Assembly (NCBI RefSeq): GCF_000504305.1
Contig: NZ_KI632512.1
Coordinates: 838,388-902,387, forward strand
Direction: 5' to 3'
DNA length: 64,000 bases
Origin: Nitratidesulfovibrio termitidis HI1
GTDB lineage: Bacteria; Desulfobacterota; Desulfovibrionia; Desulfovibrionales; Desulfovibrionaceae
Positions 1 through 64,000 of the stretch are shown here, one piece after another (positions within the stretch are counted from its first letter, which is position 1; every line of letters starts with the position of its first letter). The notes below the pieces were generated by a model. That model was given only the letters and a program-made list of their open reading frames with translations. It was not told where the DNA came from and searched no databases. A program made the translations under genes and the position numbers.

Positions 1-1
1 C

Positions 2-151
2 GTTTCCGTGATCTTCCTGGTGGCCGATGACCCCAAGAAGTACCACACCCACGCCGTGGCCGATGCGGCCCCCCGCCAGATGACCCGCAAGCAGTTCGTG
101 GCCCGTCTGGCCGCCCCGCTGCGGGGGCTGGCCGACACCACCAACAGCTGA
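2..151 (+). CDS. C-terminal end of a probable formate dehydrogenase subunit (5' truncated)
   Basis: An open frame enters from the left edge and stops with TGA at 149-151, giving 49 residues that begin VSVIFLVADDPKKYH and end ADTTNS. The tail is basic and alanine-rich with no obvious motif. Its position 78 bases before fdhE suggests the iron-sulfur (beta) subunit of a formate dehydrogenase, because Desulfovibrio genomes place fdhE right after the dehydrogenase genes. The family call rests on this neighbour and on a loose resemblance of the tail, so the reading frame is much surer than the name. Confidence 0.5.
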   Translation, partial: VSVIFLVADDPKKYHTHAVADAAPRQMTRKQFVARLAAPLRGLADTTNS

Positions 152-229
152 TCATGACATCCCCCGTGCGGCGCCCACTGCGGGCTGCCGCACGGGGTCA
201 TTCGCACCGCATCCGCAAGGGAGCCACGC

Positions 230-1204
230 ATGCATGCCGCCACGCCCGACACACCCGTAGCACCGATAACCGCCACGCCCGTGCCCGATGGGGAAACGCC
301 TGACGCGACCCACGGCCCCCTGCCGGATGCCCCCACCCGCCTGCTTCAGGACGCCGCACGCCTTGTGCACGAGGTGCCCCCCCTGCGCCCGCTGCTGGAT
401 GCCTTCGTCCCCCTGCTGGAAGCCCGCGCCACGTTGCGCGATGCCGCCCCCGGCTGGATCGGCCCCCTGCCTGCCCCGGCGCAGGACGCATCCGTAAAGG
501 GCATCCCCCTGCTGTCGGGCATCGGCTTTCAGGACGTGACGGAGCACCTGCCCGCCGCCCTCGAACAACTGTTGCCGGTAATGGAAGAGGCGTTCCCCGC
601 CCTTGCGCCGGAGCTGGCAGCCCTGCGGCAAGCTCTGGCCAGCGGCGATATCGACGCCTCGGCGCTGTCCGCCGTGGCTGGCGGGCGCACCATCACCCTG
701 CCCTCCGGCATCTCCGCCGAGGTGCTGTCCTTCGTGGCGAGTGAAGCAGTGCGACCGTTCATCGAACGTCAGGCCCGTGACCTGGTGCCCGTCCTGCGAG
801 CCATGCCCTGGGCACGACCGGTGTGCCCGACATGCGGCGGGGCACCCGGCTTTTCGCGCCTGCAACGCGAACGGGACGACAACGAATTCATCACCGGTCA
901 CGGTGGCGTGCGGTTTCTGCATTGCGCCACCTGCGCCACCGAATGGCGGTACAAGCGGGTTTCCTGCCCCGGTTGCGGCAACGAGGAGCCGGAGCAACTG
1001 GGCCTGCTGGCGACGCGGGAACGACCCTTCGAACGGGCCGACACCTGCGATGCCTGCAAGCGCTACATCCTGTGCCAGGATGCCACGGAATTCATCAACC
1101 TGCCCGATGCGACCATTTCGGTGCTGGCCATGCTGCCACTGGAACTGCAAGCCCGGCAGGCCGGATACCTGCCGCTGGTGCCCCAGCCGTGGAGTGCCGG
1201 GTAA
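230..1204 (+). CDS. fdhE: Formate dehydrogenase accessory protein FdhE
   Basis: The 324-residue protein has the FdhE layout: a variable helical N-terminal half and a C-terminal half with four CxxC pairs, at about C199/C202 (CPTCGG), C232/C235 (CATC), C246/C249 (CPGCG) and C273/C276 (CDAC). These resemble the rubredoxin-like iron-binding sites of FdhE. The family is a cytoplasmic factor needed to mature or activate respiratory, Tat-exported formate dehydrogenases. The start at 230 is preceded by an AAGGGA element at good spacing. The gene follows the probable dehydrogenase subunit on the same strand and ends before a strong terminator, so it is likely the last gene of that operon. Confidence 0.93.
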   Translation: MHAATPDTPVAPITATPVPDGETPDATHGPLPDAPTRLLQDAARLVHEVPPLRPLLDAFVPLLEARATLRDAAPGWIGPLPAPAQDASVKGIPLLSGIGFQDVTEHLPAALEQLLPVMEEAFPALAPELAALRQALASGDIDASALSAVAGGRTITLPSGISAEVLSFVASEAVRPFIERQARDLVPVLRAMPWARPVCPTCGGAPGFSRLQRERDDNEFITGHGGVRFLHCATCATEWRYKRVSCPGCGNEEPEQLGLLATRERPFERADTCDACKRYILCQDATEFINLPDATISVLAMLPLELQARQAGYLPLVPQPWSAG

Positions 1205-1283
1205 ACGCCCCACGGCGCACGGCGCGTCTTCACATCCATAGCGGGCAGTCCCGCGCCCGCCCTCTTGCCCGCCCTCCCTCTCG

Positions 1284-1317
1284 CGCAGCCCCCGCCACCA
1301 GCGGGGGCTGCGGTTTT
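1284..1317 (+). terminator. Rho-independent terminator after fdhE
   Basis: A perfect 12-bp GC-rich stem (1284-1295 with 1301-1312), a 5-base loop CACCA, and a GTTTT run directly after. It ends the formate dehydrogenase/fdhE unit and separates it from the ABC transporter. Confidence 0.9.
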
Positions 1318-1416
1318 GAAGCAGTAACGCTGGTCACACCATCACTGCCAACGTCACCAATACGCCACCCCGCCGTCACCATAACGAGCCGCATGGCTGT
1401 TTAACCATACAATTTC

Positions 1417-1457
1417 AGGATGTTGACGCAAAACCGTAAATGTGTGCAACATATCCT
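1417..1457. promoter_or_regulatory. Imperfect dyad upstream of the ABC transporter (possible operator)
   Basis: AGGATGTTG on the left mirrors CAACATATCCT on the right, with a two-base insertion in one arm and about 20 bases between. It lies about 120 bases before the transporter ATPase start in a gap of roughly 260 bases that holds nothing else recognisable. A TTGACG hexamer (1423-1428) lies inside the dyad and could be a -35 box, but no good -10 follows. A regulator site is inferred only from symmetry and position. Confidence 0.25.
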
Positions 1458-1579
1458 GCCCATAATCGTGCCGCTTTTCCGGCTGTTCACGCGGTTGCAT
1501 GTAACGCCCGGCATATTTGCCGCAATCGCCAGATCGGCCCACGCCATACGTACCCAACCCCAAGCGACAGGGGGTCGCA

Positions 1580-2632
<1,053 letters not shown>

Positions 2633-2728
2633 CACAGACCCGCGACACAACAGACACATTCGCACCGTATTGGTGATTCCGGCGGTTTACGACCCACATC
2701 CCAACGCAACATCGCAGGAGGCATCACA

Positions 2729-4024
2729 ATGACCGGTTTCAGGAAAGCGTGCACCCTGGCGGCGGCGGCACTGCTGTCGCTGACCCTGCTGGCGGGCACC
2801 GCACTGGCGGAAAAGGTGAATCTTACCTTCTACTTCCCCGTATCCGTCGGCGGTCCCATCACCAAGATCGTGGAGGGCATGACCGAGCAGTTCATGAAGG
2901 AACACCCGGACATCCAGGTCACCCCGGTGTACGCGGGCATCTACCGCGAAACCCTCACCAAGGCCCTTACCGCCCTGCGCGGGGGCGAGCCGCCGCATGT
3001 GGCCGTGCTGCTGTCCACCGACATGTACACCCTCATCGACGAGGACGCGGTGGTCGCTTACGACGACATCCTGAAGCCGGAGGAAATGGGCTTCACCAAG
3101 GCGTTCTTCCCCGGTTTCATGCGCAACAGCCAGACCGGCGGCAAGACCTGGGGCATTCCCTTCCAGCGTTCCACCATCGTGATGTACTGGAACAAGGAGG
3201 CCTTCAAGGCCGCCGGGCTGGACCCCGAAAAGGGCCCCGCCACCTGGAAGGAACTGGTGGAAATGGGCAAGAAGCTGACCGTGCGTGACGCCTCTGGCAA
3301 GGTCACCCAGTGGGGCGTGGCCATTCCCTCCACCGGGTACGCCTACTGGATGTTCCAGGCGCTGGCCATCCAGAACGGCGTTGAACTGATGAACGCGGAA
3401 GGCACCAAGACCTACTTCGATGCGCCCAAGGCCGTAGAGGCGCTGCAATTCCTGGTGGACCTGGCCTACAAGCACGAAGTGTCGCCCAAGGGCACCATCG
3501 ACTGGGCCACCACCCCGCGCGATTTCTTCGAGCGCAAGTCCGCCATCATGTGGACCACCACCGGCAACCTGACCAACGTGCGCACCAACGCGCCCTTCCC
3601 CTTCGGCGTGGGCATGCTGCCCGCCAGCGCCCGCCCCGGCTCGCCCACGGGCGGCGGCAACTTCTACATCTTCAAGAAGGCCACCCCCGCCGAGCGCAAG
3701 GCCGCCGTCACTTTCGTGCAGTGGATGACCAGCGCGGAACGTGCCGCCCAGTGGGGCATCGACACCGGCTACGTGGCCGTGCGCCCCGACGCGTGGGAAA
3801 CCCCGGCCATGAAGGACTACGTGGCCAAGTTCCCCGTGGCTGCCGTGGCCCGCGACCAGTTGGCCCACGCCGTGCCCGAACTGTCCACCCACGACAACCA
3901 GCGCGTGACCAAGGCGCTGGACGACGCCATCCAGGCCGCCGTGACCGGCTCCAAGAAGCCCGCCGACGCCCTGAAGGACGCCCAGAAGGAAGCGGAACGC
4001 ATCCTGCGCCGTTACGGCAAGTAG
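2729..4024 (+). CDS. Periplasmic substrate-binding protein, family 1 (UgpB-like)
   Basis: A 431-residue protein with a clear Sec signal peptide: basic MTGFRKA start, hydrophobic alanine/leucine core, cleavage likely after the ALA near residue 27. The mature N-terminus, with the pattern EQFMKEHPDIQVTPVYAG and a following LRGGEPPHVAVL segment, is typical of family 1 solute-binding proteins close to UgpB (glycerol-3-phosphate or glycerophosphodiesters) and other sugar binders. It would capture substrate in the periplasm and deliver it to the two downstream permeases. AGGAGG precedes the ATG at good spacing. The exact ligand cannot be read from sequence. Confidence 0.9.
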   Translation: MTGFRKACTLAAAALLSLTLLAGTALAEKVNLTFYFPVSVGGPITKIVEGMTEQFMKEHPDIQVTPVYAGIYRETLTKALTALRGGEPPHVAVLLSTDMYTLIDEDAVVAYDDILKPEEMGFTKAFFPGFMRNSQTGGKTWGIPFQRSTIVMYWNKEAFKAAGLDPEKGPATWKELVEMGKKLTVRDASGKVTQWGVAIPSTGYAYWMFQALAIQNGVELMNAEGTKTYFDAPKAVEALQFLVDLAYKHEVSPKGTIDWATTPRDFFERKSAIMWTTTGNLTNVRTNAPFPFGVGMLPASARPGSPTGGGNFYIFKKATPAERKAAVTFVQWMTSAERAAQWGIDTGYVAVRPDAWETPAMKDYVAKFPVAAVARDQLAHAVPELSTHDNQRVTKALDDAIQAAVTGSKKPADALKDAQKEAERILRRYGK

Positions 4025-4087
4025 GACTGCGCATTCGCTCGTGGCCGACGGGCCGGGCGATTGAATGCATTGATGACTGGATGAATG

Positions 4088-4128
4088 CCCCGGCCGGGGC
4101 GGGACAATGCGCTCCACCCCGGCCGGGG
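4088..4128 (+). promoter_or_regulatory. Intercistronic twin palindromes between binding protein and permease
   Basis: The 12-base palindrome CCCCGGCCGGGG occurs twice, at 4088-4099 and 4117-4128, in the 167-base gap after the binding-protein gene. Each copy can fold on itself and the two can pair with each other. There is no T-run, so full termination is not expected. Such hairpins in transporter operons commonly protect the upstream binding-protein mRNA or reduce read-through, giving more binding protein than permease. That role is inferred. Confidence 0.5.
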
Positions 4129-4191
4129 ATATCCGCATCGCACGGGCGGCACGCGGCATCTGCCGTTGGCTGCCATTCCGGAGGTCCACAC

Positions 4192-5085
4192 GTGCCCCCA
4201 GCCTTCCGCAGCCCCGCCACCACGCGCACCATCCACGCCTGGCTCCTGCTGCTGCCCGCCCTGGCGTTCATCGCCGCGTTCACCCACTATCCGGCGGTGA
4301 ACACCTTCATCCACAGCTTCTTTCTGGATGGACGGGGCGGCGCGCCCGCGCAGTTCGTGGGGCTGGAACACTACCAGTACCTGCTGGAGGACGAGGTGTT
4401 CCGCAAGGCGCTGGTGAACAACCTGCTGTTCGCCAGCGGCACCATTCCGCTGTCCATCGGGCTGGCCATGGCCATGGCCTTTCTGGTCAACGCGGGGCTG
4501 GCCGGGCAGTCGGTGCTGCGGCTGTGCTACTTCGTGCCCACGGTGCTGCCCATGATCGCGGTGGCCAACATCTGGCTGTTCTTCTACACGCCGGAATACG
4601 GCCTGCTGGAACAGATTCGCGGGGCGCTGGGCCTCGCCGGGATGAACTGGCTGGGCAGCGAATCCACGGCGCTGCCGTGCGTCATCGCCGTGGCGGTGTG
4701 GAAGGATGCGGGCTTCTTCATGATCTTCTACCTTGCGGCGTTGCAGCAGATACCGCCTTCACTGGCCGAGGCGGCCATGCTGGAGGGGGCGTCGCGCCTG
4801 TACTACTACCGCAGGGTAGTCATACCGCTGCTGATGCCCACCACCCTGTTCGTGCTGGTGAACGCCACCATCAACGCCTTCCGCATGGTGGACCACCTGT
4901 TCGTGCTCACCCAGGGCGGCCCCAACAACGCCAGTTCGCTGCTGCTCTACTACATCTACGAAGTCAGCTTCAAATACTGGGATACCGGCTACGGCGCGGC
5001 GCTGACCATGGTGCTGCTGGGCTTTCTGGCGCTGGCCTCCATCGGCCAGTTCGGCTTTCTCGACCGCAAGGTGCACTACAGATGA
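4192..5085 (+). CDS. ABC transporter permease 1 (UgpA/MalF type)
   Basis: A 297-residue inner-membrane protein with about six hydrophobic segments, the first near residues 14-35. The coupling EAA loop is visible as EAAMLEGASRLYYYRRVVIP about two thirds along; it contacts the ATPase. The GTG start at 4192 follows GGAGG (4180-4184) and gives the expected family length; the open frame extends far upstream only as a shadow of the binding-protein gene. Its stop overlaps the start of the second permease (ATGA), showing translational coupling and heterodimer formation with it. Confidence 0.9.
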   Translation: MPPAFRSPATTRTIHAWLLLLPALAFIAAFTHYPAVNTFIHSFFLDGRGGAPAQFVGLEHYQYLLEDEVFRKALVNNLLFASGTIPLSIGLAMAMAFLVNAGLAGQSVLRLCYFVPTVLPMIAVANIWLFFYTPEYGLLEQIRGALGLAGMNWLGSESTALPCVIAVAVWKDAGFFMIFYLAALQQIPPSLAEAAMLEGASRLYYYRRVVIPLLMPTTLFVLVNATINAFRMVDHLFVLTQGGPNNASSLLLYYIYEVSFKYWDTGYGAALTMVLLGFLALASIGQFGFLDRKVHYR

Positions 5086-5915
5086 GCCAGACCAACATCT
5101 ACGACAGCCGGGGCCTGGCCCGCGTGCTGGACACCGCCGCCGCGTGGACACTGGCCGTGCTGTGGGCGCTGCCGCTGCTGTACGCCGTATGGACGGCCTT
5201 TCACCCCTCGGAATTTTCCACCCGCTTCACCCTGGCCGCGCCGCTGACGCTGGACAACTTCCGCGCGGCGTGGGACGCGGCGCCCTTTGCCCGCTACCTG
5301 GTCAACACCGTGCTGCTGGTCACCCTGGTGCTGTCCGGGCAACTGGTGCTGTGCACGCTGGCGGCCTATGCCTTCGCCAAGTACGACTTCCCCGGCAAGG
5401 GCATATTGTTCGCGCTGGTACTGATGCAACTGATGATCATGCCCGATGTGCTGGTGGTGGAGAACTACCGCACCATGGCGACCATCGGCGTGCTGGATTC
5501 CACGCTGGCCATCGGCCTGCCGTACATGGCGTCGGCCTTCGGCATCTTTCTGCTGCGCCAGACCTTCAAGAGCATACCGAAGGAACTGGACGAGGCCGCC
5601 GCCGTGGAAGGCGCCAGCACCCTGCAGATTCTCTGGAAGGTCTACGTGCCGCTGGGCAAACCGGTGTACCTGGCCTATGCGCTGGTGTCGGTCAGCTACC
5701 ACTGGAACAACTTCCTGTGGCCGCTCATCGTCACCAACACCACCAATTCGCGCCCGCTCACCGTGGGCTTGCAGGTGTTCTCGTCCACCGAGCAGGGGGT
5801 GGACTGGTCGATCATCACGGCGGCCACGCTGATGACATCCGGCCCGCTGCTGATCGGATTCCTGCTGTTCCAGCGGCAGTTCGTGCAGTCGTTCATGCGG
5901 GCGGGGATCAAGTAG
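5082..5915 (+). CDS. ABC transporter permease 2 (UgpE/MalG type)
   Basis: A 277-residue permease of the MalG family. It has a hydrophobic N-terminal segment (WTLAVLWALPLLYAVWTAF), further membrane spans and the EAA loop DEAAAVEGASTLQILWKVYVPL. Together with permease 1 it forms the transmembrane channel for the UgpB-like binding protein. The ATG at 5082 overlaps the previous stop by four bases. The next gene starts 92 bases later on the same strand. Confidence 0.9.
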   Translation: MSQTNIYDSRGLARVLDTAAAWTLAVLWALPLLYAVWTAFHPSEFSTRFTLAAPLTLDNFRAAWDAAPFARYLVNTVLLVTLVLSGQLVLCTLAAYAFAKYDFPGKGILFALVLMQLMIMPDVLVVENYRTMATIGVLDSTLAIGLPYMASAFGIFLLRQTFKSIPKELDEAAAVEGASTLQILWKVYVPLGKPVYLAYALVSVSYHWNNFLWPLIVTNTTNSRPLTVGLQVFSSTEQGVDWSIITAATLMTSGPLLIGFLLFQRQFVQSFMRAGIK

Positions 5916-6007
5916 GGAGCGGGACCGGGCGGGAGAGAAGCCGCCAGCAAATGCAGACACGATGGCGTGGAGAGCATCCGACCGGGAACCGCCATCAGGA
6001 CACAGCC

Positions 6008-6877
6008 ATGCCGCAACTCGACATCATTCCCCCGCACGAACTGTCCATACTTGCCCGCTTTCAGGGAGAACCCGCACTGGCCGCCATCCGCCGCGAATTC
6101 GTGCCAGCCGTGACCAACCCGGTGTGGCGCGGGCTGGTGGAAGAATTCATGGAACTGGACGAACCGCTGACGCCCTATGCCCACCCCCGATTCGCGGCGT
6201 GGAGCTTTGCGGCATCGCCCGGATCGGGCGCGCACCACGGGCACATCGGCGGGCTGGCCCTGCATGTGCTGCAAGACCTGCGCAACGCCCGCGCCCTGGG
6301 CGACGCGCACGAGACGCGGGGCCTGCCCCTGGACCGGGACCTGCTATATGCCGCCATCCTGCTGCACGACTGCCTGAAGCGCTTCGTGTACGCCTTTGAT
6401 GCGGACTATGCCCTGCACAAGTCCGAGGACCCGTTCATCGCCCGCAACGAAGACCACCACTCATGGGTGCTGCGCGAACTGACCGCACGCGGGGCGGACG
6501 AAGAAATCATCCTGGCCACTGCCGCCATGCACGGACTGGACGACGTGAGCCTGGCCGAAGGGGTGAAGCCGCTAGCTGTGGTCAACCACTATCTGGATAT
6601 CGGTCTGACCGGCCTGACCATGCGGCCCGAGGACGTACGGGCAGAGCACACCATCGGCTTTCTGGCCGATTCCGACTGGCCCTGGAGCGGTCGCGCCCAG
6701 CAACGCACCCGCGAACTGGCCGAGGCCATGGCCCCCCACTGCGGCGTGCCCGCCGGGTACATGCACCTGTACCTTGGCTCGCGGTTCAGTTTCGAACACG
6801 TCGACGGGCTGTTGCAGGACATGGGACGGGAACTGGCCATGGCGCGGTTGCTGGAAAGGATTGAGAAGGAAACGTAG
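6008..6877 (+). CDS. HD-domain metal-dependent phosphohydrolase
   Basis: The 289-residue soluble protein carries HD-superfamily metal ligands in order: HHGHIGGLALHV near residues 76-87, the HD doublet in AAILLHDCLKRF near 120, and further histidines (EDHHSW, AAMHGLDD). These coordinate divalent metals for phosphomonoester or phosphodiester hydrolysis. It follows the Ugp-like transporter genes in the same direction, the place where E. coli has the unrelated phosphodiesterase ugpQ, so processing of an imported phosphoester is possible but unproven. The ATG at 6008 is the first that excludes the permease overlap. No membrane segment is seen. Confidence 0.8.
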   Translation: MPQLDIIPPHELSILARFQGEPALAAIRREFVPAVTNPVWRGLVEEFMELDEPLTPYAHPRFAAWSFAASPGSGAHHGHIGGLALHVLQDLRNARALGDAHETRGLPLDRDLLYAAILLHDCLKRFVYAFDADYALHKSEDPFIARNEDHHSWVLRELTARGADEEIILATAAMHGLDDVSLAEGVKPLAVVNHYLDIGLTGLTMRPEDVRAEHTIGFLADSDWPWSGRAQQRTRELAEAMAPHCGVPAGYMHLYLGSRFSFEHVDGLLQDMGRELAMARLLERIEKET

Positions 6878-6916
6878 GAATCGGCCCCTTGTTTGGAAGC
6901 CCGTCCGGAAAGACAA

Positions 6917-6944
6917 AACCCCACAGGCGTAAACCTGTGGGGTT
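6917..6944. terminator. Hairpin at the end of the transporter operon
   Basis: A perfect 11-bp stem (6917-6927 with 6934-6944) and 6-base loop. On the minus strand it is followed by TTTTGTCTTT, so it is best as a terminator for transcripts coming from the tRNA side; on the plus strand the tail is only moderately T-rich. It may serve both directions. Confidence 0.7.
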
Positions 6945-6952
6945 CGATATTC

Positions 6953-6997
6953 TGGTTGCGGGGGCCGGATTTGAACCGACGACCTTCGGGTTATGAG
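6953..6997 (-). other. 3' fragment of initiator tRNA-Met gene (attachment site)
   Basis: Read on the minus strand, these 45 bases run from the anticodon CAT (CTCATAACCCG) through the variable loop and the T-arm with GGTTCAAATCC to the acceptor 3' end CCCCCGCAACCA. The D-arm, the 5' acceptor strand and the 5' half of the anticodon arm are missing: after 6997 the sequence turns to AT-rich island DNA. A 3' tRNA fragment beside a tyrosine integrase is the usual trace of site-specific integration, the fragment being the att core duplicated on insertion. It is not expected to give a functional tRNA. No intact copy was found in the window. Confidence 0.85.
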
Positions 6998-7203
6998 TTT
7001 ATTAGTCCACGATATTCCTCACCTTTCCCGATCCACCCCAAGCAATCACATTTAAACTATAAAAACAGAATATTGAAGAGAAATATTTAGCTCGAAAGCC
7101 CCCTAAACCTTCCCGCGATTTCGCGTTGTCACCCCGCATGAGGTGGGGCTATAGTGGGGCTGGCAACCTCTTCGTGAAACATGCCCATCCCCGCGAGATA
7201 CCC

Positions 7204-8391
7204 ATGACCACGACGACCTCCACCAGCTACCGCGGCGTTCGTTACCGCGAAAGCCAGACCCGCAAGCACGGCTCGAAGCCTGATCGCTATTTCTTCATCC
7301 GGTACAAATCCGATGGTAAACCGAAGGAAGAAGGTGCCGGATGGGCATCCGAAGGCATGACCATCCAGAAGGCATCTCAACTGCGTGCCAGGATCACGGA
7401 GAATATCAGGCTGGGGCGACGCCCGCAGTCTCTCGCCGAAATGCGCGAGATGATGCGCGAGGCCCGCGAACAGGCCGCTGTTGAAGAGCGCCGTGCAGCC
7501 CATGCGGCCACAACTTTGGACGAATTCTGGGAGAGGCACTACCTGCCCTCTTCTACCCTGCACAAGACGCCACAGACAATGAGGACGGAATCTGGTTACT
7601 ACGCCAAATGGATCAAGCCGGTACTCGGCAACTCCCCACTCAGCGCCCTTACCCCACCACTCATTGAACAGGTTGCCAGCAGCGCCATGACCGCCGGGCG
7701 GAGTGCGGCCACCATCCGCCATCTGCTGGCCATTATCTCCCAAGTCTGGGGCATGGCCCGGAATCATGAAATCGTGAGCGGAGAGTGCCCCTGCACGCGG
7801 ATCAAGAAACCTCGCAAGGACAACAGGCGGATGCGCTTCCTGACGGAATCCGAAGCAAGCACCCTACTCGCGGAACTCAAAAAAAGATCACAGGACACCC
7901 ACGACAGCGCCCTACTCTCCCTATTTTGCGGCCTCAGAGCAGGCGAAATCCATGCGCTCACCTGGACGGACCTCAACTTCACTGCAGGGACCATCTACAT
8001 CCGCGACCCCAAGAACAAACACAGCAGGCATGCGTACATGACCGACGAGGTCCGGGCGATGCTCACGGAGCGCTCCCAAGTCCCGAACGGCACAGAGTAC
8101 GTCTTCCCGGCCCAGAACGGCGCCAAACGCAACTGGGTATCCGACACCTTCGAGCGCGTCGTCGAGCAACTCGGCCTCAACGAAGGAATCAGCGACACCA
8201 GGCAACGCGTGGTCTTCCATACCCTGCGCCACACGTTCGCCAGTTGGCTCGTGCAAAGCGGCACACCGCTGTATACCGTCGCCGAGCTCATGGGGCATAC
8301 CACGCTTGAGATGACCAAGCGTTACTCGCACCTCAGCCCCGACACTGTCAGGGCCGCAGCGATGAGCCTGCAGGGCAGACTCAGCCAATAG
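7204..8391 (+). CDS. Tyrosine-type phage/island integrase
   Basis: About 395 residues. An N-terminal arm-binding and SAM-like core-binding region (to about residue 190) is followed by a catalytic domain with FCGLRAGEIHALTW (first catalytic Arg), HTLRHTFASWL (His-x-x-Arg) and GHTTLEMTKRYSHL holding the nucleophilic Tyr. It would insert and excise the island at the adjacent tRNA-fMet fragment. The ATG at 7204 begins the polar Thr/Ser-rich N-terminus. An alternative start at 7126 would add 26 residues without family resemblance. The last residues run into a hairpin at 8432. Confidence 0.93.
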   Translation: MTTTTSTSYRGVRYRESQTRKHGSKPDRYFFIRYKSDGKPKEEGAGWASEGMTIQKASQLRARITENIRLGRRPQSLAEMREMMREAREQAAVEERRAAHAATTLDEFWERHYLPSSTLHKTPQTMRTESGYYAKWIKPVLGNSPLSALTPPLIEQVASSAMTAGRSAATIRHLLAIISQVWGMARNHEIVSGECPCTRIKKPRKDNRRMRFLTESEASTLLAELKKRSQDTHDSALLSLFCGLRAGEIHALTWTDLNFTAGTIYIRDPKNKHSRHAYMTDEVRAMLTERSQVPNGTEYVFPAQNGAKRNWVSDTFERVVEQLGLNEGISDTRQRVVFHTLRHTFASWLVQSGTPLYTVAELMGHTTLEMTKRYSHLSPDTVRAAAMSLQGRLSQ

Positions 8392-8431
8392 CCCCCCTCC
8401 TCGATTTGCCCGTGCATCTACCTGCCAAACA

Positions 8432-8463
8432 CTAGAGCCTTCCCCTAAAGGGGAAGGCTCTAG
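8432..8463. terminator. Perfect hairpin after the integrase
   Basis: A 14-bp perfect inverted repeat (8432-8445 with 8450-8463) with loop TAAA, 40 bases after the integrase stop. It has no T-run, so it may be a weak terminator or mRNA-stabilising stem. The rest of the gap up to 8789 shows no gene, only a C9 run near 8694. Confidence 0.6.
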
Positions 8464-8789
8464 CTAGACACACCAAAAACTCCCAAGACATTGTTTTTAT
8501 TAAAAAAACAGAAGAAGCACTCAAACCCATAACGCCAAGCCCTGTCAAGACGTCTAACACACTGAAATTACAGTTACAGCCAACAGCACCCACGAATCGT
8601 CAAGCCAACTTACCAAGCCTCGACGCCGTCAACTCGTCGGTCAAACTTGGCAACATGGCATCACCTGCGGACCACACACCTCCGGTCCTTTGCCCCCCCC
8701 CAATTGCTTGTCCGCCTCCCCACAGGCAAGACAGGGGCAAGTGAGTGCCCTCCGCACACTCAGTGAGAGGCACTTCCCCCTTCACCCCT

Positions 8790-9167
8790 TCAAATTTGAA
8801 GCACCAACGGCGTGTAACTTGAGAGTACCGAATCGCCGGTAATCAGCCGCATGGGTTCGGCCATGGCCTGGGAGACCAGCATATGGTCAAAGGGGTCATT
8901 GTGGTGCCTCGGAAGGGTCGCGAGCATCTCTGCATGCGCACCAAGAAGGGGAAGCTCAAGGAAACCACTCTCCTGCGCTGCAGCACGAAGCACGGACAAC
9001 TCGGCATCAAGCTTGCCGATGCGTGTCTTGATGGCGATCTCCCACCAAGACACGGAACTGACAAAGACCTCGTTCTCATCAGCAAGCAGCAGTTCCCGAA
9101 CAGGCGCAATGCGCGGGGAATCGGTCAGCGCCCAGAGAAGCGCGTTGGTGTCCAGCAGCAGTCTCAT
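8790..9167 (-). CDS. vapC: PIN-domain toxin (VapC family)
   Basis: A 125-residue PIN domain beginning MRLLLDTNALLWAL (D6 is the first acidic ligand), with WWEIAIK in the middle and NDPFDHML plus LITGDSVL near the end. These acidic residues bind Mg2+ for RNA cleavage in VapC-type ribonucleases. Its ATG overlaps the stop of the upstream antitoxin gene by ATGA, the normal coupled arrangement. Chromosomal islands often carry such modules for maintenance; that role is inferred. Confidence 0.9.
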   Translation of the reverse strand: MRLLLDTNALLWALTDSPRIAPVRELLLADENEVFVSSVSWWEIAIKTRIGKLDAELSVLRAAAQESGFLELPLLGAHAEMLATLPRHHNDPFDHMLVSQAMAEPMRLITGDSVLSSYTPLVLQI

Positions 9168-9406
9168 TCTTCGCTCCCTTCAAACGCCGCAAGAAGTTCC
9201 GGCGGCAGAGGAGCGTCGAAATCGTCGGGAACCTTCAGTTTGCCCTTCAGAAGACCAAGACGCTTTTTCGGCTTAGCACTTGCGGCCGACTTAAGGACGG
9301 CCTCTGCTCGACCATAGCTGCCGATGAAAATGGTTTCACCACCTGCCGCACGTTTTACCAGCTGCGACAGAGAGCTCTTGGCCTGGTGCATGGGGACGAT
9401 ATTCAT
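9164..9406 (-). CDS. Antitoxin of the Phd/YefM type, partner of the PIN toxin
   Basis: An 80-residue protein, MNIVPMHQAKSSLSQLVKRAAGGETIFIG..., matching the Phd/YefM N-terminal DNA-binding fold (motif of the form AKxxLSxLxxxAxxGE). The acidic, proline-rich C-terminus (VPDDFDAPLPPELLAAFEGSEE) would wrap the PIN toxin. The start at 9406 follows GGAGGT at ideal spacing, so an in-frame ATG four codons earlier is rejected. It is expected to repress its own promoter with the toxin as co-repressor. Confidence 0.88.
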   Translation of the reverse strand: MNIVPMHQAKSSLSQLVKRAAGGETIFIGSYGRAEAVLKSAASAKPKKRLGLLKGKLKVPDDFDAPLPPELLAAFEGSEE

Positions 9407-9567
9407 AGCCACCTCCATATGCCACTCCTTTCCTATTCAGCCTTAGCTAGAGCTTAGCCCGAAGTCAAGGAGAGCGCTTCCGGCACCGGACGAGTAGCAA
9501 ACCCAAAATAGTTATCGGCTGACCGGCGTGTGTGGTGGGGTACGCTAAGCACGGCAGTGTCAAGTAA

Positions 9568-9601
9568 ATACTATTTCTGTGCACACTGTCGAAATAAGTA
9601 T
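9568..9601. promoter_or_regulatory. Dyad centred on GTGCAC (possible operator)
   Basis: ATACTATTTC on the left mirrors GAAATAAGTAT on the right, with a one-base offset and the palindrome GTGCAC in between. It sits in the long gap between the antitoxin gene and the Gp2-like gene. It is a candidate repressor site, based only on symmetry. Confidence 0.25.
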
Positions 9602-9896
9602 GACATAATATTATGCGCAACAGTTCAAGAACATCACATTTGAACACAAAAAAAGACACAAAATACACAACCAATCAACACATGCTAAAATAGTAATATC
9701 AAATCAATCAAAAATATAAAATCAAACCAGTAGACTGACAAGCAATCAAAACATAACAAACCAACAAACAAACTTCAATAACACAACCTACTCCCACCTA
9801 AAAACAAGTTGCCCTCCAAAGCTACGCACAATACAACATAACGAACAATAACAAAACGAAACATAATAAAATCAATGCTATATATCACCCTTTCCC

Positions 9897-9928
9897 AAGC
9901 CAGTACACACAAGTGCTGGCTTATTTTT
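9897..9928 (+). terminator. Terminator or attenuator before the Gp2-like gene
   Basis: A 10-bp stem (9897-9906 with 9913-9922, one G-U pair), 6-base loop and ATTTTT tail. It lies only 35 bases before the Gp2-like start on the same strand, so it either ends an untranslated RNA made from the AT-rich region or attenuates the gene. Confidence 0.65.
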
Positions 9929-9962
9929 CGAGCAACAACCAGTCACAACAGGAAAGAACATC

Positions 9963-10565
9963 ATGCACATCGAAGAAAACATCTACAGAAATTACCAGAT
10001 ACAAGCGTACCCAACCATGCCATGTCGCACCGACATCCTTGATGCCATCATCGACCGCATTGAGCACATGACCCAACGCTTCAGCAGAGTACTCTTCATC
10101 CGATTCGATTTACGCCTCCCTAGGTGGTATGCATGCCCTACCACAAAAAACCCACTCACCATCTTTTTCAATAGCTTCGGACAACACCTGCGTCGCAAGG
10201 ACATCGCCTTCCAGTACGTCTGGGTACGTGAACAATCCAGAGAAAAACACCAACATTACCACGTGATGCTCCTCCTAAATGGCAACCTCACATGCCACAG
10301 TTGGAACCACACTGAAAAGGCTGAACACCTCTGGCAAAAAGCCCTTGGGATAAAACAGGAAGGATTACTGCAACGATGTGACACCGCCAGAAACGGCAGC
10401 CACCACCCGGATTTCATCCATATGAATCGTCATGATCAGAGCTACGAGCGGGATATCGAGAGATGCGTGGAGTGGGCCAGCTACCTGGCCAAGACGAAGA
10501 CGAAAGGCTATGCGCCGTTACGTGCAAGAGAATGGGGAGCGAGAATATTTCCCAAACCATTCTGA
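9963..10565 (+). CDS. Inovirus Gp2-like / YagK-YfjJ C-terminal domain protein
   Basis: A 200-residue protein resembling the inovirus Gp2/YagK-YfjJ family found in prophages, satellites and integrative elements. Visible are LFIRFDLRLP near residue 47, the HUH-like HQHYHVMLLLNG near 98-109, and a C-terminal YLAKTKTKGY with a tyrosine-lysine pattern like rolling-circle replication proteins. This suggests a replication-initiator-like fold that nicks or binds single-stranded DNA; activity is inferred. The ATG follows AGGAAAG. Its lower GC content and AT-rich leader point to transfer from outside. An IS3 element lies 63 bases downstream. Confidence 0.75.
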   Translation: MHIEENIYRNYQIQAYPTMPCRTDILDAIIDRIEHMTQRFSRVLFIRFDLRLPRWYACPTTKNPLTIFFNSFGQHLRRKDIAFQYVWVREQSREKHQHYHVMLLLNGNLTCHSWNHTEKAEHLWQKALGIKQEGLLQRCDTARNGSHHPDFIHMNRHDQSYERDIERCVEWASYLAKTKTKGYAPLRAREWGARIFPKPF

Positions 10566-10628
10566 AACGTTGAGTTACGTTCGCCCCCCCCACTAGGGAA
10601 TGACGTTGCAACCTGATGGGGGGGGGTT

Positions 10629-10967
10629 ATGTCACAGCGGAACTTTATGACGTATAGCAAGGAATTTAAGGAGGCTGCGGTCAAGCTCTATCTTGAGGGC
10701 AATAAGGGCTACCAGCAGTTAACCAATGAATTGGGATTGAAGGACAAGAAGACATTGCGCACTTGGGTTGCAAAATTCCAGCGTGGTGAATCTCTTGAAG
10801 ATGGCCGAGGCAGGCAAGGAGAGCGCTGCGGTCGACCGCGTACAAAGTTTGCTTCCGCTGAAGAGGAGCTCAAATACGTCAAGGCGGAGCTTGAATTCGT
10901 AAAAAAGTTGTATCGCTCTCGGTTCGGCCACGAATGGGGAGCGCACAAAAAGGGTGGAATTTCTTGA
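10629..10967 (+). CDS. IS3-family transposase OrfA (HTH subunit)
   Basis: A 112-residue protein with an N-terminal helix-turn-helix (YSKEFKEAAVKLYLEGNKGYQQLTNELGL...LRTWVAKFQ) that binds the element ends, and a C-terminal helical stretch (EEELKYVKAELEFVKKL) that fits the leucine-zipper region of IS3 OrfA. It ends in HKKGGIS after a C_AAA_AAG run at 10946-10952, where a -1 slip would join it to OrfB. Confidence 0.9.
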   Translation: MSQRNFMTYSKEFKEAAVKLYLEGNKGYQQLTNELGLKDKKTLRTWVAKFQRGESLEDGRGRQGERCGRPRTKFASAEEELKYVKAELEFVKKLYRSRFGHEWGAHKKGGIS

Positions 10968-11788
10968 TAGTCGACGAACTGCGGAGTCGTTACCCACTCG
11001 CAGTTCTTCTGAAGCATGCAGGAATATCCAGGTCTGGATTTTACAAGTGGAAGATCACATCCTTTCAACATCGTGAGAACTGCACTGTCGAGATGCATAT
11101 CACAGCAATTCACTCGATTCGTCCGTATTATGGATATCTCAGGATGTCCGTTGCGCTCAATCGAGAAGGATTGCTTGTGAATCACAAGCGCGTGTACCGA
11201 CTGATGCGTAAACTTGGCACTCAATCCACCATTCGCAAGAAACGGAAATTATTTGGAAGGGTGGTGAGCAGTCTTTTTCCGAACCTGCTGAAGCGGGATT
11301 TTTCAAGCATGCAGCCTGGCAGAAAGCTCGTGACAGACATTACATATATCCCCGTCAAGAGTGGATTTATGTATTTGTCAGTCATCCAAGACCTGCACAA
11401 TAACGAAATCATTTCCCACAACATGTCAAATCAGAACAATCTTGATCTCGTCTTTGCCACTCTGCGTGCCCTTCCCAGGCACGAGGACAAGGCTATTCTA
11501 CACTCTGACCAAGGGTTTCAATATACGCACAAGACATACGCGGACAGGCTTACGGAAATGAACTTACGCGGCAGCCATTCCAGAAAAGGCAACTGCCTTG
11601 ACAACGCTGTCGTTGAGTCATTTTTCTCGCACTTGAAAACCGCAATATTTGCTACCCAAAATGTCCTACCTGCTGCCGAGACTATGATCTTGGTAGAAGA
11701 GTACATCCGCTTCTACAATGCGGAACGTTTCCAAAAGAGGCTTGGCCAACTTTCCCCTGCGGAATACAGGGAAAAGCTGGCCGCCTGA
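10934..11788 (+). CDS. IS3-family transposase OrfB (DDE catalytic subunit)
   Basis: A 284-residue integrase-core protein. The HTH_21-like region (RPYYGYLRMSVALNREGLLVNHKRVYRLMR) is followed by the DDE triad: D in VTDITYIP, D in LHSDQGFQY and E in NAVVESFFSHLK, with the C-terminal RFQKRLGQLSPAEYRE typical of the IS150 group. It overlaps OrfA by 34 bases in the -1 frame, so the active OrfAB fusion is expected from programmed frameshifting. The frame is intact, so the element may be active. Confidence 0.93.
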   Translation: MGSAQKGWNFLIVDELRSRYPLAVLLKHAGISRSGFYKWKITSFQHRENCTVEMHITAIHSIRPYYGYLRMSVALNREGLLVNHKRVYRLMRKLGTQSTIRKKRKLFGRVVSSLFPNLLKRDFSSMQPGRKLVTDITYIPVKSGFMYLSVIQDLHNNEIISHNMSNQNNLDLVFATLRALPRHEDKAILHSDQGFQYTHKTYADRLTEMNLRGSHSRKGNCLDNAVVESFFSHLKTAIFATQNVLPAAETMILVEEYIRFYNAERFQKRLGQLSPAEYREKLAA

Positions 11789-11793
11789 ATGAT

Positions 11794-11812
11794 GCCCCCA
11801 GGGGGCTTTTTT
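11794..11812 (+). terminator. Terminator of the IS3 element
   Basis: A short GCCCC/GGGGC stem with a 3-base loop and a T6 run, six bases after the orfB stop. Confidence 0.8.
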
Positions 11813-11854
11813 CACTGTCTACTTGACGGGGGTCAGACCAAAAACAGGGGGGGG

Positions 11855-12463
11855 CCACAATGATGAAAGCGAGTTTGGTCAAGACAGCGCCTGGGCCGCC
11901 TGAACCCAAAAAAGCCATGGAGGAGACGCCCAAGGCCAGTGCCCAAGACATGCGACACAGTTGCTCAGCATCCACCAGACTGGTGCTGGATTGCGCAACC
12001 AAGCCAGCTACAGGCCACCGTCAAGGAGAAATTGCACCTGAAATCGCCGCGCATTCCGACGACTGACGAGGTCATGGGGGGGACTCAATGTCGGTTACGA
12101 AAAGCGTTCTTGCACCAATAGCGCCAAATACTTTGCCACCAACAATGTTCCTATCTGTAGGAAGAATTTTTTACACCTCCATCGACAGTGACTCAAGTGA
12201 TCAATGGGATGAAAAAACGTTTTCGCGTTGCATGCCTCCGGGATGTAAAAACGCCATAACAGCCCGCCCCACCCTGCCGAGCTGAAGTGATCGTATAAAA
12301 CCTGACGGCCTGAACCTGTCGCCTCGATTCCGAGCAGGCACTCCGACACGTCCTGCCCGGCGCTCTTGCACGTCTGGCAAGAGAATTGTCAGCCACATTG
12401 TTTTACGAAGGGTGCAATGAGACAAAGAGGGAGACAACATCAAGGCAACCCCGGAGGCCTCTC
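11855..12463. other. Gap without a supported gene
   Basis: About 600 bases after the IS element. Short open frames exist on both strands (for example 11860-12066 on plus) but none has a family-like sequence or is favoured over its alternatives. It may hold decayed island sequence. Confidence 0.4.
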
Positions 12464-12970
12464 GTGACGGATATCCTGAAGGCGTTATGCTGGATCTTTA
12501 TCAGCCTGATTGTGCTTGGTCTTCTCATGAAGGCAGCGCCACTCCCTCCTGCCCGGCAAAATGCACCAGATCAGATAAGTGGCGCGCCAGAAGGACTGAC
12601 CGCGCCAACAGCCACAAGACATCAAGACAGCCAGAGTGCTGTTGGGGGAAGAAAGTCCGCCGCCACCCTGTGGAAAGAATACCAGACGAATGAAGTTGCG
12701 GCAAAGACGCAGTACCAGGGCAAGTATGTCACCATCTCCGGAACGGTATACGCAACAGACAGAGCGCCGAATGGAAATCCGAGAATATCTTTCGCTGTGG
12801 GGCATGAAGGGCTCCAGGCCATAATAATGGAGTTTGACACCAGCGAACGCGACAACACTGCACGACTAATACATGGGAATAAAGTAAATGTAATTGGACG
12901 GATAAAGACATACATATTGCATAGCACGCTTTACCTGGACGACTGCCACCTGATGAAACAGGAGGACTGA
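12464..12970 (+). CDS. Membrane-anchored protein with tRNA_anti-like OB-fold
   Basis: A 168-residue protein. Residues ~5-23 (LKALCWIFISLIVLGLLMK) form a single N-terminal membrane anchor, followed by a polar proline/glutamine-rich linker. The C-terminal ~90 residues (from AATLWKEYQTNEVAAKTQYQGKYVTISGTV) match the pattern of the tRNA_anti-like OB-fold family, in which a LW..Y..NE..A...YKGK.v.v.G.v motif is common. The GTG start at 12464 has GGAGG (12453-12457) upstream; earlier in-frame TTG codons lack this. It is probably exposed to the periplasm. Ligand and function are unknown. The next small gene overlaps by TGATG. Confidence 0.75.
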   Translation: MTDILKALCWIFISLIVLGLLMKAAPLPPARQNAPDQISGAPEGLTAPTATRHQDSQSAVGGRKSAATLWKEYQTNEVAAKTQYQGKYVTISGTVYATDRAPNGNPRISFAVGHEGLQAIIMEFDTSERDNTARLIHGNKVNVIGRIKTYILHSTLYLDDCHLMKQED

Positions 12971-13182
12971 TGAACAGGATCACTATCACCAGCCGCCAAG
13001 TTGGCAATGACGAAGTGGTGGATGTGCGCATGCCGGAACGCATTTACTCGGTTACGCTGGATGCGATGGATAGAGAGCTGTTCGCGTCGCGAACAAATCG
13101 AACGCTGTTGATTGCGTGCAGGGTTGCCGTGACCGTTGAGGCGAATGTGCGCGAAGCCGTTCAGGCACAGCAGCGGAACTAG
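12970..13182 (+). CDS. Small hypothetical protein, coupled to the OB-fold gene
   Basis: A 70-residue protein of unknown family (MNRITITSRQVGNDEVVDVRM...). The start shares one base with the preceding stop (TGATG) and is served by AGGAGG at 12959-12964, so the two genes are translated as a pair. No signal peptide or membrane segment. I do not recognise a domain. Confidence 0.6.
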   Translation: MNRITITSRQVGNDEVVDVRMPERIYSVTLDAMDRELFASRTNRTLLIACRVAVTVEANVREAVQAQQRN

Positions 13183-13342
13183 CCCCGGCGGCACCGGATA
13201 CGCAAGCAAGCCGTACCACCGGCATCCTCATCTCACCCCCATGCCTGACGGATTGGGCCATGCGCCCGCTGGCTATTCCTGTGGGCGCAATGATCAAAGT
13301 ACAGCCCCTCTCTGCAGTCGGGTCACACACAAGGAACGCGCA

Positions 13343-13633
13343 ATGGCCAAGTCCATCTACATCCTCACCACGCTCACCGACCAAGGCATGCACCGCGCAA
13401 CGGTCACGCAGTTTCGGGGGCGCGACGGATTCGCGGCGTACGCCAACAAGGTGCTTTCCCGCACGAACACACACATCCCATCCGACGCCACTGTCGAGGA
13501 AATTTGCGATGCCCTGTATAATACGGGACCTGGCCTTCAAGGCGCACGCTCCCATCGCCGCATTTCCCGCCGGGAGTCGGAACAGGCAATTCGTGACGGC
13601 GCCCGGAATGACACCCAACTCATGATGGCCTGA
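13343..13633 (+). CDS. Small hypothetical protein
   Basis: A 96-residue protein starting MAKSIYILTTLTDQGMHRATVTQF, with an AAGGAA-type element nine bases before the ATG at 13343. The N-terminus has alternating beta-like hydrophobics, the C-terminus is basic and polar (HRRISRRESEQAIRDG). No known family is recognised. The upstream extension of the open frame (from 13136) lacks a ribosome site and is rejected. Confidence 0.5.
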   Translation: MAKSIYILTTLTDQGMHRATVTQFRGRDGFAAYANKVLSRTNTHIPSDATVEEICDALYNTGPGLQGARSHRRISRRESEQAIRDGARNDTQLMMA

Positions 13634-13956
13634 TACTGACGCCCGCCGGACTGGAGACCATCCGGGCATCCCCCCCTTACGATTCCGGGGGGGGGGGGGG
13701 GAGCATACGCATGTGCGCTGGCAGCCGACTGGATGCCGGAAGCCTAGCCGGGGCGTGACGCCTGACTAGGCAGCGAGGACACTGCGCCGTATCGACGGGG
13801 CGGTTCGGACAGTGGAAGATGCCCGGAGCAGCGGTACTGCGCATTCCCACCAACCCGCCAATACTAACGGTGGCGAGGATACAATTCTGCCAACGTAAGA
13901 ATGCAGTCAGGTGCCTTGCGGTAGTCGTGGGCGATACCCCTCACTCAGGAGCGCAT
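13634..13956. other. Gap with a G15 homopolymer
   Basis: No gene is supported. A run of 15 consecutive G lies at 13687-13701, the longest homopolymer in the window. Confidence 0.6.
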
Positions 13957-14412
13957 ATGAACGATACCGCGAACAAGGCCTTTCGTGAGCTTGCCGCCGC
14001 AAGCAAGGCCACCGTCATCGAAGAACTGTATCTGTCCTTCATGGACGATGGCGCGGCAACCCTGCTGGAGGCCAGCGATTCTGGAGAGTATGCCAGGATG
14101 GCCCTGCCCACGTCCCAGGTGCCCCAACTTGCCGCCACGCTGCTGCGGCACTGGCAGCAATCCGACCAGACAACCGCCCGGCAGGGGCAGGTCCCAAGCG
14201 TGACCAGCCTCTCGCAAGAAATGGAAAGCTTCGGACTCGAAGTCAGCGGCATCAAGGCCCATGCCCTGTCCGGCGACCGGGTTCGCCTCGGCTTCATCAT
14301 CAACGGCGCCACGCTGTACCTTGACCTTCCGGCACGACTGGCCGTTGCCTTGACGTGCAACATTCTGGCATCTCTGGAATGCGACCCGCCTGCCAGTAGC
14401 CCCAGGCAATAA
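13957..14412 (+). CDS. Hypothetical cytoplasmic protein
   Basis: A 151-residue protein starting MNDTANKAFRELAAASKATVIEELYLSF. The ATG is preceded by AGGAGC at suitable spacing. It is mixed alpha/beta with no signal peptide, and the GDRVRLGFIINGATLYLDLP stretch suggests a beta-rich core. I do not recognise the family. It is one of several single small genes in this part of the island, each followed by a strong hairpin. Confidence 0.6.
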   Translation: MNDTANKAFRELAAASKATVIEELYLSFMDDGAATLLEASDSGEYARMALPTSQVPQLAATLLRHWQQSDQTTARQGQVPSVTSLSQEMESFGLEVSGIKAHALSGDRVRLGFIINGATLYLDLPARLAVALTCNILASLECDPPASSPRQ

Positions 14413-14455
14413 CGACTCGAATCCGACCTCAAGCATGGACACCGGAACAAAAGTG

Positions 14456-14490
14456 GAATCCCCATACCAAAGGAGATGGTATGGGGATTC
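14456..14490 (+). terminator. Perfect 14-bp hairpin followed by G10
   Basis: Arms 14456-14469 and 14477-14490 are perfectly complementary, loop 7 bases, 43 bases after the hypothetical gene. It is followed by a G10 run (14493-14502) rather than Ts, so it is a non-standard terminator or processing signal. Confidence 0.55.
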
Positions 14491-15100
14491 CTGGGGGGGG
14501 GGAGTTGCGCTACAGGCGATGCCTTGGATCGGGGGCTGCATCGCCAGAGCGAGACACTCCCCCTCCATAAGCCACATCTTCATGCAAAACGCAACAGTTT
14601 TACATGCAAGAGAAATGTAAGAATATAGCCGACGCACATGCTCTGCCAAGAAAGATGAATGTCTTCATCTCCTCCCTATGCCGCGTGGAGTTGTTCATGG
14701 CGACATGCGGCATCATGTACGTGGACGGTTGTGTCCCGCTTCGCCGTGATTACAGTCAGTTCAGTCTGATGAATATACGCTTGGCGGCTGCAAGGTCGGC
14801 ACAGCGTTGCCCCCCTTGGGCAACGCCCTGTATTGGCAGAAATTTTTTATCCCCCGGATGGTGCCGCGCCATTACATCTGGTAAGTTGCCAAGTATCTGA
14901 TGAGTGCATGGAGCAGCGGAACCGACGGCGACAGCGCGCGGTAGCCGTAGCTTGGCAGGCGACGCTGGGTCAGTATGGGAACGGCCTGTCCACCTGTTCC
15001 TCTCCGGCCCGGTCGTACCGAATTGGCGATGTGGTCGGGCTTTTATCGCGTTATAATTGTCCTGGACTACAATGCGGCAACTCTCCGGGCGCAAGGGAGA

Positions 15101-15138
15101 CAGCAAAAACCCACCCGCTATGCAGGCGTTTTTTTGCT
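15101..15138 (+). terminator. Terminator-like stem with T7
   Basis: AGCAAAAAC on the left can pair with GTTTTTTTGCT on the right around a small GC core; the T7 run is in the right arm. This is the common bidirectional phage-type terminator shape. Confidence 0.5.
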
Positions 15139-15180
15139 TCTGCCACTTCGCCCCCCCCAGTCGGCTGAGGCCATACACAG

Positions 15181-15206
15181 GGAAAGCCCCCGAAAGGGGG
15201 CTTTCC
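15181..15206 (+). terminator. Perfect hairpin with GAAA tetraloop
   Basis: An 11-bp perfect stem (15181-15191 with 15196-15206) capped by GAAA, a very stable loop. No T-run follows. It has the same GGAAAGCCCC style as hairpins near 31717 and 35335. Confidence 0.55.
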
Positions 15207-15557
15207 GCCAACGGAGGGAACCATCACCAGACGGCGCGTATACACCGCCATGTTTTACAATTACACAACGGGCCTGACTTTTTCCTGTCTCCTGACCGCT
15301 CCGACCACCCCTCCGTCACGAAAGGTGCGTTCTCCGTACCCTCGCCCCCCCCCTGCCCTGCCCCGGAAAGCCAAGAGCACTGACCGGATACACGCGACGG
15401 AGTTGACCATGCGCCCCGCATCTCCTCCACAGGCGCCCTCATGATCGCCCCCCCTCCGAACCGCCACCCCTCATCGCGATCACCCCGAAGTGAGATATTT
15501 GTCAGTCATGAAGGTACACAAAGAGGCAAACACCTCGCCATGAGGAGGACTATGCCC

Positions 15558-16178
15558 ATGCGCATAATATTCGGGTTGTTTTTTGTCACGCTCTTGGCGT
15601 GCGCTGCCGCGTTTCTATCTGCTTCGACACAGTCGCAAGCCTGTTTCGCCAAACAGCTTTCTGCTCAGCCACGGCCTGACGACGTACTACTTGCGGTTCC
15701 TGAGGATCCCGCCACAGCGCAAACCTCTCTTCCGGCGCTCGACATGAAAATCGGAGATTTCCACAAGATATTCAACCGGGCCGCCCAGAAACTGAAACTC
15801 GGCCTCGCTCTGCCTGCCTTGGATATTGAAGATGGAGAAGAGACGATTATTGGCTCGGCTTCACTTACCGATGCGATTACATTGGTTGTCACGGCGGATT
15901 CCAGAAACGGTCGGGTACACGAAATCATGATGGTGGCGGATACCGGCGAAGGCGGCATCGTAACTCCGAACGTGACGAGTTGTATGTTCACGTTGATCGC
16001 GGCGGTAAACCCGGAGTACGAGGCAAGCCAGCAGCACCAAGTGTTGCTGGACTTGGGCATCACGGATGCCTACATCGTTCCCGAGGCCGCCGAAATACGA
16101 CGCGGCAAGGTTGTCTATTGGGGTGGTTGGCCCAAGGGATTGCCCCTGTTCTTTGGTGCTGAGGTCGTCGAAAACTGA
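15558..16178 (+). CDS. Secreted hypothetical protein
   Basis: A 206-residue protein whose N-terminus (MRIIFGLFFVTLLACAAAFLSASTQSQA) is a signal peptide or signal anchor; a Cys at about residue 15 is unlikely to be a lipobox. The remainder has beta-rich, slightly acidic sequence with one disulfide-capable Cys. AGGAGG lies nine bases before the ATG at 15558 and only three before the alternative ATG at 15552, so 15558 is preferred. The family is not recognised. A hairpin at 16295 follows. Confidence 0.6.
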   Translation: MRIIFGLFFVTLLACAAAFLSASTQSQACFAKQLSAQPRPDDVLLAVPEDPATAQTSLPALDMKIGDFHKIFNRAAQKLKLGLALPALDIEDGEETIIGSASLTDAITLVVTADSRNGRVHEIMMVADTGEGGIVTPNVTSCMFTLIAAVNPEYEASQQHQVLLDLGITDAYIVPEAAEIRRGKVVYWGGWPKGLPLFFGAEVVEN

Positions 16179-16294
16179 CCCCACCGACTCGCCCACCCGG
16201 TGATGGAAAGACCGTATTTTTCCTGCTTGGTGCAATTTCCACAGGTTGCCATACCGGCGACGACGTCAAGCTCCTGGTGCAACGCCCAGAAAGG

Positions 16295-16318
16295 AGAAGG
16301 CCCCCAACGGGGCCTTCT
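16295..16318 (+). terminator. Hairpin after the secreted-protein gene
   Basis: A 10-bp perfect stem (16295-16304 with 16309-16318), loop CAAC, followed by TGCTCC. It lies about 115 bases after the upstream stop. The remaining gap to 16723 shows no gene, apart from a small GCCCCG/CGGGGC hairpin at 16682-16698 just before the next gene. Confidence 0.55.
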
Positions 16319-16723
16319 TGCTCCACGCTTGCCGACCGTGGGGCTGCCTAGCCAGGCGGAACCGCCCGGCACCATCAATCTCAAAATACATATCGGGGCG
16401 TACAAGCACAACCACGAGTTCTGACGTTTCCCTGTCTCCGCTCCTTTCAGCACTATCCCCCCAGCCGACGCAGTCCAAAGCCGTCCGCGCCCTCCGGCTT
16501 CGCACCGCTTGGCTTGGTGTGAGCCCCCCCGACATCCCTGCGGCGTACAACCTATCCAGGGACATGCGACATCTCAGCTGCGCCGTCCACGGGAAGACCG
16601 TCCTTCTCGTTGCCCCTCTGCCAAAACCTGTCGCCCGGAAAGAAAAATGTCAGCGCTAGCGGATACTCTAGCCCACAGGAAGCCCCGCCAACCGGGGCAA
16701 ATTAGCGAACTGCGGGAGCCGGT

Positions 16724-17122
16724 ATGCAGAAACTTTTCGGAGTTGCCGTAATTCTAGCCATGCTCGGAATGCCGTCGCTCATGTACGGTGAAGACAAGAT
16801 AGTCGGAACCGTCCAATGGTGGTTAGCCCTGCCGGAAGACAACAGGCTGTACTATCTTGCCGGTGTCCTTAATGGGCTTGATGTGGCGAACTCAGTGGTA
16901 AACTCCATCGCGGAGAATACTTCCGCCAACCATAAATATACAGACCTGTTTTTTGAAAACAGACAAAAAAACCAAGTTACGTATGCACAATGCTTGGGCA
17001 TAGTTGAGCGGTACGCCCATGACCACCCCGAGAATGCGCTTAGCCCTGCCCCAGCGCTCATATACACAACTATACGTGATGCGCTTAGACATATCGAGGC
17101 CCAGCCACGGGAAAAGGAGTGA
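16724..17122 (+). CDS. Small exported hypothetical protein
   Basis: A 132-residue protein with a signal peptide (MQKLFGVAVILAMLGMPSLMYG, cleavage near residue 22) and a helical mature part. WWLALPEDNRLYYLAGVLNGLD is reminiscent of small periplasmic helical proteins of the Rap1a/HdeA style, with one Cys in YAQCLGIVERY, but no firm family can be named. GGGAG precedes the ATG at short but usable spacing. Confidence 0.6.
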   Translation: MQKLFGVAVILAMLGMPSLMYGEDKIVGTVQWWLALPEDNRLYYLAGVLNGLDVANSVVNSIAENTSANHKYTDLFFENRQKNQVTYAQCLGIVERYAHDHPENALSPAPALIYTTIRDALRHIEAQPREKE

Positions 17123-17273
17123 CACGAACGCTGCGGCACGGGACTGATCCACCGCAGAGGAGCCTCCACGGTCCCCTCTCAAGCCCTGGGTACCGGGAAT
17201 TCTGCTGGGCCTGAATACGCCAAGCGCTTCGCAAGCTTGCCCAAAGGCTCATAGCGATGCGCGGACACGCATT

Positions 17274-17308
17274 GAGAGGGGCGGGATTTCTCCGGCCCTC
17301 TCATTTGG
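17274..17308 (+). terminator. Hairpin after the exported protein gene
   Basis: GAGAGGG (17274-17280) pairs with CCCTCTC (17296-17302) and is followed by ATTTGGTT, a weak intrinsic terminator in the 340-base gap before the next gene. Nothing else is seen in that gap. Confidence 0.5.
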
Positions 17309-17464
17309 TTCCCGCCTGTCGCACTGAAGGAAGTTCCCTTTTCCCCGCACGCCCTTCACTGAAACGATACCAGACCGCATAGGTCAATCAGTCCTCGGCG
17401 CCACGAAAATCACAGCCGCCGAGCCTACCCCCATGTCCCATGCAGAAGAAAAGGAAGAACAGTC

Positions 17465-17656
17465 ATGCTCCTCACTGTCCAGCAAGCGGTCGAGCGCTCG
17501 GGACGCTCTGCCGCAGCTGTCTACTCGGCAATCTCCCAAGGCAGGCTAAAAGCTCACCCCTCAAACGCCAAAAAAGTACTTATCGACCCCGCCGATCTTG
17601 AGGCCTGGGCTGCTACCACCCGGACGACCCGATCACGCAAGAAAATCTCGGCATAG
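17465..17656 (+). CDS. Excisionase/MerR-like helix-turn-helix protein (module copy 1)
   Basis: A 63-residue DNA-binding protein. The sequence MLLTVQQAVERSGRSAAAVYSAISQGRLKAHPSNAKKVLIDPADLEAWAAT fits the AlpA/excisionase-type winged helix (HTH_17), where a short helix pair is followed by a wing and a DLEAWL-like end. An AAGGAAG element precedes the ATG. It is clearly homologous to the protein at 32669, and both copies are followed by the same lipoprotein family. It may regulate the neighbouring lipoprotein gene. Confidence 0.75.
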   Translation: MLLTVQQAVERSGRSAAAVYSAISQGRLKAHPSNAKKVLIDPADLEAWAATTRTTRSRKKISA

Positions 17657-17696
17657 GACAAAACTGTCCCAACATCCTCAGCGCTCTGGAGTCGCC

Positions 17697-18155
17697 ATGA
17701 AAGATATTTTTCTATGTTACGTAGTGTCCGTTGGCATGCTCATGCTCGTCACAGCCGGGTGCGATCGCTCAACGGAAACCCCGCCCAGCGCGGCGGCGTT
17801 GTCCTGGAGCCAGTTGGCGCGCAGCGATTTTCTGCTTTCCAGCTATAACGGCACTGCGTTTTGGAGCAATAAACCGCCCACACTGTCGTTCCACAGCAAT
17901 AACAAAGTGAGCGGCAGCATTTGCAACCGTTTCACCGGCCTTGGGCATTTCGAAAACAACCAACTCACCATCACGCCCCTGCTTCTCATCAACGTGTCCT
18001 GCGCAGATCCAGAACTCGACGCGTTGGAAAGCGCATTCCGCACAGCCATCACGAAAGGCGTTCGCATCACTCTTGAGAATGATGAACTCCACCTGCAAGG
18101 TGATGAACTCGACCTTGTCTACATGCGCAAATGGCCAAGGCCAGCACAACCGTAG
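17697..18155 (+). CDS. META-domain (HslJ-like) lipoprotein (module copy 1)
   Basis: A 152-residue lipoprotein precursor. The signal ends in VTAGC (lipobox, Cys about residue 22). The mature part carries the META-domain hallmark PTLSFHSNNKVSGSICNRFTG and a C-terminal DELDLVYMRKWPR. META-domain proteins such as HslJ are small outer-membrane or periplasmic proteins linked to stress or drug tolerance; their biochemistry is poorly known. GGAG precedes the ATG. It is paralogous to 32902-33366, with an identical SGSICNRFTG core. Confidence 0.85.
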   Translation: MKDIFLCYVVSVGMLMLVTAGCDRSTETPPSAAALSWSQLARSDFLLSSYNGTAFWSNKPPTLSFHSNNKVSGSICNRFTGLGHFENNQLTITPLLLINVSCADPELDALESAFRTAITKGVRITLENDELHLQGDELDLVYMRKWPRPAQP

Positions 18156-18672
18156 AGGCGCTCGTTACCCCGCTGTACTTGTCAACTGGAGATACTGGCT
18201 TTGTTCCAAGCGAACAGTACCGGCCCCCTTGCCCCTACCAACGCGCCTTTTCATGATGCGGAGCAGGAGACCGCTCGGTTCAGGAAGCAGGTGCCCCATT
18301 GACCGCCCCCAGTGGCAATGGCCCAGAACGCGCGCGGGCCTAGGTGTCCACACCCCGCGAGGGGCAACAACACCCACTACGGCGGTAGCCAAGCTTCCGC
18401 ACCAGCATCCCGCAACGGCATGCTGTTGGCCGGACGAGTGCGGGCAATTCTCCACCTCCATTGCCCATGCCCGCATGTAATCCCGGACAAACAGCCGACG
18501 ACATGGCGCCCGGATGCTCCGGGCCCTGGGCATTTGCGCACCACCGAACTCACCGTCTCTACAAAGACAGAAAATTGCAAGATTATCCGTACGATTACCA
18601 TCGCCACGCCCACAACCGGCCCTGTAGCCCACCCTTTAACCAACACGCATCATTCGCCCGACAGGAGGGAGC
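18156..18672. other. Gap of about 500 bases
   Basis: Overlapping short open frames on both strands are proline/histidine/arginine-rich and not protein-like. No hairpin or repeat stands out. AGGAGGG at the right end is the ribosome site of the next gene. Confidence 0.4.
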
Positions 18673-19014
18673 ATGAGTGAAAAACCGTCTGGGGAAACGG
18701 TGACCATCCGCGAACTTGCCGCCATGGTGGGCATCAGCCCCCGGGCCATCGCCAACCGTATCAACCGAGGCACGCTCACGCCCAGTGGCAAACAAAACGG
18801 CGTCTACATCTTCGACATCGACCTTGCCGCGAAGGTCGCCGAGGAAGGGCGGAGGTCTGGCGGACGCCCCAAGGGCTCGCGAAACATCAGGACCGCTACG
18901 TATCCGGACTGTCAAAAATGCGGGAGCAAAATGCGTCGGCACGGCTTTACTGCCGGGCGGCGCCGCTATCGTTGCCCCGCATGCGGAAAATCTCAAACGA
19001 TCAACAGTCGCTAA
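18673..19014 (+). CDS. HTH plus zinc-ribbon DNA-binding protein
   Basis: A 113-residue protein with two parts. Residues 8-50 form a MerR/excisionase-like helix-turn-helix (VTIRELAAMVGISPRAIANRINRG...). After a basic GGRPKGSRN linker, residues ~77-110 form a four-Cys zinc ribbon (CQKCGSKMRRHG...RYRCPACGKS) like those of InsA/IS1 transposases. AGGAGGG precedes the ATG. This combination fits a regulator or remnant transposition-type DNA-binding protein. It is the last gene before the cas operon, 369 bases upstream, so a role in its control is possible but only inferred from place. Confidence 0.7.
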   Translation: MSEKPSGETVTIRELAAMVGISPRAIANRINRGTLTPSGKQNGVYIFDIDLAAKVAEEGRRSGGRPKGSRNIRTATYPDCQKCGSKMRRHGFTAGRRRYRCPACGKSQTINSR

Positions 19015-19383
19015 GGCTGTGTTCGATCACAAGGATGGGGTATGGTCACTGCGGCAGACGCTGTTTGAGGATACAGCACCACAATCAGGCTATATCAAAG
19101 TGTGAGCGCACACCGGAGCACTCACCTCTTCCATGAAACGCTGCCGAAAAACTATAGCCATGAACCAAGAGCGGCAATACATCGGCTCGCCGCCTCATGA
19201 AGACTACTAAATTTTCAGACAGTTTCTGTGAATACATACTGCCGCGAAGACTGCTTTTGAAACAGATATCGCCAAGGCGTCAAACTCGAAAATACGTGTC
19301 CTTCGCGCTTTCTCATGTCTGGGTTTTCCTGTTACAGGTCGGCCTAGATAAATATTGTCAGCTTTTAAAAGAGGGACAAAGGC
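19015..19383. promoter_or_regulatory. Upstream region of the cas operon
   Basis: A relatively AT-rich gap of 369 bases with no gene. TAGATAAATATT at about 19345 is -10-like, but no convincing -35 box is set at the right distance. GAGGG lies 8 bases before the cas3 ATG. The cas promoter is expected here. Confidence 0.4.
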
Positions 19384-22032
19384 ATGAGTATTGCGCATCC
19401 ATCGCTACACGTTGCAAAGCATACGAATTCGGGCGAAGAATCAATTTACCACCCTCTTCTCGCTCACTGTGCTGATGTCAGTGCCGTTGCCGAGTGCATC
19501 CTTACCGCAACGACCTTGGGCAACCGCCTGGCGCAGGGGGCTCAACAACCGCTGTGCTCCGGACAAATCCAACGACTGGCGGCCATTGCGACATTGCACG
19601 ATCTTGGCAAGTATGCGCCCTGTTTCCAGACCAAAATCCGACAGCTAGGCAAAGGATGCGGGCACATCGAGGTGTTGAACGGCCTGTTCCGCCTTGAGAA
19701 GGCCGTAACCAGGCTGTCAGCCCTCATGCCGTGGCTCACGCAGTGGGACACGTCGGGCGGCATGACCGTGGGGCGGCTGCTCGACGCCGCATTTTCGCAC
19801 CACGGCACCCCACGCGGCTTCGTGTTCAGCAGGCAAAGCGCTTCGGACGGTTGGGAACAGCAGTGGACGACTGCCCACGGGGGCGCTTTCGATGGCATCA
19901 CTGCTCTAGCCAACGCCCTCCCTGGCTGGTTTCCCAAGGCCTTTGCGCCAGACACGCCGCCCTTGCCCGATACACCAAGCCTGACGCACCTCTTTGCCGG
20001 ACTGGTGATGCTGGCCGACTGGCTTGGATCAGACACGCGCTTCTTTCCGTATTGCGGTCACGGTGGCCGCCCCGGCCCGGATAACGATCCCATGCCATAC
20101 GCCCGGCAGGCTGCCGCCAGAGCCCTGCGCGACACCGGGCTGGACGTCTCTGCCTTGCAGGCTCAACACCTTCCGGCTTTTGAGCGACAGTTCCCGTTCC
20201 CCCCGCGCGGGATGCAGCGGGATATCGAAGATATTCCCCTGCTCCACGAGGGCAGTCTTACCATCCTTGAAGCCGAGACCGGCTCAGGCAAGACCGAAGC
20301 GGCATTCCGCCTCTTCAGCCGTCTCTTTCACGCGGGCTTGGTCGATTCTCTTTACTTCGCCTGCCCACTGCGCTTTGCGGCCACACAACTACATGGACGC
20401 GCAGTTTCGTGCATGGCCCGCACGTACGACACACCGCCCCCGGTCGTGCTGGCCGTGCCCGGATACCTGCGCGTAGACAAAGCCGAGGGATACCGCCTTC
20501 CCGATTTTCGCGTGCAGTGGAATGAAGTTGGCGAGTGGACGACTGCCAACAGAGGCTGGGCATGTGAGCATCCCAAACGCTACCTGTGCGCCCCTGTGGC
20601 TGTTGGCACCATTGACCAGTGCCTGCTGGCAGGCATGCGGGTGGGACATGCCCATTTGCGCGCCATTGGCTTGGCGCGTTCGCTTCTGGTCGTGGACGAG
20701 GTGCACGCCAGCGATGCCTACATGACCACGCTCACCTGCAACCTTTTGCGCTTCCTGCAAAAAGTCGGTGGACACGTACTGCTCATGTCCGCAACCTTGG
20801 GCGGGGCGGCGCGCCAACACTACCTTGATGTCTGGGAGCACGGGGCAAGGTGGCCGAACATCGCTCCTGCCTTCGACGCATGCCTTGCCGCTCCGTACCC
20901 CACGCTGTGGAGCGGTCGAAAGACACCCACAGCAAGCGACGACAGGTCAGGTCCGCCTCGACCAGATGCGGGGCGTCGCATTTTCCCCAAAATTCTCCCC
21001 CTGGGAAATGATGCCGAACTCGCGGCCAAGGCGGCCATGCTGGCCAGGGCGGGTGCCTGCGTGCTCATCGTGCGCAACAAGGTAGCGACGGCGGTCGAAA
21101 CCTGCCGCGCTGTGGAGGAACAACTCGCTGACGCCCGGCATCTGCTCTTCCGGGTCAACGATGTCGCCACGCTGCACCACGGACGCTTCGGAACTGAGGA
21201 CAGAAGGCTGCTGGATACGACCGTGGAAGACCGTTTCGGCAAAGCGGGCAGCCGCCACCCCGGCGTGCTGGTGGCCACGCAAACGCTGGAACAGTCTCTG
21301 GACGTGGATTTCGATGTGCTCTTCACCGACTTGTGCCCCATGGATGTACTGTTGCAGCGCATTGGCCGCCTGCACCGCCACAGCCGTAACGAAGACGCCC
21401 GACCCGCAGAATGCCGGGAGGCCGTATGTCACGTCATCTCCCCCGAAGGCGGTAAAACAGACACCCTTCTCACCCCCACAGTTCAACGTATGCTCAATGC
21501 CGGAATTGAACGTGCCTACCCCGACCTGCGCTGCCTCAAGCTGACTCTCGACTTGTTGCACAAGGCCGCGCACGATACGCAGCCGTGGTGCATCCCGCAC
21601 GACAACCGGCTGCTGGTGGAATCCGCCACGCACCCGGACAGACTGCGCGCTTGTCACGCCCTTGCCCCGGAATGGGAGGCTCACGGCGTGCGTATTGAGG
21701 GGGTTCTTACCGCGCAGACCCAACAGGGGATATTCAGCCTCGTGGAGTGGGACAAGCACTTCGGCCCGGATAGCGCCGCACCGGCAAACGAGGAAGAGCG
21801 GATGTTCACCCGCCTCGGACTGAACGACCGACTTGCCGTGTTTTCCGATGCCCAGCCCGGCCCCTTCGGACACCCCGTGCGTCAGGTAAAAATTCCCGGT
21901 TGGCTGGCATCCGGCGCAGCCCCGGATGAAATTCCCACCAACATCGAGGCCCGGGACGAAACACTCCGCTTCAATTTCGCCAGCAACCGATTCCGCTATG
22001 ACCGGCATGGCCTGCACAAGGAGGAACGATGA
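19384..22032 (+). CDS. cas3: CRISPR-associated nuclease-helicase Cas3 (type I-E)
   Basis: An 882-residue protein with an N-terminal HD nuclease (YHPLLAHCADV near residues 22-32, LHDLGKYAP with the HD doublet near 72-73, and a later H-rich FSHHGTPRG) and a superfamily 2 helicase. The helicase shows Walker A ETGSGKTEAAF (about 295-305), DEVH box near 437-440 and SATLGG (motif III). It is recruited to Cascade-bound targets, unwinds and degrades the non-target strand. It is the first gene of a tightly packed operon; its stop overlaps the cse1 start (ATGA). All key residues appear intact. Confidence 0.96.
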   Translation: MSIAHPSLHVAKHTNSGEESIYHPLLAHCADVSAVAECILTATTLGNRLAQGAQQPLCSGQIQRLAAIATLHDLGKYAPCFQTKIRQLGKGCGHIEVLNGLFRLEKAVTRLSALMPWLTQWDTSGGMTVGRLLDAAFSHHGTPRGFVFSRQSASDGWEQQWTTAHGGAFDGITALANALPGWFPKAFAPDTPPLPDTPSLTHLFAGLVMLADWLGSDTRFFPYCGHGGRPGPDNDPMPYARQAAARALRDTGLDVSALQAQHLPAFERQFPFPPRGMQRDIEDIPLLHEGSLTILEAETGSGKTEAAFRLFSRLFHAGLVDSLYFACPLRFAATQLHGRAVSCMARTYDTPPPVVLAVPGYLRVDKAEGYRLPDFRVQWNEVGEWTTANRGWACEHPKRYLCAPVAVGTIDQCLLAGMRVGHAHLRAIGLARSLLVVDEVHASDAYMTTLTCNLLRFLQKVGGHVLLMSATLGGAARQHYLDVWEHGARWPNIAPAFDACLAAPYPTLWSGRKTPTASDDRSGPPRPDAGRRIFPKILPLGNDAELAAKAAMLARAGACVLIVRNKVATAVETCRAVEEQLADARHLLFRVNDVATLHHGRFGTEDRRLLDTTVEDRFGKAGSRHPGVLVATQTLEQSLDVDFDVLFTDLCPMDVLLQRIGRLHRHSRNEDARPAECREAVCHVISPEGGKTDTLLTPTVQRMLNAGIERAYPDLRCLKLTLDLLHKAAHDTQPWCIPHDNRLLVESATHPDRLRACHALAPEWEAHGVRIEGVLTAQTQQGIFSLVEWDKHFGPDSAAPANEEERMFTRLGLNDRLAVFSDAQPGPFGHPVRQVKIPGWLASGAAPDEIPTNIEARDETLRFNFASNRFRYDRHGLHKEER

Positions 22033-23627
22033 CCGGAAACCTGCTTACCGAAGCCATAATCAGTGTTTTCACCACCGATGGCACATCGGTGCGCCTGACC
22101 CTGCCGGGCGTACTGGCGGCACTGCAACGAGACGAGGTGGGCAGCTTCGCGGCTGTGCAACCGCATCAGGCCCACCCCTGGCATGCATTTCTGGTGCAAC
22201 TGGGAGCCATGGCACTTGAGGGAGAAGAACTGCCACTTGCAACTCCGGGCCGCGCCGACTTACCCGGCCCGGATACGGAAGCAGCATGGGCCGCGCGCCT
22301 CCGGCGGCTGACGCCGGATCACCCCGACGATGCCCCCTGGACCCTTGCGGTGGACGACCTCGCCAAGCCCGCCTTCCTTCAGCCCCCGGTACCGGAAGAC
22401 ACCTGGGGGAAAACCACAAAAATTGACTATTTCCCCGATGACTTGGACATCTTAATTTCAACAAAAAACCATCAGATAAAAAGCGGCAAGGCGTCAAAAG
22501 CCACTCTCGAACATTGGATGTTTGCCCTGTTGAGCCTACAGACTATGGCAGGATACTCCGGCCCGACATGGAACGGGATATCAAAAATGTTCACCGGCAC
22601 CGGAGCTCGACCGGGGGTACACATACTCTCTAGGTCAACCCTTGGCGGGCAATGGGCGCGGGATGTTCGAATCGTTCTCGACAATCCGGACAACTTCAGG
22701 AAGCACGGATTACCCTTTGACCCAGTACACGGCTTGAAACTTCTGTGGGTTGCCCCCTGGGACGGCAAGAAGAGCCTTGAATTGCGCGAATTGCATCCGC
22801 TGTTCATCGAAATCTGTCGTCGTATTCGCCTTCACCACAACGCCTATGGGACATTGAGTTCCAAAAGTATTGGAACAGAGCAAGTACTCCGTATCCAGGC
22901 AAAAGAACAAAACGGTGACATGGCCGACCCCTGGACGCCTGTCCTCAAGTCAAACCACTCGGCGTTCAATCGCACTCCGGGATATCGCGCAGTGCAGGCC
23001 GTGCTCTTTCCAGCGGACACGAACAAGGAACAATACGCACCTGCGTTGTTGCAGATGCGCCACCCGCCCGATGAAGGGCACGACCTCGCTGTGCGATTCC
23101 GTATACTCATTCGTGGACAAGGCAAGACAGAAGGCTTCCATGAACGTACCATCCCCATTCCCAAGGCTGCCGAGGTCTTCGCCTTCGGGCCCAGAACGCC
23201 GGACGCGGCGCGTCTGTGCCAGGCAATGGTCGAGCTTGCTTCTACGGCTCAGAACAAAGTGCTCAAGCCTGCCCTGCTCCGCTTCATGCAAGCCGCGCGC
23301 GAACGCATAGAATTCAAACAACCGGAAACCGCCGCCTGGGCAGAGACGTGGACCAGGCGCCTGGATCAGGAGGTTGACCTGCACTTCTTCCCCACTCTGT
23401 GGGAATGTCTGCCCCTGCTGAAAGAAGGCGAAGATGCGGTGGTCCAAGCCCCCTGGCGCGAGAGACTGCGAACACTCGCAATGACCGTCTTCACGGAGGC
23501 GACACAAGCCTTGCCCGTGCCGCTGACAATGCGGCCACGCGCGGTGGCACTTGCTGAAGAGCAGTTCCAGCGAGCAGTTCGCGAACATCTCGCTCCTAAA
23601 AGGATCAAGGAGGACGTCAGGTCATGA
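22029..23627 (+). CDS. casA: Cascade large subunit Cse1/CasA (Cas8e)
   Basis: A 532-residue Cse1-family protein, the subunit that recognises the PAM and recruits Cas3. It has the family-like N-terminal ...RADLPGPDTEAAWAARLRRLTPDHPDDAPW region, FLQPPVPED near residue 117, and a helical C-terminal bundle. Its placing between cas3 and cse2, with four-base overlaps on both sides, supports the call. The length is typical of the family. Confidence 0.93.
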   Translation: MTGNLLTEAIISVFTTDGTSVRLTLPGVLAALQRDEVGSFAAVQPHQAHPWHAFLVQLGAMALEGEELPLATPGRADLPGPDTEAAWAARLRRLTPDHPDDAPWTLAVDDLAKPAFLQPPVPEDTWGKTTKIDYFPDDLDILISTKNHQIKSGKASKATLEHWMFALLSLQTMAGYSGPTWNGISKMFTGTGARPGVHILSRSTLGGQWARDVRIVLDNPDNFRKHGLPFDPVHGLKLLWVAPWDGKKSLELRELHPLFIEICRRIRLHHNAYGTLSSKSIGTEQVLRIQAKEQNGDMADPWTPVLKSNHSAFNRTPGYRAVQAVLFPADTNKEQYAPALLQMRHPPDEGHDLAVRFRILIRGQGKTEGFHERTIPIPKAAEVFAFGPRTPDAARLCQAMVELASTAQNKVLKPALLRFMQAARERIEFKQPETAAWAETWTRRLDQEVDLHFFPTLWECLPLLKEGEDAVVQAPWRERLRTLAMTVFTEATQALPVPLTMRPRAVALAEEQFQRAVREHLAPKRIKEDVRS

Positions 23628-24136
23628 CGCACGAAACGACTACGGCCCCGGAAACATCCCCCCTGGCCCGGAGCGTTGCGTCCGTGGCTGCAACATTGTC
23701 CCACCCGAACTTTCCCAAAGGCGATCTTGCCGCGTTGCGACGCGGCGGTCCGTCCCTCGTCGCCACGCCCGGATTCTGGCGCGTGCTCCTGGACCGTGTG
23801 GATGAAGGACTGCGCGCCACTGACCAGGCAGAACGCGCATGGGCCGTCATATTCCAATCCATGTCCATCATGGCCCCGAACATCCACACCCCCAACCGCA
23901 CCCTTGGCGCGGTGCTGGCGGACATGAGCAAAAGCCTGGAACACAGGTTTCTGCGGTTACTGCGCTGTCGGGGAGAGCAGTTGGAGGACCAGATACGACT
24001 GATGGCCCGCCTGCTTGCCTCAAACGGCACTTCCGTGGACTGGGTTTCTCTGGCCGGGCTGTTGCTGCCCGGAAATGATGACGCCAAAGACCGCACCATG
24101 CACCGACTTGCCCGCGACTATTACGGAAAGAAATAG
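23624..24136 (+). CDS. casB: Cascade small subunit Cse2/CasB
   Basis: A 170-residue helical protein, MTHETTTAPETSPLARSVASVAATLSHP..., containing GDLAALRRGGP, the Cse2 hallmark for contacting the crRNA/target R-loop, and a C-terminal LARDYYGKK. Two copies sit in the belly of Cascade and stabilise the R-loop. It overlaps the cse1 stop by four bases. Confidence 0.92.
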   Translation: MTHETTTAPETSPLARSVASVAATLSHPNFPKGDLAALRRGGPSLVATPGFWRVLLDRVDEGLRATDQAERAWAVIFQSMSIMAPNIHTPNRTLGAVLADMSKSLEHRFLRLLRCRGEQLEDQIRLMARLLASNGTSVDWVSLAGLLLPGNDDAKDRTMHRLARDYYGKK

Positions 24137-24184
24137 AACGGTTCGTACCCCCCCATGACAACGCGAATGCAAAGGAGGACAATC

Positions 24185-25399
24185 ATGCCCCTTCCCCGCT
24201 TCATTCAGATATCGACCCTGACCAGCTACCCCGCAGCCCTGCTTAACCGGGACGATTCCGGACTGGCCAAGCGCATTCCCTTTGGCGGTACCGTGCGTAC
24301 GCGGATCAGTTCCCAATGCCTCAAGCGACATTGGCGGCTGGCCGATGGCGAACACAGCCTGCGAAATGTTTCCCCGGAGCTAGGGCTGGCGATCCGTTCG
24401 CGCGCCTTGTTCAGGCTGCGTTTGCAGGAACCGCTTGTCGGCGATGGCGTTCCTGAAAAGGTTGCGGAAACCGTCTTGAGCGCCTTTGCCAAAAGCCTCT
24501 ATGAGGGCAAGGACAAAGATGGAACAGACGACAAGGACGGCAAGAGCAAGGACGACGCCAAGAGTCCGCTGGACCGCAGCGAACTTGTGGTGCTTGGCGA
24601 ACCTGAGATCGCCTTTCTCCTGCGTGAGGCACGCGGAATTTGCGCCCAGGCCGGGGGCGACCCCAAGAAGGCAGCCACGCTGGCCAAGGACTACCTGAAG
24701 ACGCAAAAGGATAATTTTCGGGCCATCACCTGCGGCGCGGGCGTGGACGGCGCCATGTTCGGTCGGTTCATCAGCGGTGATCCCGGCGCGCGCGTTTCGG
24801 CGGCGGTGCATGTGGCCCATGCCTTTACCGTGCATCAGGAATCCTCGGAAACCGACTACTTCACCGCCGTGGACGATCTGCTGACGCGAGAGGCGGGGGG
24901 CAGCGGGCACCTGGGTGCAACAGAACTGACCAGCGGCCTGTACTATTCCTACGCCGTAATCGACGTGCCACTGCTGGTTTCCAACCTGACCGGATGCCGC
25001 CCCGAAGACTGGCTCGACCAGGATCGGACCCTTGCGGGCAAGGTTGCGGCTAACCTCGTGCATCTTATGGCTACGGTCACTCCCGGCGCCAAGCTGGGCT
25101 CCACCGCGCCCTACGACTATGCGGCCCTTGTGCTGGCAGAGGCGGGCGAGCGGCAGCCCCGTACGCTGGCCAACGCATTTCTTGATCCCGTCCGGCTCGG
25201 CACCCCTGACCTGATGGGCCGCACAGTCGCTTCTCTGGCCAACTACGTTGGTGATGTGGACGCCATGTACGGACCCGGCGAGATGCGCTGGCTTGCCAGT
25301 CGGCTGCCCGGCGTTCAGGTACCCGGTGCCGTGCGCACGCCCTTGCCTGAACTGGCGCAGGCCCTGTTGCAGGCCGTGGCCACGGCGGGGAGGTCGTAA
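24185..25399 (+). CDS. casC: Cascade backbone Cas7e (Cse4/CasC)
   Basis: A 404-residue Cas7-family protein beginning MPLPRFIQISTLTSYPAALLNRDDSGLAKRIPFGG, a conserved N-terminus of Cse4 proteins, followed by RTRISSQCLKRHWR (crRNA binding). Six copies coat the crRNA spacer. The start at 24185 has AAGGAGG upstream, preferred over an in-frame ATG ten codons earlier. The charged insert EGKDKDGTDDKDGKSKDDAK (about residues 110-130) makes it longer than the E. coli protein. It ends on the cas5e start (TAATG). Confidence 0.94.
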   Translation: MPLPRFIQISTLTSYPAALLNRDDSGLAKRIPFGGTVRTRISSQCLKRHWRLADGEHSLRNVSPELGLAIRSRALFRLRLQEPLVGDGVPEKVAETVLSAFAKSLYEGKDKDGTDDKDGKSKDDAKSPLDRSELVVLGEPEIAFLLREARGICAQAGGDPKKAATLAKDYLKTQKDNFRAITCGAGVDGAMFGRFISGDPGARVSAAVHVAHAFTVHQESSETDYFTAVDDLLTREAGGSGHLGATELTSGLYYSYAVIDVPLLVSNLTGCRPEDWLDQDRTLAGKVAANLVHLMATVTPGAKLGSTAPYDYAALVLAEAGERQPRTLANAFLDPVRLGTPDLMGRTVASLANYVGDVDAMYGPGEMRWLASRLPGVQVPGAVRTPLPELAQALLQAVATAGRS

Positions 25400-26154
25400 T
25401 GCGCTTCCTCGTTCTGCGCCTGGAGGGGCCGCTTATGTCCTTTGGCGACGCAGCCGTGGACGAATTGCGCCGTACTCGGGAATTACCGGGCCTATCCATG
25501 CTCACGGGACTTGCAGCCAATGCCCTGGGGTTGCGTTTTACTGACGATTACAAGTTGGAACGCCTGCAAACGAGGCTGGTTTATGGTGCGCGACTCGATA
25601 GGAGTGGAAAATGCCTAGTAGACTACCATACGACTCAACTGGGCAAAAACGACAGCATGTGGCGCACCTCATACGGGCCAGACAAGAGAAAAAGCCAATT
25701 CAAAAGTGACACCCTGACCGCCGAAAGCAAACGCCATTACCGCGCCGACTCCCGTGTCTGCGTCGTTCTTTCTCTGGTTCCGGAGGACGAATCGCCAACT
25801 CTGGACGACTTGGCCGCCGCCTTTGCCAGGCCGTTCCGTCCGCTCTTTCTGGGCAGGGTGTGTTGCCCTCCTTCCGGCCCCTTGCATCGGGGCGAAGTCG
25901 TCGATGCTCCGGATGCATACGACGCTCTTGAACGCGCCGCACCAGGGGAACAAAGCGACCCCGCTCCGCTCACCGCGCTCTGGCCCGCTGATGGTCCGGG
26001 CGCACGCCGCCCGGTGGACATGGCCGCAGGCAGGATAGTGGAGCTCCATGATCTTCGCGACTGGCGCAACGATATGCATTCCGGCTCCCGATACGCGGTT
26101 TCGGGGCCGGTCCATCCATGCGGAGTGTTCGCCAAGGGGGAGGTACAATCATGA
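25399..26154 (+). CDS. casD: Cascade subunit Cas5e (CasD)
   Basis: A 251-residue RAMP protein starting MRFLVLRLEGPLMSFGDAAVDELRRTRELPGLSMLTGL, typical of Cas5e with its first beta strand and the glycine-containing turn. It caps the 5' handle of the crRNA. Start and stop overlap the neighbouring genes (TAATG and ATGA). Confidence 0.94.
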   Translation: MRFLVLRLEGPLMSFGDAAVDELRRTRELPGLSMLTGLAANALGLRFTDDYKLERLQTRLVYGARLDRSGKCLVDYHTTQLGKNDSMWRTSYGPDKRKSQFKSDTLTAESKRHYRADSRVCVVLSLVPEDESPTLDDLAAAFARPFRPLFLGRVCCPPSGPLHRGEVVDAPDAYDALERAAPGEQSDPAPLTALWPADGPGARRPVDMAAGRIVELHDLRDWRNDMHSGSRYAVSGPVHPCGVFAKGEVQS

Positions 26155-26894
26155 CACAAACAATGTCCGAGCCACTACGCATGATCCAACTCGCCATAGT
26201 CCCGGTTCGGCTCTATGCATGGGCGCGTCTTTCCGGAATGACACTCCGGGATCAGGGCTATCTGGTGCATGCGGCGTTGCGCAAGGCATTCGGAACGGCG
26301 GCCCCACAGCCTTTCGTGGTCCTTGAGCCAAGTCGTTCAGCGAGCGCCCCGGAATTGCTGACGGTACTGGGCTATGGCCGGGCGGATAAACACTTGCTTG
26401 CGCAACACATGGCCGAAGTGGCGCAACCGTTGTTGTCCGAGGCTCTGCCGGGCGATTACATGGCGCACAAGGACATGCCCCAGGCTTGGCCTTCCGGCAG
26501 CCGATTCGGATTCCGCGTGAGCTGCTGCCCCATCGTTCGAACTTCGGGCGGCGCTGAGAAGGATGTCTACCTTGCAGCAATGGAACGCGCCCAAGACGGG
26601 GAACAGCCCGACCGGGAAGCCGCATATACCGCGTGGCTGCGCCGCGAACTGGGCCGAGGCGATGCCGCTGAGCTACTGTCCGCCTCCATGCGGGCCTTTC
26701 GCCTGGTGCAGCCCATGCGCCGAAAGGAGCGAGGTGCCCCACCCAGCACCATCAGGACACGCCCGGAAACGGTGCTGGAAGGAACGCTGGCGGTCAGAGA
26801 CGGAGCAGGGTTTGCCGCCCTGCTGGAACGTGGTGTAGGCCGTCACCGGGCTTTCGGCTACGGCATGCTGCTGCTCTCGCCAAGCAAGGAGTAG
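26151..26894 (+). CDS. casE: crRNA-processing endoribonuclease Cas6e (Cse3/CasE)
   Basis: A 247-residue RAMP protein with the C-terminal glycine-rich loop GVGRHRAFGYGMLLL that binds the repeat hairpin. Catalytic His/Tyr candidates lie in the N-terminal half (RDQGYLVHAALRKAFG). It cuts within the CRISPR repeat and stays on the 3' hairpin. The start at 26151 overlaps the cas5e stop. Confidence 0.93.
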   Translation: MTQTMSEPLRMIQLAIVPVRLYAWARLSGMTLRDQGYLVHAALRKAFGTAAPQPFVVLEPSRSASAPELLTVLGYGRADKHLLAQHMAEVAQPLLSEALPGDYMAHKDMPQAWPSGSRFGFRVSCCPIVRTSGGAEKDVYLAAMERAQDGEQPDREAAYTAWLRRELGRGDAAELLSASMRAFRLVQPMRRKERGAPPSTIRTRPETVLEGTLAVRDGAGFAALLERGVGRHRAFGYGMLLLSPSKE

Positions 26895-26896
26895 TA

Positions 26897-27775
26897 ATGT
26901 TTGGGCGCCTGGGGCTTGAAACCGCTCGAATCCCGCATGCGGACCGCCATGGCTTGCTGTGGCTTGGCAGGGGGCAACTTACCGTGCAGGCGGGCACGCT
27001 GCGCTTCGCCACAGCGGGCTGCGAGGGGTTGGAGCCTGGGGAATACGACATTCCCTACCAGCAAGTGTCCTGCATACTGCTGGGGCCGGGATGCTCGATG
27101 ACACACGACGTCCTGCGACTGGCCGCACGCCATGGAACAATGCTGATGGCCGTGGGAGAAGACGGGGTGCGGTGTTATTCCGCGCCGCCGTTCGGTCCGG
27201 ACGAAAGCCGTCTTGCACGAAAGCAGGCCATTGCATGGGCCGACCCCGACGAGCGCATACGGATTGCCCGGCGTATGTATGCATGGAGGCTGGGGGAGGT
27301 TTTGCCCACGCGCGATGTTTCCGCACTGCGGGGCATAGAGGGAGCGCGCATGCGCGAAACATACAAGCTGACCGCCGCGCGCTACGGACTGAACTGGAAC
27401 GGGCGCCGTTATGATCGACAGAACCCGGAAGCAGCCGACCCACCGAACCAGGCACTGAACCATGCCGCATCAGCCGTCCAGGCGGCTGCCGAGATTGCTG
27501 TTGCGTCAACCGCAACCATCGCGCAACTCGGCTTCATCCACGAAGAATCCTCTCGCTCATTCGTTCTGGATATCGCGGATTTGTTCCGTGACAGTCTGAC
27601 GCTGCCCTGCGCTTTTGAGGCAGTAAAACTCTGGCGCAAACAACCAGATATCGCTCTTGAGCGGCACGTGCGACGACTGACCGGCAGCCGCATGCGCAAG
27701 ACGGGTACCATCCCGGCCATGATCGACCGCATCAAGGAGTTGTTCGATGCCGATGACCGTGGTGGTGACTCGTAA
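26897..27775 (+). CDS. cas1: CRISPR integrase Cas1 (type I-E)
   Basis: A 292-residue Cas1e. Its catalytic region shows GFIHEESSRSFVLDIADLFRDSLTLP near residues 213-238, holding the conserved His and Asp metal ligands; the third ligand (Glu) lies in the preceding EGARMRETYK stretch. With Cas2 it captures protospacers and inserts them at the leader end. It is two bases after the cas6e stop. Confidence 0.95.
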   Translation: MFGRLGLETARIPHADRHGLLWLGRGQLTVQAGTLRFATAGCEGLEPGEYDIPYQQVSCILLGPGCSMTHDVLRLAARHGTMLMAVGEDGVRCYSAPPFGPDESRLARKQAIAWADPDERIRIARRMYAWRLGEVLPTRDVSALRGIEGARMRETYKLTAARYGLNWNGRRYDRQNPEAADPPNQALNHAASAVQAAAEIAVASTATIAQLGFIHEESSRSFVLDIADLFRDSLTLPCAFEAVKLWRKQPDIALERHVRRLTGSRMRKTGTIPAMIDRIKELFDADDRGGDS

Positions 27776-28055
27776 CGTCCCTGATCGCTTCCGGGGCTTT
27801 CTGGCCTCTTGCCTTCTAGAGGTGTCGCCCGGAGTATACACCCACCCGCGCCTCTCGCGGGCTGTGCGCGAACGGGTGTGGACAGTGCTGGCAGGATGGT
27901 TCGCGGAGGTGGACGGAGCCTCCATCGTCATGGTTTATGCCGATGGGGGCGAAGACACCGGCCAGGCTATTCGTGTTCTCGGCGAGCCTCCGCGTGCGCT
28001 TGTAGACGCGGATGGTGTGATCCTGAGTCGAATGCCGCGGCTTGGCACCCCCTGA
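27747..28055 (+). CDS. cas2: Cas2 (type I-E, CasB-type architecture partner of Cas1)
   Basis: A 102-residue Cas2e: MPMTVVVTRNVPDRFRGFLASCLLEVSPGVYTHP is the typical I-E N-terminus, ending in ALVDADGVILSRM. It forms the dimer core of the Cas1-Cas2 integration complex. It overlaps cas1 by 29 bases and its stop lies only 44 bases before the first repeat. Confidence 0.95.
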   Translation: MPMTVVVTRNVPDRFRGFLASCLLEVSPGVYTHPRLSRAVRERVWTVLAGWFAEVDGASIVMVYADGGEDTGQAIRVLGEPPRALVDADGVILSRMPRLGTP

Positions 28056-28099
28056 AGTCCAATTCCGTTATACAACATACGGCAAGATAGATAGCAAGG
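28056..28099 (+). promoter_or_regulatory. CRISPR leader (very short)
   Basis: The 44 bases between the cas2 stop and the first repeat form the leader side: repeat orientation matches type I-E transcription on the plus strand, and the decayed repeat is at the other end. The stretch is AT-richer than its surroundings (TTATACAACATACGG). It is shorter than usual I-E leaders, so promoter or IHF-type elements may extend into cas2. Confidence 0.5.
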
Positions 28100-30873
28100 G
28101 TTCCCCCCGCGCCTGCGGGGATAGGCCCAGATCATGGCCCGCGCCGTGCTCGTCGCGCAGGTTCCCCCCGCGCCTGCGGGGATAGGCCCGTTCCAAACGC
28201 TTCTGCGGTTGCGGGTGTCCGGTTCCCCCCGCGCCTGCGGGGATAGGCCCCAAAGACTCTTCCGCCATCAATCGACAGCACGGTTCCCCCCGCGCCTGCG
28301 GGGATAGGCCCGAGGGGCACGAGGCGGGGTGAGCGAGATCAACGTTCCCCCCGCGCCTGCGGGGATAGGCCCAGTCCCGTGGTGGGGTCAGACGAACGGG
28401 ACAAGTTCCCCCCGCGCCTGCGGGGATAGGCCCATCAGCCCCTTTTCCGCCTCGATGACGCGGCCGTTCCCCCCGCGCCTGCGGGGATAGGCCCTGCTCG
28501 ACGGGCGTGTTGGCCACGTTGCCGCCGTTCCCCCCGCGCCTGCGGGGATAGGCCCTCAATGCCATTTTGCGCAAGCGGGGCGCTGCAGTTCCCCCCGCGC
28601 CTGCGGGGATAGGCCCGCCGCCGCCTGCGGGGCAACGAGGCCATTGCCGTTCCCCCCGCGCCTGCGGGGATAGGCCCAAGGTGCGCGACCGGCTCGAAGC
28701 GGCCCGCAAGTTCCCCCCGCGCCTGCGGGGATAGGCCCGCGCGTCATGCCGGTCGCCTTGTCCGTGACGAGTTCCCCCCGCGCCTGCGGGGATAGGCCCC
28801 CGGCCCACCAGGCGCGCACGGTGTCCCAGTTGTTCCCCCCGCGCCTGCGGGGATAGGCCCTGAACAGGAAAGGATGGTGGGAGTACGAGCCTGTTCCCCC
28901 CGCGCCTGCGGGGATAGGCCGTATTGCGCCACGCGGTCCAGCAGATCGTCCAGGTTCCCCCCGCGCCTGCGGGGATAGGCCCGCAAGGAGCAAAGCCATG
29001 ACGAGTCTGACTACGTTCCCCCCGCGCCTGCGGGGATAGGCCCTACCCTCACGGTTCGATCGGCTGTTGATCAGTGTTCCCCCCGCGCCTGCGGGGATAG
29101 GCCCTGCGCGGTGGCCGGGACAGCCCCCGGCGTGCTGTTCCCCCCGCGCCTGCGGGGATAGGCCCCACCTTTAACAGGTCATTCGCCATATAGCGGCGTT
29201 CCCCCCGCGCCTGCGGGGATAGGCCCCACAGCGCCGCGCCCGCCAGCACGGCCAGCGCGTTCCCCCCGCGCCTGCGGGGATAGGCCCTGGGCCAGCAGGT
29301 GCAGCGTTTCGATGCTCAAGTTCCCCCCGCGCCTGCGGGGATAGGCCCTGGCCAGCCGCCCGCCGCAGACGCTACGGGACGTTCCCCCCGCGCCTGCGGG
29401 GATAGGCCCCTCGGCGATCTCCAGCGTGGTGGTGAACGTCTGTTCCCCCCGCGCCTGCGGGGATAGGCCCCCCGCCATCATGCGTGCGCCCTCGGACCGC
29501 GCGTTCCCCCCGCGCCTGCGGGGATAGGCCCTGCCCGGCGGGGCCGCCAGCGTCGGGGAGCAGGTTCCCCCCGCGCCTGCGGGGATAGGCCCCCGGCCAG
29601 CCTGTTCCGCCACGTGCTGCAGGGGTTCCCCCCGCGCCTGCGGGGATAGGCCCTGCTCATACCGCAGGGCCTCCCTGCTTTCCAGGTTCCCCCCGCGCCT
29701 GCGGGGATAGGCCCGGTGCAGGCCGGGCTAGGGTCGGGGGCCTTGGGTTCCCCCCGCGCCTGCGGGGATAGGCCCTCTCACGGAGGACACCATGCGCAAC
29801 ATCTGCAGTTCCCCCCGCGCCTGCGGGGATAGGCCCGCCACGGTCTGCTTTTCAAAGGACGCGCCAGGGTTCCCCCCGCGCCTGCGGGGATAGGCCGTCC
29901 ATGCCTCGCCGTGCGTGTCCAGCGTAATGGTTCCCCCCGCGCCTGCGGGGATAGGCCCATCGTCCTGTCGCGCCTGTACACGCCGGTCAAGTTCCCCCCG
30001 CGCCTGCGGGGATAGGCCCTTCCTACGTCGAATGCAGATTCCCCGTGCCCCGTTCCCCCCGCGCCTGCGGGGATAGGCCCATGACCATGGACACGGTGCC
30101 GCCGGTGGTCTTGTTCCCCCCGCGCCTGCGGGGATAGGCCCTCGTTGAACGGATTCTCGTCGCCGTCGTGCGTGTTCCCCCCGCGCCTGCGGGGATAGGC
30201 CCTGGGCGAGCACCAGCGCGAAACCGCCCAGTACGTTCCCCCCGCGCCTGCGGGGATAGGCCCATGGCCGTGGCCCGCCAGGCGGCGGAGGCCATGTTCC
30301 CCCCGCGCCTGCGGGGATAGGCCCTGGGCGAGCACCAGCGCGAAACCGCCCAGTACGTTCCCCCCGCGCCTGCGGGGATAGGCCCTGGAAAAGGGGTTCG
30401 CCAAGCTTCAGGATGCCGTTCCCCCCGCGCCTGCGGGGATAGGCCCCCGCGAAGGAGCGCGCGCCATGTACCAGCGTAGTTCCCCCCGCGCCTGCGGGGA
30501 TAGGCCCTGCGGAATCTTGTTGCGTATCCAGTTCGTGCCGTTCCCCCCGCGCCTGCGGGGATAGGCCCAGACGGCAGTGAACGCGCCCTGCGTGTCGTGC
30601 GTTCCCCCCGCGCCTGCGGGGATAGGCCCTGTCCGAATAACCGGAGAGGATTACCCCATGCGTTCCCCCCGCGCCTGCGGGGATAGGCCCTGGCCGACGA
30701 GGGCTGGACGGTGTGGGCCCCAGTTCCCCCCGCGCCTGCGGGGATAGGCCCTCGGCCAGTACTCCCGTGGGCTGGGATCGAACGTTCCCCCCGCGCCTGC
30801 GGGGATAGGCCCGTGTGCCAGCCGTCGGCCTACTTCCGTTCCAGGTTCCCCCGCAGGCTGGAGCAATGACAAG
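28100..30873 (+). CRISPR. Type I-E CRISPR array, 45 full repeats plus a degenerate terminal repeat
   Basis: The repeat is 29 bases, GTTCCCCCCGCGCC followed by TGCGGGGATAGGCCC, with the CCCCGCGCCTGCGGGG hairpin that Cas6e cuts. The first repeat is at 28100, the last full one at 30784, and the period is exactly 61 bases throughout (32-base spacers), which gives 45 full repeats and 45 spacers. The copy at 30845 keeps GTTCCCCCGCAGG and then decays, marking the leader-distal end. Repeats 14 (28893-28921) and 30 (29869-29897) end in G instead of C. The spacers at 30203-30234 and 30325-30356 are identical. Confidence 0.99.
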
Positions 30874-30886
30874 ACCGAAGCGGATC

Positions 30887-30929
30887 AGCCGGAGAGATGC
30901 CTTGCGCGTCGCGTCTCTACGGCTTTTTT
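30887..30929 (+). terminator. Terminator of the CRISPR precursor RNA
   Basis: AGCCG + AGAGATGC pairs with GCGTCTCT + CGGCT (one internal mismatch, one G-U pair), with a 10-base loop and a T6 run at 30924-30929. It begins 42 bases after the start of the degenerate last repeat and would end the pre-crRNA. Confidence 0.8.
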
Positions 30930-31024
30930 GGCTGCTGCGCATCGACGCCACGTGAGAGCGGCTTTTTCCCCGCATCTTTCATGTAGAGAGAATGGTCTGG
31001 CTTGGCGCCGTTTTCATACCACGG

Positions 31025-31257
31025 TTACCAGCGGTCCCACAGCATCTTGACTATTTCGACAGGATACATGCCGCAGTCGAACATTCTGTGATGGGTCTTG
31101 CAAAGATATGCTAGGTTGTCAGGGGGGTCATTGCTTGGATCGTGATTCAGGTGCGCCACGTCCAAGGCCACGGCCAGCGTAAAACCGCAAACGGCACAGC
31201 AAGTGACGGGTAGGCTGCTTTGGCCATACGGCGTGTGATTGTGCGCCGTTTTCCCAT
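31025..31257 (-). pseudogene. Small HNH endonuclease-like gene, apparently frameshifted at its start
   Basis: On the minus strand a frame ending at 31025 reads ...VTCCAVCGFTLAVALDVAHL, then NHDPSNDPPDNLAYLCKTHH and RMFDCGMYPVEIVKML. This has the small HNH pattern: a CxxC pair, the DVAHLNHD core, DNL, and a LCxTHH end. That frame has no ATG, GTG or TTG start. A well-placed start (AAGGAAA then ATG at 31257) lies in the neighbouring frame and leads to a stop after 36 codons. One extra G in the ATGGG run would join them into a protein of about 77 residues. It is convergent with the CRISPR array. Confidence 0.65.
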
Positions 31258-31716
31258 GTTGTTTCCTTTGTCGTGGCCGCTCAATCCAGAATATTACCTA
31301 CAGGATAATCCGCCATGAGCACACTTGGAGGAGGCGGCCCGACTTTGCTGCTTCCCGCACATAAAACAACCCGGCCTCCCGGACTGATAATTTTTCCACA
31401 GGGAGAGGGCATGAAACTCGGCCAAGCAGAAACTCCTGTACAGAAAAGAGCGGCCCCATACCGATTATGCGCGGTACGGGGCCGGTTCCTTTGAGCAAAC
31501 AGCCTTTGCCAGCACAGTGACGAAACCATGCGACCTGTCTTTCATGTGAATAACGGAAGGCAGGCTTTTTTTTTATTGCCACACCACGCCTGACATTTTT
31601 CTTGCAATAAAAATGCGTTGCATTGTGTGCCATGATCTGCTTCAAAGGAATATGTGGTTCCGTGGACGTTGCACACCTCCCGATCCAGTGCATCGTCCGG
31701 GTGCCTCCCCCTCCAG

Positions 31717-31755
31717 GAAGCCCCATGCCCCTTCCCCCCGGTTGCATGGGGCTTC
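31717..31755 (+). terminator. Perfect 12-bp hairpin after a C-rich tract
   Basis: GAAGCCCCATGC (31717-31728) pairs with GCATGGGGCTTC (31744-31755), 15-base loop. It shares the block AGGAAGCC(C/T)CATGCC and the preceding C-run with the hairpin at 35335. Confidence 0.55.
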
Positions 31756-32184
31756 TCTCGTGGCTGTGCAGTCGATGTGGGCTTATCCCCGCGTCTGTGC
31801 CGCGACTTGGCCTTGGCCTGCCGATGCCGCATGCCATGATGGAACTGGAATCATGCACCCAGCCTGCCGCGACACTCCGCGCCCCCTGTCCGTCAATGTG
31901 CGGAGGATGCCCACAGCCTGTGCGGCAGAGGGACAGAACCCTGTCTCCCGGCAATCGGTCAAGGTGATACGCGGTATACAGTCTGGCGCTGCCCGTTTGG
32001 AGTACGTGTTCCTGGGGCTTGCGGTAGCTTGCCCCCCTTGGGGGGGGCACAAAATGGACACACCACATCATTCCACCAGGCGGCGGAAAATACAAAGAGC
32101 ATGCACGGCCCCTGCGATCCCCTCCGCACTCCGCGCAGCCGCCGCAGCCTGTACGGCACCACCAGAGACGGGACATGACAGATA

Positions 32185-32214
32185 GGCAAGGCCGGGAAAA
32201 ATCCCGGCCTTGCC
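32185..32214. terminator. Perfect 13-bp hairpin before the winged-helix gene
   Basis: Arms 32185-32197 and 32202-32214, loop AAAA. Neither side has a clear T-run. It isolates the following gene from upstream transcription. Confidence 0.5.
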
Positions 32215-32322
32215 CTTACGCCCTTCCAATCACCAGGGGAACGTTTCGCGTTTTCACCCATGTATGAAAAATGTCAGATGTCCGCACTAAAGTATGCTCG
32301 TCAACGACTGGAGCACACATAC

Positions 32323-32667
32323 ATGGAAGACACAAGTTTATACTGCGACATCCTGACAGTCCTCAAACCGTACTACAAGCGTACGCCACCAAGTGGTACG
32401 TGGCGCAGCCTGCTCTCCCTCCACCCTGCCCCTGCCGTTCTCGCCAGGACCATCATCGCCCTGGAAGACGAAGGCCACCTGGAAAAGAGCGACCTCGAAG
32501 GAAATGACTTCGATGATCCCGTGCACAACTGGCGCTTCAACGAGTCCACGCTAGGCATAACGGCCAAGGGCATCGACTTCCTGATACAACACTGCCCGCA
32601 CCAAGCCACCTACACCGTACAGATACTCAACGCTGCCCAGAGAACCAACAGGACAAAGAAAGGCTGA
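32323..32667 (+). CDS. Small winged-helix-like hypothetical protein
   Basis: A 114-residue protein, MEDTSLYCDILTVLKPYYKRTPPSG..., with ARTIIALEDEGHLEKSD followed by LGITAKGIDFLIQ, the pattern of small winged-helix proteins such as the YjcQ/DUF2513 group (helix, recognition helix, then the turn GITxxGxxFL). GGAG lies nine bases before the ATG at 32323; an upstream in-frame ATG at 32260 has no ribosome site. It ends two bases before the next HTH gene, so the two probably form one transcript. Confidence 0.6.
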   Translation: MEDTSLYCDILTVLKPYYKRTPPSGTWRSLLSLHPAPAVLARTIIALEDEGHLEKSDLEGNDFDDPVHNWRFNESTLGITAKGIDFLIQHCPHQATYTVQILNAAQRTNRTKKG

Positions 32668-32668
32668 C

Positions 32669-32953
32669 ATGTTTCTCACAGTTCACCAGGCTGCCAAACG
32701 TGCCTACCGCACCGAGAGTGCCATCTACAAGGCCGTCCGGAACGGCAAGCTGATGGCTTACCAAACCCGGCGCCACAGAAAAATCAGCATTCATCAGGCC
32801 GATCTTGATGCATGGATCGCCGCAACAAAAGTCGGTCGTCCGCGCAAACAGAAAAACACCAAACCGGAAGCCACCACTTCTCTCAAACAAACGGAGCCTG
32901 CATGCAACGCGCCCTCCTGCTCCCCCAATTGCTGCTGTTGCTCGGCGTGTTGA
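32669..32953 (+). CDS. Excisionase/MerR-like helix-turn-helix protein (module copy 2)
   Basis: A 94-residue protein, MFLTVHQAAKRAYRTESAIYKAVRNGKLMAYQTRRHRKISIHQADLDAWIAAT, homologous over its whole winged helix to the 17465 protein. The C-terminal tail is longer and ends with CSPNCCCCSAC; this end overlaps the lipoprotein start by 52 bases in another frame, so the odd cysteine-rich tail may be only a by-product of the overlap. AAAGG precedes the ATG. Confidence 0.7.
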   Translation: MFLTVHQAAKRAYRTESAIYKAVRNGKLMAYQTRRHRKISIHQADLDAWIAATKVGRPRKQKNTKPEATTSLKQTEPACNAPSCSPNCCCCSAC

Positions 32954-33366
32954 CACTCACCAACGTCGGGTGCGAACGCGCCCCTGATGCCTCCCCCAAG
33001 GCCACCTACGACACATGGGACATGCTGGCGCGCAGTGACTTCCAGCTTGTCAGCCGCAACGGCGGCCAACTATCAGGCAACAGACAGCCAACCCTGTCGT
33101 TCCACCGCGACAACCGGGTAAGCGGCAGCATCTGCAATCGCTTCACTGGGCATGGATACGTGGTCAATGATCACCTGATTCTCACCGGCCTGATCTTCAG
33201 CAGCATGCTCTGTGCCGATTCGGAATTGAACGCCCTCGAAACGGAATTCGGCGCAGCCCTCAGGCAGGGGGCCCGCATTACCCTGCAAAATGACCAACTC
33301 CACCTGTGGGGGGACGGGATAGACCTTGTCTACATCCGCAAGTGGTCCAAGTCGGCAAAGCCATAG
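32902..33366 (+). CDS. META-domain (HslJ-like) lipoprotein (module copy 2)
   Basis: A 154-residue lipoprotein precursor: leucine-rich signal MQRALLLPQLLLLLGVLTLTNVGC with the lipobox Cys about residue 24, then a META domain with PTLSFHRDNRVSGSICNRFTG and a C-terminal DGIDLVYIRKWSK. It aligns along its full length with 17697-18155. GGAG precedes the ATG. Probably anchored in the outer membrane facing the periplasm; role unknown. Confidence 0.85.
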   Translation: MQRALLLPQLLLLLGVLTLTNVGCERAPDASPKATYDTWDMLARSDFQLVSRNGGQLSGNRQPTLSFHRDNRVSGSICNRFTGHGYVVNDHLILTGLIFSSMLCADSELNALETEFGAALRQGARITLQNDQLHLWGDGIDLVYIRKWSKSAKP

Positions 33367-33445
33367 CCGCCTGCCCCTCAGCCCGCCAAGCGGCGACGAC
33401 GGTCTCCGGCCAGATGTGGGCATGGAGCCTCTCCGGGAGATTGGA

Positions 33446-33715
33446 ATGCGTTCACCGGTATACACCTTGCTGCACTATGGCCCCCGTCTCGGCAGCCAGA
33501 TGCACATATTCGTCGCGGTTCATGACGATGAACTGTACCTGTCTGGCATCTCAAACACTTCGCTCTGCGGCAAGGTCAGCAGCGATGAGGTGCCGTTGGA
33601 TGTCTTCATGCTGGGCAAACGGGAAATGGCGGCCCACATGCTGCACGAGTTCAAGAACTCGGCAGAACACGTAACTGTTTGCTCCCACTGCGTGAAGGCA
33701 TTCCAGGGCCAATAG
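33446..33715 (+). CDS. Small hypothetical protein with a CxxC end
   Basis: An 89-residue protein starting MRSPVYTLLHYGPRLGSQMHIFVAVHDDELYLSG, with alternating beta-like hydrophobics and a C-terminal VCSHCVKAF that could bind metal. A GGGAG element lies seven bases upstream of the ATG at 33446. It follows the lipoprotein gene in the same direction by 79 bases. No family recognised. Confidence 0.5.
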   Translation: MRSPVYTLLHYGPRLGSQMHIFVAVHDDELYLSGISNTSLCGKVSSDEVPLDVFMLGKREMAAHMLHEFKNSAEHVTVCSHCVKAFQGQ

Positions 33716-34142
33716 TCCTGTCTGTGCTCACAGCCCCCTTCGGCCTTCTGCGGGATTTTTGTTTCCCATCACAGACGCGCTCTGCCTTGCCAACTGCATA
33801 TAACGAAAGCCAACGCCTTTGCCCCGTTGAGGACAAAGAGCAGATACTTCTTCGAAGAAGCCAAGCACTGTTGTTCCACACGAAATAAACGGACCCTTAA
33901 AACACGAGGGGAGCCCGCCAACTCCGCCGCATAGCTCAGCTGCGCAAAAACGAACACCTCAGGCCACCTTGTGAACGCATTGGCCAGCGGCCCCATAAAT
34001 CGTTGACGGCTCTTTGGCCTTCAGCGCCCCATGGCAATGCCCCTATTCGTCGCCTGGTGTCTTCACGGTCACATGCAATACAGTTGGCCCGGTTATCAGC
34101 TACAAACGCTCCCCCACCGTGCAATTTCACGAGTACTCAATC
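33716..34142. other. Gap of about 430 bases
   Basis: No gene is supported. A TTTTTG run follows a weak GC stem near 33735-33765 and may act as a terminator for the upstream gene. Confidence 0.35.
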
Positions 34143-34457
34143 ATGAAGGATTTCGCATCGCGCCCCCTCTTTGTCATGCTGCTTGCTTTCATGTTCACCA
34201 CTGCGATGATTACCGACATACCCGACTACGATATCATACATATTTGCCGCAAGAAGACAGAAAAAATATCAGCCAACTATGAATCATGTCTGTGGTACGA
34301 AGAAGATTCACGAGATATTCTCTTTAACATATGGAATAAATTATGTGTTACGAATTCCATGAAAGCATCATGCAAGGATTCTTGTGACAATTACTCCTGC
34401 ATATTGAGTTGTATTACTAAAAAAACTGACGTTAGAATATGGAGCCTATTCCCTTAA
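34143..34457 (+). CDS. Small exported cysteine-rich protein, possibly frameshifted
   Basis: A 104-residue protein with an N-terminal hydrophobic segment (LFVMLLAFMFTTAMI) that looks like a signal peptide, then seven Cys in the mature part (ICRK, SCLW, LCVT, SCKDSC, SCILSC). The low GC content sets it apart from its neighbours. After ...CITKK the frame ends soon, but at the A7 run near 34420 a one-base change would extend the frame into a long serine/tyrosine/threonine-rich stretch reaching past 34600. No family recognised. Confidence 0.5.
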   Translation: MKDFASRPLFVMLLAFMFTTAMITDIPDYDIIHICRKKTEKISANYESCLWYEEDSRDILFNIWNKLCVTNSMKASCKDSCDNYSCILSCITKKTDVRIWSLFP

Positions 34458-35076
34458 AGAATGCACAGCGCACCATACTGAAATATATCTCTATTCATAT
34501 ATATCTTCGCACTGCAGCATAAGCGATGGCACAGGAGCATATACATCATCATATTCTGAAAAATTATGGTCTCCCACACCATATCGGACTACTTTATGGA
34601 CTCCAGATGGAGTCGCCAAATCCCCCTCAGTTGCCAGACTGCCTTCAAAGGGCCTTTGTTACACTTGGGTTCTCCCAGCAAGATGCCTTCTTTTCCGCCC
34701 ACGGACTCCACAAGATACCTTTAGGCCCTGTAAACGCCACATTGGTTCTAGTTTCGCGGCACCCGTTCCGTTACGACACGCCCACCAGCGCCGCCCTGTC
34801 CGCTGGCGACCACCCCCAGAGAGTGGCCGGTGATTTTCGGTACGGCAAGCTACGAAGAATCCGGGCACATCCTACCGCCAACCATCCACGCCCCTGATGC
34901 CGCTCATGACAGGCAGCATTGCAGGCTACTTTGACTGCCGGAAGCACACCCCACTTCCCCATGATGCTTCCGGCCACGACTGGAGACAGAGAAAAATCAG
35001 GCGTATTGTGTAGACATGACACACGGCGCGCACTCGCCGTTCGGCCTTGGAAACCCCATGGCGAGCAGTAACCAGT

Positions 35077-35108
35077 GAACAGGCTCCCCGCCGTTGGGGA
35101 GCCTGTTC
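35077..35108. terminator. Perfect 13-bp hairpin
   Basis: Arms 35077-35089 and 35096-35108, loop of six bases. No T-run on either side; a terminator-like or RNA-processing stem. Confidence 0.5.
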
Positions 35109-35334
35109 CAGTTTGGCCCGGGACCCCGCCCATCAGCAAAAGACAGCATCGGAGAGAGCCGACACAATTCCATTGCCAACGGCGCAATCTCATCTGACAA
35201 TTATCCAACACGCGGGCAATGCATAAAATAGTTGCACTCCGCACAGCGATATGGTCTATGGCAATCAAGAGTTTCGCACAGGTGGTGCACACCCCCCCTG
35301 ATGCATCACCGACAATGCGAACTCCCCCCCCCAG

Positions 35335-35376
35335 GAAGCCTCATGCCACCCTCTCCAGGCATGAGGCTTCTGCTTT
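35335..35376 (+). terminator. Strong intrinsic terminator after a C9 run
   Basis: GAAGCCTCATGCC (35335-35347) pairs perfectly with 35358-35370 and is followed by TGCTTTT. It faces the HerA-like gene and would stop plus-strand transcription from running into it. Confidence 0.75.
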
Positions 35377-35577
35377 TCGCTTCGTGCCGCATCGTTCCGA
35401 TCAGCCCAGTCCACGTTTTCGGACACCCGTTACAGCTTTCCAGAGCGATGCCGCGCCTGCGCAACATAACCGCCCGCCCTCCTGTCGCCTCGCTAGGCGC
35501 GGCAGGCTCCGTCACGCAATGCCTTCCACCCACCGCCCCGGCCATGCCTGTCCCTACCGCCTGCCGTGTTCCGCAGA

Positions 35578-38001
35578 TCAGGGTGTCTTTCCAGGCAAAG
35601 GTCGCAGGACCATCTCCCACAGCACGGCCAAGCGGACGTTAAAGATGTCGCCACGCCGGGGCTTGATGGCGAACGCCTCGATGGGGCAGGACTCCACATC
35701 ATGGACCTCCGCCACCTGTCGCGCCTTCTCCTCGATTTCAGCCGCAAGTTCCGCCAGTTCCTGCTGCACGAGGGCAAGGGCCTCCCCGGCCCGCTGCACG
35801 TCATCCCGCTCCCGCGCCACACGCCCGGCACTTCTGAATCCGGTAGCCACCCGCGAAACATTGCCCGCCGAAAACGTCTTGCGTCCGAAAAAGGCGTCGA
35901 TCATCGCGGTGCCGAAGGAAATCAAAGCATCGGCGGTCCTGGACTGCACATCGCCCTGCTCGCGCTCCAGCCGCCCCTGGGCCGCCAGCAGTTTCTGCTC
36001 CAGGCTTTTCTGGCGCGCAGCGTATTTGCGCCGCAACGCTTCCAGCGCCACACCCCTCCGCCCGCGCAGGGCATCCGCCACACGCACCTTGAAATCGTTC
36101 GCGGATTCGCCGGGGCGGGATTCCATCTTGAGCGATGCTGCGCGGTAAAGTTCCAACTGGCGGGACTGATAAAGAAAGTCGCTGAAGGACTTGTGCAACG
36201 ACTTCATGTCCTTCAGACGGGTAATGGCCACCGGAAGCTCATGGAACCGGCTGCCCGTCGGGGCTCGCGGCAGGCAGTCATCCTCCGCGAAGGGGATGTC
36301 CAGCGCCTCCGCCCAATTGGGACGGACAAAACGGTCGTCGAGATACAGCCGCAGGGCGATGTCCTGCTGTTCGTCTATGTTCCTGCCTGAGTCGTGAAAA
36401 CGCAACGTCGCCCGGGCGGAAAGCCACGGTTCGAACACAGGGGCAGCGCTCGCCATGGGGGGGAGATAGTAGCGCTGCTCAATGGCGTTCGCGACAAAAG
36501 GAGGCGCGCCGCCCGCGTCGTCGGCACGCCAACTGGGCGCCGTCGACGCCACGACGGGAACGGCGGCGTCGACATCGTCCGGCGTCACGCGCGTTTCAAG
36601 TGCTAGCCGCTTGATGTCTTCGCCCGCGATGGGGCCTTTCAGATAGGACATGGTCCAGCGTGTCTCGAACAGCAACGGCTCTTCCTGGTGCGCCGAAGTC
36701 AGCAAGAACTGCCGCCCCTTCAAGCGCGCCAGCAGGCCTTTCACCTGGGTGAGTTCCAGTTTTCCATCGCTTGCCCCGGCAATCCCCCCGGCCACCCGCT
36801 CCTGATCCTGAGTGGTTTGCAGCCGCCCGACAAACCATGTGCCGATATTCGCCAATCCCTTGTAGTCAAGATCCACCGGGTTCTGGGTGGAAAGAACCAC
36901 CCCAAGCCCAAAGGCCCTCGCCTGTTTGAGCAAGACGAGCATCGGCCTTTTGGATGGCGGGTTGGCTATCGGGGGGAAATACCCAAAAATTTCGTCCATG
37001 TACAAAATCGCCTTCAGAGACGGCGTGCCCTGCTGCCGCCGCATCCAAGCGATGACATGGTTGAGCAGCATGGTGACGAAGAACATCCGTTCCGCGTCCG
37101 AGAGATGGGCGATAGAAAAAATGGCTGTTTGCGGACGCCCCTCCTCGTCATAAAGGATGCGCTGGATATCCAGCGGGCGGCCCTGGGTCCACGCGGCGAA
37201 GGAAGGGCTGGCAATGATGTTGTTCAGGCGCATGGCCAGTGCCAGGCGATCGTTCTGCGGAAAAAAGCCATCCATAGGGAAGACCCCGATCCGCGCGAAC
37301 GGCGGGCTGACGATACCGCCGATGAGGCTTTCCATGGTCAGTCCTTCGCCCTTGCGCCAGTGATGCAGGAACAGCGAACTGACCAGGATGTGCTCCCGGC
37401 TTTGCAAGGGGTCTCCGTGCACGTCGATGAGGCTCAGCAGGCTGGTGACGGTGGAACCGACCAACGCGTTCAGGACATCGCCTTCCGCCAGAACATCGGC
37501 TGGCGGTGACGCGAAATCGCCCAGCACGGATATCGGCGTGCCCAGACTGGAACCGGGGGTATAGAGGGTGAACCTGGCTTTCCGCCGCAGGATGCCGATG
37601 CGTTCCTTTGCCTGGCCGTAGCCGAACAGTCCCTCCTCCCAGGTTTTCGATACCTGCGCGGCGTAGGCCTCGACGGTCAACCCCTTGCGGCTGGCCTCTA
37701 CCGGATCGACCCAGGGCTGGAAATCCGCGGGGGACAGCGAGGGAAAGGTAAGCAGCAGGTTGGCCATGTCCCCCTTGGGGTCGATGATGATCGAGGGAAT
37801 GTCATCCATAATGGCTTCCTCGATCAGGCCAATGCCAAGGCCTGTCTTGCCGCTGCCGGTCATGCCTATGATGGCAGCATGCGTAGTGAGGTCCTTGTTC
37901 CGGAACAGCAGGGGAGCCCGTGCCGCCGCGCCATCCGTGATATCCAGTTCCCGCCCCAGGTAGAAGAGACCTAGTTGTTCATAACCTTGCGTGACAGCCA
38001 T
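35578..38001 (-). CDS. HerA-like ATPase (DUF87 / helicase HerA central domain)
   Basis: An 807-residue P-loop ATPase of the HerA/FtsK superfamily. Walker A GMTGSGKT is at residues 46-53, IIIDPKGD near 73, Walker B ILYMDEIFGYFPP near 335, and a sensor-type STQNPVDLDYKGLANIGTWFVGRLQT near 375. The last third is strongly charged and helical (ALRRKYAARQKSLEQKLLAAQGRLEREQ), likely coiled coil. Such ATPases form hexamers that translocate DNA; members occur in repair and in phage-defence loci. GGAGG precedes the ATG at 38001. No obvious NurA, SIR2 or nuclease partner lies beside it. Confidence 0.85.
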   Translation of the reverse strand: MAVTQGYEQLGLFYLGRELDITDGAAARAPLLFRNKDLTTHAAIIGMTGSGKTGLGIGLIEEAIMDDIPSIIIDPKGDMANLLLTFPSLSPADFQPWVDPVEASRKGLTVEAYAAQVSKTWEEGLFGYGQAKERIGILRRKARFTLYTPGSSLGTPISVLGDFASPPADVLAEGDVLNALVGSTVTSLLSLIDVHGDPLQSREHILVSSLFLHHWRKGEGLTMESLIGGIVSPPFARIGVFPMDGFFPQNDRLALAMRLNNIIASPSFAAWTQGRPLDIQRILYDEEGRPQTAIFSIAHLSDAERMFFVTMLLNHVIAWMRRQQGTPSLKAILYMDEIFGYFPPIANPPSKRPMLVLLKQARAFGLGVVLSTQNPVDLDYKGLANIGTWFVGRLQTTQDQERVAGGIAGASDGKLELTQVKGLLARLKGRQFLLTSAHQEEPLLFETRWTMSYLKGPIAGEDIKRLALETRVTPDDVDAAVPVVASTAPSWRADDAGGAPPFVANAIEQRYYLPPMASAAPVFEPWLSARATLRFHDSGRNIDEQQDIALRLYLDDRFVRPNWAEALDIPFAEDDCLPRAPTGSRFHELPVAITRLKDMKSLHKSFSDFLYQSRQLELYRAASLKMESRPGESANDFKVRVADALRGRRGVALEALRRKYAARQKSLEQKLLAAQGRLEREQGDVQSRTADALISFGTAMIDAFFGRKTFSAGNVSRVATGFRSAGRVARERDDVQRAGEALALVQQELAELAAEIEEKARQVAEVHDVESCPIEAFAIKPRRGDIFNVRLAVLWEMVLRPLPGKTP

Positions 38002-38365
38002 GGTGTACCTCCGTGTCAGAAAGACCGGCCTCAAAGAACATGCTGGATATGTTGACGCAAAACGGCTTGCCGCTGCCAAGGTACAAACCGCCACGACCAC
38101 GGCGCGGCGCGGTGGAGAGCCTTTTACACCGAATCCGCTCCCGCTGGCGGGTAAATGCCGCGCGGCATTTCCGCGCCATGCACCAAGGTCCGCCGAAAAG
38201 ATGGAGATTCCGCCAACACGTCTGCATACGGGCGATGCGCCTCTTCATGGCCACAGACACCTTGCCACCATGGCGCGGCGCTACCCTTACCCCAACCGAT
38301 ACCCGTACGGTCCATGGAAAAGGCGTGTTCCTTCCCCGTTAGCACCGCATTGTGCGTACACATCA
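38002..38365. other. Gap between the HerA gene and the capsule locus
   Basis: About 360 bases, no gene supported. It should hold the HerA promoter on the minus strand and the end of the capsule transcript. No intrinsic terminator was recognised. Confidence 0.4.
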
Positions 38366-39886
38366 TCATGCGGCGACATGTACCGCACGCAGCCATTCCG
38401 TCGCAAGTTGATGCACGGAACTATTGCGAACCATGGGAGAAAGCACACCCGCGTGTCTGTTATCCCAAATAACATATTCAACGGAACCTTCAGGTTCCAT
38501 TGTATTCCTGTACACATGCTCCATGATCGGAATGTGGTCTCCAAACCAGCAGAGGCTTGCGGGAAACCGACAATCACCCAGAACATTACGCAAGGCTGCA
38601 ATCATTCTGTTTGCATTTCTCAAGTGGCGCAAATATACGGTAAGTTCGTCGCAACCTTCAGGAGGCGGTATGCTGTAGAGTGAGGAAACATCCTTGTCGG
38701 TGACCCTTTCCAGATGCAACGGGCCATGGTTCTCCATGGTAATTACGAAGATAAAGACGGGAGCTGTCCTTTCCGCCAGGATTTGCGCGACCTTGTCCGC
38801 CACGGCAAGGTCGCTTACGTAGGGCCCGAAACGCTCTGCGCCAGTAAACGCGCGAACATCAAGAAATTCGTCGAATCCCAGCCGAGGATGGACCCGGTCC
38901 CGCAGATAAAAACTTGCGGAGTAAGGATGAAGGGAGATAGTGCGGTAGCCAAGCCCCCGAAGAAAGCCGGCAACGGTGGGCACATTCCATCCTCTGACCA
39001 CGGTGCGGTACGGGTTGAAACGATGCACGCCCAAGCAGTCCTGCCGCAACGCGCTCAAAAAAGCGAACTCTGTACGCACCGTATTGGCGCCCCATGCGGG
39101 CACAGTCAGTTTGCCATGCGTCACGGCCTCGACCTTGAGCATATCGAACTCGTCCAGCACCTCCCGTCGAATACCGGCAAAGAGTGGCCGGGGATCGAAA
39201 AAAGACTCGCTTTGCACGGCCACAAGATTGGGCAACGGGCTGGCGCCCCCAGGCCGCAACACCACAAAGGGTGAGATGACGACCGGGAGATTGCGCCCCT
39301 CGCCAGCGTAACGCCACAAACTGGCGAGCAACCCCAAGGCGGCAACATCCTCCCGGGCATCGCAACGCACTGGCGGCCTGGCATGGCTTGCGGCGGTGAT
39401 TAGCAACAACGCGACGCCCAGCGCCACGGCGATGCCACCAAACTGCCCCGCCCAAGCGAAGCGGTTCGGCGGCGCCACATCCCCATACAATCCGGCCGCC
39501 ACCGCCGCGCTGCCTCCAAGTACGGCAAGCGCAAGCCTTCCCCAGCCCAGAAACGGGATATACAGACGCGGGTGCCGCATCGCATCCGTAAAGTACTCGA
39601 AGTCCTGCAACACAAACGGCTCGCGCAACACGCGGAATTTGGCGTTGTTCACCAGCACCAGCACCAGCAGAACAGCCGAAACCCCGAACGTGGCGAACCA
39701 CGGGCGGCCAAGCGGCAGCAAAAGCGCGCCATACGCCAAAAGCCACACGCCGCAGTGAAGGCACCAGGCCGCCGGGGGCCTGGACCATCGGGGCACGGGC
39801 GTCAGCAGCCTTTCGATGCCCACCGACAACGCCAGCCCGGCGGACGCGGACGCCAGCACCATGGCGAAGGCGGGTTCAACGGCCAT
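38366..39886 (-). CDS. LTA-synthase-like membrane phosphotransferase (RkpI/WcbQ type)
   Basis: A 506-residue protein with about five N-terminal membrane spans (to about residue 160) and an extracytoplasmic sulfatase-fold domain. The LTA-synthase signatures are LVAVQSESFFD (metal-binding Glu), WGANTVRTEFAFLS (nucleophilic Thr region), and late metal ligands VITMENHGPLH and CWFGDHIPIM. LTA synthases transfer glycerol-phosphate or related groups from lipids to glycans. Homologues sit in rhizobial rkp and Burkholderia wcb capsule loci. It is the last gene of the capsule run and overlaps the SDR gene by 11 bases. Confidence 0.85.
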   Translation of the reverse strand: MAVEPAFAMVLASASAGLALSVGIERLLTPVPRWSRPPAAWCLHCGVWLLAYGALLLPLGRPWFATFGVSAVLLVLVLVNNAKFRVLREPFVLQDFEYFTDAMRHPRLYIPFLGWGRLALAVLGGSAAVAAGLYGDVAPPNRFAWAGQFGGIAVALGVALLLITAASHARPPVRCDAREDVAALGLLASLWRYAGEGRNLPVVISPFVVLRPGGASPLPNLVAVQSESFFDPRPLFAGIRREVLDEFDMLKVEAVTHGKLTVPAWGANTVRTEFAFLSALRQDCLGVHRFNPYRTVVRGWNVPTVAGFLRGLGYRTISLHPYSASFYLRDRVHPRLGFDEFLDVRAFTGAERFGPYVSDLAVADKVAQILAERTAPVFIFVITMENHGPLHLERVTDKDVSSLYSIPPPEGCDELTVYLRHLRNANRMIAALRNVLGDCRFPASLCWFGDHIPIMEHVYRNTMEPEGSVEYVIWDNRHAGVLSPMVRNSSVHQLATEWLRAVHVAA

Positions 39887-40658
39887 AACCCAGCCTGCGG
39901 ACGATGCGGGATGAAACAGCGGCGGGCAGTACCGCCAGCCACCATGTTCCCCAGTTCAGCGGAAAGGGGAAGCTGATGCGCGCCCGGTCCCGTTCCAGGC
40001 CTTGCCGGATATGCCGGGCCGCTTTTTCGGGCGCCCAGAGAAACGGCTTGGGCCCGGGCATGCCGTCACACATGGCGGATTTGACATAGCCGGGCATGAT
40101 GACGCTGACGCGTATCCCCCGTGGGGCCAGCCACCCGCGCAGCGACTCGCCATATGCCTTCAGTGCGGCCTTGCTCGCACTGTACGCGGGGGTGAGCGGC
40201 AGCCCGAAGTAGCCAGCCAGGGAACTGAAAACGGCGATCTGCCCGCTGCCGCGCTCTAGCATGCCCGGCACCAGGGCGGTGATGACGGAAATGGCGCCCT
40301 TGATGTTCACGTCAAGCACCGCTTCGGCCTCGTCGCGGGGCTCGGGTTCGCCGTGCACACCGATGCTGGTGTTCACGCCAGCCGCAAGAATCGCCAGATC
40401 CGGTCCCCCCGGCGCACAGTTTTCATGCAGCCAGCGGCACAGTGTCCCTGTCTGGCGGACATCGCAGGCATGGGTCATGACGATGGCGCCGGCACGTCGG
40501 CACACCCCGGCAAGGCGTTCCAGCTTCGCGATGTTCCTGCCGTGCAGGTACAGGACGACATCCGGGCCGGCATAGAGTTCCGCCAATGCCGTACCAATGG
40601 CCCCGGTTGCGCCTGTGATCAGGATACTCTTCGCAATTGTTTCATTCCGCGCTGTCAC
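39876..40658 (-). CDS. Short-chain dehydrogenase/reductase (RkpH/WcbP type)
   Basis: A 260-residue classical SDR: nucleotide-binding GATGAIG near residues 16-22, the NAG-like motif ILAAGVN near 90, and the catalytic Tyr-Lys in YSASKAALKAYGESL near 160. It would reduce a carbonyl with NAD(P)H, perhaps the 3-oxo group made by the oxoamine synthase, as suggested for capsule-lipid SDRs. The GTG start at 40658 follows AGGAGG and overlaps the preceding glycosyltransferase stop by 17 bases. Confidence 0.88.
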   Translation of the reverse strand: MTARNETIAKSILITGATGAIGTALAELYAGPDVVLYLHGRNIAKLERLAGVCRRAGAIVMTHACDVRQTGTLCRWLHENCAPGGPDLAILAAGVNTSIGVHGEPEPRDEAEAVLDVNIKGAISVITALVPGMLERGSGQIAVFSSLAGYFGLPLTPAYSASKAALKAYGESLRGWLAPRGIRVSVIMPGYVKSAMCDGMPGPKPFLWAPEKAARHIRQGLERDRARISFPFPLNWGTWWLAVLPAAVSSRIVRRLGYGR

Positions 40659-42114
40659 GCCGCCTCCTGTCGCGCATGTCCCAGTACAACACCATCCCGA
40701 AGGCCATGCATGCCGTCAGACAAATGGGCAGCAGCACGATATTCCCCGTGCTGATGACAGCCGCGGTTGTCAATATGGAATACGCAAAAGAAAAAAACTC
40801 GCCATACCGCAGATAGACATCGATCTTCGGCTTGGGAGAACAGGCCTCGTCCGAGGATTTCGGAGTGCGGTTGAATTCCTCGTAAACCCCCAGCAGGGCA
40901 CGGATGCCGCCGACGAAATAGTACAGGGACATGGGCAAGAAAAGCCCGATGTACATGTACACACACCCAAGCGTCTTCAACACCCCCTTGCCGACGGCGA
41001 AATCCCTGCCCATGGGGGAGCCGACGATGTTGGCCACGCCCCAGACGGCGACAAGGACAAAGAACGCCAACGCGGCAACCATGAACCCTGCGCCCTCGAA
41101 CTGGAAAAAAAGGGCAAGCGGCAGGCTCAGCAGGAACAAGCAATAGATGGAGGCCAGCAACAGCGACGAAAACATCATGGAAACAGCATGCATGCGCTTG
41201 AGCATGGGCATCTTCTTCCTGAACATGCCGCCGCAGTGACGGAAGGCGCTGTGGATGAGCCCCCGCCCCCAACGTTCGCGCTGCACCCTGAAGGCGCTGA
41301 CGGTTTCCGGCAATATGGACATGGAGACGACATCCCGCAGGTACGCATAGTTCCAGTCGTCAAGCTGCGCCTTGTACCCGATGTCCACGTCTTCCGTGGC
41401 CGTGGCGGCCTTCCAGCCCCCCAGGGCCTCCATGCAGGCCCTGCGCCAGACACAGGAACTGCCGCTGAGGGATGCCATGTTGCCCGCCTCGCTCAAGCCC
41501 ACGGTGACGAACTGCTGATGCCCCATTTCCAGCGCCTGGAACTGCGTCAGGAAGGAAGCATTCCGGTTCTCGTAGTCAATGCCGGTTTGCAGGAAGCCAA
41601 GGCCAGCATCCCTGAAACAGGGAATGGTCTTGAGCAGGAAGTCGGGCGGCGGGACAAAGTCCGCATCGAAAACCGCCAGAAATTCCGCCTCAATCCGCGC
41701 AGCGCCGTAGCTCAGGTTCCCTGCCTTGGCGCAACGGCGCGATTGCCGCTTCAGGTAGCGGATGTTCACGCCCGAGGCCGCGCGCGCCTCTGTCAACGCC
41801 CTGGCCATGTCGCTGGTGGCGTCCGTCGAATCGTCCAGAATCGCTATTTCCAGCTGTTCCCTGGGATATTGCAAGCTGCAGACGGCGTCGACAAGCCGCC
41901 CGATGACCCCGGATTCGTTGCAAACCGGCAGCAGAACGGCCACCTTGGGATAAAAAGTCTCATCCTTTTCAGGCAGCAGCGCAATCTCCGAAAGTTTGCG
42001 CCGTTCAACCCGGCTGGAAATCCCGACCATCCGCAGTTCAAGCAGCACGTAAACCGCAAAGCAACAAATCACGAAGTAAAACATGAACTCCAGTAACAAG
42101 GCTAAAAACGGCAT
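40642..42114 (-). CDS. Processive-type family 2 glycosyltransferase
   Basis: A 490-residue membrane glycosyltransferase. An N-terminal span is followed by the GT-A domain with ILDDSTDAT, FDADF (DxD), TEDVDIGY and QRERWGRG, the D,D,D,QxxRW set of cellulose-synthase-like enzymes (closest in pattern to CslA/mannan-synthase types), then four to five C-terminal spans. It probably polymerises or extends the capsule glycan at the inner membrane. ATG at 42114 with GAGGGG upstream; a TTG one codon earlier is rejected. Confidence 0.88.
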   Translation of the reverse strand: MPFLALLLEFMFYFVICCFAVYVLLELRMVGISSRVERRKLSEIALLPEKDETFYPKVAVLLPVCNESGVIGRLVDAVCSLQYPREQLEIAILDDSTDATSDMARALTEARAASGVNIRYLKRQSRRCAKAGNLSYGAARIEAEFLAVFDADFVPPPDFLLKTIPCFRDAGLGFLQTGIDYENRNASFLTQFQALEMGHQQFVTVGLSEAGNMASLSGSSCVWRRACMEALGGWKAATATEDVDIGYKAQLDDWNYAYLRDVVSMSILPETVSAFRVQRERWGRGLIHSAFRHCGGMFRKKMPMLKRMHAVSMMFSSLLLASIYCLFLLSLPLALFFQFEGAGFMVAALAFFVLVAVWGVANIVGSPMGRDFAVGKGVLKTLGCVYMYIGLFLPMSLYYFVGGIRALLGVYEEFNRTPKSSDEACSPKPKIDVYLRYGEFFSFAYSILTTAAVISTGNIVLLPICLTACMAFGMVLYWDMRDRRRRDSAE

Positions 42115-42123
42115 CAATACCCC

Positions 42124-43218
42124 TCAGCAATCGACGATTTCACAAATATCCCGCAGGCGGTGCCCCCAGGTATGGGCGGAACGCACATAGCTGGCCCCTT
42201 CTGCGGCACGCTGCATATCCTGTTTGTCCGGACCGTGCCGCATACGCGCGAACGTCTCCCTTGCTTCCTCCTGACTGGATACGATAATGCAGTATGGAGC
42301 AAAAAATCTGCTTACACACAGACTTGGATTCGTCATGACAATGCCCCCACACGCAAGTATCTCAAGCAGCCTTCGTGAGCACATCGTCCCGGAATGCACG
42401 ACGGAATTCACATTGATAGACAAGACATGCGCCTTGTACAACTTTCCCGTCTCCCAATACGGCACGCGCGGATGCACGCAGAGCGCGTCCATTTTCGGAA
42501 AGCGGAATTCGAAATATCGCGAAAAACGATCATGGTTACGATCGAAAACATCAATTCTTGCCCGGGCCTCGTGCGCCGCCTGAAAGAGCATATCCAGGTA
42601 GGAGCGGCGTTCATTCAATATCTTGCGATAGTAGCTTCCGGTGAAACAGGCGCTCGATGTCGAAAAGCCGAAACCATCAAAGCTGTGAAACATGGGCTGG
42701 TAGGCAATCATCAGGGGGGCGACCGTCGTGCTTTCGGGAACGACCGCGCGATAGCGCGGGACACACGTCACGTCCGTCGTGAAGACATGGTCGAAGTGCC
42801 TGGCGACATCGATGAAGTGCTCGAAAAAGGCGGCGTCGTCCTTGTTCCAGAACACCGTGGGAATGCCCCGTGAGCGGGCGCACTCCACCACGCGCCGGAT
42901 GGTTCCGGGCGTCGTGAAGCGCAACCAGCGCGGCTGCCTGGCCAGTTCGTAGCGCCAACTCCCGTTGGAGCCATGGAACGCCGACTCCACGAACAGGAGG
43001 TCCGGGCGCCACGACCGCAGCACGTCGCGATAATTATCGGGCGTGACGTTCCTGACCTGGCATTCGATGCTCAGGCAGGTTTCGGTCAGATGGTCCGCGA
43101 TGAGCGCCACCTTCAACCTGCCGAACTCCCCTCGCCGGTCGGTCACGACCGGCGGCTGGGGATATTTGTAGAAGGTCGTGCTGAATTTCCGGACGAAACG
43201 ACCGATCACCAGATACAC
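42124..43218 (-). CDS. CgeB-like glycosyltransferase
   Basis: A 364-residue protein similar to CgeB-family GT-B enzymes (spore maturation protein CgeB group). It has RRVVECARSRGIPTVFWNKDD, a central ACFTGSYY that marks the linker, and the C-terminal donor region SRRLLEILACGGIVMTNPS. The acceptor and donor sugars are unknown. The GTG at 43218 lacks a good ribosome site but overlaps the upstream stop by 13 bases, consistent with coupling. Confidence 0.75.
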   Translation of the reverse strand: MYLVIGRFVRKFSTTFYKYPQPPVVTDRRGEFGRLKVALIADHLTETCLSIECQVRNVTPDNYRDVLRSWRPDLLFVESAFHGSNGSWRYELARQPRWLRFTTPGTIRRVVECARSRGIPTVFWNKDDAAFFEHFIDVARHFDHVFTTDVTCVPRYRAVVPESTTVAPLMIAYQPMFHSFDGFGFSTSSACFTGSYYRKILNERRSYLDMLFQAAHEARARIDVFDRNHDRFSRYFEFRFPKMDALCVHPRVPYWETGKLYKAHVLSINVNSVVHSGTMCSRRLLEILACGGIVMTNPSLCVSRFFAPYCIIVSSQEEARETFARMRHGPDKQDMQRAAEGASYVRSAHTWGHRLRDICEIVDC

Positions 43219-44531
43219 TCGCTTTGATTCCGCGGCCGCACCACATTTTCCACAAACGGCCGCCAGTTTCTATGCAACAACGCGTAGTCACGCGCCTTGC
43301 CTCCAAGCTCGACCAGCCTGGCGGGTTGACGCAAGGCCGCTTCAATGACCCCGGCAAGGCTGGCGGCATCGCCAGCCGTGAAAAACCAGCCTGCGGGGTC
43401 GCTGCCGAGTTCGTCGCGAAAAACGGGCAAATCCGGCACGATCACCGGTTTGGCCAGGGCCAGGGCCTCCACCAGTTTGATGGGCGGCACGATTTCGCAA
43501 ACCTTGAACGGCTTGCGGGGAATACAGACAAGGGCGCAGCCACGCAGGATTTCAAGCGCCTTCGCGGGCTCGACCCTGCCCGAAAACTCCACGCTGCCCC
43601 CCTGCCCCAACCGGCGCACCTGCTCTTCCAACTCCTTTCTGGCTTCGCCCTCGCCGACGATTTTCAGGCGGATCCGCACGCCCCGCCGCGCCAGCAGCGC
43701 CACCGCCTCGATCAGCGTATCGAGGCCTTCGTAAGGCATGATCGACCCCGCATAGCCGATCGTGTCGGCCTGCCCCCCGGAAAAAGCGTGGCCGGGCCGC
43801 ACGGCCGCGGGGTCGATGCAGTTGGGCAGCAGCGCCATGCGCTCCGGCCGCACGGCCCAATGCGACCGCGCATACCTGCCGAGTTCGCGGGAAATCACGA
43901 ACAGCCTGTCCGCATGCCGGGCCACCAGCCCTTCCAGTTCCAGCCCCAGTTTGTAGCGCGCGGTATTTGCAAACCACGGCATGCGCGAGGCGCGCGTCAG
44001 TTCCCACAGGCCGCGCATTTCATAGTGGAACGGGATGCCCAGGCTGCGGGCGGCCAACAGGGCCGGCAAGGCATTGGCATGATTCGAGGCCGCATGAATG
44101 ATGCCCACCCGCCTGGCCCTGGCCACCCGGGCGATCACCCTGGACGCCTGAACGGCGAACTGCAGCAGGTGGCGATTGTTCGCCGGCTGCCGGGCATGCG
44201 CATAGGCGATGCCGGCGACTATCGTCTCCTGCCCTTGCGGCTGGTCGACGCGGTCTTTCCTGTCCCAGGGGTAGCCGGGCCGCGTCAGCACATGGACGGC
44301 GGCCCCCGCATCGCGCAATGCGCAAAGCAATGCCTGGGTTCGCGTGGCATACCCCGAAATGTGATACGGCAACGAACTGGCCGGCACATACAGCAAGCTG
44401 TCCGCAACCGGCTCGTAGACCGGCCTTGCGGCCCGTGGCAGATGCCCGCACAGCCAGCCCATGCCCCATGTGGTCACGCGCCGGTCCAGCGCGAAAAACC
44501 ATTCGCCCTTCTTGAACAGCCCCAAGGTCAT
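43206..44531 (-). CDS. Family 4 glycosyltransferase (copy related to 48030-50624)
   Basis: A 441-residue GT-B enzyme. The acceptor domain begins LLYVPASSLPYHISGYATRT (about residue 45), and the donor half has IGYAGSIMPYEGLDTLIEA, LKIVGEGEARKEL and PPIKLVEALALAKPVIVPDLP with the nucleotide-sugar binding Glu. It shares its N-terminal signature and VLTRPG(Y/F)P motif with the large glycosyltransferase at 48030, so the two are paralogues. ATG at 44531 with GGAAGG upstream. Confidence 0.88.
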   Translation of the reverse strand: MTLGLFKKGEWFFALDRRVTTWGMGWLCGHLPRAARPVYEPVADSLLYVPASSLPYHISGYATRTQALLCALRDAGAAVHVLTRPGYPWDRKDRVDQPQGQETIVAGIAYAHARQPANNRHLLQFAVQASRVIARVARARRVGIIHAASNHANALPALLAARSLGIPFHYEMRGLWELTRASRMPWFANTARYKLGLELEGLVARHADRLFVISRELGRYARSHWAVRPERMALLPNCIDPAAVRPGHAFSGGQADTIGYAGSIMPYEGLDTLIEAVALLARRGVRIRLKIVGEGEARKELEEQVRRLGQGGSVEFSGRVEPAKALEILRGCALVCIPRKPFKVCEIVPPIKLVEALALAKPVIVPDLPVFRDELGSDPAGWFFTAGDAASLAGVIEAALRQPARLVELGGKARDYALLHRNWRPFVENVVRPRNQSECIW

Positions 44532-44560
44532 CTTCCTTCCGCACGCTGGCGTGCGCCCGC

Positions 44561-45511
44561 TCACTGCGGCAATTCCGCCCTGGCAAGATCCACGGTGCGC
44601 GTGGTCGTGATCTTGCCGTGCGCGTGCAGGTCGAGAAAATCCGCCGTCGTGATGATATCGTAGTCCTTCGCCAAGCGCCGGACCAGCTTCCGGTAGTCTT
44701 CCAGCCGCTTGTCGTCCCGATAGACACCATGGCCGTTCTCGTCCCAGTACAACAGCGACCAGGAATGGAGCAGCAGGACAAGAAACGAGCTGTCCCTGCC
44801 CAGGGTGTGCGGCCACAGGATACGCCAGGGCGGATTACGGAACCTGTGGGATACGGGAAATTGCAAGCGCCCCCACCAGTTGCGGCAGACGACGGGGTTG
44901 AACAGACGCTCCGTTGCCGGAACCTCGATAACCCCGTTGGACCAGCGGTAGGGATGCGGCGTCGGTTCGCCATAGGTACTCAAACCATTGGCAAATGCGT
45001 TCATCGAGCCGTTGAACGACAACGCGATGCCCGCGCCCTTCAACGCGCGAATCGTGCTGGCATTCCAGCGGAAGGAACCCGCGCGAAACGCCCTGAGCGG
45101 TTTGCCCGTGACATCCGAAATAAACCTGCCGAAGTGGCTGACAACAAACAGGGCCTTTTCCGGCCCGTACTGGTTCATGAAACGCGGTCGATACCTGAAG
45201 CCGTGCGGCTTCCAGAAATCTTCGGGAAGATACTCCGGGTGGGCATGCAACTGTACGTCCTGCCCGGCGACATCAAGCCAGCGCACGACATCGCGGATTT
45301 CGTCCTGATAGGCATGCGCACCGCAGACATCGACGAAAAAGACATGCCTGGCGTTCACTTCGTCGCCGATGGCGCACATTTCACGAATGCCGGCCGTGCC
45401 TCTGGCGTGCTGCCCCCAGACGAGATGCCTGACGTGCTCACCGGAAGCCCGCTTGGGCAGGGCCTCGGTGTCGACGGTGAGCAGGGCAAAGCGACAACCG
45501 CAGACACTCAT
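44561..45511 (-). CDS. Polysaccharide deacetylase-like protein
   Basis: A 316-residue NodB-fold protein: LLTVDTEALPK holds the first catalytic/metal Asp, VQLHAHPEY the metal histidines, and FRAGSFRW the Arg-containing motif 3. These fit carbohydrate esterase 4-type deacetylases that remove N-acetyl groups from glycans. No signal peptide, so it would act in the cytoplasm on lipid-linked or growing chains. A 210-base gap without a gene separates it from the previous one. Confidence 0.8.
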   Translation of the reverse strand: MSVCGCRFALLTVDTEALPKRASGEHVRHLVWGQHARGTAGIREMCAIGDEVNARHVFFVDVCGAHAYQDEIRDVVRWLDVAGQDVQLHAHPEYLPEDFWKPHGFRYRPRFMNQYGPEKALFVVSHFGRFISDVTGKPLRAFRAGSFRWNASTIRALKGAGIALSFNGSMNAFANGLSTYGEPTPHPYRWSNGVIEVPATERLFNPVVCRNWWGRLQFPVSHRFRNPPWRILWPHTLGRDSSFLVLLLHSWSLLYWDENGHGVYRDDKRLEDYRKLVRRLAKDYDIITTADFLDLHAHGKITTTRTVDLARAELPQ

Positions 45512-45722
45512 AATGCTGTATATTCCTGTATGATTATCATTTTTTTACACACATCGTCCATGAGCAACGGAAAGAGCTATTTTAGGAACAGTTTTTCTTG
45601 CGCACCACGGGCGGCTTGCATCGCCCCGAAAGCAACACACAGTTCAACGGTAAATAGCACCTGCTTCTCTCATAGCCAGACACTCAGCCATGTTCCAAAT
45701 GCAAAGGCGCTACTACCCAGCA

Positions 45723-46748
45723 CTACCGAATATTTGACACTCCTGCGCTGCCGTACAACACTTGGTCATAGAGTCGCGCCACGAGCGACACATCGAAACT
45801 CGACTTCATATAATGAACGCAAACCGCAGAATCCGCCGCCCACAGTCTTGGATTCCTTGAGTATTCAAGAACCTTGGTCGCCATGGCGTTAGTATCTGCA
45901 TAAATCCAGTCGCTACGATAAACCTCGTCAGCCCCTTCCCAGTTGCGCATAATCGGCAATGCGCCTGAAGCCCCCCCCTCGGCTACAGACTGATGAGTGC
46001 CTTCAAAGTCGCTAACCGACAGGATGAAACCTATCTTTCGATACCACTCCCCCATATTGGCGTCCCAGCCATCAAAAACAACCCCTTCCCTCAGAACGGG
46101 GTTGGACGTAATGCGATCCAACTGCTCGGTAAAATACTCCAACTCAGCCGGTCTATTTCTAAGCCATGTGTATTCTGTTGGGGACTTCCCCTTAATGAAC
46201 AATTTAAAACGCTGGTCTCGAGAACGGCATGCTTCCAGCACATCCAGTGCCAAGTCCAATCGTTTACGTTTGGGAGCGATACCAACGATTCCTATATTAT
46301 ATATGCTATGGGCTGTTTTTTGGCGATTATAATACGCACAATCAATTGCATTTGGAATAACAAAAAACCTATCACGCAAACTCTCCCAGCCAAATTTATC
46401 AATTGCATCTCGGCATGTATGCTTCGAAACAAACACCACACAGTCTATATTATCCATTTTAGCCTGCTTTGGATATTCTGTCTCCAACTCCTGCAAATGA
46501 AAGCGGACAATCAAACGCTGTCCCTGGCGCTTGTACTGCGAATACCACACTGCATTTCCAAGAAACCATTCACAAAAAATAATATCCGCCTTCCCTAGCA
46601 GGTCTTCGCTCTCCTTAATGTCATGTTTTTTATGCCCATCCCAATAATGTTGAATGACCTCGTTTGTTAAAGCAAAATGCGCAGATAGCCCTTCCAAAAA
46701 TTTAAGATCATGCCCAACAATGCCAAGAAGTGGAAATTTATCTGCCAT
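45723..46748 (-). CDS. Family 1/4 glycosyltransferase
   Basis: A 341-residue GT-B protein. It has IIFCEWFLGNAVWYSQ, a clear VVFVSKHTCRDAID and VIPNAIDCAYYNR (the hinge region of GT4 enzymes), IGIVGIAPKRKRLDLAL, and the donor-site VSDFEGTHQSVAEGGASGALP. A G8 run lies in EGGA (45971-45978). The ATG at 46748 with GGAG nine bases upstream is preferred; an in-frame GTG at 46838 would add 30 residues. GC content is lower than in the flanking genes, suggesting separate acquisition. Confidence 0.8.
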   Translation of the reverse strand: MADKFPLLGIVGHDLKFLEGLSAHFALTNEVIQHYWDGHKKHDIKESEDLLGKADIIFCEWFLGNAVWYSQYKRQGQRLIVRFHLQELETEYPKQAKMDNIDCVVFVSKHTCRDAIDKFGWESLRDRFFVIPNAIDCAYYNRQKTAHSIYNIGIVGIAPKRKRLDLALDVLEACRSRDQRFKLFIKGKSPTEYTWLRNRPAELEYFTEQLDRITSNPVLREGVVFDGWDANMGEWYRKIGFILSVSDFEGTHQSVAEGGASGALPIMRNWEGADEVYRSDWIYADTNAMATKVLEYSRNPRLWAADSAVCVHYMKSSFDVSLVARLYDQVLYGSAGVSNIR

Positions 46749-46852
46749 TGCAATCGGCTCCAAGCTTGCATATTCCACTCTCTTCAGCCCCGCACCAAGC
46801 CTGGGCACGAGAGATGCTCCACGTCCAACGCTGGCCACGTGCTACAAATTAT

Positions 46853-47947
46853 TCAACCCGCATGGTCCCTTTCAGAAGAAATACCAAGCGTTTCAATTAT
46901 TTTTTGAGCCATCTCAAACGTTTCCGGACCATGCCCCCCTTTATCGCTATATATCCAACTCGTATGTCTTCCGAATCTGGACAATCCGTAAACAGGCTCA
47001 CCGCCCAATGAAGCCCAAAAAGGAATAAAATGGGCCTTGTAATGGTGAGCATCTAAATCGTTCTGAACAAGAAACACCCTCGAGTTGCACACATCACTCC
47101 AACGGGATGTCATATCAACTCTTCGTGCAAATCCATGACGAATTCTGTCTGCTGACATGTCCCCAAAACATGCCTGCCGCACCAAGGCCACTTGCTGGGA
47201 TGCCAGATAAGCAAGACAGTCAGTCTGAGCGTTAATCGCGACAGCCAAGGAACCATCTACACTGGCAGCAAGAGCAAGCGCCGCGAACCCTCCTGCGGAA
47301 GACCCCCAAAAAACGATTTCATCCCTGGCAACCCCCTTACATTCGGCAAAGTTAGCAATGAGGCAAGCGAGTTCCTCAGTAGCGTCATGAGTCTCACTCC
47401 CCAAAAACCACCCTAAACGAAGAGCACTATTGCGCTCTAATGTTGGATCAGCGACGCAAAGCACACTACCTGGAAACAGCCCCCGATGCGCCCACATCCA
47501 CCTATTGAAGTAAGGCAATGTTATTGCCTTTCTATCAAGCGCACCTGGAAGCATAACAAAAAGTGCGGACGATTGGCCGGGAAAGTACAAGGCGGGGAAA
47601 CTCCAATACTTTGCACGTAGCATACATGATATTCCGCAACCCTTTTCAGGAAGACAACCCGATGTGATTTCGACAGGATGTGCAAACAAGAGAGGTGATT
47701 TGGCCTGCACGACAACACCGTCAAATTTCACAAAACCAACCACACGATAATAACCCGGGATCATATCTGTATTAAATTCATAAGTTGACGACTCAGAATA
47801 CCCGGTATGCGCCACTCTCTCTCCGCTTCTATACACGTAGAAAGCGAACGAACAGGCACACGCAGCGCCCTCACAAATGATAGTTCTACAAAATAATGTA
47901 GAACCTACCAACTCAATCTCTATCCTATCAATAACAACGCCACTCAC
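46853..47947 (-). CDS. XcbB-like alpha/beta-hydrolase-fold capsule protein
   Basis: A 364-residue protein. An N-terminal beta-rich part (to ~100) is followed by a hydrolase-like part with ALFVMLPGALDRK, the nucleophile elbow VFWGSSAGGFAALALA near residue 215, and a late ...GGHGPETFEMAQ that may hold the catalytic His. This resembles XcbB/CpsF and Asp2-type proteins found in capsule and glycosylation loci. It may act as an esterase or acyltransferase on the glycan. Low GC like its neighbours. Confidence 0.6.
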   Translation of the reverse strand: MSGVVIDRIEIELVGSTLFCRTIICEGAACACSFAFYVYRSGERVAHTGYSESSTYEFNTDMIPGYYRVVGFVKFDGVVVQAKSPLLFAHPVEITSGCLPEKGCGISCMLRAKYWSFPALYFPGQSSALFVMLPGALDRKAITLPYFNRWMWAHRGLFPGSVLCVADPTLERNSALRLGWFLGSETHDATEELACLIANFAECKGVARDEIVFWGSSAGGFAALALAASVDGSLAVAINAQTDCLAYLASQQVALVRQACFGDMSADRIRHGFARRVDMTSRWSDVCNSRVFLVQNDLDAHHYKAHFIPFWASLGGEPVYGLSRFGRHTSWIYSDKGGHGPETFEMAQKIIETLGISSERDHAG

Positions 47948-48029
47948 ACCTCACCTCCTTTTCACAAAAAACGTCTTCAATATCTGCAACTGGGCCTGAC
48001 AAGGCGAAAACATCCGCACACGTCCTAAA

Positions 48030-50624
48030 TTATGCTCCGTAAGGGGATAGCTCGCGAAGACAAGAGACAACAACGCGTGTACTCGCCTCCCATGTCCTTT
48101 TATGCTCGACAAATTTCCGCCCATTCGAACCAAGTGCTTGACGAAGCGCAGGATCGGCGACAAGACGTGCCAGACTATCGGCCAGATCCTGCACACTCCC
48201 TTTTTTAAACACCAGACCAGTATGCTCATGCGTGACCATCTCCTGAAGCGCGCGAACACTTGAGACAACCACAGCCTTCTCCATAGCAAAAGCTTCTAGA
48301 GGCTTCATCGGCGATACCATTTCACAAACAGGCAGCGGCTTCCGTGGAAAGGGAGCAATATCAATCAAAGAATAGTAACGTTCCACTTCCTCATGCGGAA
48401 CTCGCCCTGCCAGAATCAGCCAGTCTGAAAACGCATACTGCCTGGCAATATCCGACACGGCATGGGAAATCCCCCCCCCCTGCCCCTCTCCAGACGTGTT
48501 TTCACTCCCTACGAGCAATAACCGGAAAATACATCCTTGCTCTTTCAGCAAACCGCAAGCGGCAGCAAGATCATCCAAACCTTCATAGTCAACGAATGTC
48601 CCAACATACCCGATTACAGGAACACCAGATGGAATACCCAACCGCGCTGCCAAGCCCTTATCTTTCTCTTGAGCCACGAAGCGCTCCGCATCACATGCAT
48701 TGGGCATAAGATCAATCTTCTCCGCCGTTACCCCTCGGGAAATCAACTCCGCTCGCATAGCTTCGGTCAGCGTAAATACCCGTTCCGCGCTATTTGCGAC
48801 CCGAGCCTCCATCAATGACTGCACCTTATACGTAGCACTCCGCTCATATCCCTTCTCACGAGACAATCTCGTGACCTCCCAAAATCCACGAACATCGTAG
48901 AAAAACGGAATACCTACACGTCGAGCCGCAATCAAAGTCGGCAAGGCAATAATATAATTCGATGCAGACATTACAGCTGTCGGCTCATGAATACGCAGAC
49001 GCGCCTCAATTGCATCAGCAGACTTCTCTACGTATTCATAGAAAGGAATTCCATTCCTCTTTGGGTCACTAATTCTCTCATAACACACTCCATCAATAGT
49101 CACTTTGCTAGCCACGTCAGTTGGTCCGAGTTCCGGTTTTATATCCAGAGGAAATCCAGGCCGAGTCAAAACTACCACTTCCACTCCTGATCGCTGTAGA
49201 GCAACCGCGATTCCATGCGACCTAGTTGCATACCCGCCAGACGAAAATGGCAACGAATTATGCAGCACATAACATATTTTATCTTTCTGCGCCGAAAATG
49301 CAGGTCTTCTTGGCTCAGGAATGCTATCAAGCAAGGCCAATTGATACGATACGGACCGCTTCAATTGGTCAATCCTCTTCATCTCTACTTCAGAAGGCCT
49401 AGCGCCTAACATTTTTTCGATATCATGAATCGCGGCACATGCGCTTTCAACATTTCCAGAATGTTGAGCAGACCAAAAAAAATTTCGCAATGCCGCCTTG
49501 GTTGTGTGAATATCCTTGGCAGCCTCTGCCAAAACAAACGCCGCATCCAACATTTCTGCCTTGGCATAATACTTTCCTATACAGATCAATGCAGCAGCAC
49601 AGCGCTCTAAATTATCAGAAAATTGCAACCTAATTTTCACTACAAACTCTGCAGTACCAATCTTCTTTTGAACCAACTGAGAAACATGGACTAAGAACTC
49701 ATCCGACAGAATACTAGCATCGCAGCAATATCCAGCAACATCCATAAGAAGGGGATCAAAGCCTTGCTCTACACATTGCTGCCGAGATAGACAGCATATG
49801 TTCGCAACAGATATCCTTCTCTCTCTAGCCCTGCGACGTATATCAGCAAGCCGACTCATTTCCGATGGTGAAAACGTCAGCTCAGTAGGCAGCGAGCCCA
49901 AAAGTGCATCTGCCTGCAACACATCCCCATCATCAGCAAGGCGAAATGCCATCCACTTTCTCCGAAACGGCCTGGGGTCTACTTCATAAGCACGACGCGC
50001 CGACTGAGCAGCGCTAGCAGTATCGCAGCACGCCATTTGATACCGCGCCAGCTCAGTAAATGCATGAGCTTTCATTGTCCGTCCAAATCCCCCCCTAACA
50101 AGCAGGGCATCTACTCCATCAAACCCAGACTTAATGTAGGCATTTACTACTGCGCCACATAGATCCTTATTATGATCCTTTCGCTGACAAGGCCTAATGA
50201 CATCACGCCAAATTTTCCACAAAATATATGGCAACTTCATCACCGCTACAGGAGAAATACAACAGTCCAAGACAGCCTGCCCTAGACGACAGCTCAAAGA
50301 ATTGGACATCTCAAGCGGCAACATCTGAGCCTGAACCCGCTGAATTGAAGTTAACCGCTTCAACTCAGCCACGCTGCAGGCCAGCTCGGCGGCAAGCGCA
50401 TCCCGATCTAAAACGGTGGTCGCCAGTTCTTCCGTGGCCTTACACCCAGTCCCCTCCCCTGCATCCCTAACAACAGACACTTTGTCGTCGGCCATCTCCA
50501 CACCTCTTACGAACAACGATCGTACGTCAATCAACGGCGCCGACGCCAATCCTTCCGCCTGCGCCTCCCTTTGACTTATAAAACCATCAGCAGCACGCAT
50601 AGTATACCCACCGCAGCGCATCAT
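48030..50624 (-). CDS. Large glycosyltransferase with helical N-terminal extension; G10 tract
   Basis: About 864 residues. The first ~440 are helical and repeat-like (ALLVRGGFGRTMKAHAFTELARYQMACCDTASAAQSARRAYEVDP is TPR-like). The rest is a GT4 enzyme: ICYVLHNSLPFSSGGYATRS, FYDVRGFWEVTRLS, IGYVGTFVDYEGLDDLAAA and EMVSPMKPLEAFAMEKAVV. A run of ten G on the coding strand (48471-48480) encodes GGG within GEGQGGGIS near residue 717. A change of one or two bases would shift the frame and remove the end of the donor domain. The start is uncertain: 50624, 50621 and 50600 are all possible. Confidence 0.85.
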   Translation of the reverse strand: MMRCGGYTMRAADGFISQREAQAEGLASAPLIDVRSLFVRGVEMADDKVSVVRDAGEGTGCKATEELATTVLDRDALAAELACSVAELKRLTSIQRVQAQMLPLEMSNSLSCRLGQAVLDCCISPVAVMKLPYILWKIWRDVIRPCQRKDHNKDLCGAVVNAYIKSGFDGVDALLVRGGFGRTMKAHAFTELARYQMACCDTASAAQSARRAYEVDPRPFRRKWMAFRLADDGDVLQADALLGSLPTELTFSPSEMSRLADIRRRARERRISVANICCLSRQQCVEQGFDPLLMDVAGYCCDASILSDEFLVHVSQLVQKKIGTAEFVVKIRLQFSDNLERCAAALICIGKYYAKAEMLDAAFVLAEAAKDIHTTKAALRNFFWSAQHSGNVESACAAIHDIEKMLGARPSEVEMKRIDQLKRSVSYQLALLDSIPEPRRPAFSAQKDKICYVLHNSLPFSSGGYATRSHGIAVALQRSGVEVVVLTRPGFPLDIKPELGPTDVASKVTIDGVCYERISDPKRNGIPFYEYVEKSADAIEARLRIHEPTAVMSASNYIIALPTLIAARRVGIPFFYDVRGFWEVTRLSREKGYERSATYKVQSLMEARVANSAERVFTLTEAMRAELISRGVTAEKIDLMPNACDAERFVAQEKDKGLAARLGIPSGVPVIGYVGTFVDYEGLDDLAAACGLLKEQGCIFRLLLVGSENTSGEGQGGGISHAVSDIARQYAFSDWLILAGRVPHEEVERYYSLIDIAPFPRKPLPVCEMVSPMKPLEAFAMEKAVVVSSVRALQEMVTHEHTGLVFKKGSVQDLADSLARLVADPALRQALGSNGRKFVEHKRTWEASTRVVVSCLRELSPYGA

Positions 50625-50672
50625 CCCTTTTTTGCACAACCAGCCTCCGCATGAGCAAATATATTTCTAACA

Positions 50673-51758
50673 TCAATCGAGATGATCACACAGGATACTC
50701 TCAAGCAACCTCAACATCCCCACAAGAACGACTGTCAACACTAGCAGAATAGCCATATTATAAACCCTTCTCGGCTCCATTGGATACTCCGGACGCGTTG
50801 GATGCTGTAGCACGGAAACTTTTTCTAGCATCCGCGTCGCATCGATCCGCCCCCTTTCCAGTGCAACAAGAGCTGTCTTATACACGTCCTGAGTGAATTC
50901 TACTTCCATCTGGAGTCGCTCGAACTCCTCAACAGCATAGTTGAGTGTTTCCCCTGATGGAGCAGCAAGCTTTGCCTTTTCTTGAGCAATTTGCCGGTTC
51001 ACGGCTACAAGCGATTGCTTGAGCATGACAATAGACGGATGGTTACTGTCCAGTGACATGGGCAACGAGGCCAACTGGGTTTGTATTTGGGTACGTTGAC
51101 CTTCCAATCTAGCTACAATTTCACCAATACCAGCCGCTGTCGCTTTTGGCGAAACCAATCCCTTTTGGTTCTGAAATGCAAGAAGTGCCTGCCTTGCCGA
51201 TTGAAAGCGCTGCTGTGCCAAGTCCACTTGGGCCGTCAAGAAACCCGCTTGAGCCTCGGCAAGTTCGTGACCAAGCTGGTTCATATAGCGCTCGCCTTCA
51301 CGCACAAGCATTTCGGCGATGGCCTGGGCCATCTTGGCATCATAAGCTTGCGCCTGAATGCGCAGGACACCGGAGTAGTCGTCATACACAACATTTATCC
51401 GCGACAAATAATGGCGATGAAACCACTCCATGGAGGCATCGCGGAACCACATCCTTGAAATGACATCCTGCCTCTTGTCACTATAGTGCGTGCGCAGATC
51501 AAGCGCCGCATCAAGTTTTTTAAGGATATCGACAGACAACAGATATTCCCTCAGCAACAACTGATCCGGGCGATTAGCATTGGCAACGCCCGCAGCAAGC
51601 ATGGAAATGTCAAAAGTTGGAGCATTCACTGCATTGGTCTTACGAATGATCACATTGGCATCGGATACAAATCGATCAGATGCCCAAAAAGCCCAATATA
51701 CGCCTGCCACCAGCGCTACTATATATAGCCCAAATATTAAACAACGGAATGGCTTCAT
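50673..51758 (-). CDS. kpsE: Capsule export inner-membrane protein KpsE/CtrB/BexC type
   Basis: A 361-residue polysaccharide co-polymerase (PCP-3) protein with an N-terminal span (LIFGLYIVALVAGVYWAFWAS), a large periplasmic coiled-coil domain (AEAQAGFLTAQVDLAQQRFQSARQA...), the PTRPEYPMEPRR motif before the second membrane span, and a C-terminal span. It links the KpsMT ABC transporter to the outer-membrane channel KpsD. ATG at 51758. Confidence 0.92.
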   Translation of the reverse strand: MKPFRCLIFGLYIVALVAGVYWAFWASDRFVSDANVIIRKTNAVNAPTFDISMLAAGVANANRPDQLLLREYLLSVDILKKLDAALDLRTHYSDKRQDVISRMWFRDASMEWFHRHYLSRINVVYDDYSGVLRIQAQAYDAKMAQAIAEMLVREGERYMNQLGHELAEAQAGFLTAQVDLAQQRFQSARQALLAFQNQKGLVSPKATAAGIGEIVARLEGQRTQIQTQLASLPMSLDSNHPSIVMLKQSLVAVNRQIAQEKAKLAAPSGETLNYAVEEFERLQMEVEFTQDVYKTALVALERGRIDATRMLEKVSVLQHPTRPEYPMEPRRVYNMAILLVLTVVLVGMLRLLESILCDHLD

Positions 51759-51836
51759 TATAGCCGGACCCTCTTGTTTTGAACTATTTCCACATCAAAC
51801 TGGCGCACTCAACATCAGCAAACCTTGCCACGTAAT

Positions 51837-52499
51837 TCACCGCTCAATGCTGTGCTTGTACGCACTCAACGCATCATCAATCCGATCGAACCAGTAGGCC
51901 TTTCCCTCGGTAAGCCAGATACCGCATTGGCAAAATTGCTTGAGTGTGGCTTCATTGTGCGCAACCATAATAAGACCTGCACGGCCAGCCATGTCCTTGA
52001 ATGCCATGGCTGCTTTCTTGCGGAATGATGCGTCGCCGGCCGAAGTAACCTCGTCCGAGATGTACACATCAAACTCGAAAGCCAAAGACAATGCGAACTG
52101 TAGACGAGACTTCATGCCCGACGAATACGTATTGACAGGCTCATCAAAGGCATTTCCAAGTTCGGAAAAATCCTGAACGAACGCGAGGCGGTCTGCCAGA
52201 TCATCCTGATGCCCATGCACTCTGCAGACAAACTTTGCATTTTGCCGTCCAGAGAGTGTCGCCTCAAGCCCTCCACGCCCCATGGGCCAGGAAACCCTGC
52301 ACTGCCGTACAATTCGGCCTTTCGTAGGAAAGTCGACGCCACCGATCAGACGTAACAGCGTTGATTTTCCTGCGCCGTTTATACCGATCAAGCCAACGTT
52401 GGTGGCGGGGGGAATCATCAAGTTAATGCCCTGAAGAATCCACTTCCCCATTCCATGGTTTGTCTTGTACCGCTTGTGCACATCCTCAATTGTTATCAT
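51837..52499 (-). CDS. kpsT: Capsule ABC exporter ATPase KpsT/BexA
   Basis: A 220-residue ATPase: MITIEDVHKRYKTNHGMGKWILQG, Walker A GINGAGKST near 48-56, a family-type NTYSSGMKSRLQFALSLAFEFDVYISDE covering signature and Walker B, and a closing VAHNEATLKQFC. The length (about 220) is that of KpsT/CtrD proteins. The start overlaps the kpsM stop (ATGA). Confidence 0.95.
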   Translation of the reverse strand: MITIEDVHKRYKTNHGMGKWILQGINLMIPPATNVGLIGINGAGKSTLLRLIGGVDFPTKGRIVRQCRVSWPMGRGGLEATLSGRQNAKFVCRVHGHQDDLADRLAFVQDFSELGNAFDEPVNTYSSGMKSRLQFALSLAFEFDVYISDEVTSAGDASFRKKAAMAFKDMAGRAGLIMVAHNEATLKQFCQCGIWLTEGKAYWFDRIDDALSAYKHSIER

Positions 52500-53272
52500 C
52501 GCATCACCAATCGCAACGCATAGCGCCGGTACAGCAACAAGCCGATACAAACGCTAACCAAGGAGAACCCATAAAGGTAGCTCAAGCTTGCACCTGGAAC
52601 CATATGATAGTGGGCAACAAAGCCCTGCCGCACCACCTCAAGCCCATGCGCGACGGGGTTGACCATCAGATAGTCCCGATACGGCATCGGTACTGAGGAT
52701 ATTGGCCAAATAACCCCCGAAAGCAGGTACAGAGGCATCATCAAAATCTTAAAGATGTGCTCAAGCTCTGGAACAAGCTCCATCAGCACAGAGGTGACAA
52801 GACCATACCCCATGCCGAGCAGCCACAAACCGCCGACAGCCATCAGGACCAGCAAGGGATCACCCGGCACCACGTCGTGCCCGAGCAATCCCCCTATGAT
52901 AATGATAAGCGCGGATATGATCGCCATAAGAAACGCCTCTAAACCTCCACGCACGATAGCCGTATCAAAGGGTTTGACCTGCCGGTAAACAAACAGTGGC
53001 TTGTTGCCATCGACAGCGTACATTACTTGAATTCCGGTACGCCGGAACAAAAAGAAGGCCAGCATACCGACCATGGTCCAAACAGCGATGTCGATACCTC
53101 CAATGGCCCTTGTGCGGATCACTCTCCACACCAATGAGATAAAACCAATATGCGTCACCGGCTCAACAAGCAGCCAAAGCCACGCCGCCCGCTCGCCGAA
53201 AAGGCGATCCAGCGCCTCGCGCAGGAAGATCGCGCGCCAGACGGAAACGGTGATGGCCAGTGGGCTGCGCAT
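52496..53272 (-). CDS. kpsM: Capsule ABC exporter permease KpsM/BexB
   Basis: A 258-residue ABC-2 permease with six hydrophobic segments, FFLFRRTGIQVMYAVDGNKPLFVYRQVKPFD and a C-terminal PLYLLSGVIWPISSVPMPYRDYLMVNPVAHGLEVVRQGF, typical of KpsM/BexB. With KpsT it exports finished capsule chains across the inner membrane. It is 11 bases from the kpsD stop. Confidence 0.95.
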   Translation of the reverse strand: MRSPLAITVSVWRAIFLREALDRLFGERAAWLWLLVEPVTHIGFISLVWRVIRTRAIGGIDIAVWTMVGMLAFFLFRRTGIQVMYAVDGNKPLFVYRQVKPFDTAIVRGGLEAFLMAIISALIIIIGGLLGHDVVPGDPLLVLMAVGGLWLLGMGYGLVTSVLMELVPELEHIFKILMMPLYLLSGVIWPISSVPMPYRDYLMVNPVAHGLEVVRQGFVAHYHMVPGASLSYLYGFSLVSVCIGLLLYRRYALRLVMR

Positions 53273-53283
53273 GGTCTTGTCCG

Positions 53284-54471
53284 CTACTGCTGCAAGGTAC
53301 GTTGCAGCATGTTGTTGATGTTCAGCGCCGGCACGGCAACCGAGATGACAAGCCGCAGGAACTTCTCGAATTCCGCCGCCGGGGAGTTGGCGACATAGAT
53401 GACGTCCCGGTTCTGGACCGGGAAGTTCTGGGTCACGAAAAAGGACGCCGGGTCGCGCAGATCGATCTGGTAGACCACCGGGACGGCGCCGTTCTCCGGC
53501 CCCGCCGGGGTGGGTGCGGGCTCCAGCAGGTGCGCATCCTCGAAGCGAAAGACGAAAACCCCCCGCGCGTCCGCACGGTTGTCGTTCAGCCCGCCGGAAC
53601 GCGCCAGGGCCTGCGCCAGCGAAATGCCCTGGGCCTCGAAGGGAATTTCCTCGTTCTTGCCGGTGGCCCCCAGCACGGAGAAACTTTGCGGCTGGAACAG
53701 CGCCGTGATGACATCACCAGGCCTGAGCGGAATGTTCTGCCTGGGATCGCGGATGACGGCGTCAAGCGGCATGGTGGCGGTGGTGTTCTCGCGGGAAAGC
53801 TGCACCGCCATGCGGTTTATGGGGTGCGTTACCCCACCCGCCTCGGCCAGCGCGTCAAGCAGGCGTTCGCCCTTCGGGGTCAACGGCACCAGCGCGCTTT
53901 TGTTGACCTCTCCCACGACCGTCACGTTGGACGTGTTGTTCCGGACCACGCGCACCAGCACCTGCGGCTGGTTCGCCTTGCCTTGCAGGCTATTGTCGAT
54001 ATCCGCCTCGATTTCCTGGGTCGTGCGGCCCTCTACGGCAATCCTGCCGGCAAACGGCATGGTGATCATGCCGTCCGGGGCAACCATCTGGGCGGGCAGC
54101 GTAACCGCGCGCGAGGCAATCGCCCCGGCATACGAGTCCGTGACGCCGGAACTGAAAAGCATGGCGGGCGGCGCCTCCCATACGGAAATCTCTATGATGT
54201 CCCCCGGCCCGATAAGATAATTGTTGCCCGCCGCCACGGGAAAGATATCCGCAAACAGGCCGAGCTTCTTGCTGTCTGCCAGCCTTCGCGCCAGCGCATC
54301 GTTGACGTCCACCAGCCGGATGCCCTCTATGCGTCCGGAATCTTGTTTGCTCTCCACCCGCGCCCGGCTTGGACCGGAGGACGACACCGTCGCGCATCCG
54401 GACACTGCGACAAGCAGCATGGCGCCGCACAATATATTGCAGGCGTTACGGAACCCGCCATATGACTTCAT
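53284..54471 (-). CDS. kpsD: Outer-membrane polysaccharide export lipoprotein KpsD/Wza-type
   Basis: A 395-residue precursor. The signal ends with lipobox VAVSGC (Cys ~22). The polysaccharide-export motif YLIGPGDIIEISVW starts the PES domain, followed by SLBB-type repeats (VRVVRNNTSNVTVVGEVNKSA... and QSFSVLGATGKNEEI). It forms the outer-membrane channel with KpsE. ATG 54471 follows GGGAAG; an upstream in-frame start at 54513 is rejected because the signal peptide would be buried. Confidence 0.9.
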   Translation of the reverse strand: MKSYGGFRNACNILCGAMLLVAVSGCATVSSSGPSRARVESKQDSGRIEGIRLVDVNDALARRLADSKKLGLFADIFPVAAGNNYLIGPGDIIEISVWEAPPAMLFSSGVTDSYAGAIASRAVTLPAQMVAPDGMITMPFAGRIAVEGRTTQEIEADIDNSLQGKANQPQVLVRVVRNNTSNVTVVGEVNKSALVPLTPKGERLLDALAEAGGVTHPINRMAVQLSRENTTATMPLDAVIRDPRQNIPLRPGDVITALFQPQSFSVLGATGKNEEIPFEAQGISLAQALARSGGLNDNRADARGVFVFRFEDAHLLEPAPTPAGPENGAVPVVYQIDLRDPASFFVTQNFPVQNRDVIYVANSPAAEFEKFLRLVISVAVPALNINNMLQRTLQQ

Positions 54472-54485
54472 GAGTGGCTTCCCTG

Positions 54486-55793
54486 CTAAATCAGCTTTTT
54501 TACCGTCTCGCACGCAAGACGGATATCCTGTTCACTGTGCATGGCGGACAAGAAGAACCGCAAGCGCGCCGCCCTCTCCTCCACTGCGGGATAGATGACG
54601 GGCTGCACGTTGATGCCCTGCTCGAACAATGCACCGGAAAGCCTTACCGCCTTCAGCGAGCTGCCGGTTATCACCGGGACAATGGCAGTCCCCTGGGCCG
54701 TCCCGACATCCAGTCCCGCCTCCTTTGCCAGCGCCAGAAACAGGTGGCCGTTGTCCCGCAGGCGCGCGACGCGCTCCGGTTCTTTCCGCAAGAGTTGCAG
54801 GGCGGCAAGCGACGCCGCTGCAAGGGGGGGAGCAATGCCGACGCTGTAGACAAAACCGGCCGCCGCATACTTGAGATGCTCGACCAGCGCGCGCTCGCCG
54901 GCGATGTAGCCGCCGCATCCCGCCAGGGTCTTGGAAAGGGTCCCCATCCAGATGTCGACATCCTCGCCGGCAATGCCGTGGTGCTCGCCCGAACCTTTCC
55001 CGGTCTCGCCGACAACCCCCAGGGCGTGCGCCTCGTCGACCATCAGGAAGCAGTTGTGCCGACGTTTGACGTCAATGAATGCAGGCAAGTGCGGGATGTC
55101 GCCATCCATGCTGTAGTGCCCTTCGATGACGACAAGCACCCGCTCGAACTGGCCGCGGACTTCGGCAAGGACGGCATCGAGCGCGTCCGCGTCGTTGTGG
55201 GGAAAACCGCGGCGGGTCGCCCCGGAAAGCCTGATGCCCTCAAGCACGCTGTTGTGGATCAGGCGGTCGTGGACGACGAGGTCCCTGGGGCCGAAAAGGG
55301 TCGAGATGGTGAACACGTTCGTGGCATGCCCGCTGACGAAGACCACGCAGTCCTCCACCCCGTAGAACGCGGCCAGTGCATCCTCCAGGGCGCGCTGCAC
55401 GGGCCGTTCGCCCGCCACGAGGCGGCTTGCGGAGGCGGATGTTCCGTATCGGGCGATGGCGGCCTTGGCGGCCTCGTTCACTTCCGGGTGCCCGTTGAAC
55501 CCCAGGTAGTTATAGCTTGAAAAATTGAGGTACTCGCGCTCGCCGATGGTGGTGACCGCAGTGGCGAGCCCTTCGTGCGTCCTGAAAAACGGGCTGTCGC
55601 AGCCAAATGATTTCGCGGCCGCGATGAGGAATTGCACTTCCTTGTACTTGGGATGGCTGTCGAAACGGCTGAGATGGTCCGGTGCGGCGCCTGCCCCCCG
55701 GCTGAGCCATCCGGCAGGCGCAGCGGCCGCCGCAGCCCTGGCCTTTCGCTCAAGCATGCGCCCGATAAGCTGTGATCGCTGCAAAACGCCCAT
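54486..55793 (-). CDS. PLP-dependent alpha-oxoamine synthase (AONS/KBL family; RkpG/WcbT type)
   Basis: A 435-residue fold-type I PLP enzyme of the 8-amino-7-oxononanoate synthase family. It has YNYLGFNGHPEV, GTSASASRLVAGE, the Asp-containing FLMVDEAHALGVVG, and the Schiff-base Lys in GTLSKTLAGCGGY (about K288). These enzymes condense an acyl thioester with an amino acid and release CO2. Next to a PKS in a capsule locus this matches RkpG/WcbT, thought to offload the PKS acyl chain. It starts two bases after the PKS stop, with GGGGAG upstream. Confidence 0.9.
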   Translation of the reverse strand: MGVLQRSQLIGRMLERKARAAAAAAPAGWLSRGAGAAPDHLSRFDSHPKYKEVQFLIAAAKSFGCDSPFFRTHEGLATAVTTIGEREYLNFSSYNYLGFNGHPEVNEAAKAAIARYGTSASASRLVAGERPVQRALEDALAAFYGVEDCVVFVSGHATNVFTISTLFGPRDLVVHDRLIHNSVLEGIRLSGATRRGFPHNDADALDAVLAEVRGQFERVLVVIEGHYSMDGDIPHLPAFIDVKRRHNCFLMVDEAHALGVVGETGKGSGEHHGIAGEDVDIWMGTLSKTLAGCGGYIAGERALVEHLKYAAAGFVYSVGIAPPLAAASLAALQLLRKEPERVARLRDNGHLFLALAKEAGLDVGTAQGTAIVPVITGSSLKAVRLSGALFEQGINVQPVIYPAVEERAARLRFFLSAMHSEQDIRLACETVKKLI

Positions 55794-55795
55794 GG

Positions 55796-58700
55796 CTACT
55801 CCCCTGCCGCCGTCATGGGCGGTTTGCCGGTATCGCGGACCACTCGCTCCACATCTTCCATGCTCAGTTGCTCGCCGTGCTTCCGCACGATGTCGTCAAC
55901 CAGAATGGCCGCCTCGTCCCGCTCCGCCGCCTGCTCTCCCTTGAGCCGCTCTACAATGCGCTCGGCCACCTTGCTGGCTGACGGGGATTCATTGAGCAGC
56001 ATGACGGGAAACTGCACGCCGAACCGCTTTTCCAGCCCCACCGCCAGTTCCACGGCCATCAGGGAATCCATGCCCGCATCGTGCAGCGGGCGTTCCGGGT
56101 CGACACGGTCCACGCCCAGGGAGAAGATGTCCGCCACTTCCTGCAGGACCAACCCGCGCACCATGTCGAGGAGTTCCGACCTGCTTTTCGTGGCGGCAAG
56201 GGCCTGGAAGTCGCTCCGGGAGTCGTCCTGCGCGCCGTCTCTGCACGTTGCGTTGATATTCTCGAAACGAGAGGCCTGCGCCGAGGGCAGAAAACGCCGC
56301 AGCACGCCCCACTCCATGGTTGCGACCGCGGCATCGCTTCCGGCGGCAAGAGCCGCCTCCAGATGCAGCATGGCTTGCGCCACCGTAAGCGGCGCCCCCC
56401 CCAGGCGCTGGACCAGGCTGTCCCGAACAGCGACATTGCGCGTCAGATACCCCGCGTCGCCGATGGGCCCCCAGCCAATGCACACGGCCGGCAACCCCAT
56501 TTGCCGCCGCAACCTGGCAAGCGCCTCCAGCCCGGCATTGGCGGCAACATAATTGGCCTGGCCGGGATTGCCGATCAGCGTGGTTATGGAAGAGTAGAGA
56601 ACGAAATGTTCCAGCGGCAGCGCGCGCGTAAGCCTGTGCAGGTTCCACGCGCCCAGCAGTTTGGGCCGCAAGACCGTGGCGATGCTGTCCGCGTCCATGT
56701 TCATGACAAGCCGGTCATCGAGCACCATGGCCGCGTGCAGGACGCCACTGAGGGGGGGCAGTTTCCGGGCCGCCAGTTGCAATGCGTTTTCCAGCGCTGC
56801 GGCATCGCTTACGTCGCATGCCAGCGCCAGTACGTTGACGCCCCGTTCCGTCAGTTCCGCGATGGCGTCCCGTGCCCCCGGCGCATCCGGACCCCGGCGG
56901 CTTACCAGCACGAGGTTGCCGACTCCCCGCCCGGCCAGCCAACGGGCCGTTTCCAGCCCGAAGCCGCCCAGGCCGCCGGTGACAAGCCACGTGGCCTCCG
57001 GGGCAAAGCGCGGCAATTCCGCCGCAACGTCCGGAAGCTGCACGCGTTGCCGGTCATCCAGCGTGACCACGATCTTGCCCATGTGACGGGCCTGCTGCAT
57101 GCAACGAAAGGCCTCGACAACCCTCTCCGCCGGGAACGCCGTGTAGGGCAACGGCGTCAGCACGCCGCTGCTGAACAGCGCCATGACTTCCTCAAGCAGC
57201 CGGGCGGCAAGATGGGGGCGGCCAGTCAGGAGTTGGTCGGCATCGATACCGAAATAGCTGATATTGTCCTTGAACGGGCGAAGGCCGATACGGGTGTTCT
57301 CGAAAAAGTCGCGCTTGCCGAGTTCCAGAAAACGGCCAAACGGCTTGAGCACACGCAGGTTGCGCCGAATGGCCTCGCCCGACAGCGAATTCAGCACCAC
57401 ATCCACGCCCTGCCCTTCGGTAACGGCAAGGATGTCGTCGGCAAACGTGCCGCCGCGGGAATCGAAAACGTGCGAAGCGCCAAGCAACCGCACCAGATCG
57501 CGCTTCACGTCGCTTCCGGCCGTGGCGAAAACCTCCGCCCCCAAATGCCGGGCCAACTGTATGGCCGCCATCCCCACGCCCCCGGCGGCGCCATGGACGA
57601 GCACCCGCTCGCCCGGCTGCACGTCGGCCAGGTGCCGGAGCGCATAATACGATGTCAGGAATACCGTGGGCACCGTGGCGGCCGACTCGAACGACCAGCC
57701 GCCGGGAAGACGCAGCAAGGCATGCTCGTTCGTGACCACGTGGCTGGAAAAACAGGCGGGACCAAAACCGAAAACCGCATCCCCGGGCCGCACCCCGGCG
57801 ACCCCTGCGCCCACGCGGGTAACGATGCCGGAAAACTCCAGGCCAAGGCTGGCCCCGGCAAACCCTTTCTCGACGGCCTCATCGGGCAGCAATCCCATGA
57901 GGTACATGACATCGCGGAAATTGAGCCCCACCGCCCTGGTGCGCACTTCAACCCCGTCCGCCGGCAGCGCGGGCTCCGGAGCGGGCACCCAGAACAGGTT
58001 GCGCAATCGCCCGGGCATGCGGAAATCCAGCCGGAACCGTTCTGCCTTTCCCTGCGCGGCGGACCTTTCATCCCGCGACAGGACAAGGGCACGCCTGCCC
58101 GTGGCCGAAAGCACGATTTCGCTTGCGCCGTCGGGCAGAAGCAGTTCGTCGGCAAGCCGCGCGGTTGTCGTCGCCTCGTCCGCACCGCCGCCCAGGTCGA
58201 CAAGCGTGCATCGAAGGGCCGACGCTTCGTTCATGACCACGCGCCCGAATCCCCACAGGGCCGCCTGCGCCGGATTGTGCACCCAGTCCTCGGGCAAATC
58301 GGACGCCAGCGCGCCGCCCTTGGTCACAACCCACACCCTGGGGGGATGAGCACGCCCCCCCATGAATTCCCGCACGTGCCCCTGAACATGGCAAAGCACA
58401 TCCACGGCGTCTTCCACGGGCCGCTCCCAGCCCAGGAGGAACACCACGTGTGCCACGTCGGGCTCCACGCCATCCAGCAGCGGAGACGGAACTACGACCG
58501 CGTGCTGCCCCCGCGCTTCCAGCACGGCGCACAGTGACCGTGCAACCGCCTGCGAGGCGTCATCCGCAACCAGCAGCCAGCGCTCGGCACAGGTCGCCGC
58601 CACGTGGCCCGCCGTGTCCCGGGCGCAACGGGCCAGCAGCAAATACGCGCCTTCAGCCAGATCGCCAGCGGCAGGCTCGGTAAAACGCGCGGTATCGGCA

Positions 58701-61700
58701 AAGCCGCAGTCGCGCAGCGCCTGAAGCCAGGCTTCCGGAGCCTGCAATGAAGAAAACGGCGCCGAAACATCGCAGGTCCCGGCATCGCCCTCGTGCCACC
58801 AGCCTTCGTCCAGCCCGGCCAGGAAGTCCACGCTCCAGTCGGGGTACCGTTCCGCCAGCAGCACCGCCCCGCCGGGCGCCAGCCAGCTTCGCACCCGGGC
58901 CAGCGCGGCCTGTGGGTTGGGCACGCGGTGCAGCACATGCCCGAGAATGACCACATCGAAATGCCGTGCCGGGCAATCTTCGGTCCCCAGCTTCCACTCC
59001 GCGCGGTCCAGGGGTATGCAGGCAACGCAGGCCAGGTCCTGATTCTCCGCCTCCATCCGCTGCATCAGCCTGTCATCGGCGGCCGCAAGCACGTATTCCA
59101 GCCTGTCTTCAGCCAGAACACGGCACGCTTCGCGCGCCAGTCCGCTGGTGCCGGCAGAGGCTTCCAGCACGCGCAAACGGCGCCCTGCGGGCAGGGAAGA
59201 CGCCAGGTCGCGCAGCACCCCCGCGATGGCCGTGTTCACGCCAAGGTAACCAGGATCCGCGTGCAACGATTCCGGCTCGGATGCACGAAGCAGGCTGGCC
59301 AGAAAATCCCCGCCCGGCATGCGGCCGGAAAGCAACCGGGGCAAATTCAGGCCCACGCGGCCCAGAAGCGCCAATTGCGGCAGGCACGCGGGATCATCGC
59401 GCAGCAGTTCCCGCCAGATTTTCCGCGCGGCGGGCAGAGGTTCCGCCCCCGTCAGCTCCCAGCAGCCATCCCGAAGCCGGAGCAGCCCTTCCCTCTCCAG
59501 CAATCCGCACAGCCAGCGGGCGTAACGCGACGGCGTCGCGGCAAGGGACGACATGATGCCGGGCGCGTTGCGCTCCAGATGCTCCAGGCCCTCACGGGCA
59601 AACGCCAGCACGAGCAGTTCGAGCATTGGCAACGTTTCTTCGAACCATGTGCGCCGCCGGGGTTCCATGTCGGCAACGGCGGCATGGCAGCTGGCGACAA
59701 GTTCTTCGACGGCAGGCAGGAAGCTTGCGCGTTCCTCCGAAGGATGAGGCCGCAAACGCGACGTTATCCGCCAGGAAGCACCGTCCGACACGGCGTCCAC
59801 GGCAAGTTGCGCCGCGCGGAAACGGCAGCCGCGCATGCTCGCCACGACCGCACCGGCCGCATCCAGCAAATCGAAATCGGCCAGCACGGAGCGCATGGTG
59901 CCATGGCGTACCCGCCCCCGGAACGTCCGCGCCCTGCCCTCATGCCGCAGGACGAAACGCCCGACCCGGACAGGCAACAGCGCCGCCCGGTCGTCGGGCC
60001 GCATCTTTCCGGCAAAAATACCCAGCAGGGATTGCGCGCACACATCCATCAACGCGGGATGGATGCCATACCCGCCCACGTCTTCCGGAATATCCGCGCG
60101 CAGCCTCCCCTCGACCCGCCCCTCTTCCACGCGAGAGCACTCCAGCCCCCGGAAGTCCGGGCCATAGTCAAGCCCAAGGGCCTTCGCCATGCGGTAGTGC
60201 GCTTCCGCGGAAATTTCCGTTCCGGATGGCGGCACGCCCGCCAAGGCCTCGGCCCGCTCATCCGCTCCGGCTTCCAGCGCGCGCCCGACGGCATGGAGCG
60301 ACCACGGCTCGTCACTCAGGCGCTGGCGGCTGCAAATCCGGAAGCCGCCGTCGCGGGGGTCCAGCGCCAGTTGCATGGTGCGGGCATGCTGCCCGTCGAA
60401 AACCATCGGCGACACGATATCCAGGTCTTCCAGCACGCCCGCCCTGGTGCCAAGCCACTGCCGGGCCGCGGCCAGCCCCATTTCGACATAGGCCGTTCCG
60501 GGAAACACCACCGCTCCGCCGACGACATGATCGCCAAGCCACGGCACCACCTGGGGATCCAGGACATTTTCCCACGCCGTCTCCTGGCCTGGCTGAAGCC
60601 AGCCCAACAGGGGGTGCACCCTGCGCCGTTCGATGGCCCTGAGGCTCTCGTTGGTCGTCCGGTGCCAGTACCGCTCATGCTGCCAGGGGTAATTGGGCAA
60701 ACGGACTTTCCTGCCGGATTTCCGGAAAAAAGCGCCAGGAATCGTTCCATCGGCAAGCAAATGGACACGCAGCGCGGTTTCATGAATGCGCTCCGCCCCA
60801 TCCGCATTCTTCCGCAATGCCGAAAGCACCCTTCCCTTGACGTTCATGGAAACCAGAATGTCCCGCAAATATCTCTGCAGGATGGCATGTGGTCCTATCT
60901 CGACGAAGATACGACAGCCGGATTTCACAAGTTCCGTGACGGCAGCATCGAAACGCACGCACTCGCGCACGTTGCGCCACCAATAACGGGCATCCAGCAA
61001 CTTTCCGTCGACGGCACAGCCATCAACCGATGAAACGAAAACGGCATTGGCACATGAGTCTGGAGCCAGATCATGCATATCTCGCAACAGGCCGTCCTGC
61101 ACGGCGTCCATGTGGCGGCTGTGAAAGGCATATTCCAGATTCAGCGGGGTGAAACGCACCTCGCGGGTTTTCAGGTACTCGCCCAGACGGGCCATCCCGT
61201 CGAGACTGCCGGAAAACGTCACCATGTGCGGGCTGTTGACGGCCGCCACGGTCACGTCCGCTACGCCATCCAGTTCCGACACGACCTTCGCGGCAGCCTC
61301 GCGCGACAGGGATACAGCAGCCATAGTGCCCGTGCCGCGTGTCGCCCCCTGCGCCGCGCTGCGAAAAACGATGACCCTGATGGCCTGGTCCAACGTCAGG
61401 GCGCCCGAGGCCCACGCCGCGGCCACCTCTCCCACGCTGTGCCCGGTAACGGCGGCAGGCCTGACTCCGTACTCCGCCAACAGCGCGGTAACCGCCACCT
61501 GGATGGCGAAAAGCGCTGGCTGGGCGACGACGGTATCGTCAAGTCGCGTGCTCGTCTCATCGGCGAGCAATTCTTCCCTGACGGAGAAACCCGCAAGGGC
61601 ACGAATGCCCTCGTCGATTTCCGCAAGAATTCCAGCGAAACGCGGAGAACCCTCCAGCAACGCGCGTCCCATGCCAAGCCACTGGGCGCCATTGCCCGAA

Positions 61701-63304
61701 TAGACGAAAGCCACGGAACCGCTCTCCGGCAACGCGTCTTCAACCAAGAGCGAAGGAGAGCATTCGCCATGGGCATACCGCGCGAGTTCAGCGACGGCAT
61801 CCGCCTGCGACGGCGCAACCAGCGCCAATCGCTTCTCCAAGCGGTCCCGCCCGCATGCCGCCGAATACGCGATATCGTACATATCCGTCGGCGGAGCACC
61901 CTGCAGAAACACGGCATAACGCCCGGCCATCTCGCGCAGGGCAGGCTCCGTACGGGCGGACAGGAACAGGGGAGGCAGGGCATCGCCATGGGATCTGGAT
62001 TCCACACCCTGAGCACGCGGGTATGCCTGGAGCAATACATGGGCATTGGCCCCGCCGAAGCCAAAGGAATTCACACCGGCCACCAATGGCTTGCCGCTTC
62101 CGGGAACAAGAGCCTTGGGTGTGGTGACAAGTTCGAGGTTCAGCGCCGCAAAATCAATATGGGGATTGGGAACAGAACAATGCAGCGAGGGAGGAGCGAC
62201 ATGGTGGCGCAGCGCCAGCACCGCCTTGACAAGACCCGCCATGCCTGAAGCCGCTTCGAGATGTCCGAGATTGGTCTTGACGGACCCGATAGGCAATGGA
62301 GCATGCCGTCCCGTGCCATACACTGTACCTATGGCCGACGCTTCAACAGGATCCCCGACGGCCGTTCCCGTGCCGTGCGCCTCAATGAAGTCAACGTCGT
62401 GGGGATGCAACCCGCTCTGCGCAAGCACGCCGCGCATAAGCTCGATCTGCCCCTCCTGGCTGGGAATGGTGATGCCCGACTTGCGCGCGCCATCGGCATT
62501 GACGCCACTGCCCAAAATGACGGCCTGAATTGTATCGCCATCCGCCAGAGCCTTTTCCAAAGGCTTGAGCAGGAGCACCGCGCTTCCCTCCGCGCGCACA
62601 TAGCCGTCACCTGTCGCATCAAAAGCCTTGCACCGTCCATCCGCGGAAAGCATGCCGGCTTTCGTGAATCCAACGAAGGACGAGGGATGGAGCAACAGGT
62701 TCACCCCTCCGACAAGCGCCACGGATGCTTCACCAACCCGCAAACACATGCATGCATGGTGTAGGGCAACCAGTGAAGAAGAGCATGCCGTATCAATGGA
62801 CAAGGAAGGACCGTGCAAATCAAAAACATAAGAAATTCTGTTTGCCGCAATGCTCGGAGCACTTCCCGTCATGGAGTGTGAAGACATCACGGCGAGATCA
62901 TCCATGCCGCGCGTACCATAATCCATTCCTGAAATCCCGATATAAACAGCACAATCCGTCCCCGCCAACACGGAAGGACATATCCCCGCGTTTTCCATGG
63001 CCTCCCACGTCAGCTCCAAAAGCAACCGCTGTTGTGGGTCAACAGCACATGCTTCACGGGGTGAAATGCGAAAAAACGCCGCATCAAATTCATCGACACG
63101 GGGAAGCACGCCAGCGGCGAATGTGATGCTGCGCCCTGGCTCCGCACGCTTTGCGTGCTGCAATTCCTTGACGGCCCAACGCTCGGCGGGAACGTTGCGC
63201 ACAACGTCCCGGCCATCCGCCAACGCGGCCCAGAAACTGGCATCGTCGCTTAAATCTCCGGGAAACCGGAATGCCATTCCTATTATTGCAATGCGTTGCA
63301 GCAC
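55796..63304 (-). CDS. Iterative type I polyketide / fatty-acid synthase (RkpA/WcbR type)
   Basis: About 2,500 residues. Domains in order: KS (DTACSSSL with Cys ~174, EAHGTGT, KTNLGHLEAASG), AT (GHSVGE with Ser ~623), DH (GDHVVGG with His ~926), a C-methyltransferase-like domain (VLEASAGTSG ~1379, lacking one usual glycine), ER (GAAGGVGMAAIQLA ~1900), KR (TGGLGGFGLETARWLA ~2107) and one ACP (GMDSLMA with Ser ~2412). No thioesterase is seen, consistent with release by the adjacent oxoamine synthase. A full reducing set predicts a saturated fatty acid-like chain. The GTG at 63304 has AGGA six bases upstream; a TTG at 63346 is the alternative. Confidence 0.9.
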   Translation of the reverse strand: MLQRIAIIGMAFRFPGDLSDDASFWAALADGRDVVRNVPAERWAVKELQHAKRAEPGRSITFAAGVLPRVDEFDAAFFRISPREACAVDPQQRLLLELTWEAMENAGICPSVLAGTDCAVYIGISGMDYGTRGMDDLAVMSSHSMTGSAPSIAANRISYVFDLHGPSLSIDTACSSSLVALHHACMCLRVGEASVALVGGVNLLLHPSSFVGFTKAGMLSADGRCKAFDATGDGYVRAEGSAVLLLKPLEKALADGDTIQAVILGSGVNADGARKSGITIPSQEGQIELMRGVLAQSGLHPHDVDFIEAHGTGTAVGDPVEASAIGTVYGTGRHAPLPIGSVKTNLGHLEAASGMAGLVKAVLALRHHVAPPSLHCSVPNPHIDFAALNLELVTTPKALVPGSGKPLVAGVNSFGFGGANAHVLLQAYPRAQGVESRSHGDALPPLFLSARTEPALREMAGRYAVFLQGAPPTDMYDIAYSAACGRDRLEKRLALVAPSQADAVAELARYAHGECSPSLLVEDALPESGSVAFVYSGNGAQWLGMGRALLEGSPRFAGILAEIDEGIRALAGFSVREELLADETSTRLDDTVVAQPALFAIQVAVTALLAEYGVRPAAVTGHSVGEVAAAWASGALTLDQAIRVIVFRSAAQGATRGTGTMAAVSLSREAAAKVVSELDGVADVTVAAVNSPHMVTFSGSLDGMARLGEYLKTREVRFTPLNLEYAFHSRHMDAVQDGLLRDMHDLAPDSCANAVFVSSVDGCAVDGKLLDARYWWRNVRECVRFDAAVTELVKSGCRIFVEIGPHAILQRYLRDILVSMNVKGRVLSALRKNADGAERIHETALRVHLLADGTIPGAFFRKSGRKVRLPNYPWQHERYWHRTTNESLRAIERRRVHPLLGWLQPGQETAWENVLDPQVVPWLGDHVVGGAVVFPGTAYVEMGLAAARQWLGTRAGVLEDLDIVSPMVFDGQHARTMQLALDPRDGGFRICSRQRLSDEPWSLHAVGRALEAGADERAEALAGVPPSGTEISAEAHYRMAKALGLDYGPDFRGLECSRVEEGRVEGRLRADIPEDVGGYGIHPALMDVCAQSLLGIFAGKMRPDDRAALLPVRVGRFVLRHEGRARTFRGRVRHGTMRSVLADFDLLDAAGAVVASMRGCRFRAAQLAVDAVSDGASWRITSRLRPHPSEERASFLPAVEELVASCHAAVADMEPRRRTWFEETLPMLELLVLAFAREGLEHLERNAPGIMSSLAATPSRYARWLCGLLEREGLLRLRDGCWELTGAEPLPAARKIWRELLRDDPACLPQLALLGRVGLNLPRLLSGRMPGGDFLASLLRASEPESLHADPGYLGVNTAIAGVLRDLASSLPAGRRLRVLEASAGTSGLAREACRVLAEDRLEYVLAAADDRLMQRMEAENQDLACVACIPLDRAEWKLGTEDCPARHFDVVILGHVLHRVPNPQAALARVRSWLAPGGAVLLAERYPDWSVDFLAGLDEGWWHEGDAGTCDVSAPFSSLQAPEAWLQALRDCGFADTARFTEPAAGDLAEGAYLLLARCARDTAGHVAATCAERWLLVADDASQAVARSLCAVLEARGQHAVVVPSPLLDGVEPDVAHVVFLLGWERPVEDAVDVLCHVQGHVREFMGGRAHPPRVWVVTKGGALASDLPEDWVHNPAQAALWGFGRVVMNEASALRCTLVDLGGGADEATTTARLADELLLPDGASEIVLSATGRRALVLSRDERSAAQGKAERFRLDFRMPGRLRNLFWVPAPEPALPADGVEVRTRAVGLNFRDVMYLMGLLPDEAVEKGFAGASLGLEFSGIVTRVGAGVAGVRPGDAVFGFGPACFSSHVVTNEHALLRLPGGWSFESAATVPTVFLTSYYALRHLADVQPGERVLVHGAAGGVGMAAIQLARHLGAEVFATAGSDVKRDLVRLLGASHVFDSRGGTFADDILAVTEGQGVDVVLNSLSGEAIRRNLRVLKPFGRFLELGKRDFFENTRIGLRPFKDNISYFGIDADQLLTGRPHLAARLLEEVMALFSSGVLTPLPYTAFPAERVVEAFRCMQQARHMGKIVVTLDDRQRVQLPDVAAELPRFAPEATWLVTGGLGGFGLETARWLAGRGVGNLVLVSRRGPDAPGARDAIAELTERGVNVLALACDVSDAAALENALQLAARKLPPLSGVLHAAMVLDDRLVMNMDADSIATVLRPKLLGAWNLHRLTRALPLEHFVLYSSITTLIGNPGQANYVAANAGLEALARLRRQMGLPAVCIGWGPIGDAGYLTRNVAVRDSLVQRLGGAPLTVAQAMLHLEAALAAGSDAAVATMEWGVLRRFLPSAQASRFENINATCRDGAQDDSRSDFQALAATKSRSELLDMVRGLVLQEVADIFSLGVDRVDPERPLHDAGMDSLMAVELAVGLEKRFGVQFPVMLLNESPSASKVAERIVERLKGEQAAERDEAAILVDDIVRKHGEQLSMEDVERVVRDTGKPPMTAAGE

Positions 63305-63500
63305 TTGAGTTCCTGATTGGTCATAATTTTTTTCGGCATCATCCAACCGTCACAAAAGAAATGGATTTGTCACGTCAAACCAAAAAACTTTAAGCGACCT
63401 CTAAGCATATCACTATTATTGCGCTATAAAACAATCACTCCATCACGAATACATACAAATTGAACCAACGCTATCATTACGCAACAAACACAAACAACAT

Positions 63501-64000
63501 TTACGACAGCAACCCGACAGCATCAACAATCCGTGAATGCGCACGTATATGCTCCAACGCTTCCATAAAAGGATTATGCTTTACAAGAACGCATACGACA
63601 TCGGAATCGGCAAGCGCACTTTCAAGAGAAGCCAGTGACATATTCTGCTGATTGATTTTTGGGGGCAACGCATCCAGGTACGGCTCCACCGCCAGTACGC
63701 CACAACCAAGGTCCGCGATACGCCGCGCAATGGCAACTGCAGGGCTTTCCCGCAAGTCGTCACTATCCGGCTTGAATGCCAAACCAAGACAAGCCACCTT
63801 GATATCTTCCATAGTCCTGTCCGGATGTTCCCGCAGCACATCGGCAATGACGCCCTCCACCCTGCGCAACATCCACTCTGGCTTGTAATCGTTCACCTCA
63901 CGGGCCGTACGAATGATCCGCGCCTCTTCCGGAGCAGTATCGACAATGAACCAAGGGTCTACGGCTATGCAATGCCCACCGACACCGGCACCAGGCTGCA
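63501..64000 (-). CDS. wecC: UDP-N-acetylmannosamine dehydrogenase-like (WecC), 5' end outside window
   Basis: The C-terminal 166 residues of a UDP-sugar dehydrogenase. GAGVGGHCIAVDPWFIV holds the catalytic Cys, and IKVACLGLAFKPDSDDLRESPAV is the typical third-domain motif of the UDP-glucose/GDP-mannose dehydrogenase family. The IAVDPWFI form favours the WecC branch, which oxidises UDP-ManNAc to the uronate. It would supply a uronic-acid sugar for the capsule. The gap to the PKS start (about 200 bases) is AT-rich and may hold a promoter. Confidence 0.88.
   Translation of the reverse strand, partial: QPGAGVGGHCIAVDPWFIVDTAPEEARIIRTAREVNDYKPEWMLRRVEGVIADVLREHPDRTMEDIKVACLGLAFKPDSDDLRESPAVAIARRIADLGCGVLAVEPYLDALPPKINQQNMSLASLESALADSDVVCVLVKHNPFMEALEHIRAHSRIVDAVGLLS

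Follow-up and report, generated by a model that had tools for sequence, protein, structure and literature searches.

Does a run of ten guanines inside a capsule glycosyltransferase gene of Nitratidesulfovibrio termitidis HI1 switch this gene on and off? The gene lies in the stretch of 64,000 nucleotides analysed here, called the window (positions 838388-902387 of a single-contig 4.26-Mb genome); coordinates refer to the window unless stated otherwise. If the tract switches, the cells of one clone would differ in their capsule glycan. This would bear on phage sensitivity, on attachment and on the reading of capsule loci from one reference genome.

The tract and its enzyme

48030-50639, minus strand: GT-B glycosyltransferase (Glycos_transf_1 family, GT4-like), 869 residues from TTG, 864 from ATG; assigned by Pfam, Foldseek and the homologue L034
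48471-48480, minus strand: G10 tract on the coding strand (C10 on the plus strand), codons 720-723 of the glycosyltransferase, Gly721-723, in a loop

The first G of the tract is the third position of codon 720. The frame runs CAG GGG GGG GGG ATT, the three GGG codons being Gly721-723. A first-pass annotation had described ten in-frame coding-strand G at this place, in the donor domain of an 864-residue enzyme, and had called the present length the ON state. The ten G are borne out by sequence and open reading frame, which is continuous across them. The figure of 864 residues is the length from the ATG at codon 6, and the tract indeed lies within Glycos_transf_1 (residues 666-842), in the C-terminal half of a GT-B enzyme. 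It had also stated that slips shift the frame. In silico they do so: the loss of one base leads to a stop at codon 741, the gain of two at 742, the loss of two at 749 and the gain of one at 750. All four stops precede E782, which is invariant in the alignment A2 of 26 sequences.

A second Pfam domain, Glyco_trans_4_4, covers residues 468-647. The PF00534 match reaches 79.4 bits against a curated cut-off of 26.4; NCBIfam TIGR04063 is matched below its cut-off. The best Foldseek matches of the predicted model are sucrose-phosphate synthase (6kih), GlgM (6tvp), MshA and BshA, and by this model the C-terminal half adopts the GT-B fold. It is preceded by an N-terminal extension of roughly 430 residues, predicted to be mostly helical, of which residues 1-137 are modelled with low confidence. 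The G10-encoded residues are placed in a loop leading from the strand 706-710 to the helix 724-734. There, pLDDT falls below 50 (residues 718-720), as against more than 90 over most of the surrounding donor domain; the tract is thus predicted to encode a flexible loop of this domain.

The EX7E motif marks CAZy family GT4. A string search did not find it at the expected place in the 869-residue enzyme, and assignment to GT4 was rejected for this reason. E773 and E782 are spaced as EX8E, one residue longer than EX7E, which is why the enzyme is termed only "GT4-like". The coding strand of the same gene also contains a T8 run (49475-49482) and a G7 run (50089-50095).

A capsule-type locus

The neighbouring genes lie on the same strand. 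A polyketide synthase (PKS), an oxoamine synthase and an exporter are found upstream of the glycosyltransferase; more glycosyltransferases, a short-chain dehydrogenase/reductase (SDR) and a sulfatase-family protein follow downstream.

55796-63346, minus strand: single-module type I PKS, KS-AT-DH-MT-ER-KR-ACP (domain matches)
54486-55793, minus strand: PLP alpha-oxoamine synthase, similar to BioF and serine palmitoyltransferase (NCBIfam matches below cut-offs)
53284-54513, minus strand: polysaccharide export protein, Poly_export and SLBB (domain matches)
52496-53272, minus strand: exporter ABC-2 permease, KpsM-like (PF01061; KpsM model NF050053 below its cut-off)
51837-52550, minus strand: exporter ABC ATPase, KpsT-like (PF00005)
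50673-51758, minus strand: inner-membrane export protein of KpsE/BexC/CtrB type (TIGR01010, 266 bits, cut-off 437.5)
43206-44816, minus strand: a second enzyme of the same glycosyltransferase family (32% identity over 437-857)
38366-42117, minus strand: sulfatase-family protein, SDR and GT2 (domain matches)

The proteins that define the export machinery of Group 2/3 capsules, i.e., KpsM- and KpsT-like, KpsE-like and outer-membrane export proteins, are all present. Since the NCBIfam matches fall below the curated cut-offs, the exporter proteins are classed by sequence as the homologous type and not as the named equivalogs. Capsule_synth (the KpsC/KpsS Kdo-transferases) was not matched among the operon proteins scanned. 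By its gene content, the operon is predicted to be a capsule-type ABC-export locus, and the capsule context proposed in the first-pass annotation agrees with the export genes that adjoin the glycosyltransferase.

The glycosyltransferase gene shows two marks of a contingency locus: a coding homopolymer of at least about eight bases, and truncation of the product upon a unit change. A third mark, an effect on the cell surface, is suggested by the capsule-type export and glycosyltransferase genes that surround it.

PKS and oxoamine synthase stand side by side with the capsule-type exporter (53284-63346). The product of the locus could possibly carry a lipid or acyl moiety that derives from a polyketide and is perhaps sphingoid-like. 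A similar PKS is presumably found in the Wcb capsule locus of Burkholderia. The oxoamine synthase was used to fetch 80 loci, the best of 222 kept, mostly from Beta- and Gammaproteobacteria. Matches to the PKS occur in 78 of these 80, to the KpsE-like protein in 30, to the ABC ATPase in 26 and to the permease in 24. Like N. termitidis, many of them thus have a capsule-type ABC exporter; unlike in N. termitidis, the 869-residue glycosyltransferase is rare there (8/80). Of the six glycosyltransferase matches shown, L072 is the best (45% identity over 370-860), L071 and L097 reach 33-35% over the glycosyltransferase half, and three cover the N-terminal part only.

Chance, homologues and the genus

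How unusual is such a tract? From dinucleotide composition, 0.0034 runs of at least ten G are expected in the glycosyltransferase gene. Synonymous codon shuffling yields a P of about 0.026-0.0275 for G10, a higher value because GGG is the commonest glycine codon of the gene (21 of 56). For the 14-gene operon, the shuffle predicts 0.12 runs of at least ten (P 0.12). As to runs of at least eight, the operon contains three, where its codon usage predicts 1.68. Two of the shorter runs had been listed in the first-pass annotation:

45971-45978, minus strand: G8 run, codon 287 of a 371-residue glycosyltransferase (45723-46838)
56395-56402, minus strand: G8 run, codon 2315 of the 2516-residue PKS, in the linker between KR (2118-2296) and ACP (2400-2464)

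Both exist, but they add little: the number of runs of at least eight in the operon fits the codon-usage expectation, and we rejected them as supporting switches.

The genome at large behaves differently. We sampled 400 kb in 20 stretches, called genes with a simple in-house model and left out the first 60 codons of each (234 genes, 257 kb). Five runs of at least eight were observed there versus 23.9 expected by synonymous shuffle, none of at least nine versus 7.9, and none of at least ten versus 3.0. Observed numbers below expectation in the sample, as opposed to three versus 1.68 here, mean that long G/C runs are avoided in the sampled genes and not in this operon. G10 is therefore rare against the sampled genes of its genome and only mildly unusual given the codon usage of its gene and operon. 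The two yardsticks for such tracts, genome-wide run avoidance and the codon usage of the gene, give different answers here. The contrast in avoidance would fit selection for the tract, but also an accessory gene in which avoidance has been relaxed.

The latter leads to the strongest rival explanation. In an acquired accessory gene of low GC content that uses GGG for glycine, a Gly-rich loop may have come to read G10 by accident, without selection having purged it since; the run may slip, yet it would not be kept for slipping. We consider this quite possible, if somewhat short of an even chance. The gene is probably of this kind, its GC3 being 0.45 versus 0.85 in the sampled genes, and its codon usage and the shuffle values just mentioned speak for a chance origin. 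Low GC alone, however, makes such runs rarer: the sampled genes with GC3 below 0.72 (14 genes, 9.4 kb) contain no run of at least eight, and 0.01 of at least ten are expected in them.

The homologues also favour an incidental run. At E<=1e-30 the glycosyltransferase is matched in 22 of 348 genomes of the class, its own included, but all seven congeneric genomes lack such a match; at E<=1e-80, a search of 395 further genomes of the phylum retrieved only the gene itself. An initial contig scan had given seven pattern matches and no relative. The best homologue, L034 (42% identity, full length), has a loop one residue shorter at the tract site, with G/C runs of at most 3. In 29 homologous segments inspected, the longest G/C run at this site is 5, and L072, from a Pseudomonadota MAG with a similar locus, lacks nine loop residues. 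Conservation of the tract across orthologues was rejected on these grounds and on those of the NeuB and DegT orthologues (see below). Since the homologues lack the run, it appears, as far as seen, to be particular to its own genome or species. The claim of a likely phase-variable switch in the first-pass annotation thus fares in two ways: frame, truncation and the genus pattern described below speak for it, the missing run in L034 and the 29 segments against it.

The genus was surveyed in seven genomes, one per species, with 143 runs of at least ten assessed (own genome 25, G005 25, G004 18, G006 29, G001 23, G003 9, G007 14). The 25 of the own genome are all of its distinct G/C runs of this length (49 overlapping matches merged; 14 and 11 in separate lists). 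The survey leaves out part of the runs of exactly ten (10 of 12 in G003, 6 of 8 in G007, 2 of 2 in G002, 1 of 23 in G001). Of the runs of at least 11, it leaves out all three of G002 and, in both G001 and G004, several that stand at the end of a contig; 19 further runs in the fetched stretches were dropped for lying at a contig or stretch end. In the draft genome G001, the end of a contig or stretch coincides with a run of at least ten in 15 cases, as though poly-G brought the assembly to a halt.

The gene caller placed most of the runs outside genes: 73 of 97 were called intergenic in a first set and 46 of 65 in a second, where another 11 border the end of a contig or stretch. Those called coding mostly lie near the ends of open reading frames, usually no more than 260 bases into frames taken from their longest start, and are probably upstream sequence. 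A two-sided coding test of 155 runs of at least nine found coding sequence on both sides of seven (eight rows, one run being listed on both strands). Its thresholds were looser, and the high score of the glycosyltransferase is circular, as this operon formed part of the training set of the second model. Stricter coding-window tests were set aside as too strict: among 154 runs, one of them found one continuous case, the glycosyltransferase itself, and one frame-broken case (L347); another found neither kind among 143 runs.

Five of the seven two-sided runs fall within a conserved domain or separate parts of one. Besides that of the glycosyltransferase, they are the following:

L162:2579-3670 (G005): NeuB-family synthase, in-frame G10 at codon 167 of 363, STGGGT motif
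L166:2360-3562 (G004): DegT/DnrJ/EryC1 aminotransferase, in-frame G10 at codon 224 of 400, GDGGGV
Own genome 1172481-1173550 (L015:2482-3551): AbiEi-family antitoxin split at a G12 (1172810-1172821)
L347:1538-3659 (G001): PrpR-like sigma-54 regulator interrupted by a G12, PrpR_N and Sigma54_activat

The two others fall outside matched domains, towards the C-terminus, in a UvrD-like protein and, with nine bases, in a PP-loop protein. Further candidates were put aside as low-complexity, outside domains or near the start of a reading frame: L017 (ABC exporter linker), L031 (MreC tail), L207 (TPR protein), L369 and L180.

The NeuB gene adjoins a Capsule_synth gene. Of its 11 other orthologues, eight keep three glycines at the tract site, and all have runs of at most 5. 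The DegT gene adjoins a methyltransferase and an NAD-epimerase; in its eight other orthologues no run exceeds 7, and one of the three glycine places is mostly taken by alanine. A basis in codon choice is thus seen for NeuB and in part for DegT. The AbiEi gene was compared with a homologue of 340 residues: the upstream frame corresponds to residues 35-246, the downstream frame to 245-324. The downstream piece is matched by two of three homologues, the third (Pantoea) matching the upstream part only, and an open AbiEii-like partner of 281 residues follows. This gene could be a switch out of frame, a pseudogene or a sequencing error. In the PrpR-like gene, PrpR_N is matched at 6-133 upstream of G12 (E 3e-17) and weakly at 125-166 downstream (E only 0.27), where Sigma54_activat follows. 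Either split could also reflect a pseudogene in decay or an error at the homopolymer, the runs at contig ends in G001 pointing to the second.

These tracts bear on the incidental run in both directions. The NeuB and DegT orthologues without a long run and the GC3 of the four genes (0.57-0.73, all below the sampled mean) fit it. Against it stands the pattern itself: five domain tracts spread over G000, G001, G004 and G005, none of them in a housekeeping domain, with two of the genes split. All five are G on the coding strand, and three are in frame in glycan genes of three species (the glycosyltransferase, NeuB and DegT); for these reasons, the five look like a slipping set, if a small one. In 51 genes of the GT1 and GT2 families, no run of at least ten was found, and two runs of nine both lie within the first 41 codons. 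A shuffle P of 0.007 obtained for glycan families is biased, the NeuB and DegT families having been chosen after runs had been seen in them.

The tract as a possible switch

We consider the chances about even that G10 is a mutational hot spot which acts as a translational on/off switch of this one capsule glycosyltransferase. Slipped-strand mispairing would yield G9 or G11, and translation would then end at codon 741 or 750, respectively. The donor domain would lose everything beyond the tract, E782 included, and the truncated enzyme would be dead. The sugar added by it would be missing from the glycan until the tract slips back. The frame shift may also lower the expression of later genes of the operon. 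All this presupposes that slippage is frequent enough for switching and that selection maintains the tract. Switching of this G10, read in one genome only, is plausible and is strengthened by the genus pattern.

A slip need not occur in the DNA. Polymerases can slip on long homopolymers, and transcriptional or ribosomal slippage at G10 could yield full-length and truncated enzyme in constant proportion from unchanged DNA. The genes split at G12 would be left unexplained in this way, whereas slippage of DNA would explain them, and we regard the idea as improbable. Least probable of all is an artefact of assembly or sequencing, for although homopolymers are a known class of error, the frame is intact across G10 and homology on both sides runs in one frame (L072 over 370-860), so that any other length would have to differ from 10 by a multiple of three.

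A switch of this kind would have well-known counterparts. In Campylobacter, coding tracts are reported to be mostly G (PMC539331), and the five domain tracts of the genus share this strand preference. In the capsule poly-G genes of Campylobacter jejuni, e.g., cj1421/gene 06810 for the MeOPN transferase, reads of switching genes show 8-11 G, and after exposure to phage the tract of a capsule transferase was seen in the off state (PMC5808241). As there, the N. termitidis run sits inside a transferase gene of a capsule locus, and a change in length leads to an early stop. In contrast to the mixed lengths and the phage-resistance phenotype measured in C. jejuni (PMC5808241), the N. termitidis tract is known from its sequence alone, and its host has a genome of 66% GC (by sample), in which G runs are common between genes. 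In the Group 3 capsule of E. coli K96, an A7 tract in kpsC slips reversibly (PMC13410964). This is again a homopolymer in a capsule locus that includes the genes of an ABC exporter, but the tract consists of A, the gene is the initiation gene, and the variants were found as spontaneous mutants (PMC13410964). Orsi et al. discuss homopolymers as a general mechanism, the over-representation reported there being that of A and T tracts (PMC2831843). For Desulfovibrio-like sulfate reducers, the presumed lineage of our strain, a literature search retrieved no report of such tracts.

More tentatively, and rather doubtfully, the genus might carry scattered, species-specific poly-G switches at glycine-rich motifs, in genes for capsule or sugar acids, in a type IV antitoxin and in a sigma-54 regulator, arising partly by codon choice. 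Where poly-G tracts coincide with frame breaks, annotation may take such genes for dead although they are only switched off.

The window contains other features. A G15 (13687-13701) and a further G10 (14493-14502), which the first-pass annotation did not mention, are intergenic; the latter is preceded by an inverted repeat, as judged by eye, and the runs of L020 and L030 adjoin or lie within one. At 7126-11788, an integrase gene of phage type and an integrase-core gene of IS type mark a mobile-element region with several intergenic G/C runs. CRISPR-Cas genes, which we take to be of type I-E, are found at 19384-27775 (Cas3, CT1975-like, Cas5, CRISPR_assoc and Cas1).
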